Assembly: GCA_021927905.1 (NCBI GenBank)
Contig: BLLK01000025.1
Span: 310,001 to 374,000, forward strand
Length of the DNA: 64,000 nt
Direction of reading: 5' to 3'
From: Chaetoceros tenuissimus
Taxonomy: Eukaryota > Bacillariophyta > Thalassiosirophyceae > Chaetocerotales > Chaetocerotaceae
Within the stretch, counting starts at the first letter, position 1. The number at the start of each line of letters is the position of its first letter. The translations under genes and the position numbers were made by a program. A model generated the notes under the pieces. The model saw only the letters and a program-made list of their open reading frames with translations, was not told the origin of the DNA and made no database searches. Below, one piece after another: positions 1-64,000 of the stretch.

Positions 1-138
1 CCCGATCTATCATGTTCCTACCAATAAAGATGGTATATGAGAAGTAGATATCCTCGTTTAGTTCAAACATAGAAGAGATGGGTAACGTGTAGGAACTGCA
101 TTTCTACTATATAAAACGTAATACTAGATGCAATTTCT

Positions 139-160
139 TATATATATATATATATATATA
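139..160. repeat. (TA)n microsatellite
   Basis: An uninterrupted TA dinucleotide run lies just downstream of the stop codon of the minus-strand gene that follows. It is a simple repeat in a 3' flank and no function is implied. Confidence 0.9.
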
Positions 161-169
161 CTATACAAT

Positions 170-3100
170 TTATTCCCTTCTTTGCTTTTCTTCAAGTATT
201 TTCATTATCTCCAAATACTTCTCTGCAAATGCGAAATCCCTCTTCTGCAAAGCTGATACCTGAAGATTTTTCGCAAACTCGAGTGGAGTTTTGTATGTTT
301 TACTCTCTGTTCTCAATGGAGCATTTTTCTCACAAAGAATCTTTACCAAATCTATATCACCGAGTAAAACGGCTACATGAAGCAAGCTCTCCCCATCTTC
401 ATTGATTTTACTGGCGTCTATGTCTAGATCGATGCCAATCTTCAATGCATCTTCCTTTATATTTTCAATCCATCGAAGAACGTCCTTCATAGAATCTTTT
501 GCTTTTTTCGGATCGGCAATATTCTTGATGCTAGGGTCGTCTTCATTCAAGTGAGGTAAAGTGCTAAGAAGGATTCCTTCTATTTTGAGATATATCTTGA
601 TCACAATCAATTTATTTTTCAGATTTGAATTAGATTCTTTCAATGTTTCCTTTTCGGTACTCAAGGAAGATGACAAAGTCTGGTCCTTTTCCAAATGATC
701 GATCCGATCCTTATTTCTTTTCATTTCGTCTTTCAACAGATTCGCGCATCGATGATAGAACTCTTGGTCATAGTTCTTTGCTGCCCTCATAACATCCTCA
801 AGATTCATACTGAAAAGGGCATGAAGTATGTGATGGCGAGGGATATTCTCGTCCTGAATTTCTTGTATGTGTAGAGAAGAATCCTTTTCGAATTCAAGGA
901 CTTCAATACTAGAGTCATCGAATCTCACTTTATTACCAGATGACGAATGTTTCTTAGAGCGCAAAATCCTCTTTGCGTGATGCTGATCGTTCTTTTCACG
1001 GTGTCTTGGTGTACTGAGTTTATGATCACAGTATCTTCTTATAATTGACGGTGTAGGATTAGTAGAAAGTCTTCGATGCATATTACTTGCGAAATAGTTG
1101 AACGAAGATGGTGGGGGCTGAGGAGGTTGGTTTGAAGGCATTTTATCTAATATTGATCCCAAGTACGGTTTCTTTTTTGACACTGATTTCAAATTGCTTT
1201 GAGAATTCTTAATAGCTTCCTTAGCTGTTGCTGGAAGATGACGATCTTGCTGACCCAATTTTTGCAATTGATCACCATCTTCAAGCTGAGGCGCAACGTC
1301 TTTTTGTAGTGCTTTTTGATGTTTTTTCAACTGTCCGTATTGGTGCATGCGAGGCTTTTTTGCTTTAACTTCCTGAGTTTTGGACACTTCTTTGGCTCTC
1401 TTTTTTGTCTGCTGTGTAGACTCGTTTTTACAAATGGGTCTGAACAAGTCATTCCAAGCGGACTTGCAGTTGCATGATGGATTGCAATGAAATCCAAAAG
1501 CTTTGTTGGTCATATGACCTTGATTCCACATTTTCACAAGCTTTGATAGTACTTGCTCTGGCGAGTCGTTGGGGAATTCAGTTTGAACACTCGGAGTGAA
1601 CTTACTACAGAAATCAGAGGAAAATCCTTTTCTTTGGATTTCGTCCCAATTGGGAATTTTAGATTGCATTTCTTCAATCAATTTTTTCTCCACTTCTTTT
1701 ACAATTTCACCAATATCTAAAACACAGCTACAATCAGGATTGCAACTATCCCCGTGCTTCTCCTTGTGTACAGTCCACATGTATTTCTTGATACTATGCT
1801 TATTGATCCCTCCAATAGTTCCAAACTCAATATCTCTAACCCCACGTGTTTTTTCACAAAAATGATTATAATCATTTTGAGCTGACTTGTCAGATATTTT
1901 GGAAGTTTTCGCTGTCTTTTCAGGTGAAGCCTTACTATCATGCGTTCCTTTGGTTTTCTTCTTTGCCTTTTGCGATGTAATCGATCTATCGGAATTGAAC
2001 TTTGATAAAACTTTCAGAGCAGATTTTGAAGAAAATTTGTATGTATATTTGCCTCGATATGGTGTTTGATTCTGTCTGTGTCTAACGAAGCTGCCATTTT
2101 TATGTGGTTTGATTTTCTTCACATTCATGTCTTCCAGATTTTCATCCTTCCGCAAAATGACACGGGCAAGAATATATTTATCCTCATCCTTTCCACTTTT
2201 CTTGAAGGCCGACAATGCCTGTTTTCCTATTTTGTTCCTATCATTATTTGTCTTCACATCTTTCATGACGCCATTGTTCATTAGGCCCATTTTGACAATA
2301 AGAGCACATCTGACAGATTTGCCAAGAATGCTTTGAAGTTGGCCATCTTCGCTGAATGTATTTATCCAGATACCATCGTCTGATCTCGTTGATTTGAATC
2401 CTAGATCGACTGTGCTGTCAAGAATGACATCAGTTTCTAAATTGTCGTCTTCCGTTGCTAGTTTCGAGGCATTGTAGACTGAAATTCTCTTCTTGACAAA
2501 CTTTTCAATTTCTTTCAAAGCTTCGTCCAATTTTGCTTTTTCCCCTTTACACTTTATTGTAGTTGTGAATCCAACACGTTGCATGCTAATCTCTAAACTA
2601 GAGAATTTCGTAGTCACTTGTTCAAATACTTCGGCATCCATCAAAAACTCACTTTCATCTCCTAAATAAGTAGGGATATCCTTTTCCCTTTCAACGTTGG
2701 ACCCCGTGTCATTCAAATTGCTTTTTCTTTCTGTTCTTTGTTCTTGACCATTCAAAGTTATGACATCATTAGTCGATTTGTTGCTTACTTGATTTGCTTC
2801 TGCTCCAGTCGACGATCGTGACACCGACCCTGCAAATGGAATGGTGGTATTTCTAACCATTTCCTGGAAAAGGAATTTTCGCTCAAGCCTATATCGAACG
2901 TAATCTGACTCCATATAATCAATAAGACTTCGTTTGCGTTCCTCTTCAATATCCTTTGTCCAAATCTCTTTTATCTTCGGATCTCTCATAATTAGTAGAA
3001 ATGACTTTTTCGAAGCATAGACTTTTCCAGTTTTCTCTTTGAGCTTATACAAACCAAAATTGCCCTTTTTCCAACCAGCATCCTGTAGAGTCCGTGATCC

Positions 3101-4066
3101 AACACAGTCAAACCATTCACTTGATGTTTCCTTCCTTTCAAGCTGTGGATTACTCTTGAATGCAATTTTCCCATGTCCTTTCTTCATTTGCAGTGATGGT
3201 ATCTCTATCTCCTCTACATCTCCATCATGGTATCGAAACCGTTTTCTTTCCAAAACTTTTTTCCCAACATTGCAAAAATTTTGATGAGTGCGTGATTTTG
3301 AAACGATTGTTTTCCGTGCGACAAGTTTCCGTTTCTTTTTTGTAGCATCCGTCAAAACTACTTTCTTTCGATTTCGATGAGGATGACTACTTGTGTCATT
3401 TACTGGTGGTGGAGAAATCTCCTTTGTACCATGTGAATTTTCATTTGATATAGAGTGGCTTCTTGAATCATTTTCAGGTATTGTCGATTTTGATTTCTCT
3501 TGATTCATCACTTGTCCTGGCTTTGGTGCAAATGTAGATAGTGGTGGAGTAACTGAACACAATTCTGGAGCCGAGTTCTTTTCTTGATTATTTGATAAAG
3601 GTGATTGACTCTCAATAGATATATTACAATTTAGCGGTGCTTGTGCTGTTTCTTTCATCTGACTTGTCAATGATTTACCTTCATTTCTCATTGAACTACT
3701 TCCATTCTCTAGTCTAGCTGGAGAAATGTCAAGTGATGTCGAGGAGCGGCGTAAATCGGCTTCATCATCGGAAGAATCGCTTGAAAATAAATCTGAATCT
3801 TGTTCAAAGTTGTTTTCTGTTGAATCTTTATCTACTTTTGAACGACGTAAATCAGCTTCATCATCTGAGGAGTCTATAGAAAATAAATCTTCATCATCTT
3901 CTTCCGGCACATTTGCTTTTTCAGACATGTCTGCAACAGGAATTGCATCCATTGACTGTACTACCGTGTCTTCTTGTTGTACTTGGTCTTCTTTTGCATC
4001 TTCGTCGTCACTAAAGAGATCGACATCGTCTTCTTGTGGTACAAAAGATTTCATACTGTTGCTCAT
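170..4066 (-). CDS. Large hypothetical protein with acidic repeats, Cys clusters and ankyrin-like C-terminus
   Basis: A single uninterrupted frame of 1298 residues. The N-terminus carries three acidic repeats built on DLFS plus the core SSDDEADLRRS, followed by a Ser/Pro-rich low-complexity stretch and strongly basic patches near residues 230-260 (RNRKK, KKKRK) that could be nuclear localisation signals. In the second half two similar clusters occur, CNPDCSC and CNPSCNC, each with a His just upstream, suggesting a duplicated metal-binding motif. A helical stretch precedes about 80 C-terminal residues with an ankyrin-like repeat (DGESLLHVAVLLGDIDLVK). I do not recognise the family. The composition suggests a nuclear or chromatin-associated scaffold, which is inference. 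It is divergent from the WD40-type gene at 4751, with about 680 bp between the starts. Confidence 0.75.
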   Translation of the reverse strand: MSNSMKSFVPQEDDVDLFSDDEDAKEDQVQQEDTVVQSMDAIPVADMSEKANVPEEDDEDLFSIDSSDDEADLRRSKVDKDSTENNFEQDSDLFSSDSSDDEADLRRSSTSLDISPARLENGSSSMRNEGKSLTSQMKETAQAPLNCNISIESQSPLSNNQEKNSAPELCSVTPPLSTFAPKPGQVMNQEKSKSTIPENDSRSHSISNENSHGTKEISPPPVNDTSSHPHRNRKKVVLTDATKKKRKLVARKTIVSKSRTHQNFCNVGKKVLERKRFRYHDGDVEEIEIPSLQMKKGHGKIAFKSNPQLERKETSSEWFDCVGSRTLQDAGWKKGNFGLYKLKEKTGKVYASKKSFLLIMRDPKIKEIWTKDIEEERKRSLIDYMESDYVRYRLERKFLFQEMVRNTTIPFAGSVSRSSTGAEANQVSNKSTNDVITLNGQEQRTERKSNLNDTGSNVEREKDIPTYLGDESEFLMDAEVFEQVTTKFSSLEISMQRVGFTTTIKCKGEKAKLDEALKEIEKFVKKRISVYNASKLATEDDNLETDVILDSTVDLGFKSTRSDDGIWINTFSEDGQLQSILGKSVRCALIVKMGLMNNGVMKDVKTNNDRNKIGKQALSAFKKSGKDEDKYILARVILRKDENLEDMNVKKIKPHKNGSFVRHRQNQTPYRGKYTYKFSSKSALKVLSKFNSDRSITSQKAKKKTKGTHDSKASPEKTAKTSKISDKSAQNDYNHFCEKTRGVRDIEFGTIGGINKHSIKKYMWTVHKEKHGDSCNPDCSCVLDIGEIVKEVEKKLIEEMQSKIPNWDEIQRKGFSSDFCSKFTPSVQTEFPNDSPEQVLSKLVKMWNQGHMTNKAFGFHCNPSCNCKSAWNDLFRPICKNESTQQTKKRAKEVSKTQEVKAKKPRMHQYGQLKKHQKALQKDVAPQLEDGDQLQKLGQQDRHLPATAKEAIKNSQSNLKSVSKKKPYLGSILDKMPSNQPPQPPPSSFNYFASNMHRRLSTNPTPSIIRRYCDHKLSTPRHREKNDQHHAKRILRSKKHSSSGNKVRFDDSSIEVLEFEKDSSLHIQEIQDENIPRHHILHALFSMNLEDVMRAAKNYDQEFYHRCANLLKDEMKRNKDRIDHLEKDQTLSSSLSTEKETLKESNSNLKNKLIVIKIYLKIEGILLSTLPHLNEDDPSIKNIADPKKAKDSMKDVLRWIENIKEDALKIGIDLDIDASKINEDGESLLHVAVLLGDIDLVKILCEKNAPLRTESKTYKTPLEFAKNLQVSALQKRDFAFAEKYLEIMKILEEKQRRE

Positions 4067-4750
4067 TTTTCTAGGATATGATATATGTGATCCTAACTAG
4101 AACTAATGCATCAGGGCAATGCTTTTTCTACAATTTGTTTCTAATCCTATTCCTACAATGACTGAGTATTTAAATGGTAAATATTTATGCATTAGAAAGG
4201 TATTGACTTTCTGATGCCTAATTAAATTATATGACTGAGAGAGAAGAGATGAGCCAGTGCTACTTACACTTACTTTACCTATTGAAGCAGATTGTTTTGA
4301 CAAAAATGATGGATTCGTCATTGTTAGAAAAGAAGAAAGGGAGGGAAAGAGGAGAAGAATGGTTTCTATTTCCGTTTAACCGCTTTTATTTTCGTCACAA
4401 TTTCGTTTTATGAGCCAACTGAAACTAGTAGAAGAATGAATCAGATTGATTCTTTAAAAAAAGAAATGTACTTCTAGCTACCATAACTGCTCTAGATTCT
4501 TATTTTTGCTACTGCTTGCACTTGGATCTACTTGGATCGAGGTGAGGAGAGATGAAACTTCATTCCGACAATAGTGCGTGTCAATCTGACAAGAGCGCGC
4601 CAAAATGAATGATGAAGCACTTCCTCATTATTGAAGAATTCATGTGCTGAATCAATCAATCAATCTACTTATTGACCACAACATATATATAATATAAATA
4701 TATATATTCTAGCTAGTCCATTGCAATAAATAGTCTTACAAAAATATACA
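4067..4750. promoter_or_regulatory. Intergenic region between two divergent genes
   Basis: This 684-bp spacer separates two divergently oriented start codons, so it should hold both promoters. An AT-only stretch (tatatataatataaatatatatatt, about 4683-4708) lies 40-70 bp upstream of the plus-strand start and could serve as a TATA-like element. I see no other motif I can defend. Confidence 0.4.
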
Positions 4751-7690
4751 ATGTTTGAATGGACCATTGGAATCACAGATAGAGAGCCTCGAACGTGGAA
4801 AAGAATCGAACCAATCTGGGACGATGAAAAAATCACAGCATCGTCATCTGACACATTCTTTGATCTAATGAACCACTTGTGTGAAAATGCCATTAAACAT
4901 AGAAGAGAATATGATTATGGAATCAATGAACATCTTTGGGAACTGCGAATCATGTCTTCTAATCAACTTTCTCGAAATCATGAAACGGAAATAGAAGCAT
5001 TGATGAGACATGATGATTCCGAAGATGACAGTGACGATGATAGTGAAGATATGTACCGAGGGCACATTTGTATACAGTCACGAGGCAGCGAAAGAATGGA
5101 ACGTTTTGACGAGGCTGACTACCGCTCTCCTGACATCAAAATTGACCGTGAACTTTTACCAACAGGATCTGTAGTCAAAGTCACATATGATTGGGGGTCA
5201 ACAACAACCTTGTATTTGAAAGTTTTGAGTGTCAAACCTACCATAGTCCATTCCTTGATGCAATACTTTACTCTGGACTTGGATGAAAAAAGAATGAACA
5301 AGGAAATACAGTCTGTACCAGCGTATGCATTGCCAAAAGAGAAACAAATTGATTCCTACTTTCCCAACGCCTCAAAAGCTTTTACAGGAAACTATGTTCC
5401 AATCTTTGAAAGTAAAAATAGTTCTGAGGATGACGAGATTATTGCAAATTTCAATAAAAAAAACATTGGACCAATTTCGATCGGCTTTTCATCATGGGTG
5501 ACAGATACTGATAAAACTTTTTGCAGCATGGAAGATCGTACAGCGTCAAGTGATTTGTTGTTCTGTCCTTCACCCATGGATCCAAATGAGTTTTTCCAAA
5601 CTTCTGAAAAAGCATGGAAGCCTCGAGATCCAGAAAATGATCCTGATAATCTCTCTCGTATTAGATATGATTATGTTTCTCGATGGTTGATTCCTGGTGA
5701 TGATGAAGAAGCCTATGAACGGATCTCCAAGTTTCATGAAGAGTCTGGTGCATTTGGACCAAAGTTTCTCTTATTTCGTACTACTCAAGAGGAATGCAAA
5801 CAATCGGGATTTGATTTTGCTAAAGTATTTCCAAAGACTTTTACCATGTTGACCTGTGGAAAGTTTCGTTGGTTTCAATATAATAATAAGGGTGTCCTAC
5901 GTATTATTGTTGGAAGAGGCAAGGGAGGATCGTTTCGGCACTATGAAGCACCTCAGGTTCTAAAGACATGGAAACGTGAGTTTGCATCTTTTCATGAGCT
6001 ACTATGTGCGGTAGAAGCTAGTTGGGTATATAAAGGAAAAGAAATGAATGCTGAAACTATTATACAAGAGTTCGACTCTGATGTAGGTCCGCTCATCAAG
6101 GAACCAACAGTTTTGGCGAGTTCCAAAGATGTCACTATAATCTCGAAATGCAACAATAAAAAGAAATTAGTTACAGCATTGGCACTATCTGAGGAGGATG
6201 GGAAGACTGTTCTGTATAGTGGTCACAATGATGGGACTTTATCAAAATGGAGTCTTCTTGATAATAAGTTGCTTTGGACAAAGCAGGTTTACGTAGATGC
6301 TTCGGAAGTCTTTCCACCTCATGAGTATAGTGGGTTTTACCAACGTGAAATAGCTGGAGTAGCTGGAATAGTCATCCGTCCTGATCCATCACAAAATGGC
6401 CAACACCTTGTTTATACATGGACTCATACATACAATGGATACCCAGATTGTGATGCTCAACAACGCAGACCTTCCGCCCTACATGTCTGGTCAGGTAAAA
6501 ATGGAAGTTTAGTTCGAAAATGCATTTGTCGTATTGGGGAATGCATTATGGATGACGAAGAAGATGATGAATACGTCTCCTTTGCAGATGCAAATCCTAC
6601 AATATCTACAGTTGTATTTTGCAAGCTCTACAATGAGAGAAGGAAAGTATTTGTTGATTCCATTATCATTGGATTGCATTGTGTTTGTGAAACGATTCAA
6701 GACTATAGTAGATCATATTCGGATTTTGACCTAGGTGAGGCACAGGAGTTTTCGAAAGGCAATATTCTTCCTTTCTACGAGAACCCTGTGGACGGTAAAT
6801 CTGCGTTGGAAAGTTGGAGAGGGCATCGAGGAATCATCAGAGCCATGGCCGTTGTAGATAGTGAGTTTCTTTTAAGTTACTCTATGCGCCCAGGTCACGG
6901 TCGACCAGACGCAATGATTCTTTGGAGTCTTCGTAAACCTGGAGTCCCGCTTTTACGTAAGGACTTTTGGGATCCAAATAGAAGCATTTTTCATCAACAA
7001 CAAGTGCGATTAGAAGATATCTGTGGAATTAGCGTTGGAAATGGTGAAATTCTGCTAACAGACAAGGAAGGAAATAGAATAGCAGTAGTAACAATCAAAG
7101 ATGAATCTGGGCGTCCTTGCCTTGATATTGCTGGGTATGCAAACCTTGGACAATACTACGAGGGTGAATTCCACGGCCGTATGGCAATGTCCCAAAGTCA
7201 TGCTGCTGTCATAAAAGAGACGAAGGCTGATGTTTGGATTTTAGAATTGAATGGGAACAATAAAACTCACGAAAAGCTTGATAAAAGAGATGGGAATGAA
7301 CGAAATTTTCGAGACGAAGAAGAAAATGATGATGAATTCGATCAGAATTCCATTGCAGGGCAATCAATCGCTGTTGGGACGGTACAATTCCCAAGTCATG
7401 GTGGTGACAAGCCCAAAACGGGAAAAAGAAAAAAGGAACTTGATGACGACTTAATGATATTTGGAATGCAGGACAGTATGGTAAGTTATAGCGGTCCAGT
7501 CATTGCTGCATTGAGAGGGAACCATGTTGTGGTAGGGTACAAAAATGGAAATATTGCGAGGGCGCAAATTACATCAGACTCTTTCAAAGTAGAAAAGGAA
7601 TCAATAAGTTCGAATCACTTGGCAAGTTGTTCGTCCTTACCAAGTGATGAATGGTTTTGCCCGATGCTTAAAAGTAGTGAGTATGAATGA
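4751..7690 (+). CDS. WD40/beta-propeller-type protein with possible pRiA4b ORF-3-like N-terminus
   Basis: An intronless frame of 979 residues. Several blocks fit degenerate WD40 blades: ALALSEEDGKTVLYSGHNDG followed by LSKWSLLD, the segment ending LHVWSGKNG, and GHRGIIRAMAVVDSEFLLSY followed by MILWSLR. The N-terminal third has YDYG...LWELRI and YDWG...LYLKVLSV, which resemble the aromatic-Asp-Trp-Gly core of the pRiA4b ORF-3-like domain; this is a weak match made by eye. Acidic linkers (DDSEDDSDDDSED near 95, and DEEENDDEFD near 860) and a basic KTGKRKKE patch separate the modules. The likely role is a protein-interaction scaffold and no enzymatic motif is visible. The first ATG after an AT-rich leader was taken as the start. 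Confidence 0.7.
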   Translation: MFEWTIGITDREPRTWKRIEPIWDDEKITASSSDTFFDLMNHLCENAIKHRREYDYGINEHLWELRIMSSNQLSRNHETEIEALMRHDDSEDDSDDDSEDMYRGHICIQSRGSERMERFDEADYRSPDIKIDRELLPTGSVVKVTYDWGSTTTLYLKVLSVKPTIVHSLMQYFTLDLDEKRMNKEIQSVPAYALPKEKQIDSYFPNASKAFTGNYVPIFESKNSSEDDEIIANFNKKNIGPISIGFSSWVTDTDKTFCSMEDRTASSDLLFCPSPMDPNEFFQTSEKAWKPRDPENDPDNLSRIRYDYVSRWLIPGDDEEAYERISKFHEESGAFGPKFLLFRTTQEECKQSGFDFAKVFPKTFTMLTCGKFRWFQYNNKGVLRIIVGRGKGGSFRHYEAPQVLKTWKREFASFHELLCAVEASWVYKGKEMNAETIIQEFDSDVGPLIKEPTVLASSKDVTIISKCNNKKKLVTALALSEEDGKTVLYSGHNDGTLSKWSLLDNKLLWTKQVYVDASEVFPPHEYSGFYQREIAGVAGIVIRPDPSQNGQHLVYTWTHTYNGYPDCDAQQRRPSALHVWSGKNGSLVRKCICRIGECIMDDEEDDEYVSFADANPTISTVVFCKLYNERRKVFVDSIIIGLHCVCETIQDYSRSYSDFDLGEAQEFSKGNILPFYENPVDGKSALESWRGHRGIIRAMAVVDSEFLLSYSMRPGHGRPDAMILWSLRKPGVPLLRKDFWDPNRSIFHQQQVRLEDICGISVGNGEILLTDKEGNRIAVVTIKDESGRPCLDIAGYANLGQYYEGEFHGRMAMSQSHAAVIKETKADVWILELNGNNKTHEKLDKRDGNERNFRDEEENDDEFDQNSIAGQSIAVGTVQFPSHGGDKPKTGKRKKELDDDLMIFGMQDSMVSYSGPVIAALRGNHVVVGYKNGNIARAQITSDSFKVEKESISSNHLASCSSLPSDEWFCPMLKSSEYE

Positions 7691-7967
7691 TGAAATCTAA
7701 GCAGAGGGAATTGATTTCGAATACGTTTTAGGTTGATTACGAATATAATATGATAAACAAAAGGAAAAGAACAAGTAACTATAAAAATATTTCTTCAATC
7801 ATATAAAATGTCTTCGCGAATCATAATGCATATCTGTGCTCATTTTTAAAAACAATTTTTAGCCTTGTCATCTTCGGAAATCCAATGACTTCTTGACTGT
7901 TCTTCTTCAAAAGCACGAGAGACAAAAGAGGTCGTGAAGATAGAATCCATCACATGTCCAAAATTCT

Positions 7968-8789
7968 TTGTTTTGCTCACAATATTTCGTAACAAAGACG
8001 AGCACTATAAAAACAGAACAACAAAATAATGTAGTATTTCGGGTGAATCACTCATCTGAGTACAAATTGTACGATTGTCTCGACCCTATGAAAGATAATC
8101 AAACAACAAATGAAATGAAAATCACAAATGTCGAATTTCCATCCACAGACAAGAATCCTGGTTTTGTAGGGTTTATATCTAATGTCTTGACCGAAATGGA
8201 ATGCAAAACGATCATAGAGAGAACAGGAGAGGCAGGATTTTCCCCTGCACTTGTCCACATTGGTGGTGGAATAGAGGTTTACGATGGAACATATCGCAAA
8301 AGTGAACGATGCATAATTGACGATGAGAAATTTGCTTGTTGTATATTAAATAGAATACGAAAGTTTATTCCAAAGTACTACATGGATGATGAAGGACAGC
8401 CATGGCAATTGCAAAGTTTGAATGAAAGAATGCGAGTCTTGAAATATCAGTCTGGAGATTATTTCCAACCCCATCGCGATTATCCTTACAAAAAGAGTGA
8501 TACAGAGATTTCGTTTGTGACAGTTATGCTTTATCTCAATTCTACTGAAAATGAAAAGTGCAAGGGGTCCTTCCAAGGTGGTTCAACTATGTTTCCCTCG
8601 AAGAAACATCATTCAAGCGAAGCTTCTACCACTTGTCCTCAATACATACCAGAATGTGGGAGCGTTTTACTTTTTGATCATGATGTAAATCACTGTGGTG
8701 CTCCAGTCAAAGAGGGCACTAAGTATGCAATCAGAACAGATGTAATGTACCAACGATGCCTTTTTGACTATGGTGATACATGGAGATGA
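7968..8789 (+). CDS. 2-oxoglutarate/Fe(II)-dependent oxygenase, prolyl-4-hydroxylase-like
   Basis: A 273-residue frame with the double-stranded beta-helix signature of the 2OG-Fe(II) superfamily. The HxD iron ligands are His169 and Asp171 in QPHRDYPY, the distal His is about 242 in NHCGAP, and the 2-oxoglutarate-binding Arg is about 256 in YAIRTDVMY. The segment FVTVMLYLN leading to GGSTMFP is typical of P4H-type domains. Members hydroxylate prolyl or other protein side chains using O2 and 2-oxoglutarate; the substrate cannot be read from the sequence. No convincing signal peptide is seen, so a cytosolic or nuclear role is more likely than an ER one. The first 40 residues are not obviously conserved, and Met41-42 (MKDNQ) is a plausible alternative start. 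Confidence 0.85.
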   Translation: MFCSQYFVTKTSTIKTEQQNNVVFRVNHSSEYKLYDCLDPMKDNQTTNEMKITNVEFPSTDKNPGFVGFISNVLTEMECKTIIERTGEAGFSPALVHIGGGIEVYDGTYRKSERCIIDDEKFACCILNRIRKFIPKYYMDDEGQPWQLQSLNERMRVLKYQSGDYFQPHRDYPYKKSDTEISFVTVMLYLNSTENEKCKGSFQGGSTMFPSKKHHSSEASTTCPQYIPECGSVLLFDHDVNHCGAPVKEGTKYAIRTDVMYQRCLFDYGDTWR

Positions 8790-9515
8790 TTGGGCGATGA
8801 AGATACGATTAGCAAGTGTGCACCAGGCAGTATGACCACTTGTTTCATTACCTGCTCCACATTTTTTTGCAAAAGTATCAGCTATGTCAGCTATAATCAT
8901 GAAATTCATAGTGCTGTAGAATAGTGAAGAAAAGTTCTATTTACCTTTCTATTACAAAATATAGCAGAGAGACGATGAGACTGGCTGTCATTGTTTTCCG
9001 TTCGAACCTCAGTCAACCTTGGTCACTGCGTTTATCTTTTTTTTCAATTGCATTTCGCAACTTTATCGTGTCCAGCTGAAAGATACTCGTAAATACATTA
9101 GAATATAAAATTTGCCAGAACTTGTTATATTCGTTACTCGTATTATTTTCATGCAGTTCTTGTTTTTTCTGTGGAAACTGTAAGGAGCCTAAGTGAAGGG
9201 GAAATAGAAAAAAGACCCAAAAATACTAGTATACCCCCATTTTCTACCGAAAATAGGAGGGGGGACAGCAAAAATTGGCCCAAATTCCGAGTTTTAGGGA
9301 TGTTAAGGGAAAGTGTCAACAGCTTCGACACTCTGAAATCTTTTCCATTGAACATATGAAAAGATATGTACGGTACCACCTATTGGAAAGTTGTATTGCC
9401 TTACTTCCATTACTACCTGAAGGATCAACTTGAATGAGGAGTGACTGGGACAGTGTCAATAACAGGCTGAAGATAGCCAGCAGAAGATATAATAGAACAT
9501 TAGACAAGAGCCAAC
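8790..9515. other. Intergenic region upstream of the CMPK2-like gene
   Basis: This 726-bp stretch holds the 3' flank of the oxygenase gene and the presumed promoter of the CMPK2-like gene. An imperfect hairpin lies at about 9233-9264, where CCCCCATTTTC faces GAAAATAGGAGGGGGG. I see no gene, tRNA or recognised promoter motif. Confidence 0.5.
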
Positions 9516-11783
9516 ATGACACAAGAGATGAATATATCTTATGATGATTCTATGTATACAAATGCAACTACCCATTTGATAGTCCCTGGGCTATTTGACA
9601 ACTTTCAGACTGCCGCAACTCTGATCCGTATGGCAAGACAAGATCTTCCATGGAAAGCATTACTTGGTGATGAAGGAGAAGCAATCGTATCTGACTTTTA
9701 CAGCTTGTTGCAAAAAGTTGAAGAGTCTCGAACATCTAGAGATGTATCAAGTGTCGTGAGTAAAAAGTTTATTATTGAAATTGAAGGTGTTGATGGATCT
9801 GGTAAAACAAGTCTAGTTCAAAATCTTGCGAAATCTCTCTATGGAGCAGCAGTTAAGACGCCATCATCGTCCCTTTCGGCTATTCGACCTCTTTGGGATC
9901 ATCGTGGAGGTATCCTCGCGAGAGCTTTTTATTTTATTACAAACTATATACTTGAATATGAGATACGATCTGGAATCATATCCGAGGATATCATTGTTAT
10001 TGATAGATGGTATGCGTCCACATTGGCATATACAGTTGCTTATCGACCTGATTTAGATACAGAAGTCAATTTGAGTCAATTGCCAAGTGAGGTATTTCAA
10101 TGGCCAAGTGATTTGCATCTCAAGCCGAATGTCATGCTTCTTTTGGATATAGATCCACAAGTGCGACAAGATCGAATAGAGAATCGAAAAAAGGAAGGCG
10201 GTGGAGCATCGCGCTTCAATCCATGGGATGATCGATTGGCCACAGTTCCTAATCTTGCAACAAATATCATGGATGCTTTCAAATCTGTAAAAGGTCCTAT
10301 ACGTACTCATGTTTTGAATGCCAATGGGACAAAGGTTCAAGTTCAGAAGGATGCCATGGATATTATACAAAAATATTATCAGCAAGATTTGAAACCTCAA
10401 GAGTTCTTTGAACATGACCCATTGAATTGGTTACGGAATGATGCTATGAAACTTGGATTATGTGATGAAGATGGACGTAGATGCCATCATGCTCTTTGGA
10501 ATTTGCAAGTTTCTTTTTCGACAGGCACTGCCACTCCACCTGTATTGAAAACAGTAGGACTAAATCATGTTGATTCAAATTGTATATATTATTGGAGCTC
10601 AAGCTCTTTACTCGATGATGAAAACTGTAACAATGGAGTGAGTAGTTCTATCTTGTGGTGCGCTGGAGATTATCCATTGGAATTCCAATGGAGGTCAGAA
10701 GGCTTCCTGACACGAGTTACAAAAGATGAGTGTTTACTCTATAGATTGAAGCCTCCAAACTCTTTGCGAAAACATATATCCGCATGTGAACAAAGTGTTG
10801 GTGCCGCTGAAAATGAATTGTTTCTCGGTCGAAGTACACGAAATGACTCCTACGATAATATAGTGAACAAGTCTGCCGAAATGAATGAAAGTGAATCATG
10901 TACAAACACATTATGGCGATTTTATCCTTCTCGGATTGAAGTTTTGAGAGGCGGTCCAAGTACACGTATCTCAACATATCCTCAACGATGGGAATGGATT
11001 TATAAAAGTGGGCAATGGCAGATGAGATCAATCTTACCATTTACTCCTACCACTGCCCTCACCTCCAATTGTGGAGAAGGAGTGATGAATACATGGAATT
11101 TGTCTAGTATGACGGTCGCAATCATGGGATCACATGCAGCGGGGAAATCTACCATAGGAAAACGTCTCTCGGCTCTATTAGGATGGGAATTTCATCAAGA
11201 ATTGGGAATGATTCTTAGGAATGAAAGTGAATTGGTTGCAAACGGTCATATGCATGGTAATGGTAGTGAGGCTTCAAACAAAGATGAATGGGATTCTTTA
11301 ATTTATCAGAAAGAATGTGAAAGAGATGTAGCCGCATCATCTTCAAAAACATGTAGAGTCGTGGAAACTTGGCACGGAGGAAATGCGTCGTGGTGTCATC
11401 TACGAAGGAATTACATGAAAGTAAAAGATTTCGAAACAGCATTTCTCCCGAAATATGTTGGTGCAATATCGAAACACGCTGAATTATCTTCTGTTGTTTT
11501 GGTCTTTCTAAAAATTAGCTCTAGTGATGTTATCCTTCATCGAAGAAAGCAGGATGCGACGGCAGTGAAAAGACTTCCTTTAGATGATGAAGTCAATGGT
11601 GTGAGCGATCTTTTTGAGTTGAATGATACATATATTTGCGAATCCATAGCGAAATTCACGAAAGTCCCACTTTTGATTGTTGATAATACTGAAAATGGCG
11701 AAGAAGCAATCCATAATACCTTGAAATCAATATTGGTATTTGTAAAGAATCATTCTCATGATCGAGTGAGATACTCTAGATAA
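9516..11783 (+). CDS. CMPK2-like: CMPK2-like UMP/CMP (thymidylate-kinase-fold) kinase fused to a second P-loop kinase-like domain
   Basis: A 755-residue intronless frame. After an 85-residue leader, a thymidylate-kinase-fold domain starts with the P-loop GVDGSGKTS at 91-99. It continues with ARAFYFITNYILEYEI, the DRWYAST motif, and VFQWPSDLHLKPNVMLLLDI followed by an Arg-rich lid. This order and wording match vertebrate CMPK2 as I remember it. CMPK2 phosphorylates CMP and UMP and is the usual neighbour of viperin. Residues about 300-520 form a region I do not recognise, containing repeated WRFYP/WEWIY/WQM aromatic segments. A second P-loop (GSHAAGKST, about 538-546) opens a C-terminal nucleotide-kinase-like domain of about 215 residues. 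The gene converges on viperin at 12973-11927. Inferred role: supply of CTP or processing of nucleotides for ddhCTP production. No targeting peptide is evident. Confidence 0.85.
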   Translation: MTQEMNISYDDSMYTNATTHLIVPGLFDNFQTAATLIRMARQDLPWKALLGDEGEAIVSDFYSLLQKVEESRTSRDVSSVVSKKFIIEIEGVDGSGKTSLVQNLAKSLYGAAVKTPSSSLSAIRPLWDHRGGILARAFYFITNYILEYEIRSGIISEDIIVIDRWYASTLAYTVAYRPDLDTEVNLSQLPSEVFQWPSDLHLKPNVMLLLDIDPQVRQDRIENRKKEGGGASRFNPWDDRLATVPNLATNIMDAFKSVKGPIRTHVLNANGTKVQVQKDAMDIIQKYYQQDLKPQEFFEHDPLNWLRNDAMKLGLCDEDGRRCHHALWNLQVSFSTGTATPPVLKTVGLNHVDSNCIYYWSSSSLLDDENCNNGVSSSILWCAGDYPLEFQWRSEGFLTRVTKDECLLYRLKPPNSLRKHISACEQSVGAAENELFLGRSTRNDSYDNIVNKSAEMNESESCTNTLWRFYPSRIEVLRGGPSTRISTYPQRWEWIYKSGQWQMRSILPFTPTTALTSNCGEGVMNTWNLSSMTVAIMGSHAAGKSTIGKRLSALLGWEFHQELGMILRNESELVANGHMHGNGSEASNKDEWDSLIYQKECERDVAASSSKTCRVVETWHGGNASWCHLRRNYMKVKDFETAFLPKYVGAISKHAELSSVVLVFLKISSSDVILHRRKQDATAVKRLPLDDEVNGVSDLFELNDTYICESIAKFTKVPLLIVDNTENGEEAIHNTLKSILVFVKNHSHDRVRYSR

Positions 11784-11926
11784 AAGATATGGAAAACATG
11801 TACAAACTAATTGCTTCCTATAGTTTACATTATATCAATTTTTCTAGTTTCCCACTTGGTAGAGTAACTCATTACTGCAAAGATACAACATGCGACTATT
11901 GCTATAATCCCCTCTATGCGTTCTAT

Positions 11927-12973
11927 CTATTTCTCCCTCTCCCATTCATACACTCCGCCACGCTTTTGAAACATATCGTGATCAAATCCAGCTTGGCTCA
12001 AAGCCTTTTCAACTCCAACCATTAGAATACTTTCCGAAGGTACTTTTCCACCTCGAGAGCAATCAAGGAATCTCAATTCTTCGTCTAGAAGTAAATAAGA
12101 GTTTTGCATCACGTCATTGCTTTCAGGAATGAGCATGCTTTGCCCCTCATGTCTTTTACAAAATGCATCAAACTGTTCTTTGGTCACTTTCAACTTGGTA
12201 GCATCGCGCAGGTCTCCTGGACGTCCTGAATTCTCTCCTTCTAGTATCAAAACTTGAAAAGCCTTCCAGCGATATGGATCCAACATTTCCACTTGAGCAT
12301 TCATATCCTCTTCCCAATTCAAACTACAAACAACAGTATTCATTTTGAAAAGAATACCATGTTTCTGACACATTTCTCTCACTTGCAAAACCCTATTCGC
12401 ATGATTATTATTAGCATCTCCACCTCTACCAATCAAAGCATTGGTATTGGGATCAAAACTATCTACACTGACACCTAATACATCTACAAATTTCCCATAG
12501 GTATCCATCCATTTTGGCGTAATCATGGATCCATTACTAATAATAGATACAGCCATATCTAATTCACAAGCGTGTCTACATAAATCTCCCAACAGGGTAG
12601 GATTCAAAAATGGTTCCCCGCCTGCAAAATTGATTTTTTGTGTTCCGCTTTCTTTCAAAAGCTTGAGACCATACTTTGCTTGTTCGAATTGGAACTTGTT
12701 TGTGTTGGTTTGTGTATGAAAGCAGAATTTACAGGAGTAGTTGCATTCACGTGAGATGAAATAGTTTACAGATTTGACAAGATTTGAAATGTCTTTGTTT
12801 TGGTCCTTTAGATACTCCTTCTGTTGTTGCTGCTCGTTGGAGAATGATACGTTGCATTTCGTAGTACTAGGAGTTTGTGCGAAGATGTAACTAGAACTGT
12901 GAAATGCATTTGTGGTAGTGCTCGAAAGAATCATCGAGAACAGAGCCGCAGACATTCGATATGGAAACTTCAT
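11927..12973 (-). CDS. RSAD2: Viperin (RSAD2-like radical SAM ddhCTP synthase), predicted plastid-targeted
   Basis: A 348-residue protein from the ATG at 12973. The radical-SAM cluster motif CNYSCKFC is at Cys77, Cys81 and Cys84. It is followed by KINFAGGEPFL, SIISNGS, SVDSFDP, ALIGRGG, the EEDM...RWKAFQVLILEGEN segment, ESNDVMQNSYLLLDE and KRGGVYEW, all in the order of animal viperin. Viperin converts CTP plus SAM to 3'-deoxy-3',4'-didehydro-CTP, a chain terminator of viral polymerases. The chosen start gives a hydrophobic signal peptide ending TTTNA|F, the diatom plastid bipartite motif with Phe at +1, followed by a Ser/Thr-rich transit-like stretch. An upstream in-frame ATG at 13051 would bury that signal. 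The animal amphipathic ER helix is absent, and the chain ends EREK instead of the Trp needed for the cytosolic Fe-S machinery. It converges with the CMPK2-like gene. Confidence 0.95.
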   Translation of the reverse strand: MKFPYRMSAALFSMILSSTTTNAFHSSSYIFAQTPSTTKCNVSFSNEQQQQKEYLKDQNKDISNLVKSVNYFISRECNYSCKFCFHTQTNTNKFQFEQAKYGLKLLKESGTQKINFAGGEPFLNPTLLGDLCRHACELDMAVSIISNGSMITPKWMDTYGKFVDVLGVSVDSFDPNTNALIGRGGDANNNHANRVLQVREMCQKHGILFKMNTVVCSLNWEEDMNAQVEMLDPYRWKAFQVLILEGENSGRPGDLRDATKLKVTKEQFDAFCKRHEGQSMLIPESNDVMQNSYLLLDEELRFLDCSRGGKVPSESILMVGVEKALSQAGFDHDMFQKRGGVYEWEREK

Positions 12974-13436
12974 TTTAGAAACTATGGGTACAATATTGGT
13001 GTGGAAATATAGATGAAGTAATCTAGGAACCGTAGCTAGGATTGCTTTCATGAAATGTAAATGAAGATGATAGAAGGTTCTCAGGTATGGAAGAAGAAAG
13101 AGAGTGAAATCAAAAAGATACGAAAAAGATATCTCGGACCAAGCGTGACGACGTACAGACCATTTATGTGGCTCGGACTTTTATCTTTATTTGGCTAGAA
13201 CATATGACGTTGACATGAATAGGTTATCAGATGACACGACATTGGTTCATTTTCTCTTTTCACTTGCTTTCACATGTTGTGTAATAATGCATAATGCAGC
13301 ATGCACAATACTCACTCCTCGATACTATCTTTCACTTACTGATTGCAAATATATCGGAAAATTTATTGACGATGCAAGTTATATTTAAATCTCTAGTTAG
13401 ATTGCATTGCTATTAGTTCACAGAAAGAATCTCATC
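12974..13436. promoter_or_regulatory. Divergent promoter region of viperin and the F-box-like gene
   Basis: 463 bp separate the viperin start from the plus-strand start at 13437. An in-frame upstream extension of viperin reaches 13051. I see no ISRE-like or otherwise named regulatory motif that I can defend. Confidence 0.4.
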
Positions 13437-14981
13437 ATGAGCGAGAAGAGACCAATTTCAAACGTAGATCAAACATTGACATGTAATGACAGCAACAAGA
13501 AAAAGGCACCCCGAGTTTATAAAGAAAATAGCTTACTGTGTATCAATGATGACATTTGGAAAGTTATACTATCTTTTTGTTTCGGTACCAAGTTGAGATT
13601 GGGGCAGTATCGTGGGAAGAAACCGCTGCATCTCAATGCTCGAGAATTTCTTTTCATGCAGATGCTACATGGCAAAACTTACAGTGTGACTCTTGATGAA
13701 GTGCTATGTAATGTGCCTTTTGTTTCAAAAGAATTTAAAGAAAAAGTCTGGGAATATATACATTCTAATACACTTGAACTCATAAATTTCGATCGCGACT
13801 TTTGGATTAAACCAATGAAAGCATTCGAGTTCAATATTTCTATGCAGCCCCTAAAGCTCGGCTATATTGACTTGTCATCACTACAGATTTCTGATGCAAG
13901 ACTTTTGAATGATGGTGATCTAAAACCTCCAAATGAGAGCATCTTGATTGCATCTGTGATTTTTTCATTATTCTCTTTTGATTTGTCAAAACTGAAAAAG
14001 ATTAAATTGCCAGATGCAACAAAGTTGCCGCCCATGATTGACAAATGTATTGCTGATTTATTAAGCAACGATGAAGTGGATATATATTCGAATGAAGTCT
14101 TGCAAAGTGATGCGAGAATGCCACAGTTACATCGTCATATTGAAGCAAATCCTCGGACTCAGTTGCGAACGAAAAGTCTAGAGTACATTGAGATTACATC
14201 CATGTCTTCTTTGTATCTTCCCATCTTGGAAGCTTTTACAGCAACTTGTAAACAGTTGAAAATTGTAATAGATACAGACAAATTGTATCTTTTACCAGAG
14301 ATTGAACGTCATATTTCAAACATGAAGGCATTGACAAAGCTTGATATACAGTTGAGTTCACCGATGAAGCAAAATGTACAAGTTCCAATTAAAATCATCA
14401 TCTCAACGTCTCTGAAAAGCTTATCGATATCATCACCATCGTCTATACATGAAAGCAGCAGCTTTTCATCACTTGAGAGATTGTCTTTAATCGCACCATT
14501 GGAACAATTTAATGCAAAAGCTACCTTGTCATCTTGCTTAAACAGCCTTCGCAGTTTAAAGATGAATTTATTACTACAATACGGCAATACGACATCCTCT
14601 ACACAAAATTCAATTTGCAAGAATCTTACTGATTTCATACGGTGCATGTCATCATTGGAAGAGCTTGATCTACGCGTGGAGACACGAGGAAGAGAGAATG
14701 TAAAATTGGATATTGAATCAAACACTTTGGAACAGATATCTCTTGCAGACGGAGGTGAAGATCGACTTTACTTGGAAAAATGTACTTGCCCTTCTCTCCG
14801 AGTTTTGACAACTGACTATGATCCCAATGAAGGTCAAATGACGATAGTCAAGCAGAAGAAACCATTTCAGAAAAATGAATTAAGTCCAAGATGGAATTAC
14901 TTTTCACCATCGGAAAGAGATTTTATAGGGCTGAGTATTCCTCAGAACTGTAGAATACAATTCTTGGTTCCATTTTGCTGA
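13437..14981 (+). CDS. F-box/LRR-like hypothetical protein
   Basis: About 514 residues from MSEKRP; ten codons lie upstream in frame, but the Met at 13437 has a better leader context. Residues near 38-55 (LCINDDIWKVILSFCFG) resemble an F-box-type N-terminal helix, and VPFVSKEFKEKVWEYIHSN continues the same theme. The rest is rich in Leu with irregular LRR-like spacing (LEYIEITSMSSLYLPIL, LKSLSISSPS, LERLSLIAPLEQ, LRSLKMNLLLQ, LEELDLRVETRG). F-box/LRR proteins usually recruit substrates to SCF ubiquitin ligases, but neither domain is canonical here and the function is inference. It is similar in layout to the gene at 44860-46263 and divergent from viperin. Confidence 0.65.
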   Translation: MSEKRPISNVDQTLTCNDSNKKKAPRVYKENSLLCINDDIWKVILSFCFGTKLRLGQYRGKKPLHLNAREFLFMQMLHGKTYSVTLDEVLCNVPFVSKEFKEKVWEYIHSNTLELINFDRDFWIKPMKAFEFNISMQPLKLGYIDLSSLQISDARLLNDGDLKPPNESILIASVIFSLFSFDLSKLKKIKLPDATKLPPMIDKCIADLLSNDEVDIYSNEVLQSDARMPQLHRHIEANPRTQLRTKSLEYIEITSMSSLYLPILEAFTATCKQLKIVIDTDKLYLLPEIERHISNMKALTKLDIQLSSPMKQNVQVPIKIIISTSLKSLSISSPSSIHESSSFSSLERLSLIAPLEQFNAKATLSSCLNSLRSLKMNLLLQYGNTTSSTQNSICKNLTDFIRCMSSLEELDLRVETRGRENVKLDIESNTLEQISLADGGEDRLYLEKCTCPSLRVLTTDYDPNEGQMTIVKQKKPFQKNELSPRWNYFSPSERDFIGLSIPQNCRIQFLVPFC

Positions 14982-16065
14982 ATTATCCAGCACACCTTGC
15001 TTCAGTTTTATAACATAAATTTTTATTATATCCTGGTTCTATTTTTGACTTATCACAAAAAGTACGTAGTAACAATACTAAATGATTAAAAGTTCATCTG
15101 TGAAATATGGTAATACAAAGTGTAATTTTGTAAATTCGACCGACTTTATCTTGAACAGGCAACATGAATATTCATCACAAGTAATACTTTTGCCTCAGTA
15201 ATCATCATCTTCCTCTCTTTGAGTATGGATGATTCAGCCGAACTTCCCTATGGAACGCTCAAATTACGCATTTAACCCGGCCTTCCCCTCATCCAAAATT
15301 ACCAATACTATCAGCCAATAGGAAGTGGCGATGAACCTGATTTCCCTGGACTTCCCTTCAGAAATATGGCATATTTTTTATTCTGCATGCGACAAATCAA
15401 TTTATACTTGTGTCGGAATCAAGACAATGCACTTGAAAGTACTACTTTTGAAGGAAGGTTGAGGGGAAGCCTACATATGTTGAACCTATTTTATTATGGA
15501 AAAAATACAATGTTGAAGCAATCAAGTGGTTTCTGACAGCAAGTTGATTGATCAAAGGGTCATAGCTAATATTTTTTGAATGACCCCTCGAGACGAGAAA
15601 GGAATGACCCGTAACCTTCCAGCCACGAATGAAAACATGAAAAGAGCGAGATAACCATGTTTACCCTCTGGATGCTTTCTTAATTCCACCGTTTCCTCGG
15701 ACGGAGATGTTCAGTATTTATTTATTTTGTAGTACTTCAGTCCTTTGGTTTGGATTCTATTTACAGTTCAATCATAGCTCCTCAAAAGATTGAGAGTTGG
15801 AGATTTTAGCGAGGCATAGCTGAGCAAACCTCGGAAAGAGTTATCAAATCTCGGTGAAATTTCATTGCTGACGTCATTCTTACCTCAAACATGATTACTC
15901 TAGGCCATTTGTAGCCAATGATATTTCAGTATTCAAGGCGCGCGGAAAAATCTGTCTTCTAGGCTTCCGAGATCCTTTTTGGCAGTCTCTATTTATGCAT
16001 TCCACCAGTGTTTCGACAAAGCAACATGTGTTGTGCTACATGCTAGACTGTGCCATAAATCCGAG
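14982..16065. other. Intergenic region, no gene seen
   Basis: About 1.08 kb separate two plus-strand genes. It is AT-rich, with a few C-rich patches near 15240-15360. I found no ORF with recognisable similarity, no tRNA-like fold and no terminal inverted repeat. It presumably holds the promoter of the DUF1800-DUF1501 gene. Confidence 0.5.
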
Positions 16066-19000
16066 ATGAAGTTTATTTCATCAACATTACTACTTCCACT
16101 TTTCCTTTTTGGAAAAGCATCAGCTGCACCAGCGATCTCATGTGGATCGGTTGTCTCTTCGAGTTTGACTCAAGTAGATGGTAAGGTGATTTCTTTGAAG
16201 TTTTGCAACTTTTTTTACTTGTTGGTTCATAAATGACTTTTATCCATTCTTTCATGCAAAATCTCTAATATTTTACTTCTACAAACCCTTCAGGATCTAG
16301 TACATCTGTAACAGTTGCACCTAGTGATTCAGACACTTTGTGTATGATGTTCCGTGTCACAGCGATTGGAGATGCTGACTTGAGCACACTCACTGCTGAT
16401 TCAAACCTTGCTGACTTTAACATGGTACCTGTTGCTCGCTCTTGGAATGGCAGTGCTTGGCAACGCATTGCTGGAGCATATTCTCAGGACCTTGAAGTGA
16501 CCCCTCAAGGCCAGGGATATAAACTCACTATTCCAGTTTTGCCTAATCTGCAACCTGGAGTATTTGTTTTGATGCCTTTCTCTCATAGCCTAGGTCCGAA
16601 AGAAACCGTTTCTCGTTTCTTTCATCAGACGACCTTCGGACCAACTCTTGAGTTGATTAATGATATGGTTACAAGTGGCACTTCTTTTGAAAACTGGGTT
16701 CAGACTCAGATGAATGCTGATCAAACTCCAATCACATCCCATCGTGAATACTTTCGTAGAAATGTAAATGGAGAGCTTGACCAAGATCAAGAGGGACTTC
16801 GTAGAAACCCTCAAACCTACAAAGTTCGTAATCCGTGTGATGCCGGTGCAAGATGGGTCAAATATGCATTTTCCATTGATGATCAGAATGCATACTTTAA
16901 CATCACAGCACAGGAAGATGGTACCTTTGACGTCTACCACTTGGGTGATAGATACCCTAATCCAAGATACATTGACTTTAGAACCAAAATGAATGCTTGG
17001 GCTGGAGAGGATGGTACTCCACTTGATCCTGGTATCTACACAATTAACAGAAGAGGTACAGATTCTGTGGGGGCAAGAGTGAGATTTTACAGCCTCGCGA
17101 CTGGAACAAGCCATTACATTTTGGGCGGAAATCCACAAGTGAACGTGCCACCTGGAACTCCTGGTGTGTCTTTCATTGACCTCCCTGCGGAGGCAGAATT
17201 CATTGATACTCCCATGAGACGCAAGGGATCAAGAACTTCTGAATTCTACGATGACACCATGTACTTGAACTATCCTATTTCAAATGTATTGTGTGATACT
17301 TTTGATCACAAGAACACCAAGAATGATTTTATTGGAGTATTAGGTGGAGGTTGTGTCGATGATTGTCAAGTGCGTTATGGAAGATATGTTGAATTGGATG
17401 AAAACACCATCGACAGTCCTGATCCAACTGGAGGCGGAGATGTTGAGGCCTGTGCTAATGTCCCAATGAATTTCCTTAATGCTGACTCCTGTAGAGTTGT
17501 GACAAATGCTTGTACAATTAGACCACCTTCGGAATGGAGAAACAGAGATCAATATAACTATCTTGATGAGACTGATGCTATTCTTGTGTGTGGTTCTGCA
17601 GGTGAAATTGCAAACAATCCAAGTGGGAGATCAGTGTTCGGTCTAGATGAGGCAAGTGAGTTGAAACGTGGTGGTGCTGCTGGGAGCCAGAAGCAATCCG
17701 CTTGGTACATGGTAGCGACTGAAGAAGCTACTTTGGACCAGCTGAGACAGAAAGTAGCTTGGGCATTGAGTCAAATCCTTGTCGTTTCCACCAATGCAAT
17801 TTCTGTTCCGGATCACTCTGAGATTTTCTTGAACTACTATGATATCTTTGTCAGGAATGCATTTGGAAACTATTTCGATATCTTAAAAGAAGTTAGTTAC
17901 AGTCCTATGATGGCAGAAATGCTTTCTTATTTGAATTCGCAAAGTTTACCATACGTCTTTAGAAATACCGGACTCCTATCTTTTCCTGATGAGAATTATG
18001 CAAGGTATGTGTCAAAAGTTTTTGAAAGTTGTGTAGAACTAATTGATACTGCAATGAAACTAACATCTTTTCCTTTGTGTCTCCTCAGAGAAATCATGCA
18101 ATTGTTCAGTATTGGAATCCACAAGCTTAATATTGATGGAACTCTTGACCTTGATGTGAATGGAGAGCCTCAGCTTACTTACGTTGACAACGACATTCAG
18201 AACTTTGCTAGAGCATGGACAGCTTTTGAGAGGCAAGGCAGAAGAGCGAACTATGAAAGTGAGTATTTGTTCATGACTCTACCTTATATTTTTATCATCA
18301 TTCTTCTAACAATGGCCCCCTATTGTGAAACCTAGACGAGGGAAGCAGTGTCAACAGATTGGATCCAATGAATATCTATGCACCTTACAGAGATTTCAGT
18401 CCAAAGTTTGGTCTTGATATCAATGGTGTCAGAGGATATATTGGAGATGGATACCCATTATGTGTTGATCTTCCTAATCAGCATTTCCTCAAGGCTGGTG
18501 CAACTTACCGTTTGCTCGGATCTTCCAGATGGTCAATGCTTCATACTATGGACGATGATTGGTTTAGAAGAAATTACTCGACTCTTGTATCTGAAACTTC
18601 TCCATTGGCAACTTTTCTCTGTAATGCTGATGCTAATGGCGATTGCAATTTTCTTCCTGTTGCTAGTTTAACTTCAGACCTTACATGTGCAGGCCCAGAG
18701 TGTGATGTAGACACTATCCGTATTGTAAAGGTCGCAAGTAATCCAGATATCTATTATGAATACTCCCGTGAAGCGTGTGTAGAAACAACCTTCTACAGTA
18801 ACTCTCGCAACATCCAATCTGCCAGTACTTCTTCATCCCTCAATAACAGAGCCATGTGTGCTAATGGTGATCTTCCTCTTGCTATGGAAGCATGTTGCAA
18901 TAGTGGTTCAACTGAAGGTATCACTTTTTGTCAACATTCTGTCGATAAGACAACCTTTGCTACTGCATCGGGTCGCTGTGGTACAGGAAATTATCAACAA

Positions 19001-22000
19001 TACCCATTGACGTGCTCATTCACATCCAAAAACCTTTCCAACAGTAATTATGAATGTCACTTGACGAATTACATCGACAACTATTACTGGGCATCTCCTG
19101 ATCCATGTATCCTAAAGGCGAAAGGTGAGTTTTTCTTTTTTTCTACCATATTAGCATTGGAACTACTTTCTAACAAATGAATTTCTACACAGTTTCTGAT
19201 TCTGGTACAGTTGCTGTAGTACATTATCCAGTCACGTCTTCTAACCACAACACTGAAGAAAATGCAGATGAATTCAATTTGAACTTCTTCAACGTTGCTT
19301 GGGACACAGCTTATCCTAGTGTAGCAGCTGGTACCTGCCAAACTACAAACGGCTGTGAGGTATTTGGACAGGATTGTATTTGCGAAGTGAGCATTGCTGA
19401 TAATTCGGTCTTTGTTTCTCTGCCAAGTGCAAATGACGTTTTGAATACACTCAAGGTTGGAGCTGTAGATGTGACAGCATCTAGTGAATACTCTCTACTA
19501 GGGCAGGCAGGTGGCGTCGAGGCTTACCAAAAGAATGGCGGAGGCTATGATGCTGAAGCTGTATTCAAAGTTCAAAATTCATTTTACAAGAATCTGAGAT
19601 CTGAGGTTCTTATCGGAGGTGGTACTTTTTCTTTCAGAAACCCGGTCCAGTTTTTGAACCCAGCTCTTCGCGAACCACGCGATGCAGCACATGAAACTGA
19701 TGCTGTTTTGAAGCACTACTTTGAACATCCAAACACAGCTCCATTTTTGGCTTCTCGAATGATCCAGCGTTTTGGTACTTCCAATCCTTCTCCAGCCTAT
19801 ATCCAAGCAGTAGCAGAAGCTTTCAGAGACGGTACATACTCTAGTAATGGCGTTGTTTTTGGTCAGGGTGACTATGGATCCATGGAAGCTATGGTTGCTG
19901 CTATTGTTCTTCATGAAGAGTCTAGAGAGGTTATCCTTGATGCAGATCCTACTTCGGGATCTCTTCGCGAACCACTATTGAAGTTTATTGGATTCATGAG
20001 ATCACTCAAGATCACACTAACAAGTGAATTCCCAGAGCTGAGATTACCTAACTTGAGGGATCGACTTGGGCAGAACGCACATGATATTCCATCGGTCTTT
20101 TCCTTTTTCCTTCCAGAGTATGCTGCCCCTGGACACGTTGAAGCCGCGACAATCACCTCTCCAGAAGCCCAAGTGATGAATGGCCCAGCACTCACTGCGC
20201 ACGTGAATGGGTAAGACTTCTTCATGGTGTTTTCTCTTTTGTGGTGTTTCACTTCCTAACAATTTTGTTTCATTTTCAGACATTTTTCTTTGATTGAGAC
20301 TGGATTGAATAATTGTTACAATGGGTAAGATTTTGTATTGAAATGATATTCTTTCATTATGATGTAACTCTTCTAACAGAAAGTTTACTCTTTAGATTTG
20401 GTGATAATGGTGCTAACAGATGTGGCAATTTGAGAGCGGATCAATATGATGTTTACCCGCTTGCAACTAATTCCAAAGGCTACTTGACATATGAACCAAG
20501 TGTATCTGGAGCAGCAGCTGTTGTAGATGAACTCGCACTACTGCTTACAGCTGGAAGACTAAGTCCTGATAATAGAGCACTTCTTGAGGATGCTTACAGT
20601 AGCTTGAACGGTTTGGAATCTGCATTGAAGCTGATTACTACTACTCCTGAATTTCATACCACTAACAGTGTGAATAAGGATGCAGGTCCACGCCCTAGTA
20701 CCTCTGTGACAGGAGGGGAAAGCTCTGATTACAAATCAATTGGTAAGGCTTCTGTTCATTTTTTCCTTCTACATCTATTTCTTTGACTTTTCTAACAAAA
20801 TGATTAGTTTTCTTTAATTTATCTGGAGGAGCCGATACATTTCACATTCTCGTGCCACATACCTGTGCTCAGAAGGATATGTATGCGAATTACGCTGTTG
20901 TCAGAACTGATATTGCATTACCAAAGGAATCGCTTCATACCATTGACGCTACTGGCTCTAACCAAATCTGTGAAACATTTGGAATCCATGAAAATTTGCC
21001 AATCCTTAAGACTCTCTACGATGATAATGATCTCATGTTTGTCTCTAACATTGGTGTCCTTCAAGAGTTCGCAACAAAAGCAAACTGGAGAGAGAAGCAT
21101 TATGAGACTGCACTGTTCGCACACAATGCTCAACAGGCAGAGATCCAGCGCATGGATATTTATGAACAGCAGACTGGTAGAGGTGTTGGAGGTCGTATGC
21201 TTGATGTTCTTTCCAAGAGTGGTTACAAAACGAACGCACTTTCAATCAGTGGAACCCCACCAATTCTTTCATCCTCAATGACTCCTCTTCTCACTGTCCC
21301 ATCTGCTTCAGGATATGAGAAGGTAGATGTTATGTCAGGTAGTGATACCACATATACTTCAAGAATGAAACAGCTCAACCAAGCTGCTAAGGTTGGATCC
21401 AGTCTCATGTCCGAAACATACTCATCCTTGTTACAACAGGGGTTGGACGAAAACGAGTTGTTGTACGATGCGTTGCAAACTACCACAGTTGATACAATTT
21501 TCCCAACAGATTCAATTGGACGTCAAGTTCAAACTGCTGCGACTCTCATGAAGACTAGAAATGTGAGAGGTACAGACAGAGATATTTTCTATGTTACCCA
21601 AGGTGTGTTTTTCTAAATCAATTTATGATCGATTTTGCTCTCGAGAAATGCGATTAACTCATTTGTTTCTTTTGTATCATAGGTGGATACGATACTCATA
21701 GCGATATTCTACCAAGATTCATGAACTTGGCTACTGACCTTAACGATGCTATCGAAGCTTTTGTCAACGAGACAAAGGCCCAAGGACTATGGGATTCAAC
21801 TACCATTGTTATTACTACTGAGTTTGCTCGTACATTGACAACAAATACAGGTATTGGAAGTGATCATGCATGGGGTAAGTTTTGAATCGTTTTCGTAATC
21901 TTTTCCCCTTTCAAAAAATATCAACAAACTCATATGTTTCTTTCGTTTCACAGGTGGAAACGCAATTGTGCTTGGAGGTGCAGTAGATGGAGGAAAGATC

Positions 22001-22894
22001 TTGGGAGAGTTCCCGGACGAGTTGGACTACAATCAAGGAGATGCTGCTCCTCTCGTCATCAATAGACGCGGTGTCCTTCTTCCTACAACCCCATTTGAGT
22101 CTATTTGGAATGGTATTGCTCAGTGGTTTGGAATTACTAATAATAGTGATCTCGATGAGGTACTACCAAACAGAGCTACTTTTGGTGATGCTTTGTTTAC
22201 TGCTGAGACAATGTATGGTTTGGTCACTACAAGTGCTCCAACTACATCTCGTGCTCCAACAGCGACTACTCCATCACCTACACCGGCAACTCCAACTACC
22301 AGTGCTCCTACAAGCAGCAACAACTTTGACTGGTTCATCAATGATTTCGGCACTATTGATGTAGAGCTAGGATCATCTGTTCGCTTCGTTTGGGATACTA
22401 ACCAGAATCACGATGTACACATCAGTCCAGATGGAACAACCTGCAACAATCTTCAACCATATCCAAATGAACAGAGTGCTTACACCCCTGGAATTGAATA
22501 CCCATTCACAAGCCTTGGACCAATTACTTTTGTTTGTAAACAACATTGTGGATCAGGACAGAGAGTCACCTTCAATGTCATTGAGGCAGTCACTGCTGCC
22601 CCAACGGTATCTTCTTCTCCTACGGTATCTTATGTACCAACAGCAGCTCCATTAGACTGTGCTACTATTGACAACAGAGATGTTTGTCAAGCTGAGACAG
22701 GTTGTACTTGGACTGGTGGTAAAAACAATGGAAGCTGTTCAAACGCAGCTCCAGCTCCTTCTCCAGTTGCAGAACCAAGTACAGGCCAAGGACCAAGTGA
22801 ATGCTTGTCCGCAGGTGCTACATGTAAAAATGGTGGCCAGTGCTGTAGTCTGAACTGCTCAAGAGTTGGAGGTGTAAAGCAATGCATCGGATAA
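16066..22894 (+). CDS. Secreted DUF1800-DUF1501-cupredoxin fusion protein (ten exons)
   Basis: Exons: 16066-16180, 16294-18004, 18089-18258, 18336-19124, 19193-20210, 20280-20324, 20396-20742, 20808-21602, 21683-21874 and 21954-22894. All introns are GT-AG and 65-113 bp, and the frame is kept for 2040 residues. A signal peptide (MKFISSTLLLPLFLFGKASA) is followed by a DUF1800 domain (FHQTTFGPTLELIND, FPDENYAREIMQLFSIGI, REPLLKFIGFMRSLKIT, FFLPEYAAPG). A DUF1501 domain follows (VFFNLSGGADTFHILVPH, GGYDTHSDILPRF, TTEFARTL). Then come a Thr/Pro linker, a phytocyanin-like cupredoxin with a His-Cys-His-Gln copper site (HDVH, CKQHCGSGQ), and two small Cys-rich modules. DUF1800 and DUF1501 are usually separate adjacent genes in bacteria. 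Exon 6 is only 45 nt, and intron 2 (84 bp) contains no in-frame stop. The function of both DUFs is unknown; the location is secreted or cell surface. Confidence 0.9.
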
Positions 22895-23430
22895 TTGAAA
22901 AATGACGGAAGAATAACCTTTTGATGTGTCACGAATAATCTGCATAAAAGGTTATCATTAAAAAAATATTGAAATATATAACGTGTATAAAACAATAATA
23001 ACAATTTGAACCAAGCATTTTGTATTCATTTATTTGCTCAGGGTTTGGCAGGAAAACATTGTTGAATATTAAAAGGTGCACCAACCTTGGTAGAAATTTA
23101 GTCGTAATGTGAACTAAAAAGCAAATACAAGATGTCAAGCGCGCAAATTTCTCCGAAAAATGAAGCAAGTACAAACTTCCCTCACCAAGAGCACGAACAA
23201 ACAAACAAGAACCTTCATCTCATCATCACACACATCTGTTTTGTTTTGCCACCACTATCTGACCTTCTCTCAAGGCGAAGCTGTGAACATTTGAAAGACT
23301 TTGAATAGATTCACTCTAAGACTTTTCGAGGTTGTATCTGAAAAGAAGAACTACAGCACTATTCACTTGAACTCAAAGAAGAAGAAAGACAGCTTACGTA
23401 GGGACTATTACTTCTCCATAGTAGTCAATC
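22895..23430. other. Intergenic region, no gene seen
   Basis: 536 bp hold the 3' flank of the fusion gene and the promoter of the membrane-protein gene. The last 150 bp are purine-rich (gaagaagaaagacag). Nothing else is recognised. Confidence 0.5.
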
Positions 23431-25320
23431 ATGTACGAAGAGAAATTCGACTCCAACGCTTCCATTGAAAGCAGCACAATCCATACGAGTGCATCAGGTG
23501 TCGTGGAGGAGTCTAGAAAGTATGCGGAGCTTCAAGCCATCATGACAAACTTTTGCACAGATGCTCAACCTATCTTGGCGTACTACCCTCCACTAGATGC
23601 AGACGAGTCATCGGAAGAACTATATTCCGAACACGACTTTGCTTCTATACAAACTAGAGATTTTCGAACCAGAATATTCTTTAGTAATTTTGAGATTGAG
23701 GGAAATAATGCATGGATAAGAACTCATCATACCGACTGTGCTGTAAGGGATCACATTGATTATGTGCGTGAATACTTTGAAGCGGCCGTAGTGGCTCAGA
23801 ATCATATTGCAGCTAAAGCTGCCTTGACTGGTATCTTGGACTGTATCTTCAACATGGATGATCGGGAATACTATAACTTTGCCACCATCATGGCGAGTGG
23901 GTTAAGTTTTAATGCAACTTGCACCTCTTTTGAAGAAAAGTCTAGTCAAAATTATCGACAATTGGGTCAAGAATTTGCACAGATTGATATAAGAGGTGAA
24001 GGCATGACACATTCCCAGGCGGAAAACATGTCTATGGAACGTAAAAGACTACTGCTATTGATGGATATTATCTTCAGCCAGATTTCTACCAAGCAATTCA
24101 TGGATAACAACAAAAATATATTCAGGCTTGTCCATGCTGAAATCAAAGGCAATAAGAACAAAACTTCATTGGTGTATTGTCTATTTTCATTCTTTTTGCA
24201 AGCCTGTTTGGCGATATTTGTTGTCACGCAAACTTTAGATCTAAATCGGCAAGGTGTCAAAACAAAAGATGATTTGAGATGGGGTTTGTATTTACTGGCA
24301 ACACTGGGGAGTATCTTTGGACTTGCATCTGCTGCGCCTGACATGACGAATTGGAGAACTATTTACAAACTTTTTGGCAATCAAATTGGATTAATTTATC
24401 TGATTGATGTTGCGGTGAATATTGTGATTCCAATCATATTGGTGTGTGTAGGTTGGTATCTTGTCACACTGCAGGGTGACTATATCAACGGAGTCATCAT
24501 GACCACTGCTCTTTTGTTCATTCCGCAGATTGATGATCAGTTGCCAGATTTACTGGGCTTTGAGGCTGACGCTATTACAGAGAATTTCATCATCTACGAA
24601 GCGAAACTAGCTTATAATAGATACCTTGAGCTTTCCGACGACGATGTAAATCGGATATTTTCCGGTGGTAAAGCCAAAAGTAATACAAAGAACAAACTCA
24701 ATACCTCCTTTACACGCACAGATGTCGAGAACCAGAGCTTATCGAGCACCCATACAGTGGAGGATCAAGACTTTGGTATTGACTTTTCAGATTTCTTCTT
24801 GACAAATTCTGTCAAGGAGGGAAGTGACTCTCATGAATTTATCCAGCCGTTCAATATTCGTTGGCAAGAAAATGGATTTCACGAGTTGGATCCGTCTAAT
24901 TACATTACCGCTGATTGCCTCATCAAGCAGATTGATTTCCGATACATTGATAGTAGATATACCAAGCCTTCAATAGGCTATTTGAGGTAAGTTTGAATTC
25001 TTGAAATGTACAATTATGAAGTATGTCGCAAATACTAACATTTTTCCAATAGACTGACAAAGATGGACGGTAGAATCGTTGAGATTGACTTTGCTTCGCA
25101 AGGTGTTTCCATGGAAAGAGGTCGTGTCCACACCCTCATTGGTTGCTTTGTAATCACGAACTTCGTAATGACTTCTACGGAAATAGAAAGTTTGAGAGTT
25201 GTAGGTTCAAAGGATTGCGAAACATTTGCAAAGGGTGTTGAATATTACACTGTGTGGGGACTAACGGGAGATGCCACACGATCATTGAAACGTTACAATT
25301 ATTTATTTGATAGGCAATAA
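23431..25320 (+). CDS. Multipass membrane hypothetical protein (two exons)
   Basis: Exons 23431-24986 and 25053-25320 flank a 66-bp GT-AG intron (TTG AG|A, giving Arg), encoding 607 residues. The first 240 residues are soluble and acidic. Four hydrophobic segments follow at about residues 245-390 (LVYCLFSFFLQACLAIFVV, the LRWGLYLLATL segment, LIYLIDVAVNIVIPIILVCV, GVIMTTALLFIPQI). A long C-terminal soluble tail comes next. The layout resembles membrane proteins with a large cytosolic N-domain, but I recognise no family, pore motif or enzyme. It converges with the MutL gene, with only 17 bp between the stop codons, so the two 3' UTRs probably overlap. Confidence 0.75.
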
Positions 25321-25337
25321 GAAATTATTTTTGACAT

Positions 25338-27981
25338 TTATTTCACTATACGTGTTTTTTGCAAGTTTCTTTTCTCTACTCGTACACTTTTCTTTTGAAA
25401 ACGCAAAGGCACAATAGTCGACGTGTTGTTACTGGCAACTGTTGTATCCAATACTTCCAAGTTTGCCAGTGGTATGAAAGATGGTCGACCATGAGCACAA
25501 CTAAAAGGATGATTGCAGCCTGCTAAAGATTTTAGAAGGTCTTTGCATTCTGTAGCTGACAAAGTGTCTCCAAACATAATTGCATATCTACATGCGTAGG
25601 ACGCCATACATCGCTTGAGAAAACTTGGCTTCATGAGAGAAGTTCCTCCAGAGCTCAAGACTTGAACAAATTGCAAAAAGTCCTTTTCAGTTGACACTTT
25701 TTCACCAAATTGCAATAATCCCTTTATTTGCAAGATATTGGAGCTCGGATCGTGGTCAAAGTCATAGTGGTACTTACGCAAAATTGTTCCATACCTCGAC
25801 ACAGTCTCGTTTTGAGTATGTGTGAGAGTTAGGGTCTTAGGGAGAGATAAGGATTTGGACTTGAATAAGTTGCGCATGTTGATATTTTTCAATTTGCTCA
25901 AACTAAAAAATGTCTCCTCATTTTTCTCACTTGATGAAAGACATTTCTCTACAGCTCTTTCAATACGCTCCAGTCCTACTCTTTCGTCAGCTGCATGTTG
26001 GTCGATGACACAGAGAAGGCCATCCATATCAACAATAAGAAATTTAGAATCTAGTTGGGCAATAAATCGTGCTCTTGAAAGCATTTCTTTGGTGATTTTT
26101 ACTTCGCTTTGAGATGCACTTTCTGTTACTGACTTTATTTCTTGTTGGATAGATTTCAACTTTGACTTTGTCCACTTCAATGCATCAGGCTCTATATTTG
26201 ACGCTTTTACTTTGGATGGACGCTTTAGAGAAGGAAGAATTTCTTGACTGGACTTTGTTGGTTCCGAAAAGAAGGCTTCTGCAAATAATTTATCATCTAT
26301 ATCATTCTCCTTCATGACTGATCTAGAAGCAATGCATCTATTTTCCTTGTTGATTTCATCACAAGTATTTAGAGATGTCTTTTCATCAAGAATGTCGCAC
26401 ACTTTTCTGGATGCAGTTTCTTTCATATCTACATTTGGATTCAATTCACATCCCAGTCCATTTTCAGTTAGAAAGTGAGCAATAGCATCGGAAATGCAAC
26501 TTATCAGACGATCTTTCTCTCGAATACGAGAGTAAGACTTCCACTCATCCACTACTAAATCAACAGCGCTATTTGGGCACATGATGTGAATGAGAAATGA
26601 CCATGAATAGAATGCAGCATCTACAAATAAAGAGAATGAGATTAGATTCAAAAGTGAAAAGGTTACATACTAAAACTTCCTACTTACTGGTGGAACACTT
26701 CTTGAGATCCTTTTGAATTTTATCCGTGATACTTGAATGATTCTTGAGTGGTCGGTTATTCAAAAATACATACTCTTGCTGCCTTGAACGATTAGATATC
26801 GCTGATGCCTCTTCTGTTTCATCAAACTTTTCTTCCTTGTAAATCAAGACTCCACATACTTGCCAATCTCGAGAAGAAGCATGTCTTGTAGATCTTGCAA
26901 TCCTTCCATGAAAGGAACGTGAAAAAGCCAATGTAGAATCTACTCCATTCCTATTCCTCTCTCCTTCGGAATAATAAAGATCCAGACAAGTACCACCACC
27001 TACAACACAATCAAATCTTGCACATCGTTGTCTCAGCAATTGACAAAAGGATCTCTGCGAATCAACCGTAAGACTAAGAGATTCCAAAATGGTACTTCTC
27101 TCCCAAGGCAAGGTTTGCAACCATACTGCATCTGGTTTACAATTCAACTCATTTTGAACAAATAATCTAATAGTCACGTGTGGAAATGCAAATGCTAATT
27201 CTTGCAGACATGATCTAACTTGTCCTATCCGTAAATGATGCTGTGGATCATTTCCCCTTTGTTGATTCTGCAATTGAAATTGTCGAAGTCGAACTTGATG
27301 TTTGTGAAATAAACCAGAGAGCGTAATGGATGTCCCAGACTTGATGTTTGATTCAAAGGAAAGTCTCGACTGGAATGAAACAACTTTTGAATTTCGAACT
27401 AGTTTTTCACTTGTTGTAAAGGATTCAATATCATTCATTGTAGGAATAGAGTTGTTGAATGTCTGACTTGATCGTTTGGCTTTGGAAGGAGCACTTGTCA
27501 ATCCTCTATAATTGTCACGTTTCTTTTTTAGATTTGCTCGAGTCGACTGGACTTGAAATTCAATACTCAATGCAGCCAATGCCTTGAGAGATTCTCCTCG
27601 ATGAGATGATTCATGATTATGTATAGAAACTTTATTGTGCGAGTTTGGCTTGGAGGTACAGTGATGAGTACCAATCAAATCCCGTAAAGCTGCTTCATCT
27701 ATACCAATACCATCATCACTGACTGTCAACATGGTTGTTGTATTTCTTGTACCAGTGATTGAATTGGTTACATGTCCAATTGTTACATTTACTTCCAATG
27801 CTTTTCCATGTAGGACGGCATTTCGTACAAGTTCTTCCAAAGCTCGATAGACTGATCCGATGATTTGACCTCCTCGTACAAAGTCACGCGTTTCTTCTGG
27901 TAAGAGTTGGACTCTTCTTTCCATTCGATTCAAGTTGGCTGGTCGAATCCCATTGATGCTTTGAAAGTTTCGTTTCTTCAT
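25338..27981 (-). CDS. MLH3: MutL homologue, MLH3-type DNA mismatch repair/meiotic endonuclease subunit
   Basis: Two exons, 27981-26688 and 26620-25338, join across a 67-bp GT-AG intron in frame (858 residues). The N-terminal GHKL ATPase has the Glu/Asn motif EELVRNAVLHG (about 49-59), DDGIGID (89-95) and the RGESLKALAAL lid. It also has the SGTSITLSGLF and YVFLNNRPLK elements of MutL proteins. A low-complexity linker precedes the C-terminal domain, which carries the endonuclease metal motif DQHAADERVGLE starting near residue 638, fitting DQHA(x)2E(x)4E. Near the end are ACRYAIMFGD and CAHGRPSFIPL, the Zn-binding Cys-x-His-Gly-Arg-Pro motif of MLH3/PMS2. The nicking subunit normally pairs with MLH1 in mismatch repair and crossover formation. 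Loss of the CPHGRP Pro (here CAHGRP) and the overall wording favour MLH3 over PMS2. Confidence 0.9.
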
Positions 27982-28257
27982 GATTCATTTCATTTGAATG
28001 TATGAGTTGATGTAAAGAAGAACATGAACATAAGGATTTGAAATAGATGAGTGGTGCGATGTGATCGAAGGGAAAGACAAAAAGAGAAGATGCAAGATGG
28101 CAAGGGAGCTAAAATATCCATACCATATAGCTACATAATGTTTGTGGCTAGCCGTAAAGTCGCATGATGAATATTATGATGGTATTCATGTGCAAAGGCC
28201 TTTGGGCTTTTTGCTAGTAGTTCTAGATTTCATCGTTACTAGATCTTGTCAAAGATA

Positions 28258-28740
28258 GCGTCGAATATTTTGAGTTGACGATTCCTTGAAAAAAATGTGA
28301 ATTTGTATTTTCGTATCTTTTTGCTTGATAAAGATGCTCACTTTTTGCGTGACTGTTCAAGTAAACAGTCCAATTTGAATTCAAAAGTATAAATTTTACG
28401 AGCTTTCAATTTTTAGAATCGGAAAAGGATCGAGCCTTTTGGTAAGAGAGTCAAGAGTCCATCATTCTCATCATTGACATGATGCGTATGCCATCAGGTC
28501 GATGGATAACTCTTATCTTTGCGTTTCTCTTGGCAATGCAACATAGTGCTCTGTTATTTTTTCACTGGGGTCTATATCTTTATACAATCTAACATAACGT
28601 CACTCATTATTTATTATATGAATATGAGCATCAACATACAAATGTCGACCATTACTTCATGAGAAGTTCTTCTTAAGCCCCTTTGAAAGAATTCCTTCTC
28701 ACCTCATTCTTATACCTGCCACTGAAACTATTCCCCTACT
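28258..28740. repeat. Duplicated 3' flank of the MYND gene (copy 1)
   Basis: This non-coding stretch begins cgtcgaatattttgagttga and recurs at about 33020-33561, next to the second MYND gene. Shared landmarks include gtaagagagtcaagagtcc, gatggataactc, cactcattatttatta and gtcgaccattacttcatgag. The copies differ by many substitutions and small indels, so the duplication is not very recent. It marks the left end of the duplicated unit. The 276 bp between the MutL start and 28258 hold nothing I can name. Confidence 0.8.
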
Positions 28741-30123
28741 TTACAAGCTAACCTTCTCTAGTAGATCTACGGGCATCTCCTTGACCGACTTCTGAAGCTT
28801 TCGAAACTGTTTGTCTGCAGCTTTTTTGCATTGCTTTGCAGTTTTATTTCGCATGCCGTCAACCTCGCAGAATACAATGTATTCAAAATCAACACATGTC
28901 TCGAAATCTATAAACAAAGTCTCGATTGCCATTTCGGTGCATGAAGGTGGTTGAGACGCAATGTCCTCCACATGAATGATATATTTTTCAAGTTCTTCTT
29001 TGATTTGTTTGAATTCAGCAATAGAAACGAGTTTATAATCTAGAAATTGTGAAATCTGACCAATCTCTTTTCCCATATTCATATTGACTATGATTCGATG
29101 GGTGTTTCGAAGAGTTTTTTTACAAAAGAGTTGTAATGCACTTTGAATGAATTCAGTATAGGATTGTCCAAGCTTCATTTGCTCCATTTGCTTCTGTAAA
29201 TTGTTTCTTCGGATGGATTTCCATCCGCGAAAAAGATCTGATTTTAGACTGACTCCTGCACATTTATTGCGAAGTTTGAACATGTCGATATTAGCAGCAT
29301 TCATATTTTCTAATACACTCTTTGTGATTCCAAGCGCTATAGTAGTTTCACATCTTTCTCCCAACTCTTTCGTAGAAATAATGACAAAGTGATTGTATCC
29401 CTGGTCACTTTCTAAAGTTGGTTCTTTCAATATTTTCCTGATCTCTTTTTTATGCTGTTGACTCAAATCTGCTATTGCTACAGCTTTTGGTTCCTCTGCC
29501 ACAATAAAAGTTTGAGCATTGTAATTGAATTGAACTTCTATGAGGACAGCTTTCACAAGTGGTTGCTGCTCTATGCCGTTTTTCTTGAGGGCGAGATATA
29601 CTGCGCCACTGCAACATGACTTTGTTCTTGATTTCGTTACCCAATTTTGAAAAAGATTATAAATATTCATCTCTCTCGAATCAAAAGATGTTTCCAAATG
29701 TTTCAATGTTTCACAATGAAACTTGCACAGACTTTTATGTCTTGACCAATCCTCGACTTGGCACTCTCGGCTACAATAAAACACTTTTTTGCATTTTGAG
29801 CACATGCTTACTTTTGATCCGATATCATTATCTGTTTTCAAGCATTTAGCACAACATTGGGTGTATATACGGAGTTGAGATCCCTTCTTCGTTTCTTGTT
29901 TGGCCTCCTTGTTGGCACTTGACTGTTCTTTCTTCAAGTCGACAGTGGATGTTTTCTTACAAACAGATTTATGCATCTTCCATAGCTTCACCTGGCACTC
30001 GCGGTTGCAGAAGAATACATCAACACCGGCGTCACGGCAAGGGGCACATCGGAATACTGCTCCTTCCTTATTGCAAGCTGCACATGGGGCAGTAGGCTTC
30101 TTAGCAGTAGCAGTAGAGGACAT
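28741..30123 (-). CDS. Double MYND zinc-finger protein (paralogue A)
   Basis: A 460-residue frame. Two MYND fingers are seen at about 14-55 and 91-133, each with the C-x2-C, C-x2-C, C-x3-C-x7-H-x3-C layout (CAAC, CAPC, CNREC, then H and C; the second with CSKC and CSREC). The rest is a conserved helical/sheet region with no SET, ankyrin or other partner domain that I recognise. It ends in a Lys-rich helix and the terminal LEKVSL shared with the paralogue at 33562-34953. MYND fingers bind proline-rich peptides in partner proteins; the partner here is unknown. Its upstream region is interrupted 73 bp before the ATG by a DNA transposon. Confidence 0.85.
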   Translation of the reverse strand: MSSTATAKKPTAPCAACNKEGAVFRCAPCRDAGVDVFFCNRECQVKLWKMHKSVCKKTSTVDLKKEQSSANKEAKQETKKGSQLRIYTQCCAKCLKTDNDIGSKVSMCSKCKKVFYCSRECQVEDWSRHKSLCKFHCETLKHLETSFDSREMNIYNLFQNWVTKSRTKSCCSGAVYLALKKNGIEQQPLVKAVLIEVQFNYNAQTFIVAEEPKAVAIADLSQQHKKEIRKILKEPTLESDQGYNHFVIISTKELGERCETTIALGITKSVLENMNAANIDMFKLRNKCAGVSLKSDLFRGWKSIRRNNLQKQMEQMKLGQSYTEFIQSALQLFCKKTLRNTHRIIVNMNMGKEIGQISQFLDYKLVSIAEFKQIKEELEKYIIHVEDIASQPPSCTEMAIETLFIDFETCVDFEYIVFCEVDGMRNKTAKQCKKAADKQFRKLQKSVKEMPVDLLEKVSL

Positions 30124-30196
30124 GGCTTAGATGATGGATTGTAGTATTGAAAATGACGACGCAATGATCTAGATAGGTAGGCACGGTATGAATTTA

Positions 30197-32373
30197 CCCC
30201 GTGCACAAATTGGGGGGTGAATTTTCATCTTTTTAGAAGAGGGGAGGGGCTTAAGTAAAAAGGAGTTTCTGCGACATTTTATATTTTCACAGTAGTGTAC
30301 GTACATTAGATCGGCTCCATGACAGGTCGGGATGTCTAATTTTCCACTTTTTCAAACTTGCATAAGTCACTCAAAAAATATAGTCTTGAATAATTCTAAA
30401 ATAGCATCTTTTTCTACAGAACGAGAGCTTTCCAACGGTGCACTTATTAGGTTCATCCGATAATGAGAAGTTTCTCAAATTGTATGCGGGAGATAGGCGA
30501 TTTCCCTGGAAAACCACGATGTCTAATTTTCCACCTTTAGTGAAAACTTGAAATCTAAGTCAAAACAAAGTTTCTCGGAACTTTCAGTACATCAATATGA
30601 AGCTAAAGAGATGTTCTAATAGATGTGTGCCTCTGTTTTATCTGCACTGTTTTTATAACTTACGTGAAATTCATACATAACCCAAATTTGTCATGGACAT
30701 TTTTAGCTAGATGTGTCGTCGGTGCTGGAGTGGTAATCATGATGAATCGTAATCAAAATAAGTATTTCAACCAAAATCAAACAAGTATATACAAATAGAG
30801 GCATCTTGAGCGAGCAGCTTAATTGTTGGATGTGTAGGGATTAATTGATGCTACCATTTACCACAGAAGGCAAAAAAGGATTCACCGACGCAGGAATTGA
30901 ATCAAATGAGGTTGCAATTTCTTAATCAGATTCTCGATTCAGTGCTTTGTGCGAATGTCAGGGTTATAAAAATTCAAGATGAGGGCAAGTATCCAATGGA
31001 TACTCTTGCGAAAAGGAACGGCTGACATTTAAAAATACACAGCTCAACAATCAACTGGCTATTATATCTCGACACAAAATGGTTTAGATTATATAGGATG
31101 CGCAGAAAGATGTTTTTGACGACTATAATGGGATCAACTGAAATCGTTTTCAAATCGTCATTGTTATTTCTATACTATACGATGTCAATAAAAAGAATTG
31201 CACATTTCCTGTCTACCATAGAACACAATAAAAGCGCTATAAAAGTATTCATTGGATAAAATAATTAGTTCTAATCAATAAGATGAAAAGGATTGTTGCT
31301 TTCGCTATAGTTTCTCCTAAAATTCGACAAAAATACAAAATCTTGCTCTAGCGGAAAGATTCTACATATAAATCTTATTCAGGATGAGTCTATCTAGTAT
31401 CTTTGTAATACCTTCATCGATTCGATTGAGCATTGTTGTCATGTTTTCAATTTCGTATGCCAAATAATGAAAGAGAACTGAAAATGACTGCAAGTCATTG
31501 GAAATGAAAAATCTCCCTCTTTTTTCCTCCTTTTTTTCGCTTCTAGTTTAATATCAACTCCCGTAGTGGTACCAAAGCCACAAACTTCTTGGTTTTTGTA
31601 CCATGGTGCACCTTTGATAAGACCGAAAAAAATATTTCTGGGCAAAATAAAACCGAATACACAAGCTCTCATGATCGTAAAGAAGCATAGTGCATGGTTG
31701 AATTAAGAAATTTGGTAATTTTTTCATGTCATACAAGTTTTTCAAAAAAGTGGAAAATTAGACAAATCTGTCCAATTTTCCACACCTGTGAAATAACCGA
31801 GATACTGCTGCTCTCTGCTGCTGCTCTTCCTCCACATCTCCAACGCCAAACCAACAACATCGCAAACTAATACCACAATAGAGTGAATACAAAGGCTCTG
31901 TACATAACAAAGAAATGATATTGAAACAAATCTTTTACATCAATAAACAATTATTAGTCCCTTTGTATAGTGCATCGAATGCTGTTGCTTGTAAAGTGTT
32001 GTGAATTGATTTCTATCGATTTGAAAGTGTTGTGTGTTTCCCACCTTTTCAGTCTTGACTTCCTCTACTATAGCATCTCTTCTCCATGGTACAATTAGGT
32101 TCAGCCTTCGCAATCTATTCGAGAAGTACTTTTAGTCTATTCTTCCGATGTCTGAACCTAATTGTAGTGATAAGAATTAGGTCTATTCAATGCATTTCAT
32201 TCAAATTGGAGGTGATTTAGGTTTTTGTTAGCGTTGCTGTCGCGTGGATTTCCGGGTCTTTGCTTAACATTAAATTAGTTGAAGAAAATCTGCAAAGTCG
32301 AATTAACAGTGATTTAGCTTAAAATTGTGTAATTCCCTCAGATTAAAATATACCCCCCAATTTGTGCACGGGG
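30197..32373. mobile_element. Non-autonomous TA-target DNA transposon, about 2.18 kb
   Basis: Perfect 22-bp terminal inverted repeats (starting CCCCGTGCACAAATTGGG) lie at 30197-30218 and 32352-32373, flanked by a TA duplication (30195-30196 and 32374-32375). The second MYND paralogue has the corresponding unoccupied site with a single TA at 35018-35019. Inside are subterminal copies of gatgtctaattttccac at about 30331 and 30519, and an inverted copy at about 31750-31764. No ORF longer than about 78 codons and no transposase motif is present, so it must have been moved by an enzyme encoded elsewhere. A TA target suggests the Tc1/mariner superfamily, without proof. Confidence 0.85.
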
Positions 32374-32375
32374 TA

Positions 32376-32935
32376 GAATTGATGAGTTCATGTTGCTTAT
32401 TTACGCTGCTTTTCTCGCTCTTGTTAGCGTGTCATTGTACATTGGTGTCAATGTTGTCATTTCAGTCTGTTGCTTGCTGTCAATACAATACTTTAGCATA
32501 ACATCTGCATTGGTCCCACAAAGAAAGATTTCCTTGTTCCATTTCATGCGGTCTCAGAATAGTATGTGGATCTTCTCACTTCATTGCGAAGGAAAAGACG
32601 AAGAGGGTAGATTTTGTATTAAGTAAAAGGCTTACAGATTTATGACATAAAACAGTGAAACAGTTACAATCCAAATTAGTAACTTTTAGCAGAAGAATTA
32701 CATTGCAACCCCTTTCCATCGAAAATCTTCTATCTCACTTTATATATTTGAAGGCTCTACTTGACGATTTTTCAAGACAAATACTTCCTACCAAGCTAAA
32801 ATAATATGGTACATACCATTGTAAAATAATCTCCCCTCAGTTTTCAATGAGATCCGACTTGATTATTTTCACAGAATATTTCAGCCCCCAAGCCAAAATA
32901 TCACACCCTTCCTAGTAAATTCCCGACCCCTTCAT
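32376..32935. repeat. Displaced upstream flank of MYND paralogue A
   Basis: Positions about 32446-32530 (aatgttgtcatttcagtctg to ggtcccac) match 35070-35150 upstream of MYND paralogue B. They are therefore the original 5' flank of paralogue A, pushed away by the transposon. The remaining sequence up to 32935 is AT-rich, with no gene seen. Confidence 0.75.
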
Positions 32936-33028
32936 TCACAAGCTCACCTTTTCTATGAACTCCGAAGGCATCTGTTTGACCATCTGTTGAAGCTTTCTGA
33001 AACATTTGTCTGCATCTTTTCTGCTTTT
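32936..33028 (-). pseudogene. Relic 3' end of a third MYND-gene copy
   Basis: About 30 codons reading RKDADKCFRKLQQMVKQMP to a final EKVSL match the last residues of both MYND paralogues (CKKAADK.FRKLQKSVKEMP, EKVSL). Upstream of this, the similarity stops abruptly at cgtcgaatattttgagttga, the same sequence that starts the duplicated 3' flank. It is the tail of a lost gene copy, showing that the array once had at least three members or that duplication ended inside the gene. Confidence 0.8.
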
Positions 33029-33561
33029 TCGTCGAATATTTTGAGTTGACGTTTCCTTTGGAAAAATGTGAATTTGTATTTTTATAACAATGACGCTCCT
33101 TAAAAAAGATGCATTTATTAACCGTAATGTACCTGTAATAGAAATACTCACTTTTTGCTTGATTCTTTGTAGACAGTCCAATTTGAATTCAAACGTATAG
33201 ATTATATGAGATTTCAATTTTAGAGTCGTAAAAGGATCTAGCCTTTGTGGTAAGAGAGTCAAGAGTCCATCATTCTCATCATTGCAATGCCATCAGGTCG
33301 ATGGATAACTCTTTTTTTGCGTTTTTCTTAGCAATGCAACAACTACTCTGTTATTTTTTCACTGGGGTCTATATCTATATACAAGTCAAAGGAGTTACAA
33401 TGATTTCTAACGTAATGTCACTCATTATTTATTATTTGAATATGCACATCAACATACAAATGTCGACCATTACTTCATGAGAAGTTCTTCTTAAGCCCCC
33501 ATGCTGAAAGAATTCCTTCTCACCTCATTCTCATACCTGCCATTGAAACTATTCCCCTACA
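33029..33561. repeat. Duplicated 3' flank of the MYND gene (copy 2)
   Basis: This is the counterpart of 28258-28740, with the same ordered landmarks up to cattgaaactattcccctac just before the stop codon of paralogue B. It carries no gene. Confidence 0.8.
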
Positions 33562-34953
33562 TTACAAACTCACTTTCTCGAGTAGATCGGAAGGCATCTC
33601 CTTGACCGACTTCTGGAGCTTTCGAAAATGTTTGTCTGCAGCTTTTTTGCATTGTTTTGGAGATTTATTTTGGATGACATTTACCGCACACAATACAGTG
33701 TGATCAAAACCAAAGCATATATTAGAATCTGTAAACAAAGTCTCGATTGCCATGTCGGTACATGGAAGTGATCGAGACTCAATGTCCCCCACATGAATGA
33801 CAAATTCTTGAATATCTTCTTTGTATTCTTTGAATTCAGCAATTGACACGACTTGATAATGTAGTAACTGGGAAATCTGACCAATCTCTTTTCCCATTCT
33901 CGTATAGACCACGATTCGATGGGTATTTTGTAGAGACTTGTTACAAAAGAATTGCAATGCATTTTGAACAAAAGCAGTATAGGATTGTCCAAGATTCATT
34001 TGCTCCATTTGCTTCTGCAAATTGTTTCTTCGGATGGATTTCCATCCACGAAACAAATTTGATTTCAGGCGGACTTGTGGACTTATATTGCGAATTAAGA
34101 ACATGTCGATATCAATAGCATTCATCTGATCTAATTCACTTTTTGTGATTCCTATCGAAATTTTATGAAAACATCTTGTACCCAACTCTTTCGTAGAAAT
34201 AAAGACAAAGTGATTGTATACCTGGTCAATTTTTTTAGCTGGCTTTTCTTTCAATATTTTCCTGATCATTTCTTTATCCGTTTGATGTAAATCAGCGATT
34301 GCCACAGCTCTTGGTTCCTCTGCCACAACAAAAGTTTGAGCGTTGTAATTGAATTCAATTTCGATGCGGACAGCTTTCACAGGTGGTTGCTGCTCAACTC
34401 CTTTTTTCTTGAGAGCATGATAAACTGCGTTACTAAAACATGACATTGAACTTGTTTTCCCTACCCATTTTTCAAAGAGATTATAAATATTCACCTCCCT
34501 TGAAGAATCAAGAGAACTTTCTACATTCTTTTTGATTTCAGAATTATGCTTGCAATATTTTTTATGTGTTGGCCAGTGCTCCACTTGACACTCGCGGCTA
34601 CAGTAGTATGCAGAATTACATTTCGAGCACACGCTCAATTTGGATCCGATATCAACACCTGTTTTTGAGCAATTATCACAATTTTGGCTGTCTTTGCGGA
34701 GTTGACGTCCCTTCTTTCTTTCTGCTTTGGCCTCCTTGTTAGCGTTTGATACTTCTTTTTTCGGGTTGCCATTGGATGATTTCTTGCAAACATCTTTATG
34801 CGTCTTCCATAGCTTCACCTGACAATCGCTGTTGCAGAAGAACACATCCACACCGGCGTCACGACAAGGGGCGCATTGGAGTACTGCTCCTTCCTTGTTG
34901 CAGGCTGCACATGAGCCGTCGTTAGGATTCTCACTAATTTCTGTAGAGGGCAT
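33562..34953 (-). CDS. Double MYND zinc-finger protein (paralogue B)
   Basis: A 463-residue frame closely related along its whole length to the gene at 28741-30123. Both MYND fingers keep all zinc ligands (CAAC, CAPC, CNSDC, then CDNC, CSKC, CSREC). The central block (LFRGWKSIRRNNLQKQMEQM, LGQSYT) and the C-terminal LEKVSL are nearly identical, while the linkers have diverged. The intact frame in both copies implies that both are kept functional. Its promoter lacks the transposon seen upstream of paralogue A, so the pair may be expressed differently. Confidence 0.85.
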   Translation of the reverse strand: MPSTEISENPNDGSCAACNKEGAVLQCAPCRDAGVDVFFCNSDCQVKLWKTHKDVCKKSSNGNPKKEVSNANKEAKAERKKGRQLRKDSQNCDNCSKTGVDIGSKLSVCSKCNSAYYCSRECQVEHWPTHKKYCKHNSEIKKNVESSLDSSREVNIYNLFEKWVGKTSSMSCFSNAVYHALKKKGVEQQPPVKAVRIEIEFNYNAQTFVVAEEPRAVAIADLHQTDKEMIRKILKEKPAKKIDQVYNHFVFISTKELGTRCFHKISIGITKSELDQMNAIDIDMFLIRNISPQVRLKSNLFRGWKSIRRNNLQKQMEQMNLGQSYTAFVQNALQFFCNKSLQNTHRIVVYTRMGKEIGQISQLLHYQVVSIAEFKEYKEDIQEFVIHVGDIESRSLPCTDMAIETLFTDSNICFGFDHTVLCAVNVIQNKSPKQCKKAADKHFRKLQKSVKEMPSDLLEKVSL

Positions 34954-35274
34954 GTTGTATATGATGGACTGTAGCCCTGAATATGACGATGCAATGATTT
35001 AGATAGTTATGCAAATTTAGAAGTTTATGTTTCATCTCTCTCAGCTCCAGATCTTCTCTTCTTCTTCAAATGTTGTCATTTAAGTCTGTTGCTCTCTGTC
35101 AATACAATACTTTAGCATAACATCTGTATTGGTCCCACCTAGAAAGATTAGAATATTTTAATTTTGCATATGGACACTATGGGCAGTGGTTAGCCAAATT
35201 TGAAATGGAAAACAGATTCTTTTCCCCATTCTATTATTTTATTCAGTCTATATCGCCCCATGCATCTTGTGCTA
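34954..35274. promoter_or_regulatory. Upstream region of MYND paralogue B with empty transposon site
   Basis: The first 65 bp match the 5' leader of paralogue A (gacgatgcaatgattt against gacgacgcaatgatct). The TA at 35018-35019 is the pre-insertion target, and 35070-35150 matches 32446-32530. The rest is the 3' flank of the next minus-strand gene. Confidence 0.7.
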
Positions 35275-36272
35275 CTATTGATCATATCTTCTCTTTCTTC
35301 TGAGAACCTGTCTTCCAAATGCATTGATATTTGTTCTGCGGACTCTTCTACGGGTATTCAACATAACTGGTACATAATCATCTGAAGGAAAATCGTTGGA
35401 AAAGTCATAGGAGAGGCTAAAGTCGTGACTGAAGGAGTAACTATAGGAGAAGTAGTCATAAGAGGGTACATTGCTGTAGCTGAAGCTATAGCTCATACTG
35501 TAGTAGTTCATGGAAAAGGCATCATCTGTTGCTTCAACTTTATCATCCGTAGGGGAGACGGATGGAGGACTGGACCTATCTTCACTAGAAGCTGCCTCTG
35601 ACACAACTGGTGACAAAGTAGGATAGGCAAAGTTTGCATGACACGTTTCAGGACGAGGTAGAGACCTTCCATCGGTGACAAATTCCATCCAACCGAGAGA
35701 ATTGCCTTGAAAGAATGGTAGAACCTCACATAAATTGGTGTAGCTCACGATCCAATTCAGTTGTATCCTTTCATCATTTGCATTGATTGCAGTAACTGAT
35801 GCTTGGATACCTCCTGATGTAATGTTTTCTCTGGCGGCAGTCACAGATGAAAAGACAATGGAATCAGTTTCATCAAGAGTAATGTTGGATCGACTTTCAA
35901 TCTTGACCTATGTTCAACATGTTTATGAGATGGATAGATTGTTTCAACTACCAATGAAATCAATCTACTTACCGGAAACAAATTCGTGTCTAATTCAATG
36001 ATTTGGAAAGACTTTACAGCAACTGGAATGTAGTCGGAAATAGTTTGTGTACTCAAGATACTTGAATCAATGATTTCGCATGAGGCACTTTCGATTCCAG
36101 TCATAGGACCACTTTCAATATTCATCTGCGAGGAAGAACAACTCTGTGAGAAGTTGAATGTCCATTCATATACCAACGGAGAGCATGAACAATTGTTTGC
36201 AAGTTGACTCGAAGCCAATGCTATCAAGCAAGATAACAACAACACTGTATTGGATAGCTTCCAAGTGATCAT
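35275..36272 (-). CDS. Secreted protein with Tyr/Ser-rich stretch and basic C-terminus (two exons)
   Basis: Exons 36272-35973 and 35907-35275 join at a phase-0 65-bp GT-AG intron, giving 310 residues. The start at MITWKLSN was chosen because it opens a clean signal peptide (VLLLSCLIALASSQ); an upstream in-frame ATG at 36368 would hide it. The mature N-half is Cys-containing and beta-rich (NCSCSPLVYEWTFNFSQSC). Residues about 225-285 are a Tyr/Ser/Phe/Asp-rich stretch (NYYSMSYSFSYSN, YDYFSYSYSFSHDF). The tail is strongly basic (RRRVRR and LRRKRR). The combination of secretion, an aromatic/Ser run and a polycationic end recalls diatom cell-wall or silica-associated proteins, but there is no silaffin-type lysine repeat. 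The function is unassigned. Confidence 0.7.
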
Positions 36273-36754
36273 CGAAGAAGGTACTACAAGGGAAGATGAT
36301 GAGTGGATTTCTAGTGCAAACTCTGAAAATAATGAAAGCCGCTGTAAGGAGTAGTTGAAACTCGTCATCTCAAGTCATCGGATTGAGAGAGTCGACTTGT
36401 CCACGCCACGTTTTAAGCTGCCTCAAACGAATGAAACACGGTAAGACTTGTGCAAAGAGAGAGATTTTCGTCAGTCATATCGTTTTGCACATACAACGTG
36501 GATGCAAATCAAGACACATGTCACCGTCTTTCAAAGTTGGAGAAGCGTAAATCATCCTTCACTGAGACTCTCTCACGGTGGTGAATATTTTATATTCCTA
36601 GTCACGTTGGCAAATATCAATTTCGTTGCAGAGTAAGAGAAAGAAAACAATGTTCTCCATGATGAACATCCCAGTTTCTAAACTGTAATTTATCTTTTCA
36701 AAACAAGTTATATTTACACTAAAACTAAGTCATCTATCTATTCAGACACAATGT
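36273..36754. other. Intergenic region, no gene seen
   Basis: 482 bp lie between the start of the Tyr/Ser-rich gene and the stop of the CIA30 gene (both minus strand). They include the promoter of the former; nothing specific is recognised. Confidence 0.5.
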
Positions 36755-37495
36755 TCAAATAGTCTCGTAGGGCTCCTGATTTCTTCGCCCATTCAATCTT
36801 TTCCACGCAAAGATGAATACAAATGCTGCCAATCCAACAATAGAGAAAACCCCTTTTGGAAACAGCATGTCCTTTGCAGAGTTGGAATTATGAGCAATGA
36901 CGACATTTTCACCACACAATGCTTCAATGGATTCAATCTTGAGATCGACATTTCCAGCAACTCCTTCTCCCCAAATTGAGATAGTCTTCATATTTCTCAA
37001 AGACTTGGCATCAGGGCAATACTTTGGATTTTCTTGACAAGTTACGACAGCATCTCCAGTGGCGTCATCCCATCGCACAGTAAAGTCTGTAAATGGAATA
37101 TCTACCGGTCCAATTTCATCATAGGGTGGTTGAAAGTCTGCCTTGAACCCGTATGCAAATCTATTCCCTGGTACATGCTTATCTCCAAAACTAATTCTAT
37201 ATCCAGTGTATGGCTTCATAGCTTGTACATTTAATCTGAGCGAATGACAACTTGAGACATCTGGATAGTCGCCATCTTTAGCGCTTCGAACTGTAATAAA
37301 ACCCGGAGACTTTAGGAATGGAACATTTACTACTTCTCCTATGAATCTACCTATACCGTCTTGAATGGAAAAGCTGGATGTTGAACGTCCTCCCATCACT
37401 GGATCGTTCATAGTCTTCCATGAAAGTTTAGGATCAGCAAAAGATTCAATTGAAATGATTTCTTCACTGGTATTTTCGGACTGGTTTGAAGACAT
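36755..37495 (-). CDS. CIA30-domain protein with C-terminal membrane anchor
   Basis: 246 residues. The family signature WKTMNDPVMGGRSTS opens a CIA30 (complex I intermediate-associated protein 30) galactose-binding-like fold. It continues with SLRLNVQA, YRISFGDK, FTDFTVRW and the closing IWGEGVAGNVDLKIESIEAL. The last 40 residues hold one transmembrane helix (FSIVGLAAFVFIFAW) followed by basic residues. In animals CIA30/NDUFAF1 assists mitochondrial complex I assembly, but many algal CIA30 proteins act elsewhere, and the tail anchor without a visible presequence makes a mitochondrial matrix role uncertain here. It is divergent from the glutaredoxin gene. Confidence 0.85.
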   Translation of the reverse strand: MSSNQSENTSEEIISIESFADPKLSWKTMNDPVMGGRSTSSFSIQDGIGRFIGEVVNVPFLKSPGFITVRSAKDGDYPDVSSCHSLRLNVQAMKPYTGYRISFGDKHVPGNRFAYGFKADFQPPYDEIGPVDIPFTDFTVRWDDATGDAVVTCQENPKYCPDAKSLRNMKTISIWGEGVAGNVDLKIESIEALCGENVVIAHNSNSAKDMLFPKGVFSIVGLAAFVFIFAWKRLNGRRNQEPYETI

Positions 37496-37830
37496 GTTGT
37501 CGCTTCGCTTGATGATGAACTTGAAGCTGTATGTGCAGTGAAATGAGTGGGTAGAAACACGCTGAATCTTTTGTAAACTGAAAGCAAGAAGGTATCTAAT
37601 GATTGAAACAAATGGAGATAGATTTTGAAGACAGAAAATACGTCGAATAATGAGCCATGATGGGTTGGGACTTAAACGTCATAGTTTAACGGTCGGAGGG
37701 AGGTTACACCACATCACTGCTTCTCTTTCGCACATCGATGAAGAGATCTATGAAACCGTTCCTTCTTGGTACCACCACGATCAGTGTGATTACAACATAA
37801 AAAGGAAACACTATTTATCCAATTGAAAAA
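37496..37830. promoter_or_regulatory. Divergent promoter region (CIA30 / glutaredoxin)
   Basis: 335 bp separate two divergent start codons and must hold both promoters. No specific element is recognised. Confidence 0.4.
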
Positions 37831-38232
37831 ATGAAGTACGCTGCAATCGCAACCATCGCTATCGCTTCCATCGCAGGAGCTGCTGCATTCACTTCTGGAA
37901 AGCAATTCTCCCGTCAATCTGTGGCACTCAACTCCTCTGCTGCTGACTTTGTACAGGCTGAGATCGCAGCTAATGATGTTGTAGTATTCTCCAAGTCCTA
38001 CTGCCCATTCTGCAAGAAGACCAAGGACCTCTTTGATGATCTTAAGGTTACCCCTACCATTTATGAATTGAACCAGATGGATGATGGAGCTGATATCCAA
38101 GATGCACTTTTGGAGCTTTCTGGACAAAAGACTGTTCCTAATGTTTACATCAAGGGAGAGCACATTGGAGGAAATGATGCATGCCAGGCTGCTGCTAAGG
38201 ATGGATCTTTGCAATCAAAGCTTGGACTATAA
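37831..38232 (+). CDS. Plastid-targeted glutaredoxin (CPFC type)
   Basis: 133 residues. The signal peptide MKYAAIATIAIASIAGAAA is cut before Phe (AAA|FTSGKQF), the Ala|Phe motif used by diatoms for plastid import, followed by a short Ser/Arg-containing transit stretch. The mature domain has the dithiol active site CPFC at Cys58 and Cys61, the cis-proline loop TVPNVYI, and the glutathione-binding GGNDA. Such class I glutaredoxins reduce protein disulfides and glutathionylated proteins with GSH. The domain is complete and of normal length. It is a useful internal comparison for the viperin presequence at 12973. Confidence 0.92.
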   Translation: MKYAAIATIAIASIAGAAAFTSGKQFSRQSVALNSSAADFVQAEIAANDVVVFSKSYCPFCKKTKDLFDDLKVTPTIYELNQMDDGADIQDALLELSGQKTVPNVYIKGEHIGGNDACQAAAKDGSLQSKLGL

Positions 38233-38846
38233 ATTGTTTAGAAAGAAAATGGTTTCTGTTTGCAGGGCGAGTTTGTACATCTGATTTCATATTGCCTTCA
38301 TTTGGTATATTCAGTCTTTCTTGATATGAAACGTATGATATAGGATGGGTTGTCTAGCTGAATATTACGAGATATTATTTGATATTTACGCAGTTGACAA
38401 CAATAGAGATCGAGGTATGCAATTGCAGTTCAAAGTAGGAATCATATTCAAAAATAAACTAGATTAGAATGAGCAAATAGAATTGCAACCTATTGTAATA
38501 GAAAAGAGTGGACACATGAGCGTTTAGTATGATAGCAAGGAAGAAAAAAATTACCGAGCTTTTACTTTATACGTATGTAAAGAGGAGATGAAAACTACTA
38601 TGAACAATAGATTTTCAGTAGAATTAGCTTGATGACATCATGGATCCAATTACTTATTGGTCACGAAGAGTACAAGATTATGCTCTGATGGGAAGAACTG
38701 TTCTATCTTGGAACATACCAAAGTATCAAAATAACTTGAGAGTATCTGACTTTAGTTCACTCCATTCATTTTGAAACACTTTTCCATTAAATCATAATTA
38801 TATCAGTATACATTTTAGAAGAAGCGAAGGTTCAAGAAACAAGACT
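38233..38846. other. Intergenic region, no gene seen
   Basis: 614 AT-rich bp between two plus-strand genes. No ORF, RNA fold or repeat is recognised. Confidence 0.5.
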
Positions 38847-39158
38847 ATGTCACAAGATCAACCAAAGAACAACAAACTATTCCAAGACTTTAGTGGTGCG
38901 ATGAGGAAAGTAGGCGAGAAAGCAAAGGTTGTTGGTGAAAGTGCAAAAGATAAAACCAAGCTAGCTGCTACTACTGTGATTCAAAAGACGAAAGAAGTTG
39001 ATGAAAAATTACACATTTCAGAAAAGACTAAAAGTATTGCTTCCAATGTCAAGGCTAAAGCAAAGGATGCTGCCAATAAAATGAAGAAGTCTCCAGATGA
39101 TGATGATCTCTCTTACTCGGAACAATCCATTGGAACTGTCTCCCATCAAAATAAGTAA
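38847..39158 (+). CDS. Small amphipathic Lys/Ala-rich helical protein
   Basis: 103 residues with no signal peptide. Residues about 15-85 are an almost continuous amphipathic helix with repeated K-A/T-K-x-K spacing (EKAKVVGESAKDKTKLAATT, EKTKSIASNVKAKAKDAANK), followed by an acidic Ser-rich tail. The composition resembles LEA-type or lipid-droplet-binding helices. This is a resemblance of composition, not a family assignment. The continuous frame and codon pattern support a real gene. Confidence 0.6.
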   Translation: MSQDQPKNNKLFQDFSGAMRKVGEKAKVVGESAKDKTKLAATTVIQKTKEVDEKLHISEKTKSIASNVKAKAKDAANKMKKSPDDDDLSYSEQSIGTVSHQNK

Positions 39159-39763
39159 TTCAATTTTTTTGGTCATTTCCCGTGCGCAAAATTTAATGTA
39201 ATGGTTTCACCGAGAAATTGCAATGAATGATACCTTGAAAAATATCTATTATATCTTCATGATCTTATTCGTGAATGTTTTGGCCGCATATCCCAGCATG
39301 CTGGTGTGGACTCTACTCTCTAATATAAAACTAAAGATGCATTTCGCGATTCTGTTGTAAGAAAAACGAAAGATTGATGTATCTTCATCACAACATTTAT
39401 ATAAAAATATAAAGCGAATATGGATTAGTAAGAAATGCACTGATGAAAATATTATATAATAATCAAAACTTTCTATTAAGAATGAAGTTCTTGTTGTCTG
39501 GAATATTTGTTGTCTACATAGTTTAGAAAAGAAAGAAGGAAAAATGAAATACAATGACGTTTCTAAACCGTTATCGAGTCCTATCTTCTAGTCCCAACTT
39601 CCCTATCTTTTTTTTTCTGTTTTTGCTTTCGTTACATCAACTAGTACGTACTTGCTTGAAGGGAGGTCAACTACGACAAAAGTACACCAATGACAAAATC
39701 AAAATCGAATACAACTTTTCGTCATTATATTTTCTTAATCGAAACAAGTACATTGAGAGCAAA
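39159..39763. other. Intergenic region, no gene seen
   Basis: About 600 bp upstream of the ubiquitin-like fusion gene. The reading frame is open back to 39554, so a 70-residue N-terminal extension cannot be excluded. Otherwise nothing is recognised. Confidence 0.45.
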
Positions 39764-41425
39764 ATGAAGATATCTTGGCGATTCATATTAGCGGCATTTC
39801 TATTTTCGACTGTACTATTCAGAAAGTCGGAAGATGACGAGAGATTCAATGTATTGTGGTTGCTGGAAAGAAAAGAATTTGAAAAATTGAGCTTGAATGG
39901 CGTGAAGCGACTCAAATGCGTTAGTGATGATGATGAAGTCATTTCCCATAGTAATCGTATGAAGGTTTATGTCAATACACTTACTGGAAAGACCATCATT
40001 TTTGATGTTGAAGCATCCGATACCATCTACAGTCTAAAGTCCAAGATTCAGGATAAGGTGGGAATTCCTCCGGATCAACAATGCCTTATCTTTGCTGGAA
40101 AGCAGCTTGAGGATGGACGTGGCTTTTCTGACTACAATATCGAGCAAGAGTCTACCCTTTACCTTAGAGTCCGTCTTCAAGGTGGTGGCAAGAAGAAGAA
40201 TGGGAGCAAACACAAACAAGTGGATGAAGTAACAATGAACATCTGTCCAGTTGGGGTGGAACTCGAAATCTATTCGGATATTGAACAGAAATGGAATCGC
40301 AGTGGTACAGTCATTGCGAGTGAAGACAATTCTATCAAAATCAAAATCAAAGGTAGTAATGAAGAAATTTGCTATTCTCTAGAAGAGATTGCTTCGCTTT
40401 TCTTGCAAGGACATGTTCGTCGGAGAAATGAAGGTAGTAGCCCTTCTGAAGATCCCAATCTCATCTTTTATGGCGATAGTTATTGGTCGATAGAAGACTA
40501 TGAAGAACTTGGATTCGATGAAGATACTCCAGTCGATACTGCTGAAAACTTGGAGCGGAAGACGATGAATTCAACCTCTTTGCGAAACGCATTTTTCACT
40601 ACTCGTGAAAAGAGAGAGAAATTCAAAATGGTGGAAGTTGAAGGGGGTGAACTCTATTACCAGATTTACAGAGCTTTTGAAAGAGATAATCTTTTAGAGA
40701 ACAAGTTATACAAGAAGTTTCTCGCCGATCCGGTAATTGTTGAGATGTTGAATCAAGCATTTTTGGAAGAGGGTATCATTGGCATACTACCATTGTTGAT
40801 TGGGGCTTTAGAAAATGCAGACATTAATGTTTTTGCTGAAGGTACCTTTCCATTATTTAGTAAAATCATGAATTATCTAGGAATTACCACGATCAAAGAA
40901 CTTATGAGTTGGGTTGAGGCAATGAACGACGCCACATCCTTGAGTGTCTTAATGATCCTTATCAATCGGTGCCCTTTCCTTCTGGATGCATGTATCATGA
41001 CCAGTATCAAGAAGCACAAGAATAACGAGAAGATAAAGGAACTTATTCGCGTCATCTCTGAGAAGATTGCGTACTGGAACAGGACTGTGATGCCAGAAGC
41101 ATTCCGTGTCATCAAGGACTTTTTGAAGGATGGATCGAAGTCGGTCGATTTCGATTTCAGCTCTGAAGAATTTCCAAAACACTTTACTGGGTTTGACGAA
41201 ATGATAGATGCTGTAGATGATGAATTTCAAACTCAGTTGAAGATGAAAGTCAACCATGTCTGTGTACAACCGGGGTACAGAATCAATGGGTTTCCTAAAA
41301 AGATCTACGATGGGTTTTCCAAAGGAATGGATGATTTTCAAACTTTTTGTCAAAAGTTTGATACAAATAGTCCCAACATTGAACGCATTGATTGCTTCAT
41401 ACAGCTGGTGTTAGAGGTCGAGTAA
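39764..41425 (+). CDS. Membrane-anchored ubiquitin-like-domain protein
   Basis: 553 residues from the Met at 39764, chosen because [19 protein letters not shown] forms a signal peptide or anchor; the frame is open to an ATG at 39554. After about 65 residues a nearly complete ubiquitin fold follows ([71 protein letters not shown]). The ubiquitin C-terminus RLRGG is replaced by RLQGGG and runs straight into KKK and a 400-residue C-terminal region. Lys48 and Lys63 equivalents are retained (AGKQLEDGR; the second lies in IEQES, where Lys63 is Gln-Glu and therefore lost). The C-terminal region is helical and unrecognised. The ubiquitin unit probably acts as an interaction domain; processing by a deubiquitinase is uncertain. 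The next gene starts 30 bp after the stop. Confidence 0.75.
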
Positions 41426-41454
41426 ATGATCCATTAGAAAAAACTATCTACACA

Positions 41455-42519
41455 ATGAAGTGCGGTAACGACAACGAAGAACAAGAGCCAGTGCAAACAA
41501 CCATAGGAGAGCATGTAGAGAAGCTCTATAAAGAAGTGTATCGAAATGCAGCACCTGATGATCCGGAGAAAGAGTCAAGATTGAATACTTTGGAAAGAGG
41601 CCTAAGATCAGAAATGTCTGGTCGCAGACCACATAGGGGCTACGCAGTTGGTACTACTGCAGCAATATGCATGGAAGTATTCGAAAAGAATCCAAACTAC
41701 AAAGCTTTTTCACCTCGTTCTCGTTCATCTCTTATTTACGTAATGAAGTGCGGTGACGACAACGAAGAACAACAAGAACCAGTGCCAACAACCATAGGAA
41801 AGCATATAGAGAAGGTCTATGATGAAGTCTATCCAAACGCAGCACCTGACGATCCGGAGAAAGAGACAAGATTGAATACTTTGGAAAGAGACCTAATATC
41901 AGGAATGTATAGTCGCAGACCACATGGGGGCTACGCAATTGGTACTACTGCAGCAAAATGCATGGAAGTCTTGGTCTACACACTTCGTTCTCGTTCATCT
42001 CTTATTTACGTAATGAAGTGCGGTGACGACAACGAAGAACAACAAGAACCAGTGCCAACAACCATAGGAAAGCATATAGAGAAGGTCTATGATGAAGTCT
42101 ATCCAAACGCAGCACCTGACGATCCGGAGAAAGAGACAAGATTGAATACTTTGGAAAGAGACCTAATATCAGGAATGTATAGTCGCAGACCACATGGGGG
42201 CTACGCAATTGGTACTACTGCAGCAACATGCAAGGAAGTCGCTGAAAAGAATCGATTAGAAGAATTGGAACTTAAAACAGAAAGTGAGAACTTACCATTA
42301 ATTACAGATATCAACGAAAACGATGTCCTTTGTGGAAAAGGAGGAGCTGTAATCTCCAATCAAGGTAACATTTCTTTCCAGAAGTATGTGAAAGAAAAGA
42401 ATAAAGCATATCAAAGTGCAAAAACGACAAAAGACAAGGAACGCATAGCCAACGAGATTAAAGATACCATTCAAAATAAGACTCCATCTGGAAGATTTCT
42501 CAAAAAGTCCGAATGGTGA
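41455..42519 (+). CDS. Tandem-repeat protein with DUF6824 domain, frameshifted near its end
   Basis: 354 residues from the first in-frame ATG. Three repeats begin MKCG.DNEEQ and run through TTIG.H.EK.Y.EVY, NAAPDDPEKE.RLNTLER and GY..GTTAA. The second and third are nearly identical at DNA level (270-bp period). A DUF6824 domain follows (ENDVLCGKGGAVISNQGN, FQKYVKEKN, PSGRFLKK), a domain expanded in diatoms. The frame ends at SEW followed by a stop, where the downstream duplicate reads SENGDGY. The DNA shows a two-base difference (ccgaatgg against ccgagaatgg). Without it, the frame would continue for about 40 codons to a natural stop. This may be a real recent mutation or a sequence error. It starts only 30 bp after the ubiquitin-like gene, so a shared transcript or a missed intron is possible. 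Confidence 0.6.
   Translation: MKCGNDNEEQEPVQTTIGEHVEKLYKEVYRNAAPDDPEKESRLNTLERGLRSEMSGRRPHRGYAVGTTAAICMEVFEKNPNYKAFSPRSRSSLIYVMKCGDDNEEQQEPVPTTIGKHIEKVYDEVYPNAAPDDPEKETRLNTLERDLISGMYSRRPHGGYAIGTTAAKCMEVLVYTLRSRSSLIYVMKCGDDNEEQQEPVPTTIGKHIEKVYDEVYPNAAPDDPEKETRLNTLERDLISGMYSRRPHGGYAIGTTAATCKEVAEKNRLEELELKTESENLPLITDINENDVLCGKGGAVISNQGNISFQKYVKEKNKAYQSAKTTKDKERIANEIKDTIQNKTPSGRFLKKSEW
41714..42235. repeat. 270-bp tandem duplication inside the repeat gene
   Basis: Two copies (about 41714-41965 and 41984-42235) are almost identical, differing by only a few bases near the right end (aaaatgcatgg against acatgcaagg). The period is 90 codons, so the frame is kept. A more diverged first copy begins at 41455. 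The near-identity implies very recent duplication or gene conversion. Confidence 0.9.
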
Positions 42520-42621
42520 CGGGTACATTGCCATTGATGATGAAAATACCAAGAAAAAGATTCAAAATGCGCTTCGTGATTGTAAGAAGAGCGACAAGAA
42601 TAAGAAGGAAAATGCTAAGAG

Positions 42622-43112
42622 GAAGTCGCTGAAAAGAATCGATTGAAGAATTGGAACTTAAAACAGAAAGTGAGAACTTACCATTAATTACAGATATCAA
42701 CGAAAACGATGTCCTTTGTGGAAAAGGAGGAGCTGTAATCTCCAATCAAGGTAACATTTCTTTCCAGAAGTATGTGAAAGAAAAGAATAAAGCATATCAA
42801 AGTGCAAAAACGACAAAAGACAAGGAACGCATAGCCAACGAGATTAAAGATACCATTCAAAATAAGACTCCATCTGGAAGATTTCTCAAAAAGTCCGAGA
42901 ATGGTGACGGGTACATTGCCATTGATGATGAAAATACCAAGAAAAAGATTCAAAATGCGCTTCGTGATTGTAAGAAGAGCGACAAGAATAAGAAGGAAAA
43001 GGCTAAGGCTTCCGTCAAGCAACTGAAGAGATCTACATCTGCTATGCAAGCAGATCAGCCTGGGGGTACTGAAGAGAAGAAGAAGAAGAAGAAGAAGAAG
43101 AAAACCAAATAA
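42622..43112 (+). pseudogene. Orphan second copy of the DUF6824 region
   Basis: Bases from about 42622 repeat 42236 onward with a 386-bp offset. The copy contains an intact DUF6824 domain (ENDVLCGKGG, PSGRFLKK, ENGDGYIAIDD) and a Lys-rich tail ending in a long Lys run. Its frame has no ATG before the domain, and a TGA precedes it at 42630. Because 386 is not a multiple of three, it is out of frame with the upstream gene. It is probably a tandem-duplication remnant unless spliced to an upstream exon that I cannot identify. Confidence 0.6.
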
Positions 43113-43680
43113 CTTACACAGCTTTATTTTAAAATCAATGTGCCGTAATTATCGATAAATGATGTGTGATTGAAGAATTTATGAGTTATTTCTCTATGTA
43201 GAAATGAGCGGCATGAAATCGAGAAAACTGATAAAGTGTAAACCCTCCGGCAGATCCGTGGACTGCATAGAATCCCAACCGTAGCACTTTCACTGGTTCC
43301 AATTGATCCACGTTGTAGTTAATATATTAATCTTCATGATGCAGTCTTCCGGTCTCTGACACCTCCATTATTTCTTTCCTCGTCTCTATTCCAATGAGTC
43401 GGTCATTGTTGTCTACTAATTTAGCTTTTGACGATTGTAGCAGAAATGGGACTGACATGCCTGTCTCTTTTCTTTTCACTATCTTTTCTGAGCTAAATAC
43501 CTCGATGGCACAGTCAATCTTCAAACAAAAACAGTCGATCATGTTTTTTCTCCATTCCCTTCACAAATCATCAACTTTTTCAAAGTGAAAAATCAGCAAG
43601 GTGTGAAATACAAAGCAACATATTCACCATTTCATCTGATAAAGAATAGAGTCTCCATCGCAAGTAAAAGTTCAGTCAAT
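43113..43680. other. Intergenic region, no gene seen
   Basis: 568 bp between the DUF6824 remnant and the next plus-strand gene. Short ORFs on both strands look like chance. No repeat or RNA is recognised. Confidence 0.5.
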
Positions 43681-44744
43681 ATGCAACTTTTTCAGAAAAA
43701 ACTCGCTCTCATTGTAGCATTAGCTCCAACATGTTTTGCAAAGGTAAGATAATATCACGATGAATACTTTTTCATGTCTTTATTTGGGTCAACTAAACTG
43801 TGGTCTCTTTTCTTGGTAACCGGTAGATCTACAAGTCTTCCGTCAAGATGGATTGGCCAATTTTCTCGTTGGCGACCAATCCAGCAACCTTCACTGCACA
43901 TGAATTATACAAAATCGAGAAGTCGTCCATGTCATATCTCGATAATAAAATGAAGAATTCTCCAATTTTTAACAATCAAAACATATATTCCACTGATGTT
44001 GATGTTCGTAGACAAACCAATGGACCTGGGCCAGAACTTGTCTCAATTGCAGCCGAAGTAACAATCATTTATGAAGGAGATGAAAAGCAAGATTTCTCTG
44101 ATGCAATCAGTAAGATATTCAAGACCAGTGATTCGCAGATTCTTTTGAATACCTTGGTCAATGATGGCTTATTTGAAAGTGGATCTCAGGCTTCTACTCC
44201 AACCTTTACAAATGCATCTACTGTCACGCTTGATGATAGTCATCATAGCCAACTTCTTTTCATAATATTGATTTCCTTAGTTGGAATTTTGGTACTTACT
44301 TCTTCTGGAGTTTTGCTTAGTGCAGTCTGCAAACGTAAGAACAAGGGTAGTGAAGACGACACACCAACCATCAAACAAACAAATACATTTGAGACCGTAG
44401 AGAGTAATAGTCCAGGTAAACTCGGTGCAAGAAGAAATATCATTCCTGAATCTGACATGAGTGCTTATGCAATCACACCCGTCAAGAGAGGAGGTAGACG
44501 TGCAGCAAAAACAAGTACAGTAGAGACACCTGGTGCATACTCCAGTGTATCCGATATGATTAGTCCAGCTGGAAGTATGGCTTCGAGAAATCCACTTGGG
44601 ATCATGAGATTGTCTACCTTGAATAGAGTGGAAGTAGGAGAGAAGAATGGAAGACAATCAAATGTGCAAAACATGGGAACCATGTACAGAATCTCCTTGG
44701 ATGAGTCTAATAATACCGAAGACGTAGAACGGGGAGAAATTTAG
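43681..44744 (+). CDS. Type I single-pass membrane protein (two exons)
   Basis: Exons 43681-43743 and 43827-44744, with an 83-bp phase-0 GT-AG intron; 326 residues. Exon 1 encodes just the signal peptide (MQLFQKKLALIVALAPTCFA). The ectodomain of about 170 residues has no cysteine motif that I recognise. One transmembrane helix (LLFIILISLVGILVLTSSG) is followed by a basic stop-transfer (CKRKNKG) and a Ser/Thr-rich cytosolic tail with repeated SPG/TPVKR-like sites that could be phosphorylated. It may be a receptor-like or adhesion protein; the family is unknown. Confidence 0.75.
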
Positions 44745-44859
44745 ATTGAATATATGTATCACTTTAATTACTCTTTTAAAGTACATGAAATGAGAATATT
44801 ATACAAATGAAGGCACATTTAATGCCCCTGTCTTTTACTGAAACCTCTTGCAATAAAAG

Positions 44860-46263
44860 TTATTCTGCTGTTCCCAACTCTATGAATATCTTTTGGAATA
44901 TCATGATTGGAGCAAAATTCTTTAGAACGCATTTACAAGAATCAGGTATAGCCATGTCAGGGAGTTGCATTTGACGTTGGCACTGGACAAGAGTTTTTCC
45001 ACGAAACTTTTCATTGTAAGCATTAATTTCCTCCTCGGTAAGGATAGGCATTGAGCCATTACCATATACGTCACCATTACAAATGAACACTTCAAGAAGA
45101 GGACAAATACATGCCACATAACATGATTTGCTCATTTCACTCACATCAAGATACCGGAGACTCTGTGAATGAATTTGGATTTTCTTTGATGACCTGCTGT
45201 ATATATCGAATTTTATCTTCAAATGCTGTAGATTTCCAAGGCTTTCAATCATTCTCGTAATAAGATCTAAATCGTCATAACCTCTCTGCTCCCTCTGCAC
45301 CCAATGGTTCTCTTCGAAATAACTCTTGAAGTGCATACCAAGTTCCAAATGAGTGAGACTTGATAGTGAAAAAATGGGTGAATTCACAACTTCTGTATTG
45401 CTAATTTTAGCAAAATTCCAAGATAAAGAATGAAGATTTGGGCAGTGAAAAGCAATACATTCTTGCATACGCCGCCCTAGTTCCTCATTGCTTACACCCA
45501 TTGCTGATGGTATATCTAAGGCTTCTGCTTTCTCTTGGAATGTAGGACCAGGATTGCAAAGGTCAATTACAGAATAATTTGTACCGAAGAATTTATCATA
45601 GCAGCTATCAACCCAGAGATCTCCCTGATTACCATATCCAAATTTCATGTTCACTAAATTCGTTGTATTTGTTTCTTGTAGTAACTTCTGAATAATAGGT
45701 ATGAGATTGTATCTGACTTGTACTTTCAAAGATGAGAGATGGCTACCGTAGTGACACATCCATTGAATAGCTGGAATCACAGTTTCTGACTTGAGGGCGT
45801 CTAGATCAGCATTAATGTTTCCTATGCACCGATACATGGGATCCACAAATGACTTCTTCCATTCCTTCGACACTAGAGACATCGTTCTATGAATTTTCAT
45901 AGCATCTTTTATCCACATGCCATCGTGTTGTACTCCGTGTTCTGCGCAATACGATAGAATGTGTGCCCAAATATGATCACAGCCATCGAGGAGTTTCATC
46001 GGATCAACTTTGTCTCCTTGAACAACATGTCTTGAGTATGATCCCTTTCTCCATCTGATTTTTACATCGCTTTCGCTCTCTTTACCATTTCCTTTGTTTG
46101 GTAACACTTGAACTGTCATCCAGGATCCAGCTTTAGGGTAGTCTGTCACAACGCATCGTCTTCCATTGAATTTTCTTTTCGCCCCTCTTCCTCCCTTCGC
46201 GGTCACCAAATCACCGACAGATACTATTGTGCCTTTAGTTTTTGAAATCATTTTAATGAGCAA
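44860..46263 (-). CDS. F-box/LRR-like protein with N-terminal SH3-like/KOW-type segment
   Basis: 467 residues. The N-terminus (GTIVSVGDLVTAKGGRGAKR, then FNGRRCVVTDYPKAGSWMTV) resembles a small beta-barrel of the KOW/Tudor kind that recurs in algal proteins. It is followed by an F-box-like helix (LDGCDHIWAHILSYCAEHG, SLVSKEWKKSFVDPMY). The remainder has irregular leucine-rich segments (LHSLSWNFAKI, LTHLELGMHF, LQHLKIKFDIY, LRYLDVSEMSK). It may be a substrate-recognition subunit of an SCF-type ligase, inferred only from layout. It is comparable to the gene at 13437 but clearly diverged. Its start lies 204 bp from the stop of the giant gene on the same strand. Confidence 0.65.
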   Translation of the reverse strand: MLIKMISKTKGTIVSVGDLVTAKGGRGAKRKFNGRRCVVTDYPKAGSWMTVQVLPNKGNGKESESDVKIRWRKGSYSRHVVQGDKVDPMKLLDGCDHIWAHILSYCAEHGVQHDGMWIKDAMKIHRTMSLVSKEWKKSFVDPMYRCIGNINADLDALKSETVIPAIQWMCHYGSHLSSLKVQVRYNLIPIIQKLLQETNTTNLVNMKFGYGNQGDLWVDSCYDKFFGTNYSVIDLCNPGPTFQEKAEALDIPSAMGVSNEELGRRMQECIAFHCPNLHSLSWNFAKISNTEVVNSPIFSLSSLTHLELGMHFKSYFEENHWVQREQRGYDDLDLITRMIESLGNLQHLKIKFDIYSRSSKKIQIHSQSLRYLDVSEMSKSCYVACICPLLEVFICNGDVYGNGSMPILTEEEINAYNEKFRGKTLVQCQRQMQLPDMAIPDSCKCVLKNFAPIMIFQKIFIELGTAE

Positions 46264-46467
46264 TTAATGTTCAATACTTCACTCCTACTATTTGATCATA
46301 TCACTTCATATCATCATCCTCGCCTTGCCTCTTGTAGAGATGTTTGATGTTGAAACAAAAAAGATCACTATGCGTACGTACTTATATGCGCGAATGGCCT
46401 TTAGTCATACTGTCATTGAACTAAATAATAATAATTTAAAATGTTATGTTTTAACTTTTTTCTTTTA

Positions 46468-49400
46468 TTACAAAATCCTTCCATTCTCAAAAAATAAATC
46501 TGATATTTGAGTTACTGTCTTGTCTTCATCATATTGTATAAATGTCAAGTACTTAATCTTTCTATCTCGAAAGAACAGACCAAGAGGCAAAGATATATCT
46601 CGAGGTTTAGTTGGATCAGTATCTTCAAATACCTCGATATTTTGCAATGACATTTGTTGATTACTATAAGAACGGATTTGAATGTTGCTCCCATAGATGT
46701 ATGGAAGAGTGATGCTAACTTTTTCCAAAGATCCAATAATAATGGTTTGATATACTGCTTTCCCATCATCATTTGTCACAAATAAAGTCATGTTGTACGT
46801 GGAAATGCCTTTGTGGATTACAACTGTGCGAAGCAATTTCTCTTCTCCCAATCGGACCTCGTACAATTTCTCTTCATCTTCTGATGTCGTCTTATACTTT
46901 GAGGATAAGGAACCATCAATAGCCGCTGAGCAGCTATTCTCCGAATCTCTGGCTACTGACGTTTGGCACTGTTTTCCCAGTGCTAGATTGTATCGTTTCG
47001 CAGTTGGAAGCTCTGCCATCCGCCAGGAAAGTCCCATCATTGCAGGAGTAGAAAATTGAAAGCATAACTTGTCTTCTTCACTCGCAGCAAAATCGTCTGA
47101 GAGACAGATTCCAACAAGTTGCTGTAACGTATCCATCTTGAACCGTAACATCGAGTATTCTGTATCAACCAAATATGTTTGGGAAAGACTATATGTAATG
47201 CCTCTGGTGGAACCATGTAAGTAGATCTGTGCACCATTGACGACAGTACCTGCCCCTTTCGATGGTGACATTCTATTAGAGCCGTCTGAGTAGACCAATG
47301 TTCCATGAAATTGAATTATCTCATTTCCGAGCCCAAACGAGAGCTCAAGATCCTATGTAAAGAGTTGGGTTAGTCTAGTCCCCTGGATTTTCAAATGATT
47401 TTACCACAGAAGAATGAACTTACTCTTGTACATGGCTCATCTGGATCTATGGTGAAGCAATCATTTTCAGATTGATCAAAACAATTCACACATGTGCCAT
47501 TAATACCTAGCTTCTTTCCTCCACTACTCGATGTGAAACCATCAAAGCACATACAAGATCGATCTGTGTTGTTCGTGATGCTATCCTTCACATTTACTTT
47601 GTAAGAGTTGGAATCTCGACATTCGCCATTCTCATCTATGAGTGACTCGGGTTTTGAATGTTCAAAGTCAATTGATTGTATTAGCATGTAATCTTCGTCG
47701 CTATTCTTGTTCTCTGAGATAAAATTTCTTTTTTGATCGAGTAAAATGAAATCAATCTCAAGTGTGTCTTGATATTTCACCAATTCGTCAACCTCCAAGT
47801 GCAACATATTTTCAGATCTGGAAGGAGGTATGAAGTCTAGACAGACTATGGGGCACCTTTCTTCGATTGTAGAGTAACCGTAAGATTTGATAGTATCTAT
47901 ATCCACTTCTTGGGAATTCAAGAGACAAATCTTACTCGAAAAGTCATTGTTAAACCTCCCAACATTCACATTGATGGTAGAAAATTTTGATATGGTTAAT
48001 GGGATGTTCAGTTGGATCAATATAACAGTCTCTCCGTAGACTTTTAGGGACTTGTCTGGATCAATAATCATTCCTCCCTCTGAAAAATTAGTGGAGGCGA
48101 TAGGTACCGCTGTTGTATTTACATCAAGGCTTTCTCCATCATAATCATGATTGCTAACTTTAGGTTGACTGGACGATTGACAAATGCCATTGACACAGTT
48201 TCCGGATGCACATTCACGAAAGAAACTACAAACACTTCCATCATATCCTCTGCGACCGATAGTTTCTATACAAACATCTCTTTTCCTAAGAATTTTGCCT
48301 TTGTTTGAAGAAACGAATCCATGTTTACAGGTACACAGATTTCGATGATTCATTTCCGAGGATAATCTAACAGAGTTTATGTCGAATAAAGTGCAATCAC
48401 TATCATAAGTTTGGTAGTATTGAGAAGTATCTTCATGAATCAAGGTAAGGCTTGATAAAACTGTCTTGGCGGAACTTTCAGTACCAGAATGAATATCTTC
48501 TTGTGTAATGGAGATGTAATTGATCGTTGCATTCCGGAAGTTAAATGCTTCGCCCAGAACAATTTTTTGAGTGGGGTCTTGAAATGTGATTGCAGCACAT
48601 CTCGACTCGTAATTGATGACACTGTCTAGTTGATTACTTTCTTCTTCGTTTTCATAAAAACAAATTTCTGTTTTATCTGCGACAGTCTCTGTTCTTTTAT
48701 GGATTTGTAGGTAAGAATACCTATCAATGTGAAGAGAATCGCGAATCCTGTAGATAACCTTAAGTGCACCGAACAAATGCAAAGAACCATTAGTCAGTCT
48801 AACCCCGCCATTTTTCTTCTTGGGTGAAACAGGAATTGATGTATCAAGTGAAATTACTGTAGTGTTGATCCAACTTGTGCTCTCTTCGAGAATCAGAAAG
48901 GGAATGTCCTGTGAAAATGAAAGTAAATGTAAGAAATGTGCGAAGAAATTAGAAAGCAAATCTAAGAGGATATGGTTTCTTACACTTGTAGCGCAGAGAT
49001 TCTCATGGCAAATCCCATTGTCGCATTCATCATCACTTGTACATGCTTCTCCTTCAAAAGAACAAAATTCGCTGAATTCACAAGGAACACATTGATCTAT
49101 TTCACCTTGATTTCTACCGCCGTTCGATGAAACGTATTCAAGATTGCATGTACAAAAAGCAGTTCCGTCATCATTCCACATTGTCTCTGCGTTGGGATCA
49201 ATGCAATTGCCAGTTTCGTCGAATAAAAGTGATTCAAGTTCTTCTACAAATGTAAAATCTAGATGCTCTGTAGGCAAAGTGGATGTTGAGTTCTGCTTCA
49301 CTGCCATGAAGTGTAAAGTTGTCTTCTTGTAGTTAACAATCTTTCCGAGCTTGAAATCTGCTCTATTTGCTACCTTGTCAATAAACTTTAGCTCTTGGCA

Positions 49401-52400
49401 TGCACTCTCATTTTCAATCTCGTCCATACTTTCAAAAAAACAAATTGAGGTCTCTATATTCTCACCAAGTTCTGTTACTTGAAACCTAGTATTCTTGTTG
49501 ACCTCAAGTCCCTTTGAGAATTCAAACAATCTGAAAGTACTTTTGTATACTTTGAGTTGGTTTCTACTCCATACTACAACGCCGCCATTGTCTTTGCCAC
49601 TATCATACCGAGCAAGAGGCAACAAAGAAAGATCAATAGGATCACCAAATTCGCCATCATTGGATACAACTTTTGTTGAAAGCAAGGTCTACAAGATTAT
49701 TTGTGAGAATTTCAATAAATTGTAAAAGAAAGGACTCAGTATGAAACTTACGCTGCCCCTGCACACATTATTTATGCAACTTTCAATTATACACTCTTGA
49801 TCTCTCTCACAAAATTCACCATCGTACAAAGATTTATAGCTACTGGGGTCGGTACTTGGACTCTCCGAAGGATTGGAAGTAATAGATGGAGAAGGTGAAG
49901 GCTCCTGAGTTGTTGGAGTGGTACTGGGAGAAGATGATTCACTAGGTTTGATTGAAGGGTACATGGATCTAGACGGCTTAAATGAAGGAATAACTGATCT
50001 AGTCGGCCCAGCTGTTGGAGAAGAAGTCGCTCTGTCACCACAGTATTTGTCACCACATGGCTCACACCGATCTGTATCTGTTCGTAAAATTGACCCTCCC
50101 ATCGGATTAGATGAACGAAAACCGGAGTTGCATTTACAACGGGAATTAAATAAATTTCCATTGGTACCAACTGACTTTGAAGAGATATCAAAACATTGTC
50201 TTTCGTACTGTAAAAAAGTGAGCGAAGATCTAAACAAATTAAACTTTGCAATCAATTGATCTTACCTGATATGTGTCGATGATCCCATTCTGGTCCACTT
50301 CATAAACTCTTCCAAGTTTTTCATTTATTGCAACTCCACCAAGCCCAAGCTTTCTATCTTCATTCCTACCTTGTATCAAACCTTTCATTTTTACCCATTT
50401 GTCATCAATAAAGTTATAAATAACAACGAGACCTACATCAAGACCAGAATCATCTCTTGCCCTGGGTGCGGATACAGCTAGAGATTGACCTGTGGTCGAT
50501 ACACTCACTTTCCAACCGAATGTAGGAATCTCTTTGTTTGTGATTTTCTGTTCCGAGGTGAATTTTCCCTGATTCAATTCATACAAATAGACTCTGCCTT
50601 CCTTCGGGCTTCCTACTACGACTATTCTTGCATCTGGCGTTATTGCCACACCATTTCCATAGTCGGCAGTCCAAACTTGAGCATATGTCGGACGTGTAGA
50701 CATAGAAGATGTGTCATAGACTTCGACTAAACCATGATCTGAGTATTGGTAGCCAACAACTAAAACATCGTTATCTGATAAGGCAATACTACTAACAGAT
50801 CGTTTCAGATGATTAAACTCCAATACACTATTCACTCCATACTTCACAAACAGGATCATATTTGATTTGTCCCGAAGCACAATAGAATTTCCGTTGGAAT
50901 CACCAACTCTTGAATCTAATCCTTGAATATTAATCACATCATTATTCTCGATCTGATTCCAACGGTCTTGATCATCCTAAAAGCATGTATTTGAGGTTAA
51001 AACAATCATAATTGAACGACTTCAAGCCTGTAATATATATTCTCGTTACTTACCAAAACCACGCTTTCAAAGTTTGGATTCATATAAAAAGACAAGTCTT
51101 TGATTAGACAGGTTTCTTTGTCACCTTGTGAATAGTCTTGTACAATAGCAATGCGATTCACATAATCATTGGTGAACCTAAAGATTTGTCCGAGAGGTAT
51201 ATCAAAATTGTAGACATTACCAAAAACTTGTACCTCAGCTAGAGAGAGAACTCGAGATTCTGTACCATTTAGCTGGATTTTAAATTTTCTTCCAGATTTA
51301 TCTTTGAAGGGTATTTCTACTTTCTTCTCATCCAAAGTCTGCCCAACGATTACCTGTCCAACAATGGAACCATCTGAATGAAATAATGTTACACTGAAAT
51401 CAGACAAATCGTCAGAATAGTGATCTAGACGCTTGTAAATAACCACTTTTCGAATCACAACATCTTCTCCTAAATCAACTTCCCACCATGGATTAATCTC
51501 AGAGTCAGTTTGAGTCACACTATTGCTTTCCCAGTTTTGAGCGGAAAATTGTTGACTACCAACAATCCCATCCACAGCTAAGACAGCAAAACCTCCATTC
51601 ATGGCGGTACTTGATTGACGAGTCTTTTTCTGATATGCTAAATTAACATTTGTTCCTTGAAGAGACTCATGATTTTGTGCTACAACTACGTTCTTGTAGT
51701 CAATCGCGACATTTTGCGCAAATAGACCAAGGCAATAAATTGGAACGGCATTGAAGTTTTCTACATATTCTCCATATAGGCAAATGCCAACCTTTAGTAC
51801 TTCTGATGAAACCAGGACCTTGGTTAAAGAAAACCTAATCATTGTCGCTGCTTGGATCCTCATGTTCTCGTTGTCGTTAAACTGAAATGAAATTCGTGAG
51901 GTGCCGAATAGTTGGAATATGTTCGATGGACGGATTATAACTCCTCCAGAGCGTTCAGAAGTCTGTGGCCATATTTTAGGTTCTGTCAAAATTCTTGATG
52001 TACTTTGTTGATTTGAATCGAAATCAAGAATCTCATATATCTGGGGAATATAGCAAAAGCTGTACGTTAGTCTTTGTGAAAAACAATAAAAGAGAAAATT
52101 AAAACTAGCATACTCACTCCTGATTTGCATCCATAGTCTTTGTCGCACGTTCCATCTACACATTCAAGATCTGCACGACAAGCACCACCCTCAAATAGAG
52201 CTTTGTAGGAAGTAGGAAACATTGATGGTATCATTGATGAGGTTGGACCTACTGATGGAAAAGTGGAAGGTATTTCTGTCGGGCTTTTGCTTGGGACGAG
52301 ACTGGGATGCACTGTTGGTAAGGTTGAAGGTAATGTTGTTGGATTCAAAGAGGGAAAAGTGGAAGGTAGCTCTGAAAACCTTTTGCTTGGGATATGACTT

Positions 52401-55400
52401 GGATGCACTGTTGGTAAGAGTGAAGGTAAGGATGTTGGGGACAAAGAGGGGCTTTCAGTTATATCAAACACCTCGATCTTTAATCCTGTCTCTTTTTCCA
52501 CTGTGTTCTGAAATGTAGGTGAGGTTAAAACCTCAGATACATCTGCTGTGTTCAAAGCGATATCAAATGATAAAATCAATTGTAAATCAGATTCCAAGAT
52601 ACGGCCCAATAATCTGTTTTTTGATGGAGTTGAACCATTTGCTAACGTGACTGAGCAGTTGGATACCTGAAAAGGAGCAAAAGTTTCTGTAACAGAAGCA
52701 CAAAGATCATCTTCGACAGCTTTGATATCTTTGGTAACTCCCGACCCAACAGGGGTTGAAATAATGACAGTTGATGTTTGTCTCTGGGATAATGTTGGCA
52801 TCAGTGATAAAGTAGGTTGAATTGAAGGGTAATTTGTTGAAATACCACTTGGCAAAAAAGAGGAATTCTTTGATGGTTGCGTGCTTGAAACCTTTGATGG
52901 ATGTGCAGTAGGGCCCTCAGAAGGACTTTCACTCCATTCTTTCGATGGCGAATTAGAAGATAACAAAGATGGATGATGGCTTGGCAAAGTTGAAGGTATA
53001 ATCGATGGAAAATTTGAACCTTGTATTGATGGCATATCTGTAGGCAGAGAGCTTGGATTTGAAGACGGTAGACGACTAGGACCAAAAGAAGGTTCAAAAG
53101 ATTTTTCAAGGGAAGGTTCAAACGACGGCAATCTTGAAGGAGAAGTGGAAAAGTTTAGAGATGGTTGCAATGATGGTAGTAATGATGGTAAATTTGTTGG
53201 CTGTAGGCTGGGTTCTTTAGACGGCAATGAAGAGAGGGTAGTGGATGGTGATGAGCTGGGTAAATTTGAAGGAATATTGCTTTCCAGGATCGATGGTTTC
53301 GTTGATGGAAGCTGCGAAGGCTCATCACTAGGTCGATTTGACGGAATCAATGAAGGTTGCTCGGAATAAACTAGAGATGGCTCAGATGAAGGGAGCAGTG
53401 ATGGTTCCGCAGATTTAAGAACACTTGGATCGGTAGATGGTGATAAGCTCGGCGAGCTTGAAGGTAAATAGGAAGGGATATCGGAAGGTACATCTTTATT
53501 GAAAAACATTGAAATGAAGAGAGTCAGTTCATTTCTACTCAAAAATATTATAGTCATGTCATGGAAACTTCAAAAATTACTTACCAGAAGGCAACGATGA
53601 CGGCTGATGTGAAATAGTCAGTGAAGGTAGATCACTTGGATTGGACGACGGTGATAAGCTGGGCTGATTTGAAGGGCTCAATGAAGGCAAAACACTTGGA
53701 CTTAAAGACGGAACAAAACTGGGCTGATCTGAAGGTATTAAGGTTGGTAAGCTTGATGGAATTGAGCTCGGCTGATTTGAAGGGCTCAATGAAGGTAGAG
53801 CACTTGGATTTAATGACGGAGATAAACTTGGTTGATCTGAAGGACTCAGAGATGGTAGAGTGCTCGGGATTGAAGACGGAACGACACTGGGTTGATCTGA
53901 AGGAATCCATGAAGGTTGAGCACTAGGCGAAATTGATGGAAGCAAACTTGGTTGATCAGAAGGCACGTCTGACGGAATATCTGATGGCATTGATGACGGA
54001 AGTGAAGATGGTTGATCAGATGGTACGTCTGACGGAATATCTGATGGCATCGATGACGGAAGTGAAGATGGTTGATCAGATGGTACGTCTGACGGAATAT
54101 CGGATGGCATCGATGACGGAAGTGAAGATGGTTGATCAGATGGTACGTCTGACGGAATATCTGATGGCATCGATGACGGAAGCAAACTTGGTTGATCAGA
54201 TGGTACGTCTGACGGAATATCTGATGGCATCGATGACGGAAGCAAACTTGGTTGATCAGATGGTACGTCTGACGGAATATCTGATGGCATCGATGACGGA
54301 AGTGAAGATGGTTGATCAGATGGTACGTCTGACGGAATATCTGATGGCATCGATGACGGAAGCAAACTTGGTTGATCAGATGGTACGTCTGACGGAATAT
54401 CTGATGGCATCGATGACGGAAGTCAGATGATGGGAATATCTGATGGCATCGATGACGGAAGCAAACTTGGTTGATCAGATGGTACGTCTGACGGAATATC
54501 TGATGGCATCGATGACGGAAGCAAACTTGGTTGATCAGATGGTACGTCTGACGGAATATCTGATGGCATCGATGACGGAAGCAAACTTGGTTGATCAGAT
54601 GGTACGTCTGACGGAATATCTGATGGCATCGATGACGGAAGTGAAACTTGGTTGATCAGATGGTACGTCTGACGGAATATCTGATGGCATCGATGACGGA
54701 AGTGAAGATGGTTGATCAGATGGTACGTCTGACGGAATATCTGATGGCATCGATGACGGAACAAACTTGGTTGATCAGATGGTACGTCTGACGGAATATC
54801 TGATGGCATCGATGACGGAAGTGAAGATGGTTGATCAGATGGTACGTCTGACGGAATATCTGATGGCATCGATGACGGAAGTGAAGATGGTTGATCAGAT
54901 GGTACGTCTGACGGAATATCTGATGGCATCGATGACGGAAGTGAAGATGGTTGATCAGATGGTACGTCTGACGGAATATCTGATGGCATCGATGACGGAA
55001 CAGAACTTGGTTGATCAGATGGTACGTCTGACGGAATATCTGATGGCATCGATGACGGAAGTGAAGATGGTTGATCAGATGGTACGTCTGACGGAATATC
55101 TGATGGCATCGATGACGGAAGTGAAGATGGTTGATCAGATGGTACGTCTGACGGAATATCTGATGGCATCGATGACGGAAGCAAACTTGGTTGATCAGAT
55201 GGTACGTCTGACGGAATATCTGATGGCATCGATGAAGGCAGAGAGCTCGGAATTGATGATGGATTTGAGCTCGGCTGATCCGATGGACTCAATGAAGGCA
55301 GAGAGCTCGGAATTGATGATGGATTTGAGCTCGGCTGATCCGATGGACTCAATGAAGGCAGAGAGCTCGGAATTGATGATGGATTTGAGCTCGGCTGATC

Positions 55401-58400
55401 CGATGGACTCAATGAAGGCAGAGAGCTCGGAATTGATGATGGATTTGAGCTCGGCTGATCCGATGGACTCAATGAAGGTAGAGCACTGGGCAAGCTTGAT
55501 GGAATTGAGCTCGGCTGATCCGATGGACTCAATGAAGGCAGAGCACTGGGCAACCTTGATGGATTTGAGCTCGGCTGATCCCATGGACTCAATGAAGGCA
55601 GAGAGCTCGGAATTGATGATGGATTTGAGCTCGGCTGATCCGATGGACTCAATGAAGGCAGAGCACTGGGAAAGCTTGATGGGGTTGAGCTAGGCAAGTT
55701 TGACGGAACAAAACTTGGCTGACAAACTAGGAGGAACAGTTTAGAAGATACATGAGTTATGAAATATGATACATACATTTTCATCATGAGAAAATAGAAA
55801 ATAGAAAATAGGCACGGATTACATACCAACATACTCGATACAAGTCAACCCAGGAAGTATAGTATTAGATTCATATACCGCCGGCAAAGCTTTTTCACAA
55901 GGCGCATCATTCCAGAGCCCTGAAGAACCAAATCTGATTGCACAGTCTTCGTTGCCACTATTACTAGGTTCGTTAGTGTTCCAATTTTCATACAAAACTG
56001 GAGTACCATCCGCCCATTGCCAGGTACCCTCAACATTCTTGTCATTGGCTCCAATCCATGCACCTCTAGTACCAAGAAGACCGTTCACAAATATCGTCTG
56101 TTCTTGACATCGGATTGTTGCCAAGTCTCCACCCAATGCTTGGGCTGTGCTTCTATGCACATCCCAAGTCATTGCAGCATTATAGCAAATGTATCCAGCA
56201 GTTGGTGAAGCTGTCAGTGAAGGCAAGTTGCTTGGTAAATTAGAAGGATGGAATGTGGGTGTTGATGATGGCGATGAAGAAGGTGGACTCGTAGGCTGAC
56301 AAAAGAAAAGCGAATCTAGATGAGATATCATAAAGACTGGAAGCTTTTTGAGGTTATTACACATAAAAACTTACCGTCGCAGTCGGAGTAGATGTAGGAG
56401 CTTGGGTTGGCTAAGCCAGTAGAGACATGCATTCAGATGAGATATCATGATGACTTGACGCTGTTTGAGAGCATTACTATTGAGGCACTTACCGCAAAAT
56501 TACATTTATACACCGTCCACGTATAATACGCACATCCATCAATTACATCATGGTTATGATCCCAAGGTTTGTATAAGACTTGTCTATATCCATATGAACA
56601 TTGACTAAAATCCGCATTAGCATCATCACCTCGAAGACCACAATTCCCTTGGTCAACGTAAGAAGTCATCGCACTGGCAGCATTGAAATATGGCTGTGAA
56701 CAATACCTACAAGAACTCATTGCATCACAAATTAAATCTCCGTCGCAATCAGTATCAATTGAACATTCATTACAACTGATCATCTGTACATTACTGACAT
56801 GAATGGGTCCACTAGACCAACTATTATCAAAACCAAAGTATCCCTCACTTGGGACTGTTCCCGCTGAGTAAGTCACAGCTGCATATGGAACACCATCAAT
56901 TGAGTAGGTAGCATTCGTCTCCGCAATTTCACAAGAAATGGTATATTTGATTCCGACTTGTGGAGCGAGATTTGGTTGCAATCGGGTCGTGTTACCCAAA
57001 CCATTATATCCATTAATTCTGAAGGTAAAGCTATTACTTCCAAGATACCATGATAAAGCATCAGCACCATGACCCCAACCTAGTTTGTTCATTGACCACC
57101 AGGGAATAACTTCATCCTCAGTAGAATTGACAATGACATCAAACGTCATATTGACAGGCAAGGATCGTAATTTTGTAAAGTAAATTGGACTTGATTCAAA
57201 AAACCATAAACGATTTGGAATTTCGAAAGTCTGTCAAAACAAAATGAGACAATTGTAGGACAAAATGAAAAAAAAAGAAAAAAGACTAACCATTTCATTT
57301 GGACTTATGCTTGGTTGAGATGAAATGGTTGGGGCAGCCGAAGGCAATGAAAAGCCCTCTGCACCTGTTCCTCCTCCACAAATACAGCATGCATCGTTTA
57401 CTCCCAAACCATATGTGCCAATATCAGTAGCATACATTTGACATGGATTTGCATTTTCTTCATAGTCGTAATTGTAATAAGCATCATTTTCGTAATTGTA
57501 AAAAGCAACATACCAATCACATCCATCGCCCCAACTATCGGTCCAATAAGGAACATCAAAACAAGTCACAGTAGGAGTAATACTTGGAACAGATGAATGT
57601 GAAGGCAAAGAGCTAGGCAAAGCAGAAGGTACTATTGACTCCGAAGGTGCGATACTTGGATTCCATGAGGGCAACAATGATTCAGAAGGTGTTACACTTG
57701 GTACACTCGAAGGATCTACAGTAACGGAAGGACTGCTCGACGGAACCAAACTAGGATTAGCACTGGAAGATGGCACGATGGAGTCCTGTAAGCTCGGCGT
57801 CTGCGATGTGCTAGGATTAGAAGAAGGTATTCCACTCGGACTTGAAGAAACAGAAGGCAACTCTGACAGACTCAATGATGGCTGCACAGAAACACTTGGT
57901 GCTGAAGAAAATATCGCACTTGGATTTGATGAAACGGACGGCTGCTGTGACGGTGACATTGATGGCGGTATTGACACACTTGGTGTAAAGGATGTGCTTG
58001 GAGAAATCGAAGGCTCAGTTGAGGGGACACTTGACGGCTTACTTGGATCTGGACATTCTATGAGGTCAGAAAACGAATACATGCAGGTTGTTAGAAAAAA
58101 ATAAAAACGGTGAAAGATTTGCCTTATATACAAACTACAAGAGATCAAAATTTGAGGTCTGTTGCTACAAAGATATGATATTTCTACTTACCAATATACT
58201 CCACACATTCAAGACCATTGATAGGATCAGGAACAAGTACTACTCCATACCAATCATTGAGGTTTGCACATCCAGTGTCAATCCATTCGTTCCCACGGTT
58301 ATCACCCATGATGACACAATCTTCACCAAAGTTATTATCTGGTTCTCCATCTAACCAATTATGATAATCAAAAGGAGACCCATCATTATTCACGAACGTT

Positions 58401-61400
58401 CCTTCATTATCGCGATCGTTGACTCCAATCCAAATCTTATTATTTACACCAAAGGTATTATAGACTTGATTATTTTGTTCCTCGCAATGAATAGAAACGA
58501 GGTTTCCGCCATTTTGTTCTGCAAACAGTTGACTATCTGCGTGATGTTTCTCTACATTATATAGACAGATATAGAAAGGCGACATAGACGGTTGCTGTGT
58601 CGGTGCTGATGATGGCTCTGATGAGCTGCTTGGCGCAAATGAAGGCAACACACTTGGTTGCATGGAGATAGATGGATGAGGGGAGGGCATATTGAAGCTC
58701 TCAATAGAAGGGCTCGATATACTCCAATCGTAGATTTTTAGCTTTGCTCTCCATGGCCGCCACATAAACTTCGAAATAAAAACATTATAACTTGCAGTTG
58801 AGGCTACCTCTTGACCATCTATATAGAACTTGATAGTGCCATTCATGCGCTCCACTTTGAAGTGAAATAGGTTATCATTATGGGTTCCATAGTCTGCCTC
58901 AAAAAAACCTGTATGAAAAGCAGAATTACTCTCTGTGAACACCTTATTAACACTTCCACTTGCACCACCATCAAAACCAAAAATATCAAGGTCATTGATA
59001 AAGAATGAAGCAGCTGATGTAGATCCATCCACTTTTAATTTCGCCGATAGAACAAAATCATCGTCTACTTGAATTGGTATATTGACGATCCAATTATCTT
59101 CATTAGTCGCACTTTCCCTTCCTAGCACTGCCAAGTAAGTCCCATCTAAATCAGTCTCACTCGATAAAGTCGAGTCTTGTAGACGCAAGTCTGTTGTTTG
59201 AATACCATCTTCGACAATCTTTATTGTCTGAATTGGTGGAAAAGAAGGAGAGGTAGATGGAACTGTCGATGGTAGCATTGAAGGATCAGAAGGATTTGAA
59301 GAGGCCGATGGAATAGCTGAAGGTGGAGAGGATGGAAAAGAAGAAGGTGCATGACTTGGAATCGACGTAAGAGATGGAAGTTGTGACGGTTCTCGCGAAG
59401 GTCTGTCGGATAATGAAGGTAGAGAACTCGGCAAACTTGACGGCTCACTAGAAGCCGACGGTAACATACTCGGAACAGCTGAAGGTCTACTAGATCTGCT
59501 AGGTCTTGTACTTATTGATGGATTGCTAGAAGGACTCAAGCTCGGTACAACAGACTTGCTTGGAACAAGTGAGGGTACATTTGACGGCTCAATCACATCC
59601 GTAGGCAAGCTAGAAGGTAGTTGCGAAGGTCTGTTCGGAGGATGAAGGCTACTCTCATCCGAAGGCTGCGAAGAAGGTATTGTAGATAGTGAAGATGGTT
59701 GATCTGTTGTAGCTGTAGGCAAGTTTGAAGGGATCAACGACGGAGCTGCACTCTCATCCGAAGGCTGAGCAGATGGTTGAACAGAAGGTCTATCTGTTGG
59801 ATTAGATGATATGGATGGATTAGATGATACTGACGGTTGACTGGATGGCTGGTCAGATGGAATTGAGGATGGTTCACTGTATTGACAGGTAGTATCATAG
59901 GTTCCACTTTCACCACAGCACTGCTCTGTCAATACAAGAGCCTCACTAAAAGTAGAATCTTGTCCACAATAGTTACAACCAAATCTTGAGTTGCATTGAT
60001 CTTGATCGACGATGACTTGAGTCAATGATGTTGCATTTATTGCAGCATGATAGCATGAGTCGCGATTAGTGCACGAGTTTCTTGCAACTACAATTGACTC
60101 CAAGTTCGTAGCTTCTTTGGCCATTTTATTGCATCCTGCTCTGTTGATACAACTGCCCTCTTCAATAAGAATAGTTACTCTCTTTGTGGTTTGTTCTGCC
60201 ATTCTATTACAAGAAATTCCACCACCAGAATCATCAGTGGGTTTACTAGAGCAACTCCCTGCTTCAAACTTTATGGTTGAGTAATTAGCACTATTCCTTG
60301 CGACACCTTCACAGGCTCCGGCCTTACCGTTGCAGCTATTCTCACAGACCTCATACGTTGTACCACGCATGTTTGACCAATCATAGCAAGCTCTAGCACC
60401 AGAACAACATTTCTTGCCGTCACCAAGAGATGAACACCAACTGCTTAGATTTTGTCCATCATCAGCTGAGTAGTTCTGAGGACCAGACACATTACCATGC
60501 TGGTTAGGATTTCCATTGCGTTTGAACTTCTTACAGAGTCGAGTAGGAGCAACACTGGTTGGTCTCAAGGTTGGGAAAGGAGAAGGCATTGGAGATGGAG
60601 GTCTTGATGGTGCAGGCAGATTTGACGGGATCAGCGACGGAGCTGCACTCTCATCTGAAGGCTGAGAAGAAGGTATTGCAGAAGGTTGATCTGTTGTAGC
60701 TGTAGGCAAGTTTGAAGGGATCAACGACGGAGCTGCACTATCATCCAAAGGCCAAGAAGAAGGTTGAACAGAAGGTCTATCTGTTTCAACCTCTGTCTTT
60801 GAAGGTGCTGATGAGATTGAAGGAGAAGCTGAAGGCATAGAAAAGCCTTCTTCGCCTGTACCACCTCCACAAATACAACATGCATCGTTTACTCCCAAGC
60901 CATATGTTCCTGTATAGTTTGCAAAATAGTTACATGGATCATAGAATGGCACCCAATCATCATAACTGTACTGGACTTCATACCAGTTGCATCCAGCTCC
61001 CTGGCTATCGGTCCAATCAGGAACATCAAGACATGTCTCAGTAGGGCTCATGGAAATAGATGGAGCATTGCTAGGAGCTGGAGACTTTGACGGTGCTGAT
61101 GAAATTGAAGGAGAAGCTGAAGGCATAGAAAAGCCTTCTTCGCCTGTACCACCTCCACAAATACAACATGCATCGTTTACTCCCAAGCCATATGTTCCTG
61201 TATAGTTTGCAAAATAGTTACATGGATCATAGAATGGCACCCAATCATCATAACTGTACTGGACTTCATACCAGTTGCATCCAGCTCCCTGGCTATCGGT
61301 CCAATCAGGAACATCAAGACATGTCTCAGTAGGGCTCATGGAAATAGATGGAGCATTGCTAGGAGCTGGAGACTTTGACGGTGCTGATGAAATTGAAGGA

Positions 61401-64000
61401 GAAGCTGAAGGCATAGAAAAGCCTTCTTCGCCTGTACCACCTCCACAAATACAACATGCATCGTTTACTCCCAAGCCATATGTTCCTGTATAGTTTGCAA
61501 AATAGTTACATGGATCATAGAATGGCACCCAATCATCATAACTGTACTGGACTTCATACCAGTTGCATCCAGCTCCCTGGCTATCGGTCCAATCAGGAAC
61601 ATCAAGACATGTCTCAGTAGGGCTCATGCTAGGCAAATTTGAAGGGATCAACGACGGAGCTGCACTCTCATCTGAAGGCTGAGAAGAAGGTAGTGCAGAC
61701 GGCTGGTCTGTATCATCTGTAGGCAAATTTGAAGGGATCAACGACGGAGCTGCACTCTCATCTGAAGGCTGAGAAGAAGGTATTGCAAAAGGTTGATCTG
61801 TATCATCTGTAGGCAAGTTTGAAGGGATCAACGACGGAGCTGCACTCTCATCCGAAGGCTGAGAAGAAGGTAGTGCAAAAGGTTGATCTGTTGTAGCTGT
61901 AGGCAAGTTTGAAGGGATCAACGACGGAGCTGCACTCTCATCTGAAGGCTGAGAAGAAGGTAGTGCAGACGGTATGTCTCCATCATCTGTAGGCAAGTTT
62001 GAAGGGATCAACGACGGAGCTGCACTCTTATCCGAAGGCTGAGAAGAAGGTAGTGCAGAAGGTATGTCTCCATCATCTGTAGGCAAGTTTGAAGGAATCA
62101 ACGACGGAGCTGCACTCTCATCTAAAGGCTGGGCGGAAGGTTGAACAGAAAGATGGTCTGTATCATCCTCTGTAGGCAAAGTTGAAGGGATCAACGACGG
62201 AGATGCAAACTCATCTAATGTCCTAGAAGAAGGCAATGCAGAAGGTTGGTCTGTTGTAGCTGTAGGCAGATTTGAAGGGATCAACGACGGAGATGCAGAT
62301 ACATCCGAAGGCTGAGAAGATTGTTGAACAGAAGGTTGGTCTGTATCATCCTCTGTAGGCAAAGTGGAAGGGATCGACGATGGGAATGCACTCTCATCTG
62401 AAGGCTGAGAAGATGGTTGAACAGAAAGTTGGTCTGTTGTAGCTGTAGGCAAGTTTGAAGGGATCGACGACGGAGATGCACTCTCATCTGAAGGCTGAGA
62501 AGATGGTTGAACAGAAGGTTTTTCTGTATCATCTGTAGGCAAGTTTGAAGGGATCAACGACGGAGCTGCACTCTCATCCGAAGGCTGAGAAGAAGGTAGT
62601 GCAAAAGGTTGATCTGTTGTAGCTGTAGGCAAGTTTGAAGGGATCAACGACGGAGCTGCACTCTCATCTGAAGGCTGAGAAGAAGGTAGTGCAGACGGTA
62701 TGTCTCCATCATCTGTAGGCAAGTTTGAAGGGATCAACGACGGAGCTGCACTCTCATCCGAAGGCTGAGAAGAAGGTAGTGCAGAAGGTATGTCTCCATC
62801 ATCTGTAGGCAAGTTTGAAGGAATCAACGACGGAGCTGCACTCTCATCTAAAGGCTGGGCGGAAGGTTGAACAGAAAGATGGTCTGTATCATCCTCTGTA
62901 GGCAAAGTTGAAGGGATCAACGACGGAGCTGCACTCTTATCTAATGTCCTAGAAGATGGTAGTACAGAAGGTTGATCCGAAATAGCTGTAGGCAAGTTTG
63001 AAGGGATCAACGACGGAGATGCAGATACATCCGAAGGCTGAGAAGATGGTTGAACAGAAGGTTGGTCTTTATCATCCTTTGTAGGCAAAGTGGAAGGGAT
63101 CGACGACGGGAATGCACTCTCATCTGAAGGCCGAGAAGATGGTTGAACAGAAAGTTGGTCTGTTGTAGCTGTAGGCAAGTTTGAAGGGATCGACGACGGA
63201 GATTCAGTCACATCTGAAGGCTGAGAAGATGGTTGAACAGAAGGTTTTTCTGTATCATCCATTGTAGGCAAAGTGGAAGGGATCGACGACGGAGTAGCAG
63301 TTACATCTGTTTGCTTGGCAGAAGGTTGAACAGAAGGTTGGTCTGTATCATCCTCTGTAGGCAAATTGGAAGGGATCAACGACGGAACTGCACTCTCATC
63401 TGAAGGCTGAGAAGAAGGTAGTGCAGAGGGTGGATCTGTTGTGGCTGTAGGCAAGTTTGAAGGGATCAACGACGGAGCTGCACTCTCATCCGAAGGCTGA
63501 GAAGAAGGTAGTGCAAAAGGTTCGTCTGTTGTAGCTGTAGGCAAGTTTGAAGGGATCAACGACGGAGCTGCAGTTACATCTGAAGGCTGAGAAGATGGTT
63601 GAACAGAAGGTTGATCCGAAATAGCTGTAGGCAAGTTTGAAGGGATCGACGACGGAGCTGCAGTCACATCTGAAGGCCGAGAAGATGGTAGTGCTGAAGG
63701 CTGATCTGTATCATCCATTGTAGGCAAAGTGGAAGGGATCGACGACGGAGTAGCAGTTACATCTGATTGCTTGGCAGAAGGTTGAACAGAAGGTTGGTCT
63801 GTATCATCCTTTGTAGGCAAAGTGGAAGGGATCAACGACGGAGCTGCACTCTCATCCGAAGGACGAGAAGATGGTAGTGCTGAAGGTTGATTTGTTGTAG
63901 CTGTAGGCAAATTTGAAGGGATCGACGACGGAGATGCAGTTACATCTGAAGGCTGAGAAGATGGTTGAACAGAAGGTTGATCCGAAATAGCTGTAGGCAA
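46468..64000 (-). CDS. Giant secreted/adhesive mosaic protein, 5' end outside window (13 exons)
   Basis: Exons: 64000-58192, 58057-57291, 57230-56493, 56410-56375, 56295-55827, 55726-53585, 53493-52118, 52040-51054, 50976-50266, 50207-49752, 49688-48984, 48908-47424 and 47352-46468. All junctions are GT-AG with introns of 58-134 bp, and the total of 16,566 nt keeps frame except for defects in the 60-bp minisatellite. Order from the N-terminal side: Pro-Ser repeats; three near-identical WTDSQGAGCNWYE modules; a Cys-rich array (CNRMAEQT, CNKMAKEAT, CYHAAINAT); LamG-like; C-type lectin (WIGVNDRDNEG, EPDNNFGEDC); a fourth WTDS module; LamG-like; a second C-type lectin (WIGANDKNVEG, GNEDCAI); long Pro-Ser repeats; beta-propeller-like; and two F5/8-discoidin domains with repeated Cys modules. 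Probably an adhesion or cell-wall protein. No membrane anchor is seen at the C-terminus. Confidence 0.75.
53961..55230 (-). repeat. 60-bp minisatellite coding Pro-Ser repeats
   Basis: About 21 copies of a 60-bp unit encode the 20-residue repeat MPSDIPSDVPSDQPSSLPSS, with variants only in the Ser-Leu step. Adjacent copies are nearly identical. Local defects occur near 54420 (a 21-bp shortening that creates an in-frame TGA), near 54641 (one extra base) and near 54759 (one missing base). The last two compensate each other and leave about 40 out-of-frame codons. Confidence 0.9.
55231..55690 (-). repeat. Second 60-bp minisatellite of the giant gene
   Basis: About eight copies of a different 60-bp unit encode PSSNPSSIPSSLPSLSPSDQ. 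The period is the same as in the neighbouring array, so the two probably derive from one ancestral unit. Confidence 0.85.
60798..61625 (-). repeat. Three 288-bp direct repeats encoding a Cys-rich module
   Basis: Three consecutive 288-bp copies encode a 96-residue module containing CLDVPDWTDSQGAGC, WYE, DPCNYFANYTG and VNDACCICGGGTG plus a Pro-Ser spacer. The copies at about 61088 and 61376 appear identical, and the one at 60798 differs by a few bases at its left end. A diverged fourth module sits in the next exon (57291-57570), so the tandem expansion is recent. Confidence 0.9.
61630..64000 (-). repeat. Long degenerate Pro-Ser repeat array
   Basis: Roughly 100-bp units encode PSLIPSNLPT(A/D)(T/D) and PSALPSSQPSDESAA variants over 2.3 kb, running off the right edge. 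Higher-order repetition is visible: a block of several units around 62520-62940 closely resembles 61800-62220. Confidence 0.85.

Follow-up and report, generated by a model that had tools for sequence, protein, structure and literature searches.

A viperin gene and a CMPK2-like multidomain kinase gene lie tail-to-tail in the marine diatom Chaetoceros tenuissimus

The marine diatom Chaetoceros tenuissimus carries a viperin gene and a gene for a CMPK2-like nucleotide kinase as immediate neighbours. Judged from its sequence the pair is real, yet its arrangement, the extra domains of the kinase and the predicted address tag of the viperin are unlike the animal version; its antiviral use is putative. 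Both genes lie within the window (the whole 64,000-nucleotide stretch that was analysed), with the following features.

9516..11783, plus strand: CMPK2-like multidomain kinase, 755 aa, no predicted signal peptide (ORF, Pfam)
9738..10415, plus strand: domain A, aa 75-300, CMPK2-type thymidylate-kinase fold (BLASTP, trees, alignments, AF2)
10416..11078, plus strand: middle region, about aa 301-521, no recognisable family, one relative in the genome
11079..11783, plus strand: domain C, aa 522-755, second P-loop kinase-like domain (Walker A GSHAAGKST)
11784..11926, no strand: convergent intergenic stretch, 143 bp between both stop codons
11927..12973, minus strand: viperin (radical SAM) from the preferred start, 348 aa (ORF, profiles, A at -3 of the ATG)
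12905..12973, minus strand: predicted signal peptide, 23 aa (von Heijne score 6.49, cleavage between TTTNA and FHSSS)
12974..13051, minus strand: optional 26-aa in-frame N-terminal extension (upstream ATG at 13051)

The kinase ORF (window 9516-11783, plus strand, 755 aa) and the viperin ORF (window 11927-13051, minus strand; 374 aa with the first ATG as start, 348 aa with the one at 12973) both read as intact frames with no interruption. They converge with a stop-to-stop distance of 143 bp, and the ORF coordinates thereby bear out the tail-to-tail pair of the first-pass annotation. By protein search of the 41.03-Mb genome each gene is single-copy, with no full second copy; the middle region of the kinase alone has a weak relative. 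With moderate confidence we hold that a viperin of eukaryotic type has been kept next to a CMPK2-like nucleotide kinase because both serve one pathway, and the pair would have come down by vertical descent. The CMPK2-like domain would phosphorylate CMP/UMP towards the nucleoside triphosphate, the second P-loop domain perhaps catalysing a further step in that direction; viperin, by radical-SAM chemistry, would convert CTP, and possibly another pyrimidine triphosphate, to its 3'-deoxy-3',4'-didehydro analogue, and this nucleotide would terminate viral RNA synthesis.

The viperin scored 263 bits against NCBIfam NF038283 (cut-off 180), 253 bits against PADLOC pVip and 336 bits against TIGR04278, the last under that model's own cut-off of 450. 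A phmmer match to 5vsl, which we take to be mouse viperin, had E 1.7e-88. In an alignment with the mouse protein 143 of 297 aligned residues are identical. All three cluster cysteines are kept in the CxxxCxxC motif (C103/C107/C110, 374-aa numbering). The diatom protein is identical at 24 of the 30 mouse positions checked, including N77, C84, C88, C91, K120, R194, K220, N222, R245, K247 and Y302, residues associated with binding of the cluster or of CTP; it departs from mouse at the other six, 124, 172, 197, 217, 274 and 304. The intact ORF, the family profiles and the three cysteines uphold the earlier description of a full viperin gene. A viperin phylogeny, which the first-pass annotation had called for, was built from 79 rows, 74 of them drawn from 80 prokaryotic loci that had been fetched (two, L024 and L041, were without a readable viperin ORF and four were too short). 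The diatom protein and mouse viperin fell together with 7n7h, 9dfw and 9dfn (SH-aLRT 100), a clade that excludes all 74 prokaryotic genome-scan rows. Inside it the diatom branches first and 9dfw and 9dfn stand beside mouse and 7n7h, so the clade need not consist of eukaryotes only. By profile and tree the diatom protein is a viperin of the RSAD2 family and of eukaryotic type, grouping with mouse rather than with the 74 prokaryotic rows.

The earlier annotation had this identity right and missed an N-terminal presequence. With the ATG at 12973 as start, viperin opens with a predicted signal peptide whose cut falls exactly between Ala and Phe; a Ser/Thr-rich stretch free of acidic residues comes next, as in a plastid-type presequence. 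The signal-peptide score of 6.49 lies within the range of 4.0-7.8 found for light-harvesting proteins (15 rows with the A-F motif, among 23 rows from 30 loci). From the upstream ATG at 13051 the score drops to 1.11, and the diatom plastid-targeting pattern is thus seen from the second ATG only, as scored with a provisional version of the von Heijne matrix. The base at -3 is A for the ATG at 12973 and T for that at 13051, and the start at 12973 is preferred as the better placed. When 56 ORFs were scanned, each being allowed the best of up to four start codons, 7 scored at least 5, and 3 of these, viperin included, had Phe at +1. PMC4329603 names Phe at +1, together with hydroxylated residues and a scarcity of acidic ones, as marks of import into diatom plastids. 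No signal peptide was predicted for the kinase N-terminus (best score -0.22). As regards a mitochondrial presequence of the CMPK2 kind, three of its opening 11 residues, MTQEMNISYDD, are acidic; the scan of this N-terminus covered signal peptides only. Because viperin has a signal-peptide-plus-Phe presequence and the kinase has none, the two proteins may occupy different compartments, a point against the one-pathway reading.

These scores are what would favour a re-routing of viperin to the secretory path or plastid, where it would act on plastid or cER-associated nucleotide pools; the cytosolic kinase would then not feed it directly, and the linkage would be a relic or reflect some other shared role. 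We consider this rather unlikely, given that the matrix was a provisional version, that the ORFs chose among several start codons and that the signal is lost from the upstream ATG. About 8% of diatom proteins have such presequences, so the prior for one is not tiny. The hydrophobic N-terminus could also anchor the protein to a membrane, as does the amphipathic helix of vertebrate viperin. Only tentatively do we entertain a viperin placed in the plastid or surrounding ER together with a rebuilt cytosolic kinase, made up of a CMPK2-like domain, a diatom domain found in one more gene of this genome and an unclassified second P-loop domain. Animal viperin works on the cytosolic face of the ER; if the tentative picture were true, ddh-nucleotides would be made in or beside an organelle, and an antiviral enzyme of the animal ER would act through the photosynthetic compartment.

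The kinase falls into three parts: first a CMPK2-like domain, then the middle region, and last another P-loop kinase-like domain. The first-pass label, CMPK2-like kinase, stands for the first and overlooked the other two. Domain A carries the Walker A motif GVDGSGKTS, a DRW and the arginines R220/R224, and the kinase matches Pfam Thymidylate_kin at 43 bits over aa 89-226. An AF2 model of domain A had pLDDT 78.7 and pTM 0.80, and 43 of 50 among the PDB matches listed by Foldseek were thymidylate/dTMP kinases. Against the one-pathway reading, it is also matched by profiles and structures named for thymidylate kinase: phrog_761 at 96 bits (no control run), NCBIfam DTMP_kinase at 48 bits (under its cut-off of 83) and PDB thymidylate kinases at 22 bits. 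By BLASTP it scored 79 bits with human CMPK2 and 27 with human DTYMK, both human sequences being provisional versions in all comparisons, and 22 with the diatom's own canonical TMPK. The 12 TMPK-type viperin-linked kinases gave 27-54 bits, with 9 at 35 bits or above, and the highest of these bacterial scores belonged to a Latescibacterota kinase (L033); canonical TMPKs gave 22-34 bits, except L124 at 43.5 (L121, L122, L125, L127, L131 and L132 were without a usable ORF, and L137-L140 lay outside the set). Matches to PADLOC VakA and PDC-M51B (34 and 69 bits) were dropped as proof of a viperin kinase, since these profiles do not set it apart from canonical TMPKs, six of which scored 22-52 and 31-62 bits as controls.

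The kinase tree, likewise proposed with the first-pass annotation, used 23 of the 38 collected rows; same-gene duplicates, the near-copy L009, the fragment L031, four second-type kinases, domain C and L042 were left out. Domain A joined the provisional human CMPK2 at 94/91, and these joined the viperin-adjacent Latescibacterota kinase at 96/94, while 11 canonical TMPKs split off at 99/98; without the long L012 row the same groupings stood at 92/82, 99/95 and 97/94. The diatom's own TMPK (L002) grouped with the provisional human DTYMK at 100/99, away from domain A. When the provisional human sequences were removed, the join of domain A with the Latescibacterota kinase fell to 41/29 and the program warned of a long branch; the split from canonical TMPKs stayed at 98/97. 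Forcing domain A among the canonical TMPKs was not formally rejected by the AU test (p 0.056). With the human sequences provisional and the AU value as given, domain A is by scores and tree nearer to CMPK2 than to dTMP kinase.

The middle region had 0 matches in Pfam, NCBIfam and PHROGs. Its relative in the genome (contig C54, locus L085) was found by reciprocal matches of E 8.3e-4 and 3.1e-4, and also matches by a second colinear piece. Domain C alone gave AAA_18 at 18.9 bits and AAA_28 at 18.1 bits in Pfam, both under cut-off; its best matches were NadR (20 bits) in NCBIfam and deoxyguanosine kinase (13.9 bits) in PDB, VakA reached 15 bits, and among 39 and 194 prokaryote genomes it was matched over the P-loop region only, in 2 and 1 of them respectively. 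A reading of domain C as a cytidylate-kinase-like, second viperin-kinase type is unproven and was rejected because its likeness to L023, L059 and L046 is limited to the P-loop stretch (35 bits or less). Domain C is P-loop kinase-like, its subfamily not being assignable. A single-sequence model of the full-length kinase (pLDDT 32) was set aside.

That the two genes are chance neighbours, a housekeeping nucleotide kinase being linked to viperin without functional meaning, would fit their convergent orientation and their upstream regions: no shared element was found when same-orientation upstream words were compared with shuffles, the longest word in common being 8 bases and equalled in 385 of 500 shuffles. 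It would fit the surroundings too, since one of three flanking ORFs matches a 2OG-Fe(II) oxygenase and two have no significant Pfam family, so that there is no sign of a defence cluster. Against this, the species has 18,705 predicted genes (PMC8613185), and so the chance of one named single-copy gene directly adjoining another is about 2/18,705 (1e-4); a separate canonical TMPK is present in the diatom, and both human and bacterial viperins have a kinase of this type linked to them. We regard coincidence as improbable. That a bacterium or virus recently passed the pair to the diatom by horizontal transfer, for which the uninterrupted reading frames and the existence of bacterial loci with viperin and kinase could be cited, is very improbable, as viperin sits in the five-row clade with mouse and apart from the 74 genome-scan rows, codon use is host-like for both genes (against a background of 37 ORFs that includes the two), four pattern-based scans of viral contigs gave no confirmed relative of either gene, and phages gave no match to the kinase and, for viperin, 6 records that match weakly over part of it.

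Cultures of Chaetoceros tenuissimus exist together with the RNA and DNA viruses that infect it, and public RNA-seq covers both infections (PRJDB19534). An antiviral role of viperin outside animals and prokaryotes, and its co-travel with the kinase, are questions hard to test in protists that thereby become directly testable. In a paper on RNA-seq of this species under virus infection, the main text makes no mention of viperin. A kinase altered in this way and a possible organelle address would show how algae rewire an old immune pair. Shomar et al. 2024 reportedly described viperin-kinase linkage in eukaryotes.

Among known systems, the canonical dTMP kinases (Tmk/DTYMK) have the thymidylate-kinase fold in common with domain A, which lacks their EPGG/FP-type stretch after the P-loop. 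Plasmids gave 4 weak matches to the TMPK part of the kinase, three of them annotated as dTMP kinase. The prokaryotic pVip/VakA loci and pVip-kinase fusions are like the diatom locus in having a TMPK-type kinase next to viperin. An adjacent or fused kinase-size P-loop ORF was present at 16 of the 78 prokaryotic loci with a readable viperin ORF, under size and distance limits chosen after seeing the list and with many loci cut by contig ends; this agrees with the earlier statement that prokaryotic viperins often sit beside nucleotide kinases. According to a published essay, 15% of bacterial viperins have a CMPK2-like kinase next to them (PMC11249213). The prokaryotic partners counted are co-directional or fused, with no opposite-strand kinase ORF within the same limits among the 78 loci, whereas the diatom pair is convergent, and the diatom viperin groups with mouse viperin and not with the prokaryotic ones. 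The candidate L042 was left out as a viperin-adjacent kinase because it is the only TMPK match of its genome, is of canonical sequence type and lies on the opposite strand at a distance of 1.1 kb.

In human, RSAD2 and CMPK2 point away from each other and share one promoter region (PMC12889620); the diatom genes are convergent with no shared upstream element found, so the linkage here involves no shared promoter as in humans, and the first-pass description of the same pairing as in vertebrates is not supported as worded. Unlike vertebrate CMPK2, the diatom kinase adds the middle region and the second P-loop domain, and a CMPK2 N-terminal part was undetected in it (score 16, shuffled mean 19) when part of the provisional human domain was compared; unlike vertebrate viperin, the diatom viperin has a predicted plastid-type presequence. 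What the two systems have alike is that both enzyme families are neighbours, and that the provisional human CMPK2 and domain A have the K(S/T)P...RAFY...NYI and QWPxDL(x)LKP stretches in common.

Reading of the ORFs confirmed the first-pass annotation in placing a viperin gene tail-to-tail with a kinase gene, the two facing each other with 143 bp from stop to stop.

9516-11783, plus strand: kinase ORF, 755 aa, intact
11927-13051, minus strand: viperin ORF, 374 aa, intact

A protein search of the whole genome (41,027,912 bp, 68 contigs) found no full second copy of either gene. Codon log-likelihoods per codon (-1.064 and -1.050) and GC3 (0.29 and 0.37) of the two genes were near the local ranges of -1.095 +/- 0.062 and 0.350 +/- 0.057, respectively, these being drawn from 37 ORFs with the two genes themselves included.

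Elsewhere in the window, Pfam showed MYND zinc fingers in two neighbouring ORFs, 28741-30126 and 33562-34998 (minus strand), which are paralogues closely alike in their C-terminal parts, and a ubiquitin domain (PF00240, 80 bits) within a 625-aa ORF at 39548-41425 (plus strand). At 25338-27984 (minus strand) a GHKL ATPase match (HATPase_c) and the C-terminal domain of MutL fall in two adjoining ORFs, which probably belong to a single mismatch-repair gene of MutL type, split by an intron or a break in frame; the ORF run at 16269-22894 (plus strand), with a DUF1800 match in the first ORF, is possibly a single gene with introns. Long tandem arrays (TRF; periods 60, 90, 183 and 288 bp) occupy 53577-55844 (minus strand), where the array codes for Ser/Pro-rich repeats, PSDQPSLLPSSMPSDIPSDV, and 60797-64000.

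The viperin assignment held, with all searches in agreement: profile NF038283 gave 263 bits (cut-off 180), TIGR04278 336 bits (under its own cut-off of 450), the pVip model of PADLOC 253 bits, and a phmmer search of PDB 300 bits for 7n7h and 5vsl. Pairwise, 143 of 297 aligned residues were identical to mouse viperin, and 24 of the 30 mouse positions listed were kept (changed: 124, 172, 197, 217, 274 and 304), including the three cluster cysteines, N77, K120, R194, K220, N222, R245, K247 and Y302, which we take to be cluster or CTP binders. In the phylogenies built for both proteins, a check that the first-pass annotation had proposed, viperin falls with the mouse viperin group and domain A of the kinase (aa 75-300) with the CMPK2 comparison sequence, apart from canonical TMPKs. 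In the viperin tree (79 rows, 74 of them from 80 prokaryotic viperin loci) the diatom protein was the first branch inside a group with PDB entries 5vsl, 7n7h, 9dfw and 9dfn (SH-aLRT 100); the two Asgard-titled loci of the set, L061 and L076, fell elsewhere, on a weak branch. In the literature, viperins are held likely to go back to the last eukaryotic common ancestor (PMC10732462) and to be sister to Asgard viperins (PMC11291487).

Pfam Thymidylate_kin matched the kinase at aa 89-226 (43 bits). The human CMPK2 and human DTYMK comparison sequences are provisional stand-ins for those proteins. By BLASTP, the best match of domain A was the provisional human CMPK2 (79 bits); twelve TMPK-type viperin-linked kinases gave 27-54 bits, nine of them at least 35 and the lowest being L031 (a fragment, 32), L012 (30) and L077 (27), and canonical TMPKs gave 22-34 bits, with the exception of L124 (43.5). 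In the kinase tree domain A joined the provisional human CMPK2 (94/91) and the kinase beside viperin at L033, a Latescibacterota locus (96/94); 11 canonical TMPKs were split from that side (99/98), the diatom's own TMPK pairing with the provisional human DTYMK (100/99). The result held without the long-branch L012 row (92/82, 99/95, 97/94). When the provisional human rows were removed, domain A still stood apart from canonical TMPKs (98/97), the join to L033 falling to 41/29 with a program warning that long branches meet. The BLASTP match and the tree favour the name CMPK2-like given in the first-pass annotation, but the CMPK2 join depends on the provisional human sequence, and constraining domain A with canonical TMPKs was not formally rejected (AU p 0.056).

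A structure model of domain A (12 sequences; pLDDT 78.7, pTM 0.80) matched the thymidylate-kinase fold, to which 43 of the 50 PDB matches listed belong, and its first match in a viral structure library was a dTMP kinase of Tetraselmis virus 1; TM-scores were about 0.5-0.7. The provisional CMPK2 sequence found no solved CMPK2 structure in PDB, and therefore the PDB matches cannot choose between CMPK2 and TMPK. The profile phrog_761, named thymidylate kinase, gave 96 bits, a score without a control comparison. PADLOC scores were dropped as evidence for a viperin kinase, six canonical TMPKs not being separated from viperin kinases.

The kinase middle (aa ~301-521) had no family match in Pfam, NCBIfam or PHROGs. 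A genome search matched aa 378-510 to an ORF on contig C54 (L085:1504-2028, minus strand; E 8.3e-4), and the reverse search returned only that ORF and the kinase (E 3.1e-4, 25 bits, 31% identity). A second C54 piece, upstream and in a different frame, aligned in the right order to aa 302-333 (41% over 32 residues); neither piece had a significant Pfam match. Because of the reciprocal match and the colinear second piece, the middle probably forms a genuine domain, one that also occurs apart from the kinase. The C54 gene itself (L085:1504-2404, minus strand; genome G000, near 1256641) is in at least two pieces akin to the middle region. Domain C (aa 522-755) carries a second Walker A, GSHAAGKST, with P-loop profile matches all sub-threshold (Pfam, NCBIfam, PDB). 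No clear relative was found in 39 prokaryote genomes (2 gave weak matches around the P-loop) or in 194 genomes of one phylum (1 match, P-loop region only), and likeness to viperin kinases of the second, cytidylate-kinase-like type (L023, L046, L059) was limited to the P-loop region.

That prokaryotic viperins often lie beside nucleotide kinases was borne out at 16 of the 78 loci whose viperin ORF could be read, close to the 15% of bacterial viperins stated in PMC11249213 to adjoin CMPK2-like kinases. Counted as partners were same-strand ORFs, 90-215 aa long and no more than 750 bp away, whose P-loop is N-terminal (13 loci), and P-loops that lie in the viperin ORF itself but not in its radical-SAM part (L023, L046 and L053, the last without profile check); the size and distance limits were chosen after viewing the locus list. 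Within them, no opposite-strand ORF was found at the 78 loci. In the Verrucomicrobial viperin L053:7509-8861 (plus strand) the P-loop is in an N-terminal extension, the reverse of L023 and L046, where the kinase is fused C-terminally. The L033 kinase scored highest among bacterial ones against domain A, yet the L033 viperin is not near the diatom viperin. Human CMPK2 is likewise described, in PMC11249213, as of bacterial origin separate from that of viperin, and each gene of the diatom pair has different nearest relatives.

The claim that this is the same pairing as in vertebrates stands for adjacency but not for arrangement: human RSAD2 and CMPK2 are described as divergently transcribed with a common promoter/enhancer region (PMC12889620) and as adjacent and inverted (PMC10058120), whereas the diatom genes are convergent. 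The longest same-orientation word common to both 300-bp upstream regions was 8 bases, a length reached in 385 of 500 shuffles; the longest inverted word was 10 bases (without shuffle comparison). With the genes convergent and no shared same-orientation upstream word beyond chance, linkage therefore cannot act via one promoter; it may instead reflect selection for co-inheritance, an overlap of the 3' ends, or history.

The base at -3 is T for the upstream viperin ATG (13051) and A for the ATG at 12973. Signal-peptide scores (von Heijne matrix, provisional values) were 6.49 from ATG 12973, with the cut between TTTNA and FHSSS, 1.11 from ATG 13051, and -0.22 for the kinase N-terminus. As positive control, the genome's light-harvesting proteins (23 rows from 30 loci) had an A-F motif in 15 rows, with scores of 4.0-7.8 and the cut exactly between A and F in 5, two residues further in the rest; the other 8 were without the motif as read. 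Among 56 background ORFs, drawn from the window plus five further stretches of 10 kb and with up to four start codons allowed per ORF, 7 scored at least 5, 3 of these with Phe at +1, viperin being one. The 20 residues past the viperin cut hold 0 acidic and 8 Ser/Thr residues. The diatom plastid import rules given in PMC4329603 call for Phe (or W, Y, L) at +1, followed by a transit peptide that is hydroxylated and poor in acidic residues; ~8% of proteins fit them with high confidence. From its presequence viperin likely enters the plastid or ER, which would separate it from the kinase, since the latter has no such signal. The optional extension at 12974-13051 (minus strand), MKAILATVPRLLHLYFHTNIVPIVSK, has no acidic residues and is mitochondrial-looking by eye; alternative starts could give viperin two destinations.

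The main text of the C. tenuissimus infection RNA-seq paper (PMC12305248) names neither viperin nor radical SAM, and neither a nucleotide kinase nor a thymidylate kinase; its reads are public (PRJDB19534). A virus/phytoplankton review mentions viperin in green algae. Among the papers searched, none joined viperin, CMPK2 and diatom; viperin with Chaetoceros returned two oyster papers and a lipid-droplet review citing viperin in its reference list only. The diatom genes are best read as a putative ddh-nucleotide antiviral pair, since both enzyme families have this role in other organisms and the residues are conserved. Shomar et al. 2024 (Nat Ecol Evol) reportedly state in their abstract that eukaryotic viperins are linked genetically with nucleotide kinases, so that the pairing itself belongs to a known kind; the diatom pair is a variant of it through its three-part kinase, its convergent gene order and the plastid-type presequence of viperin.
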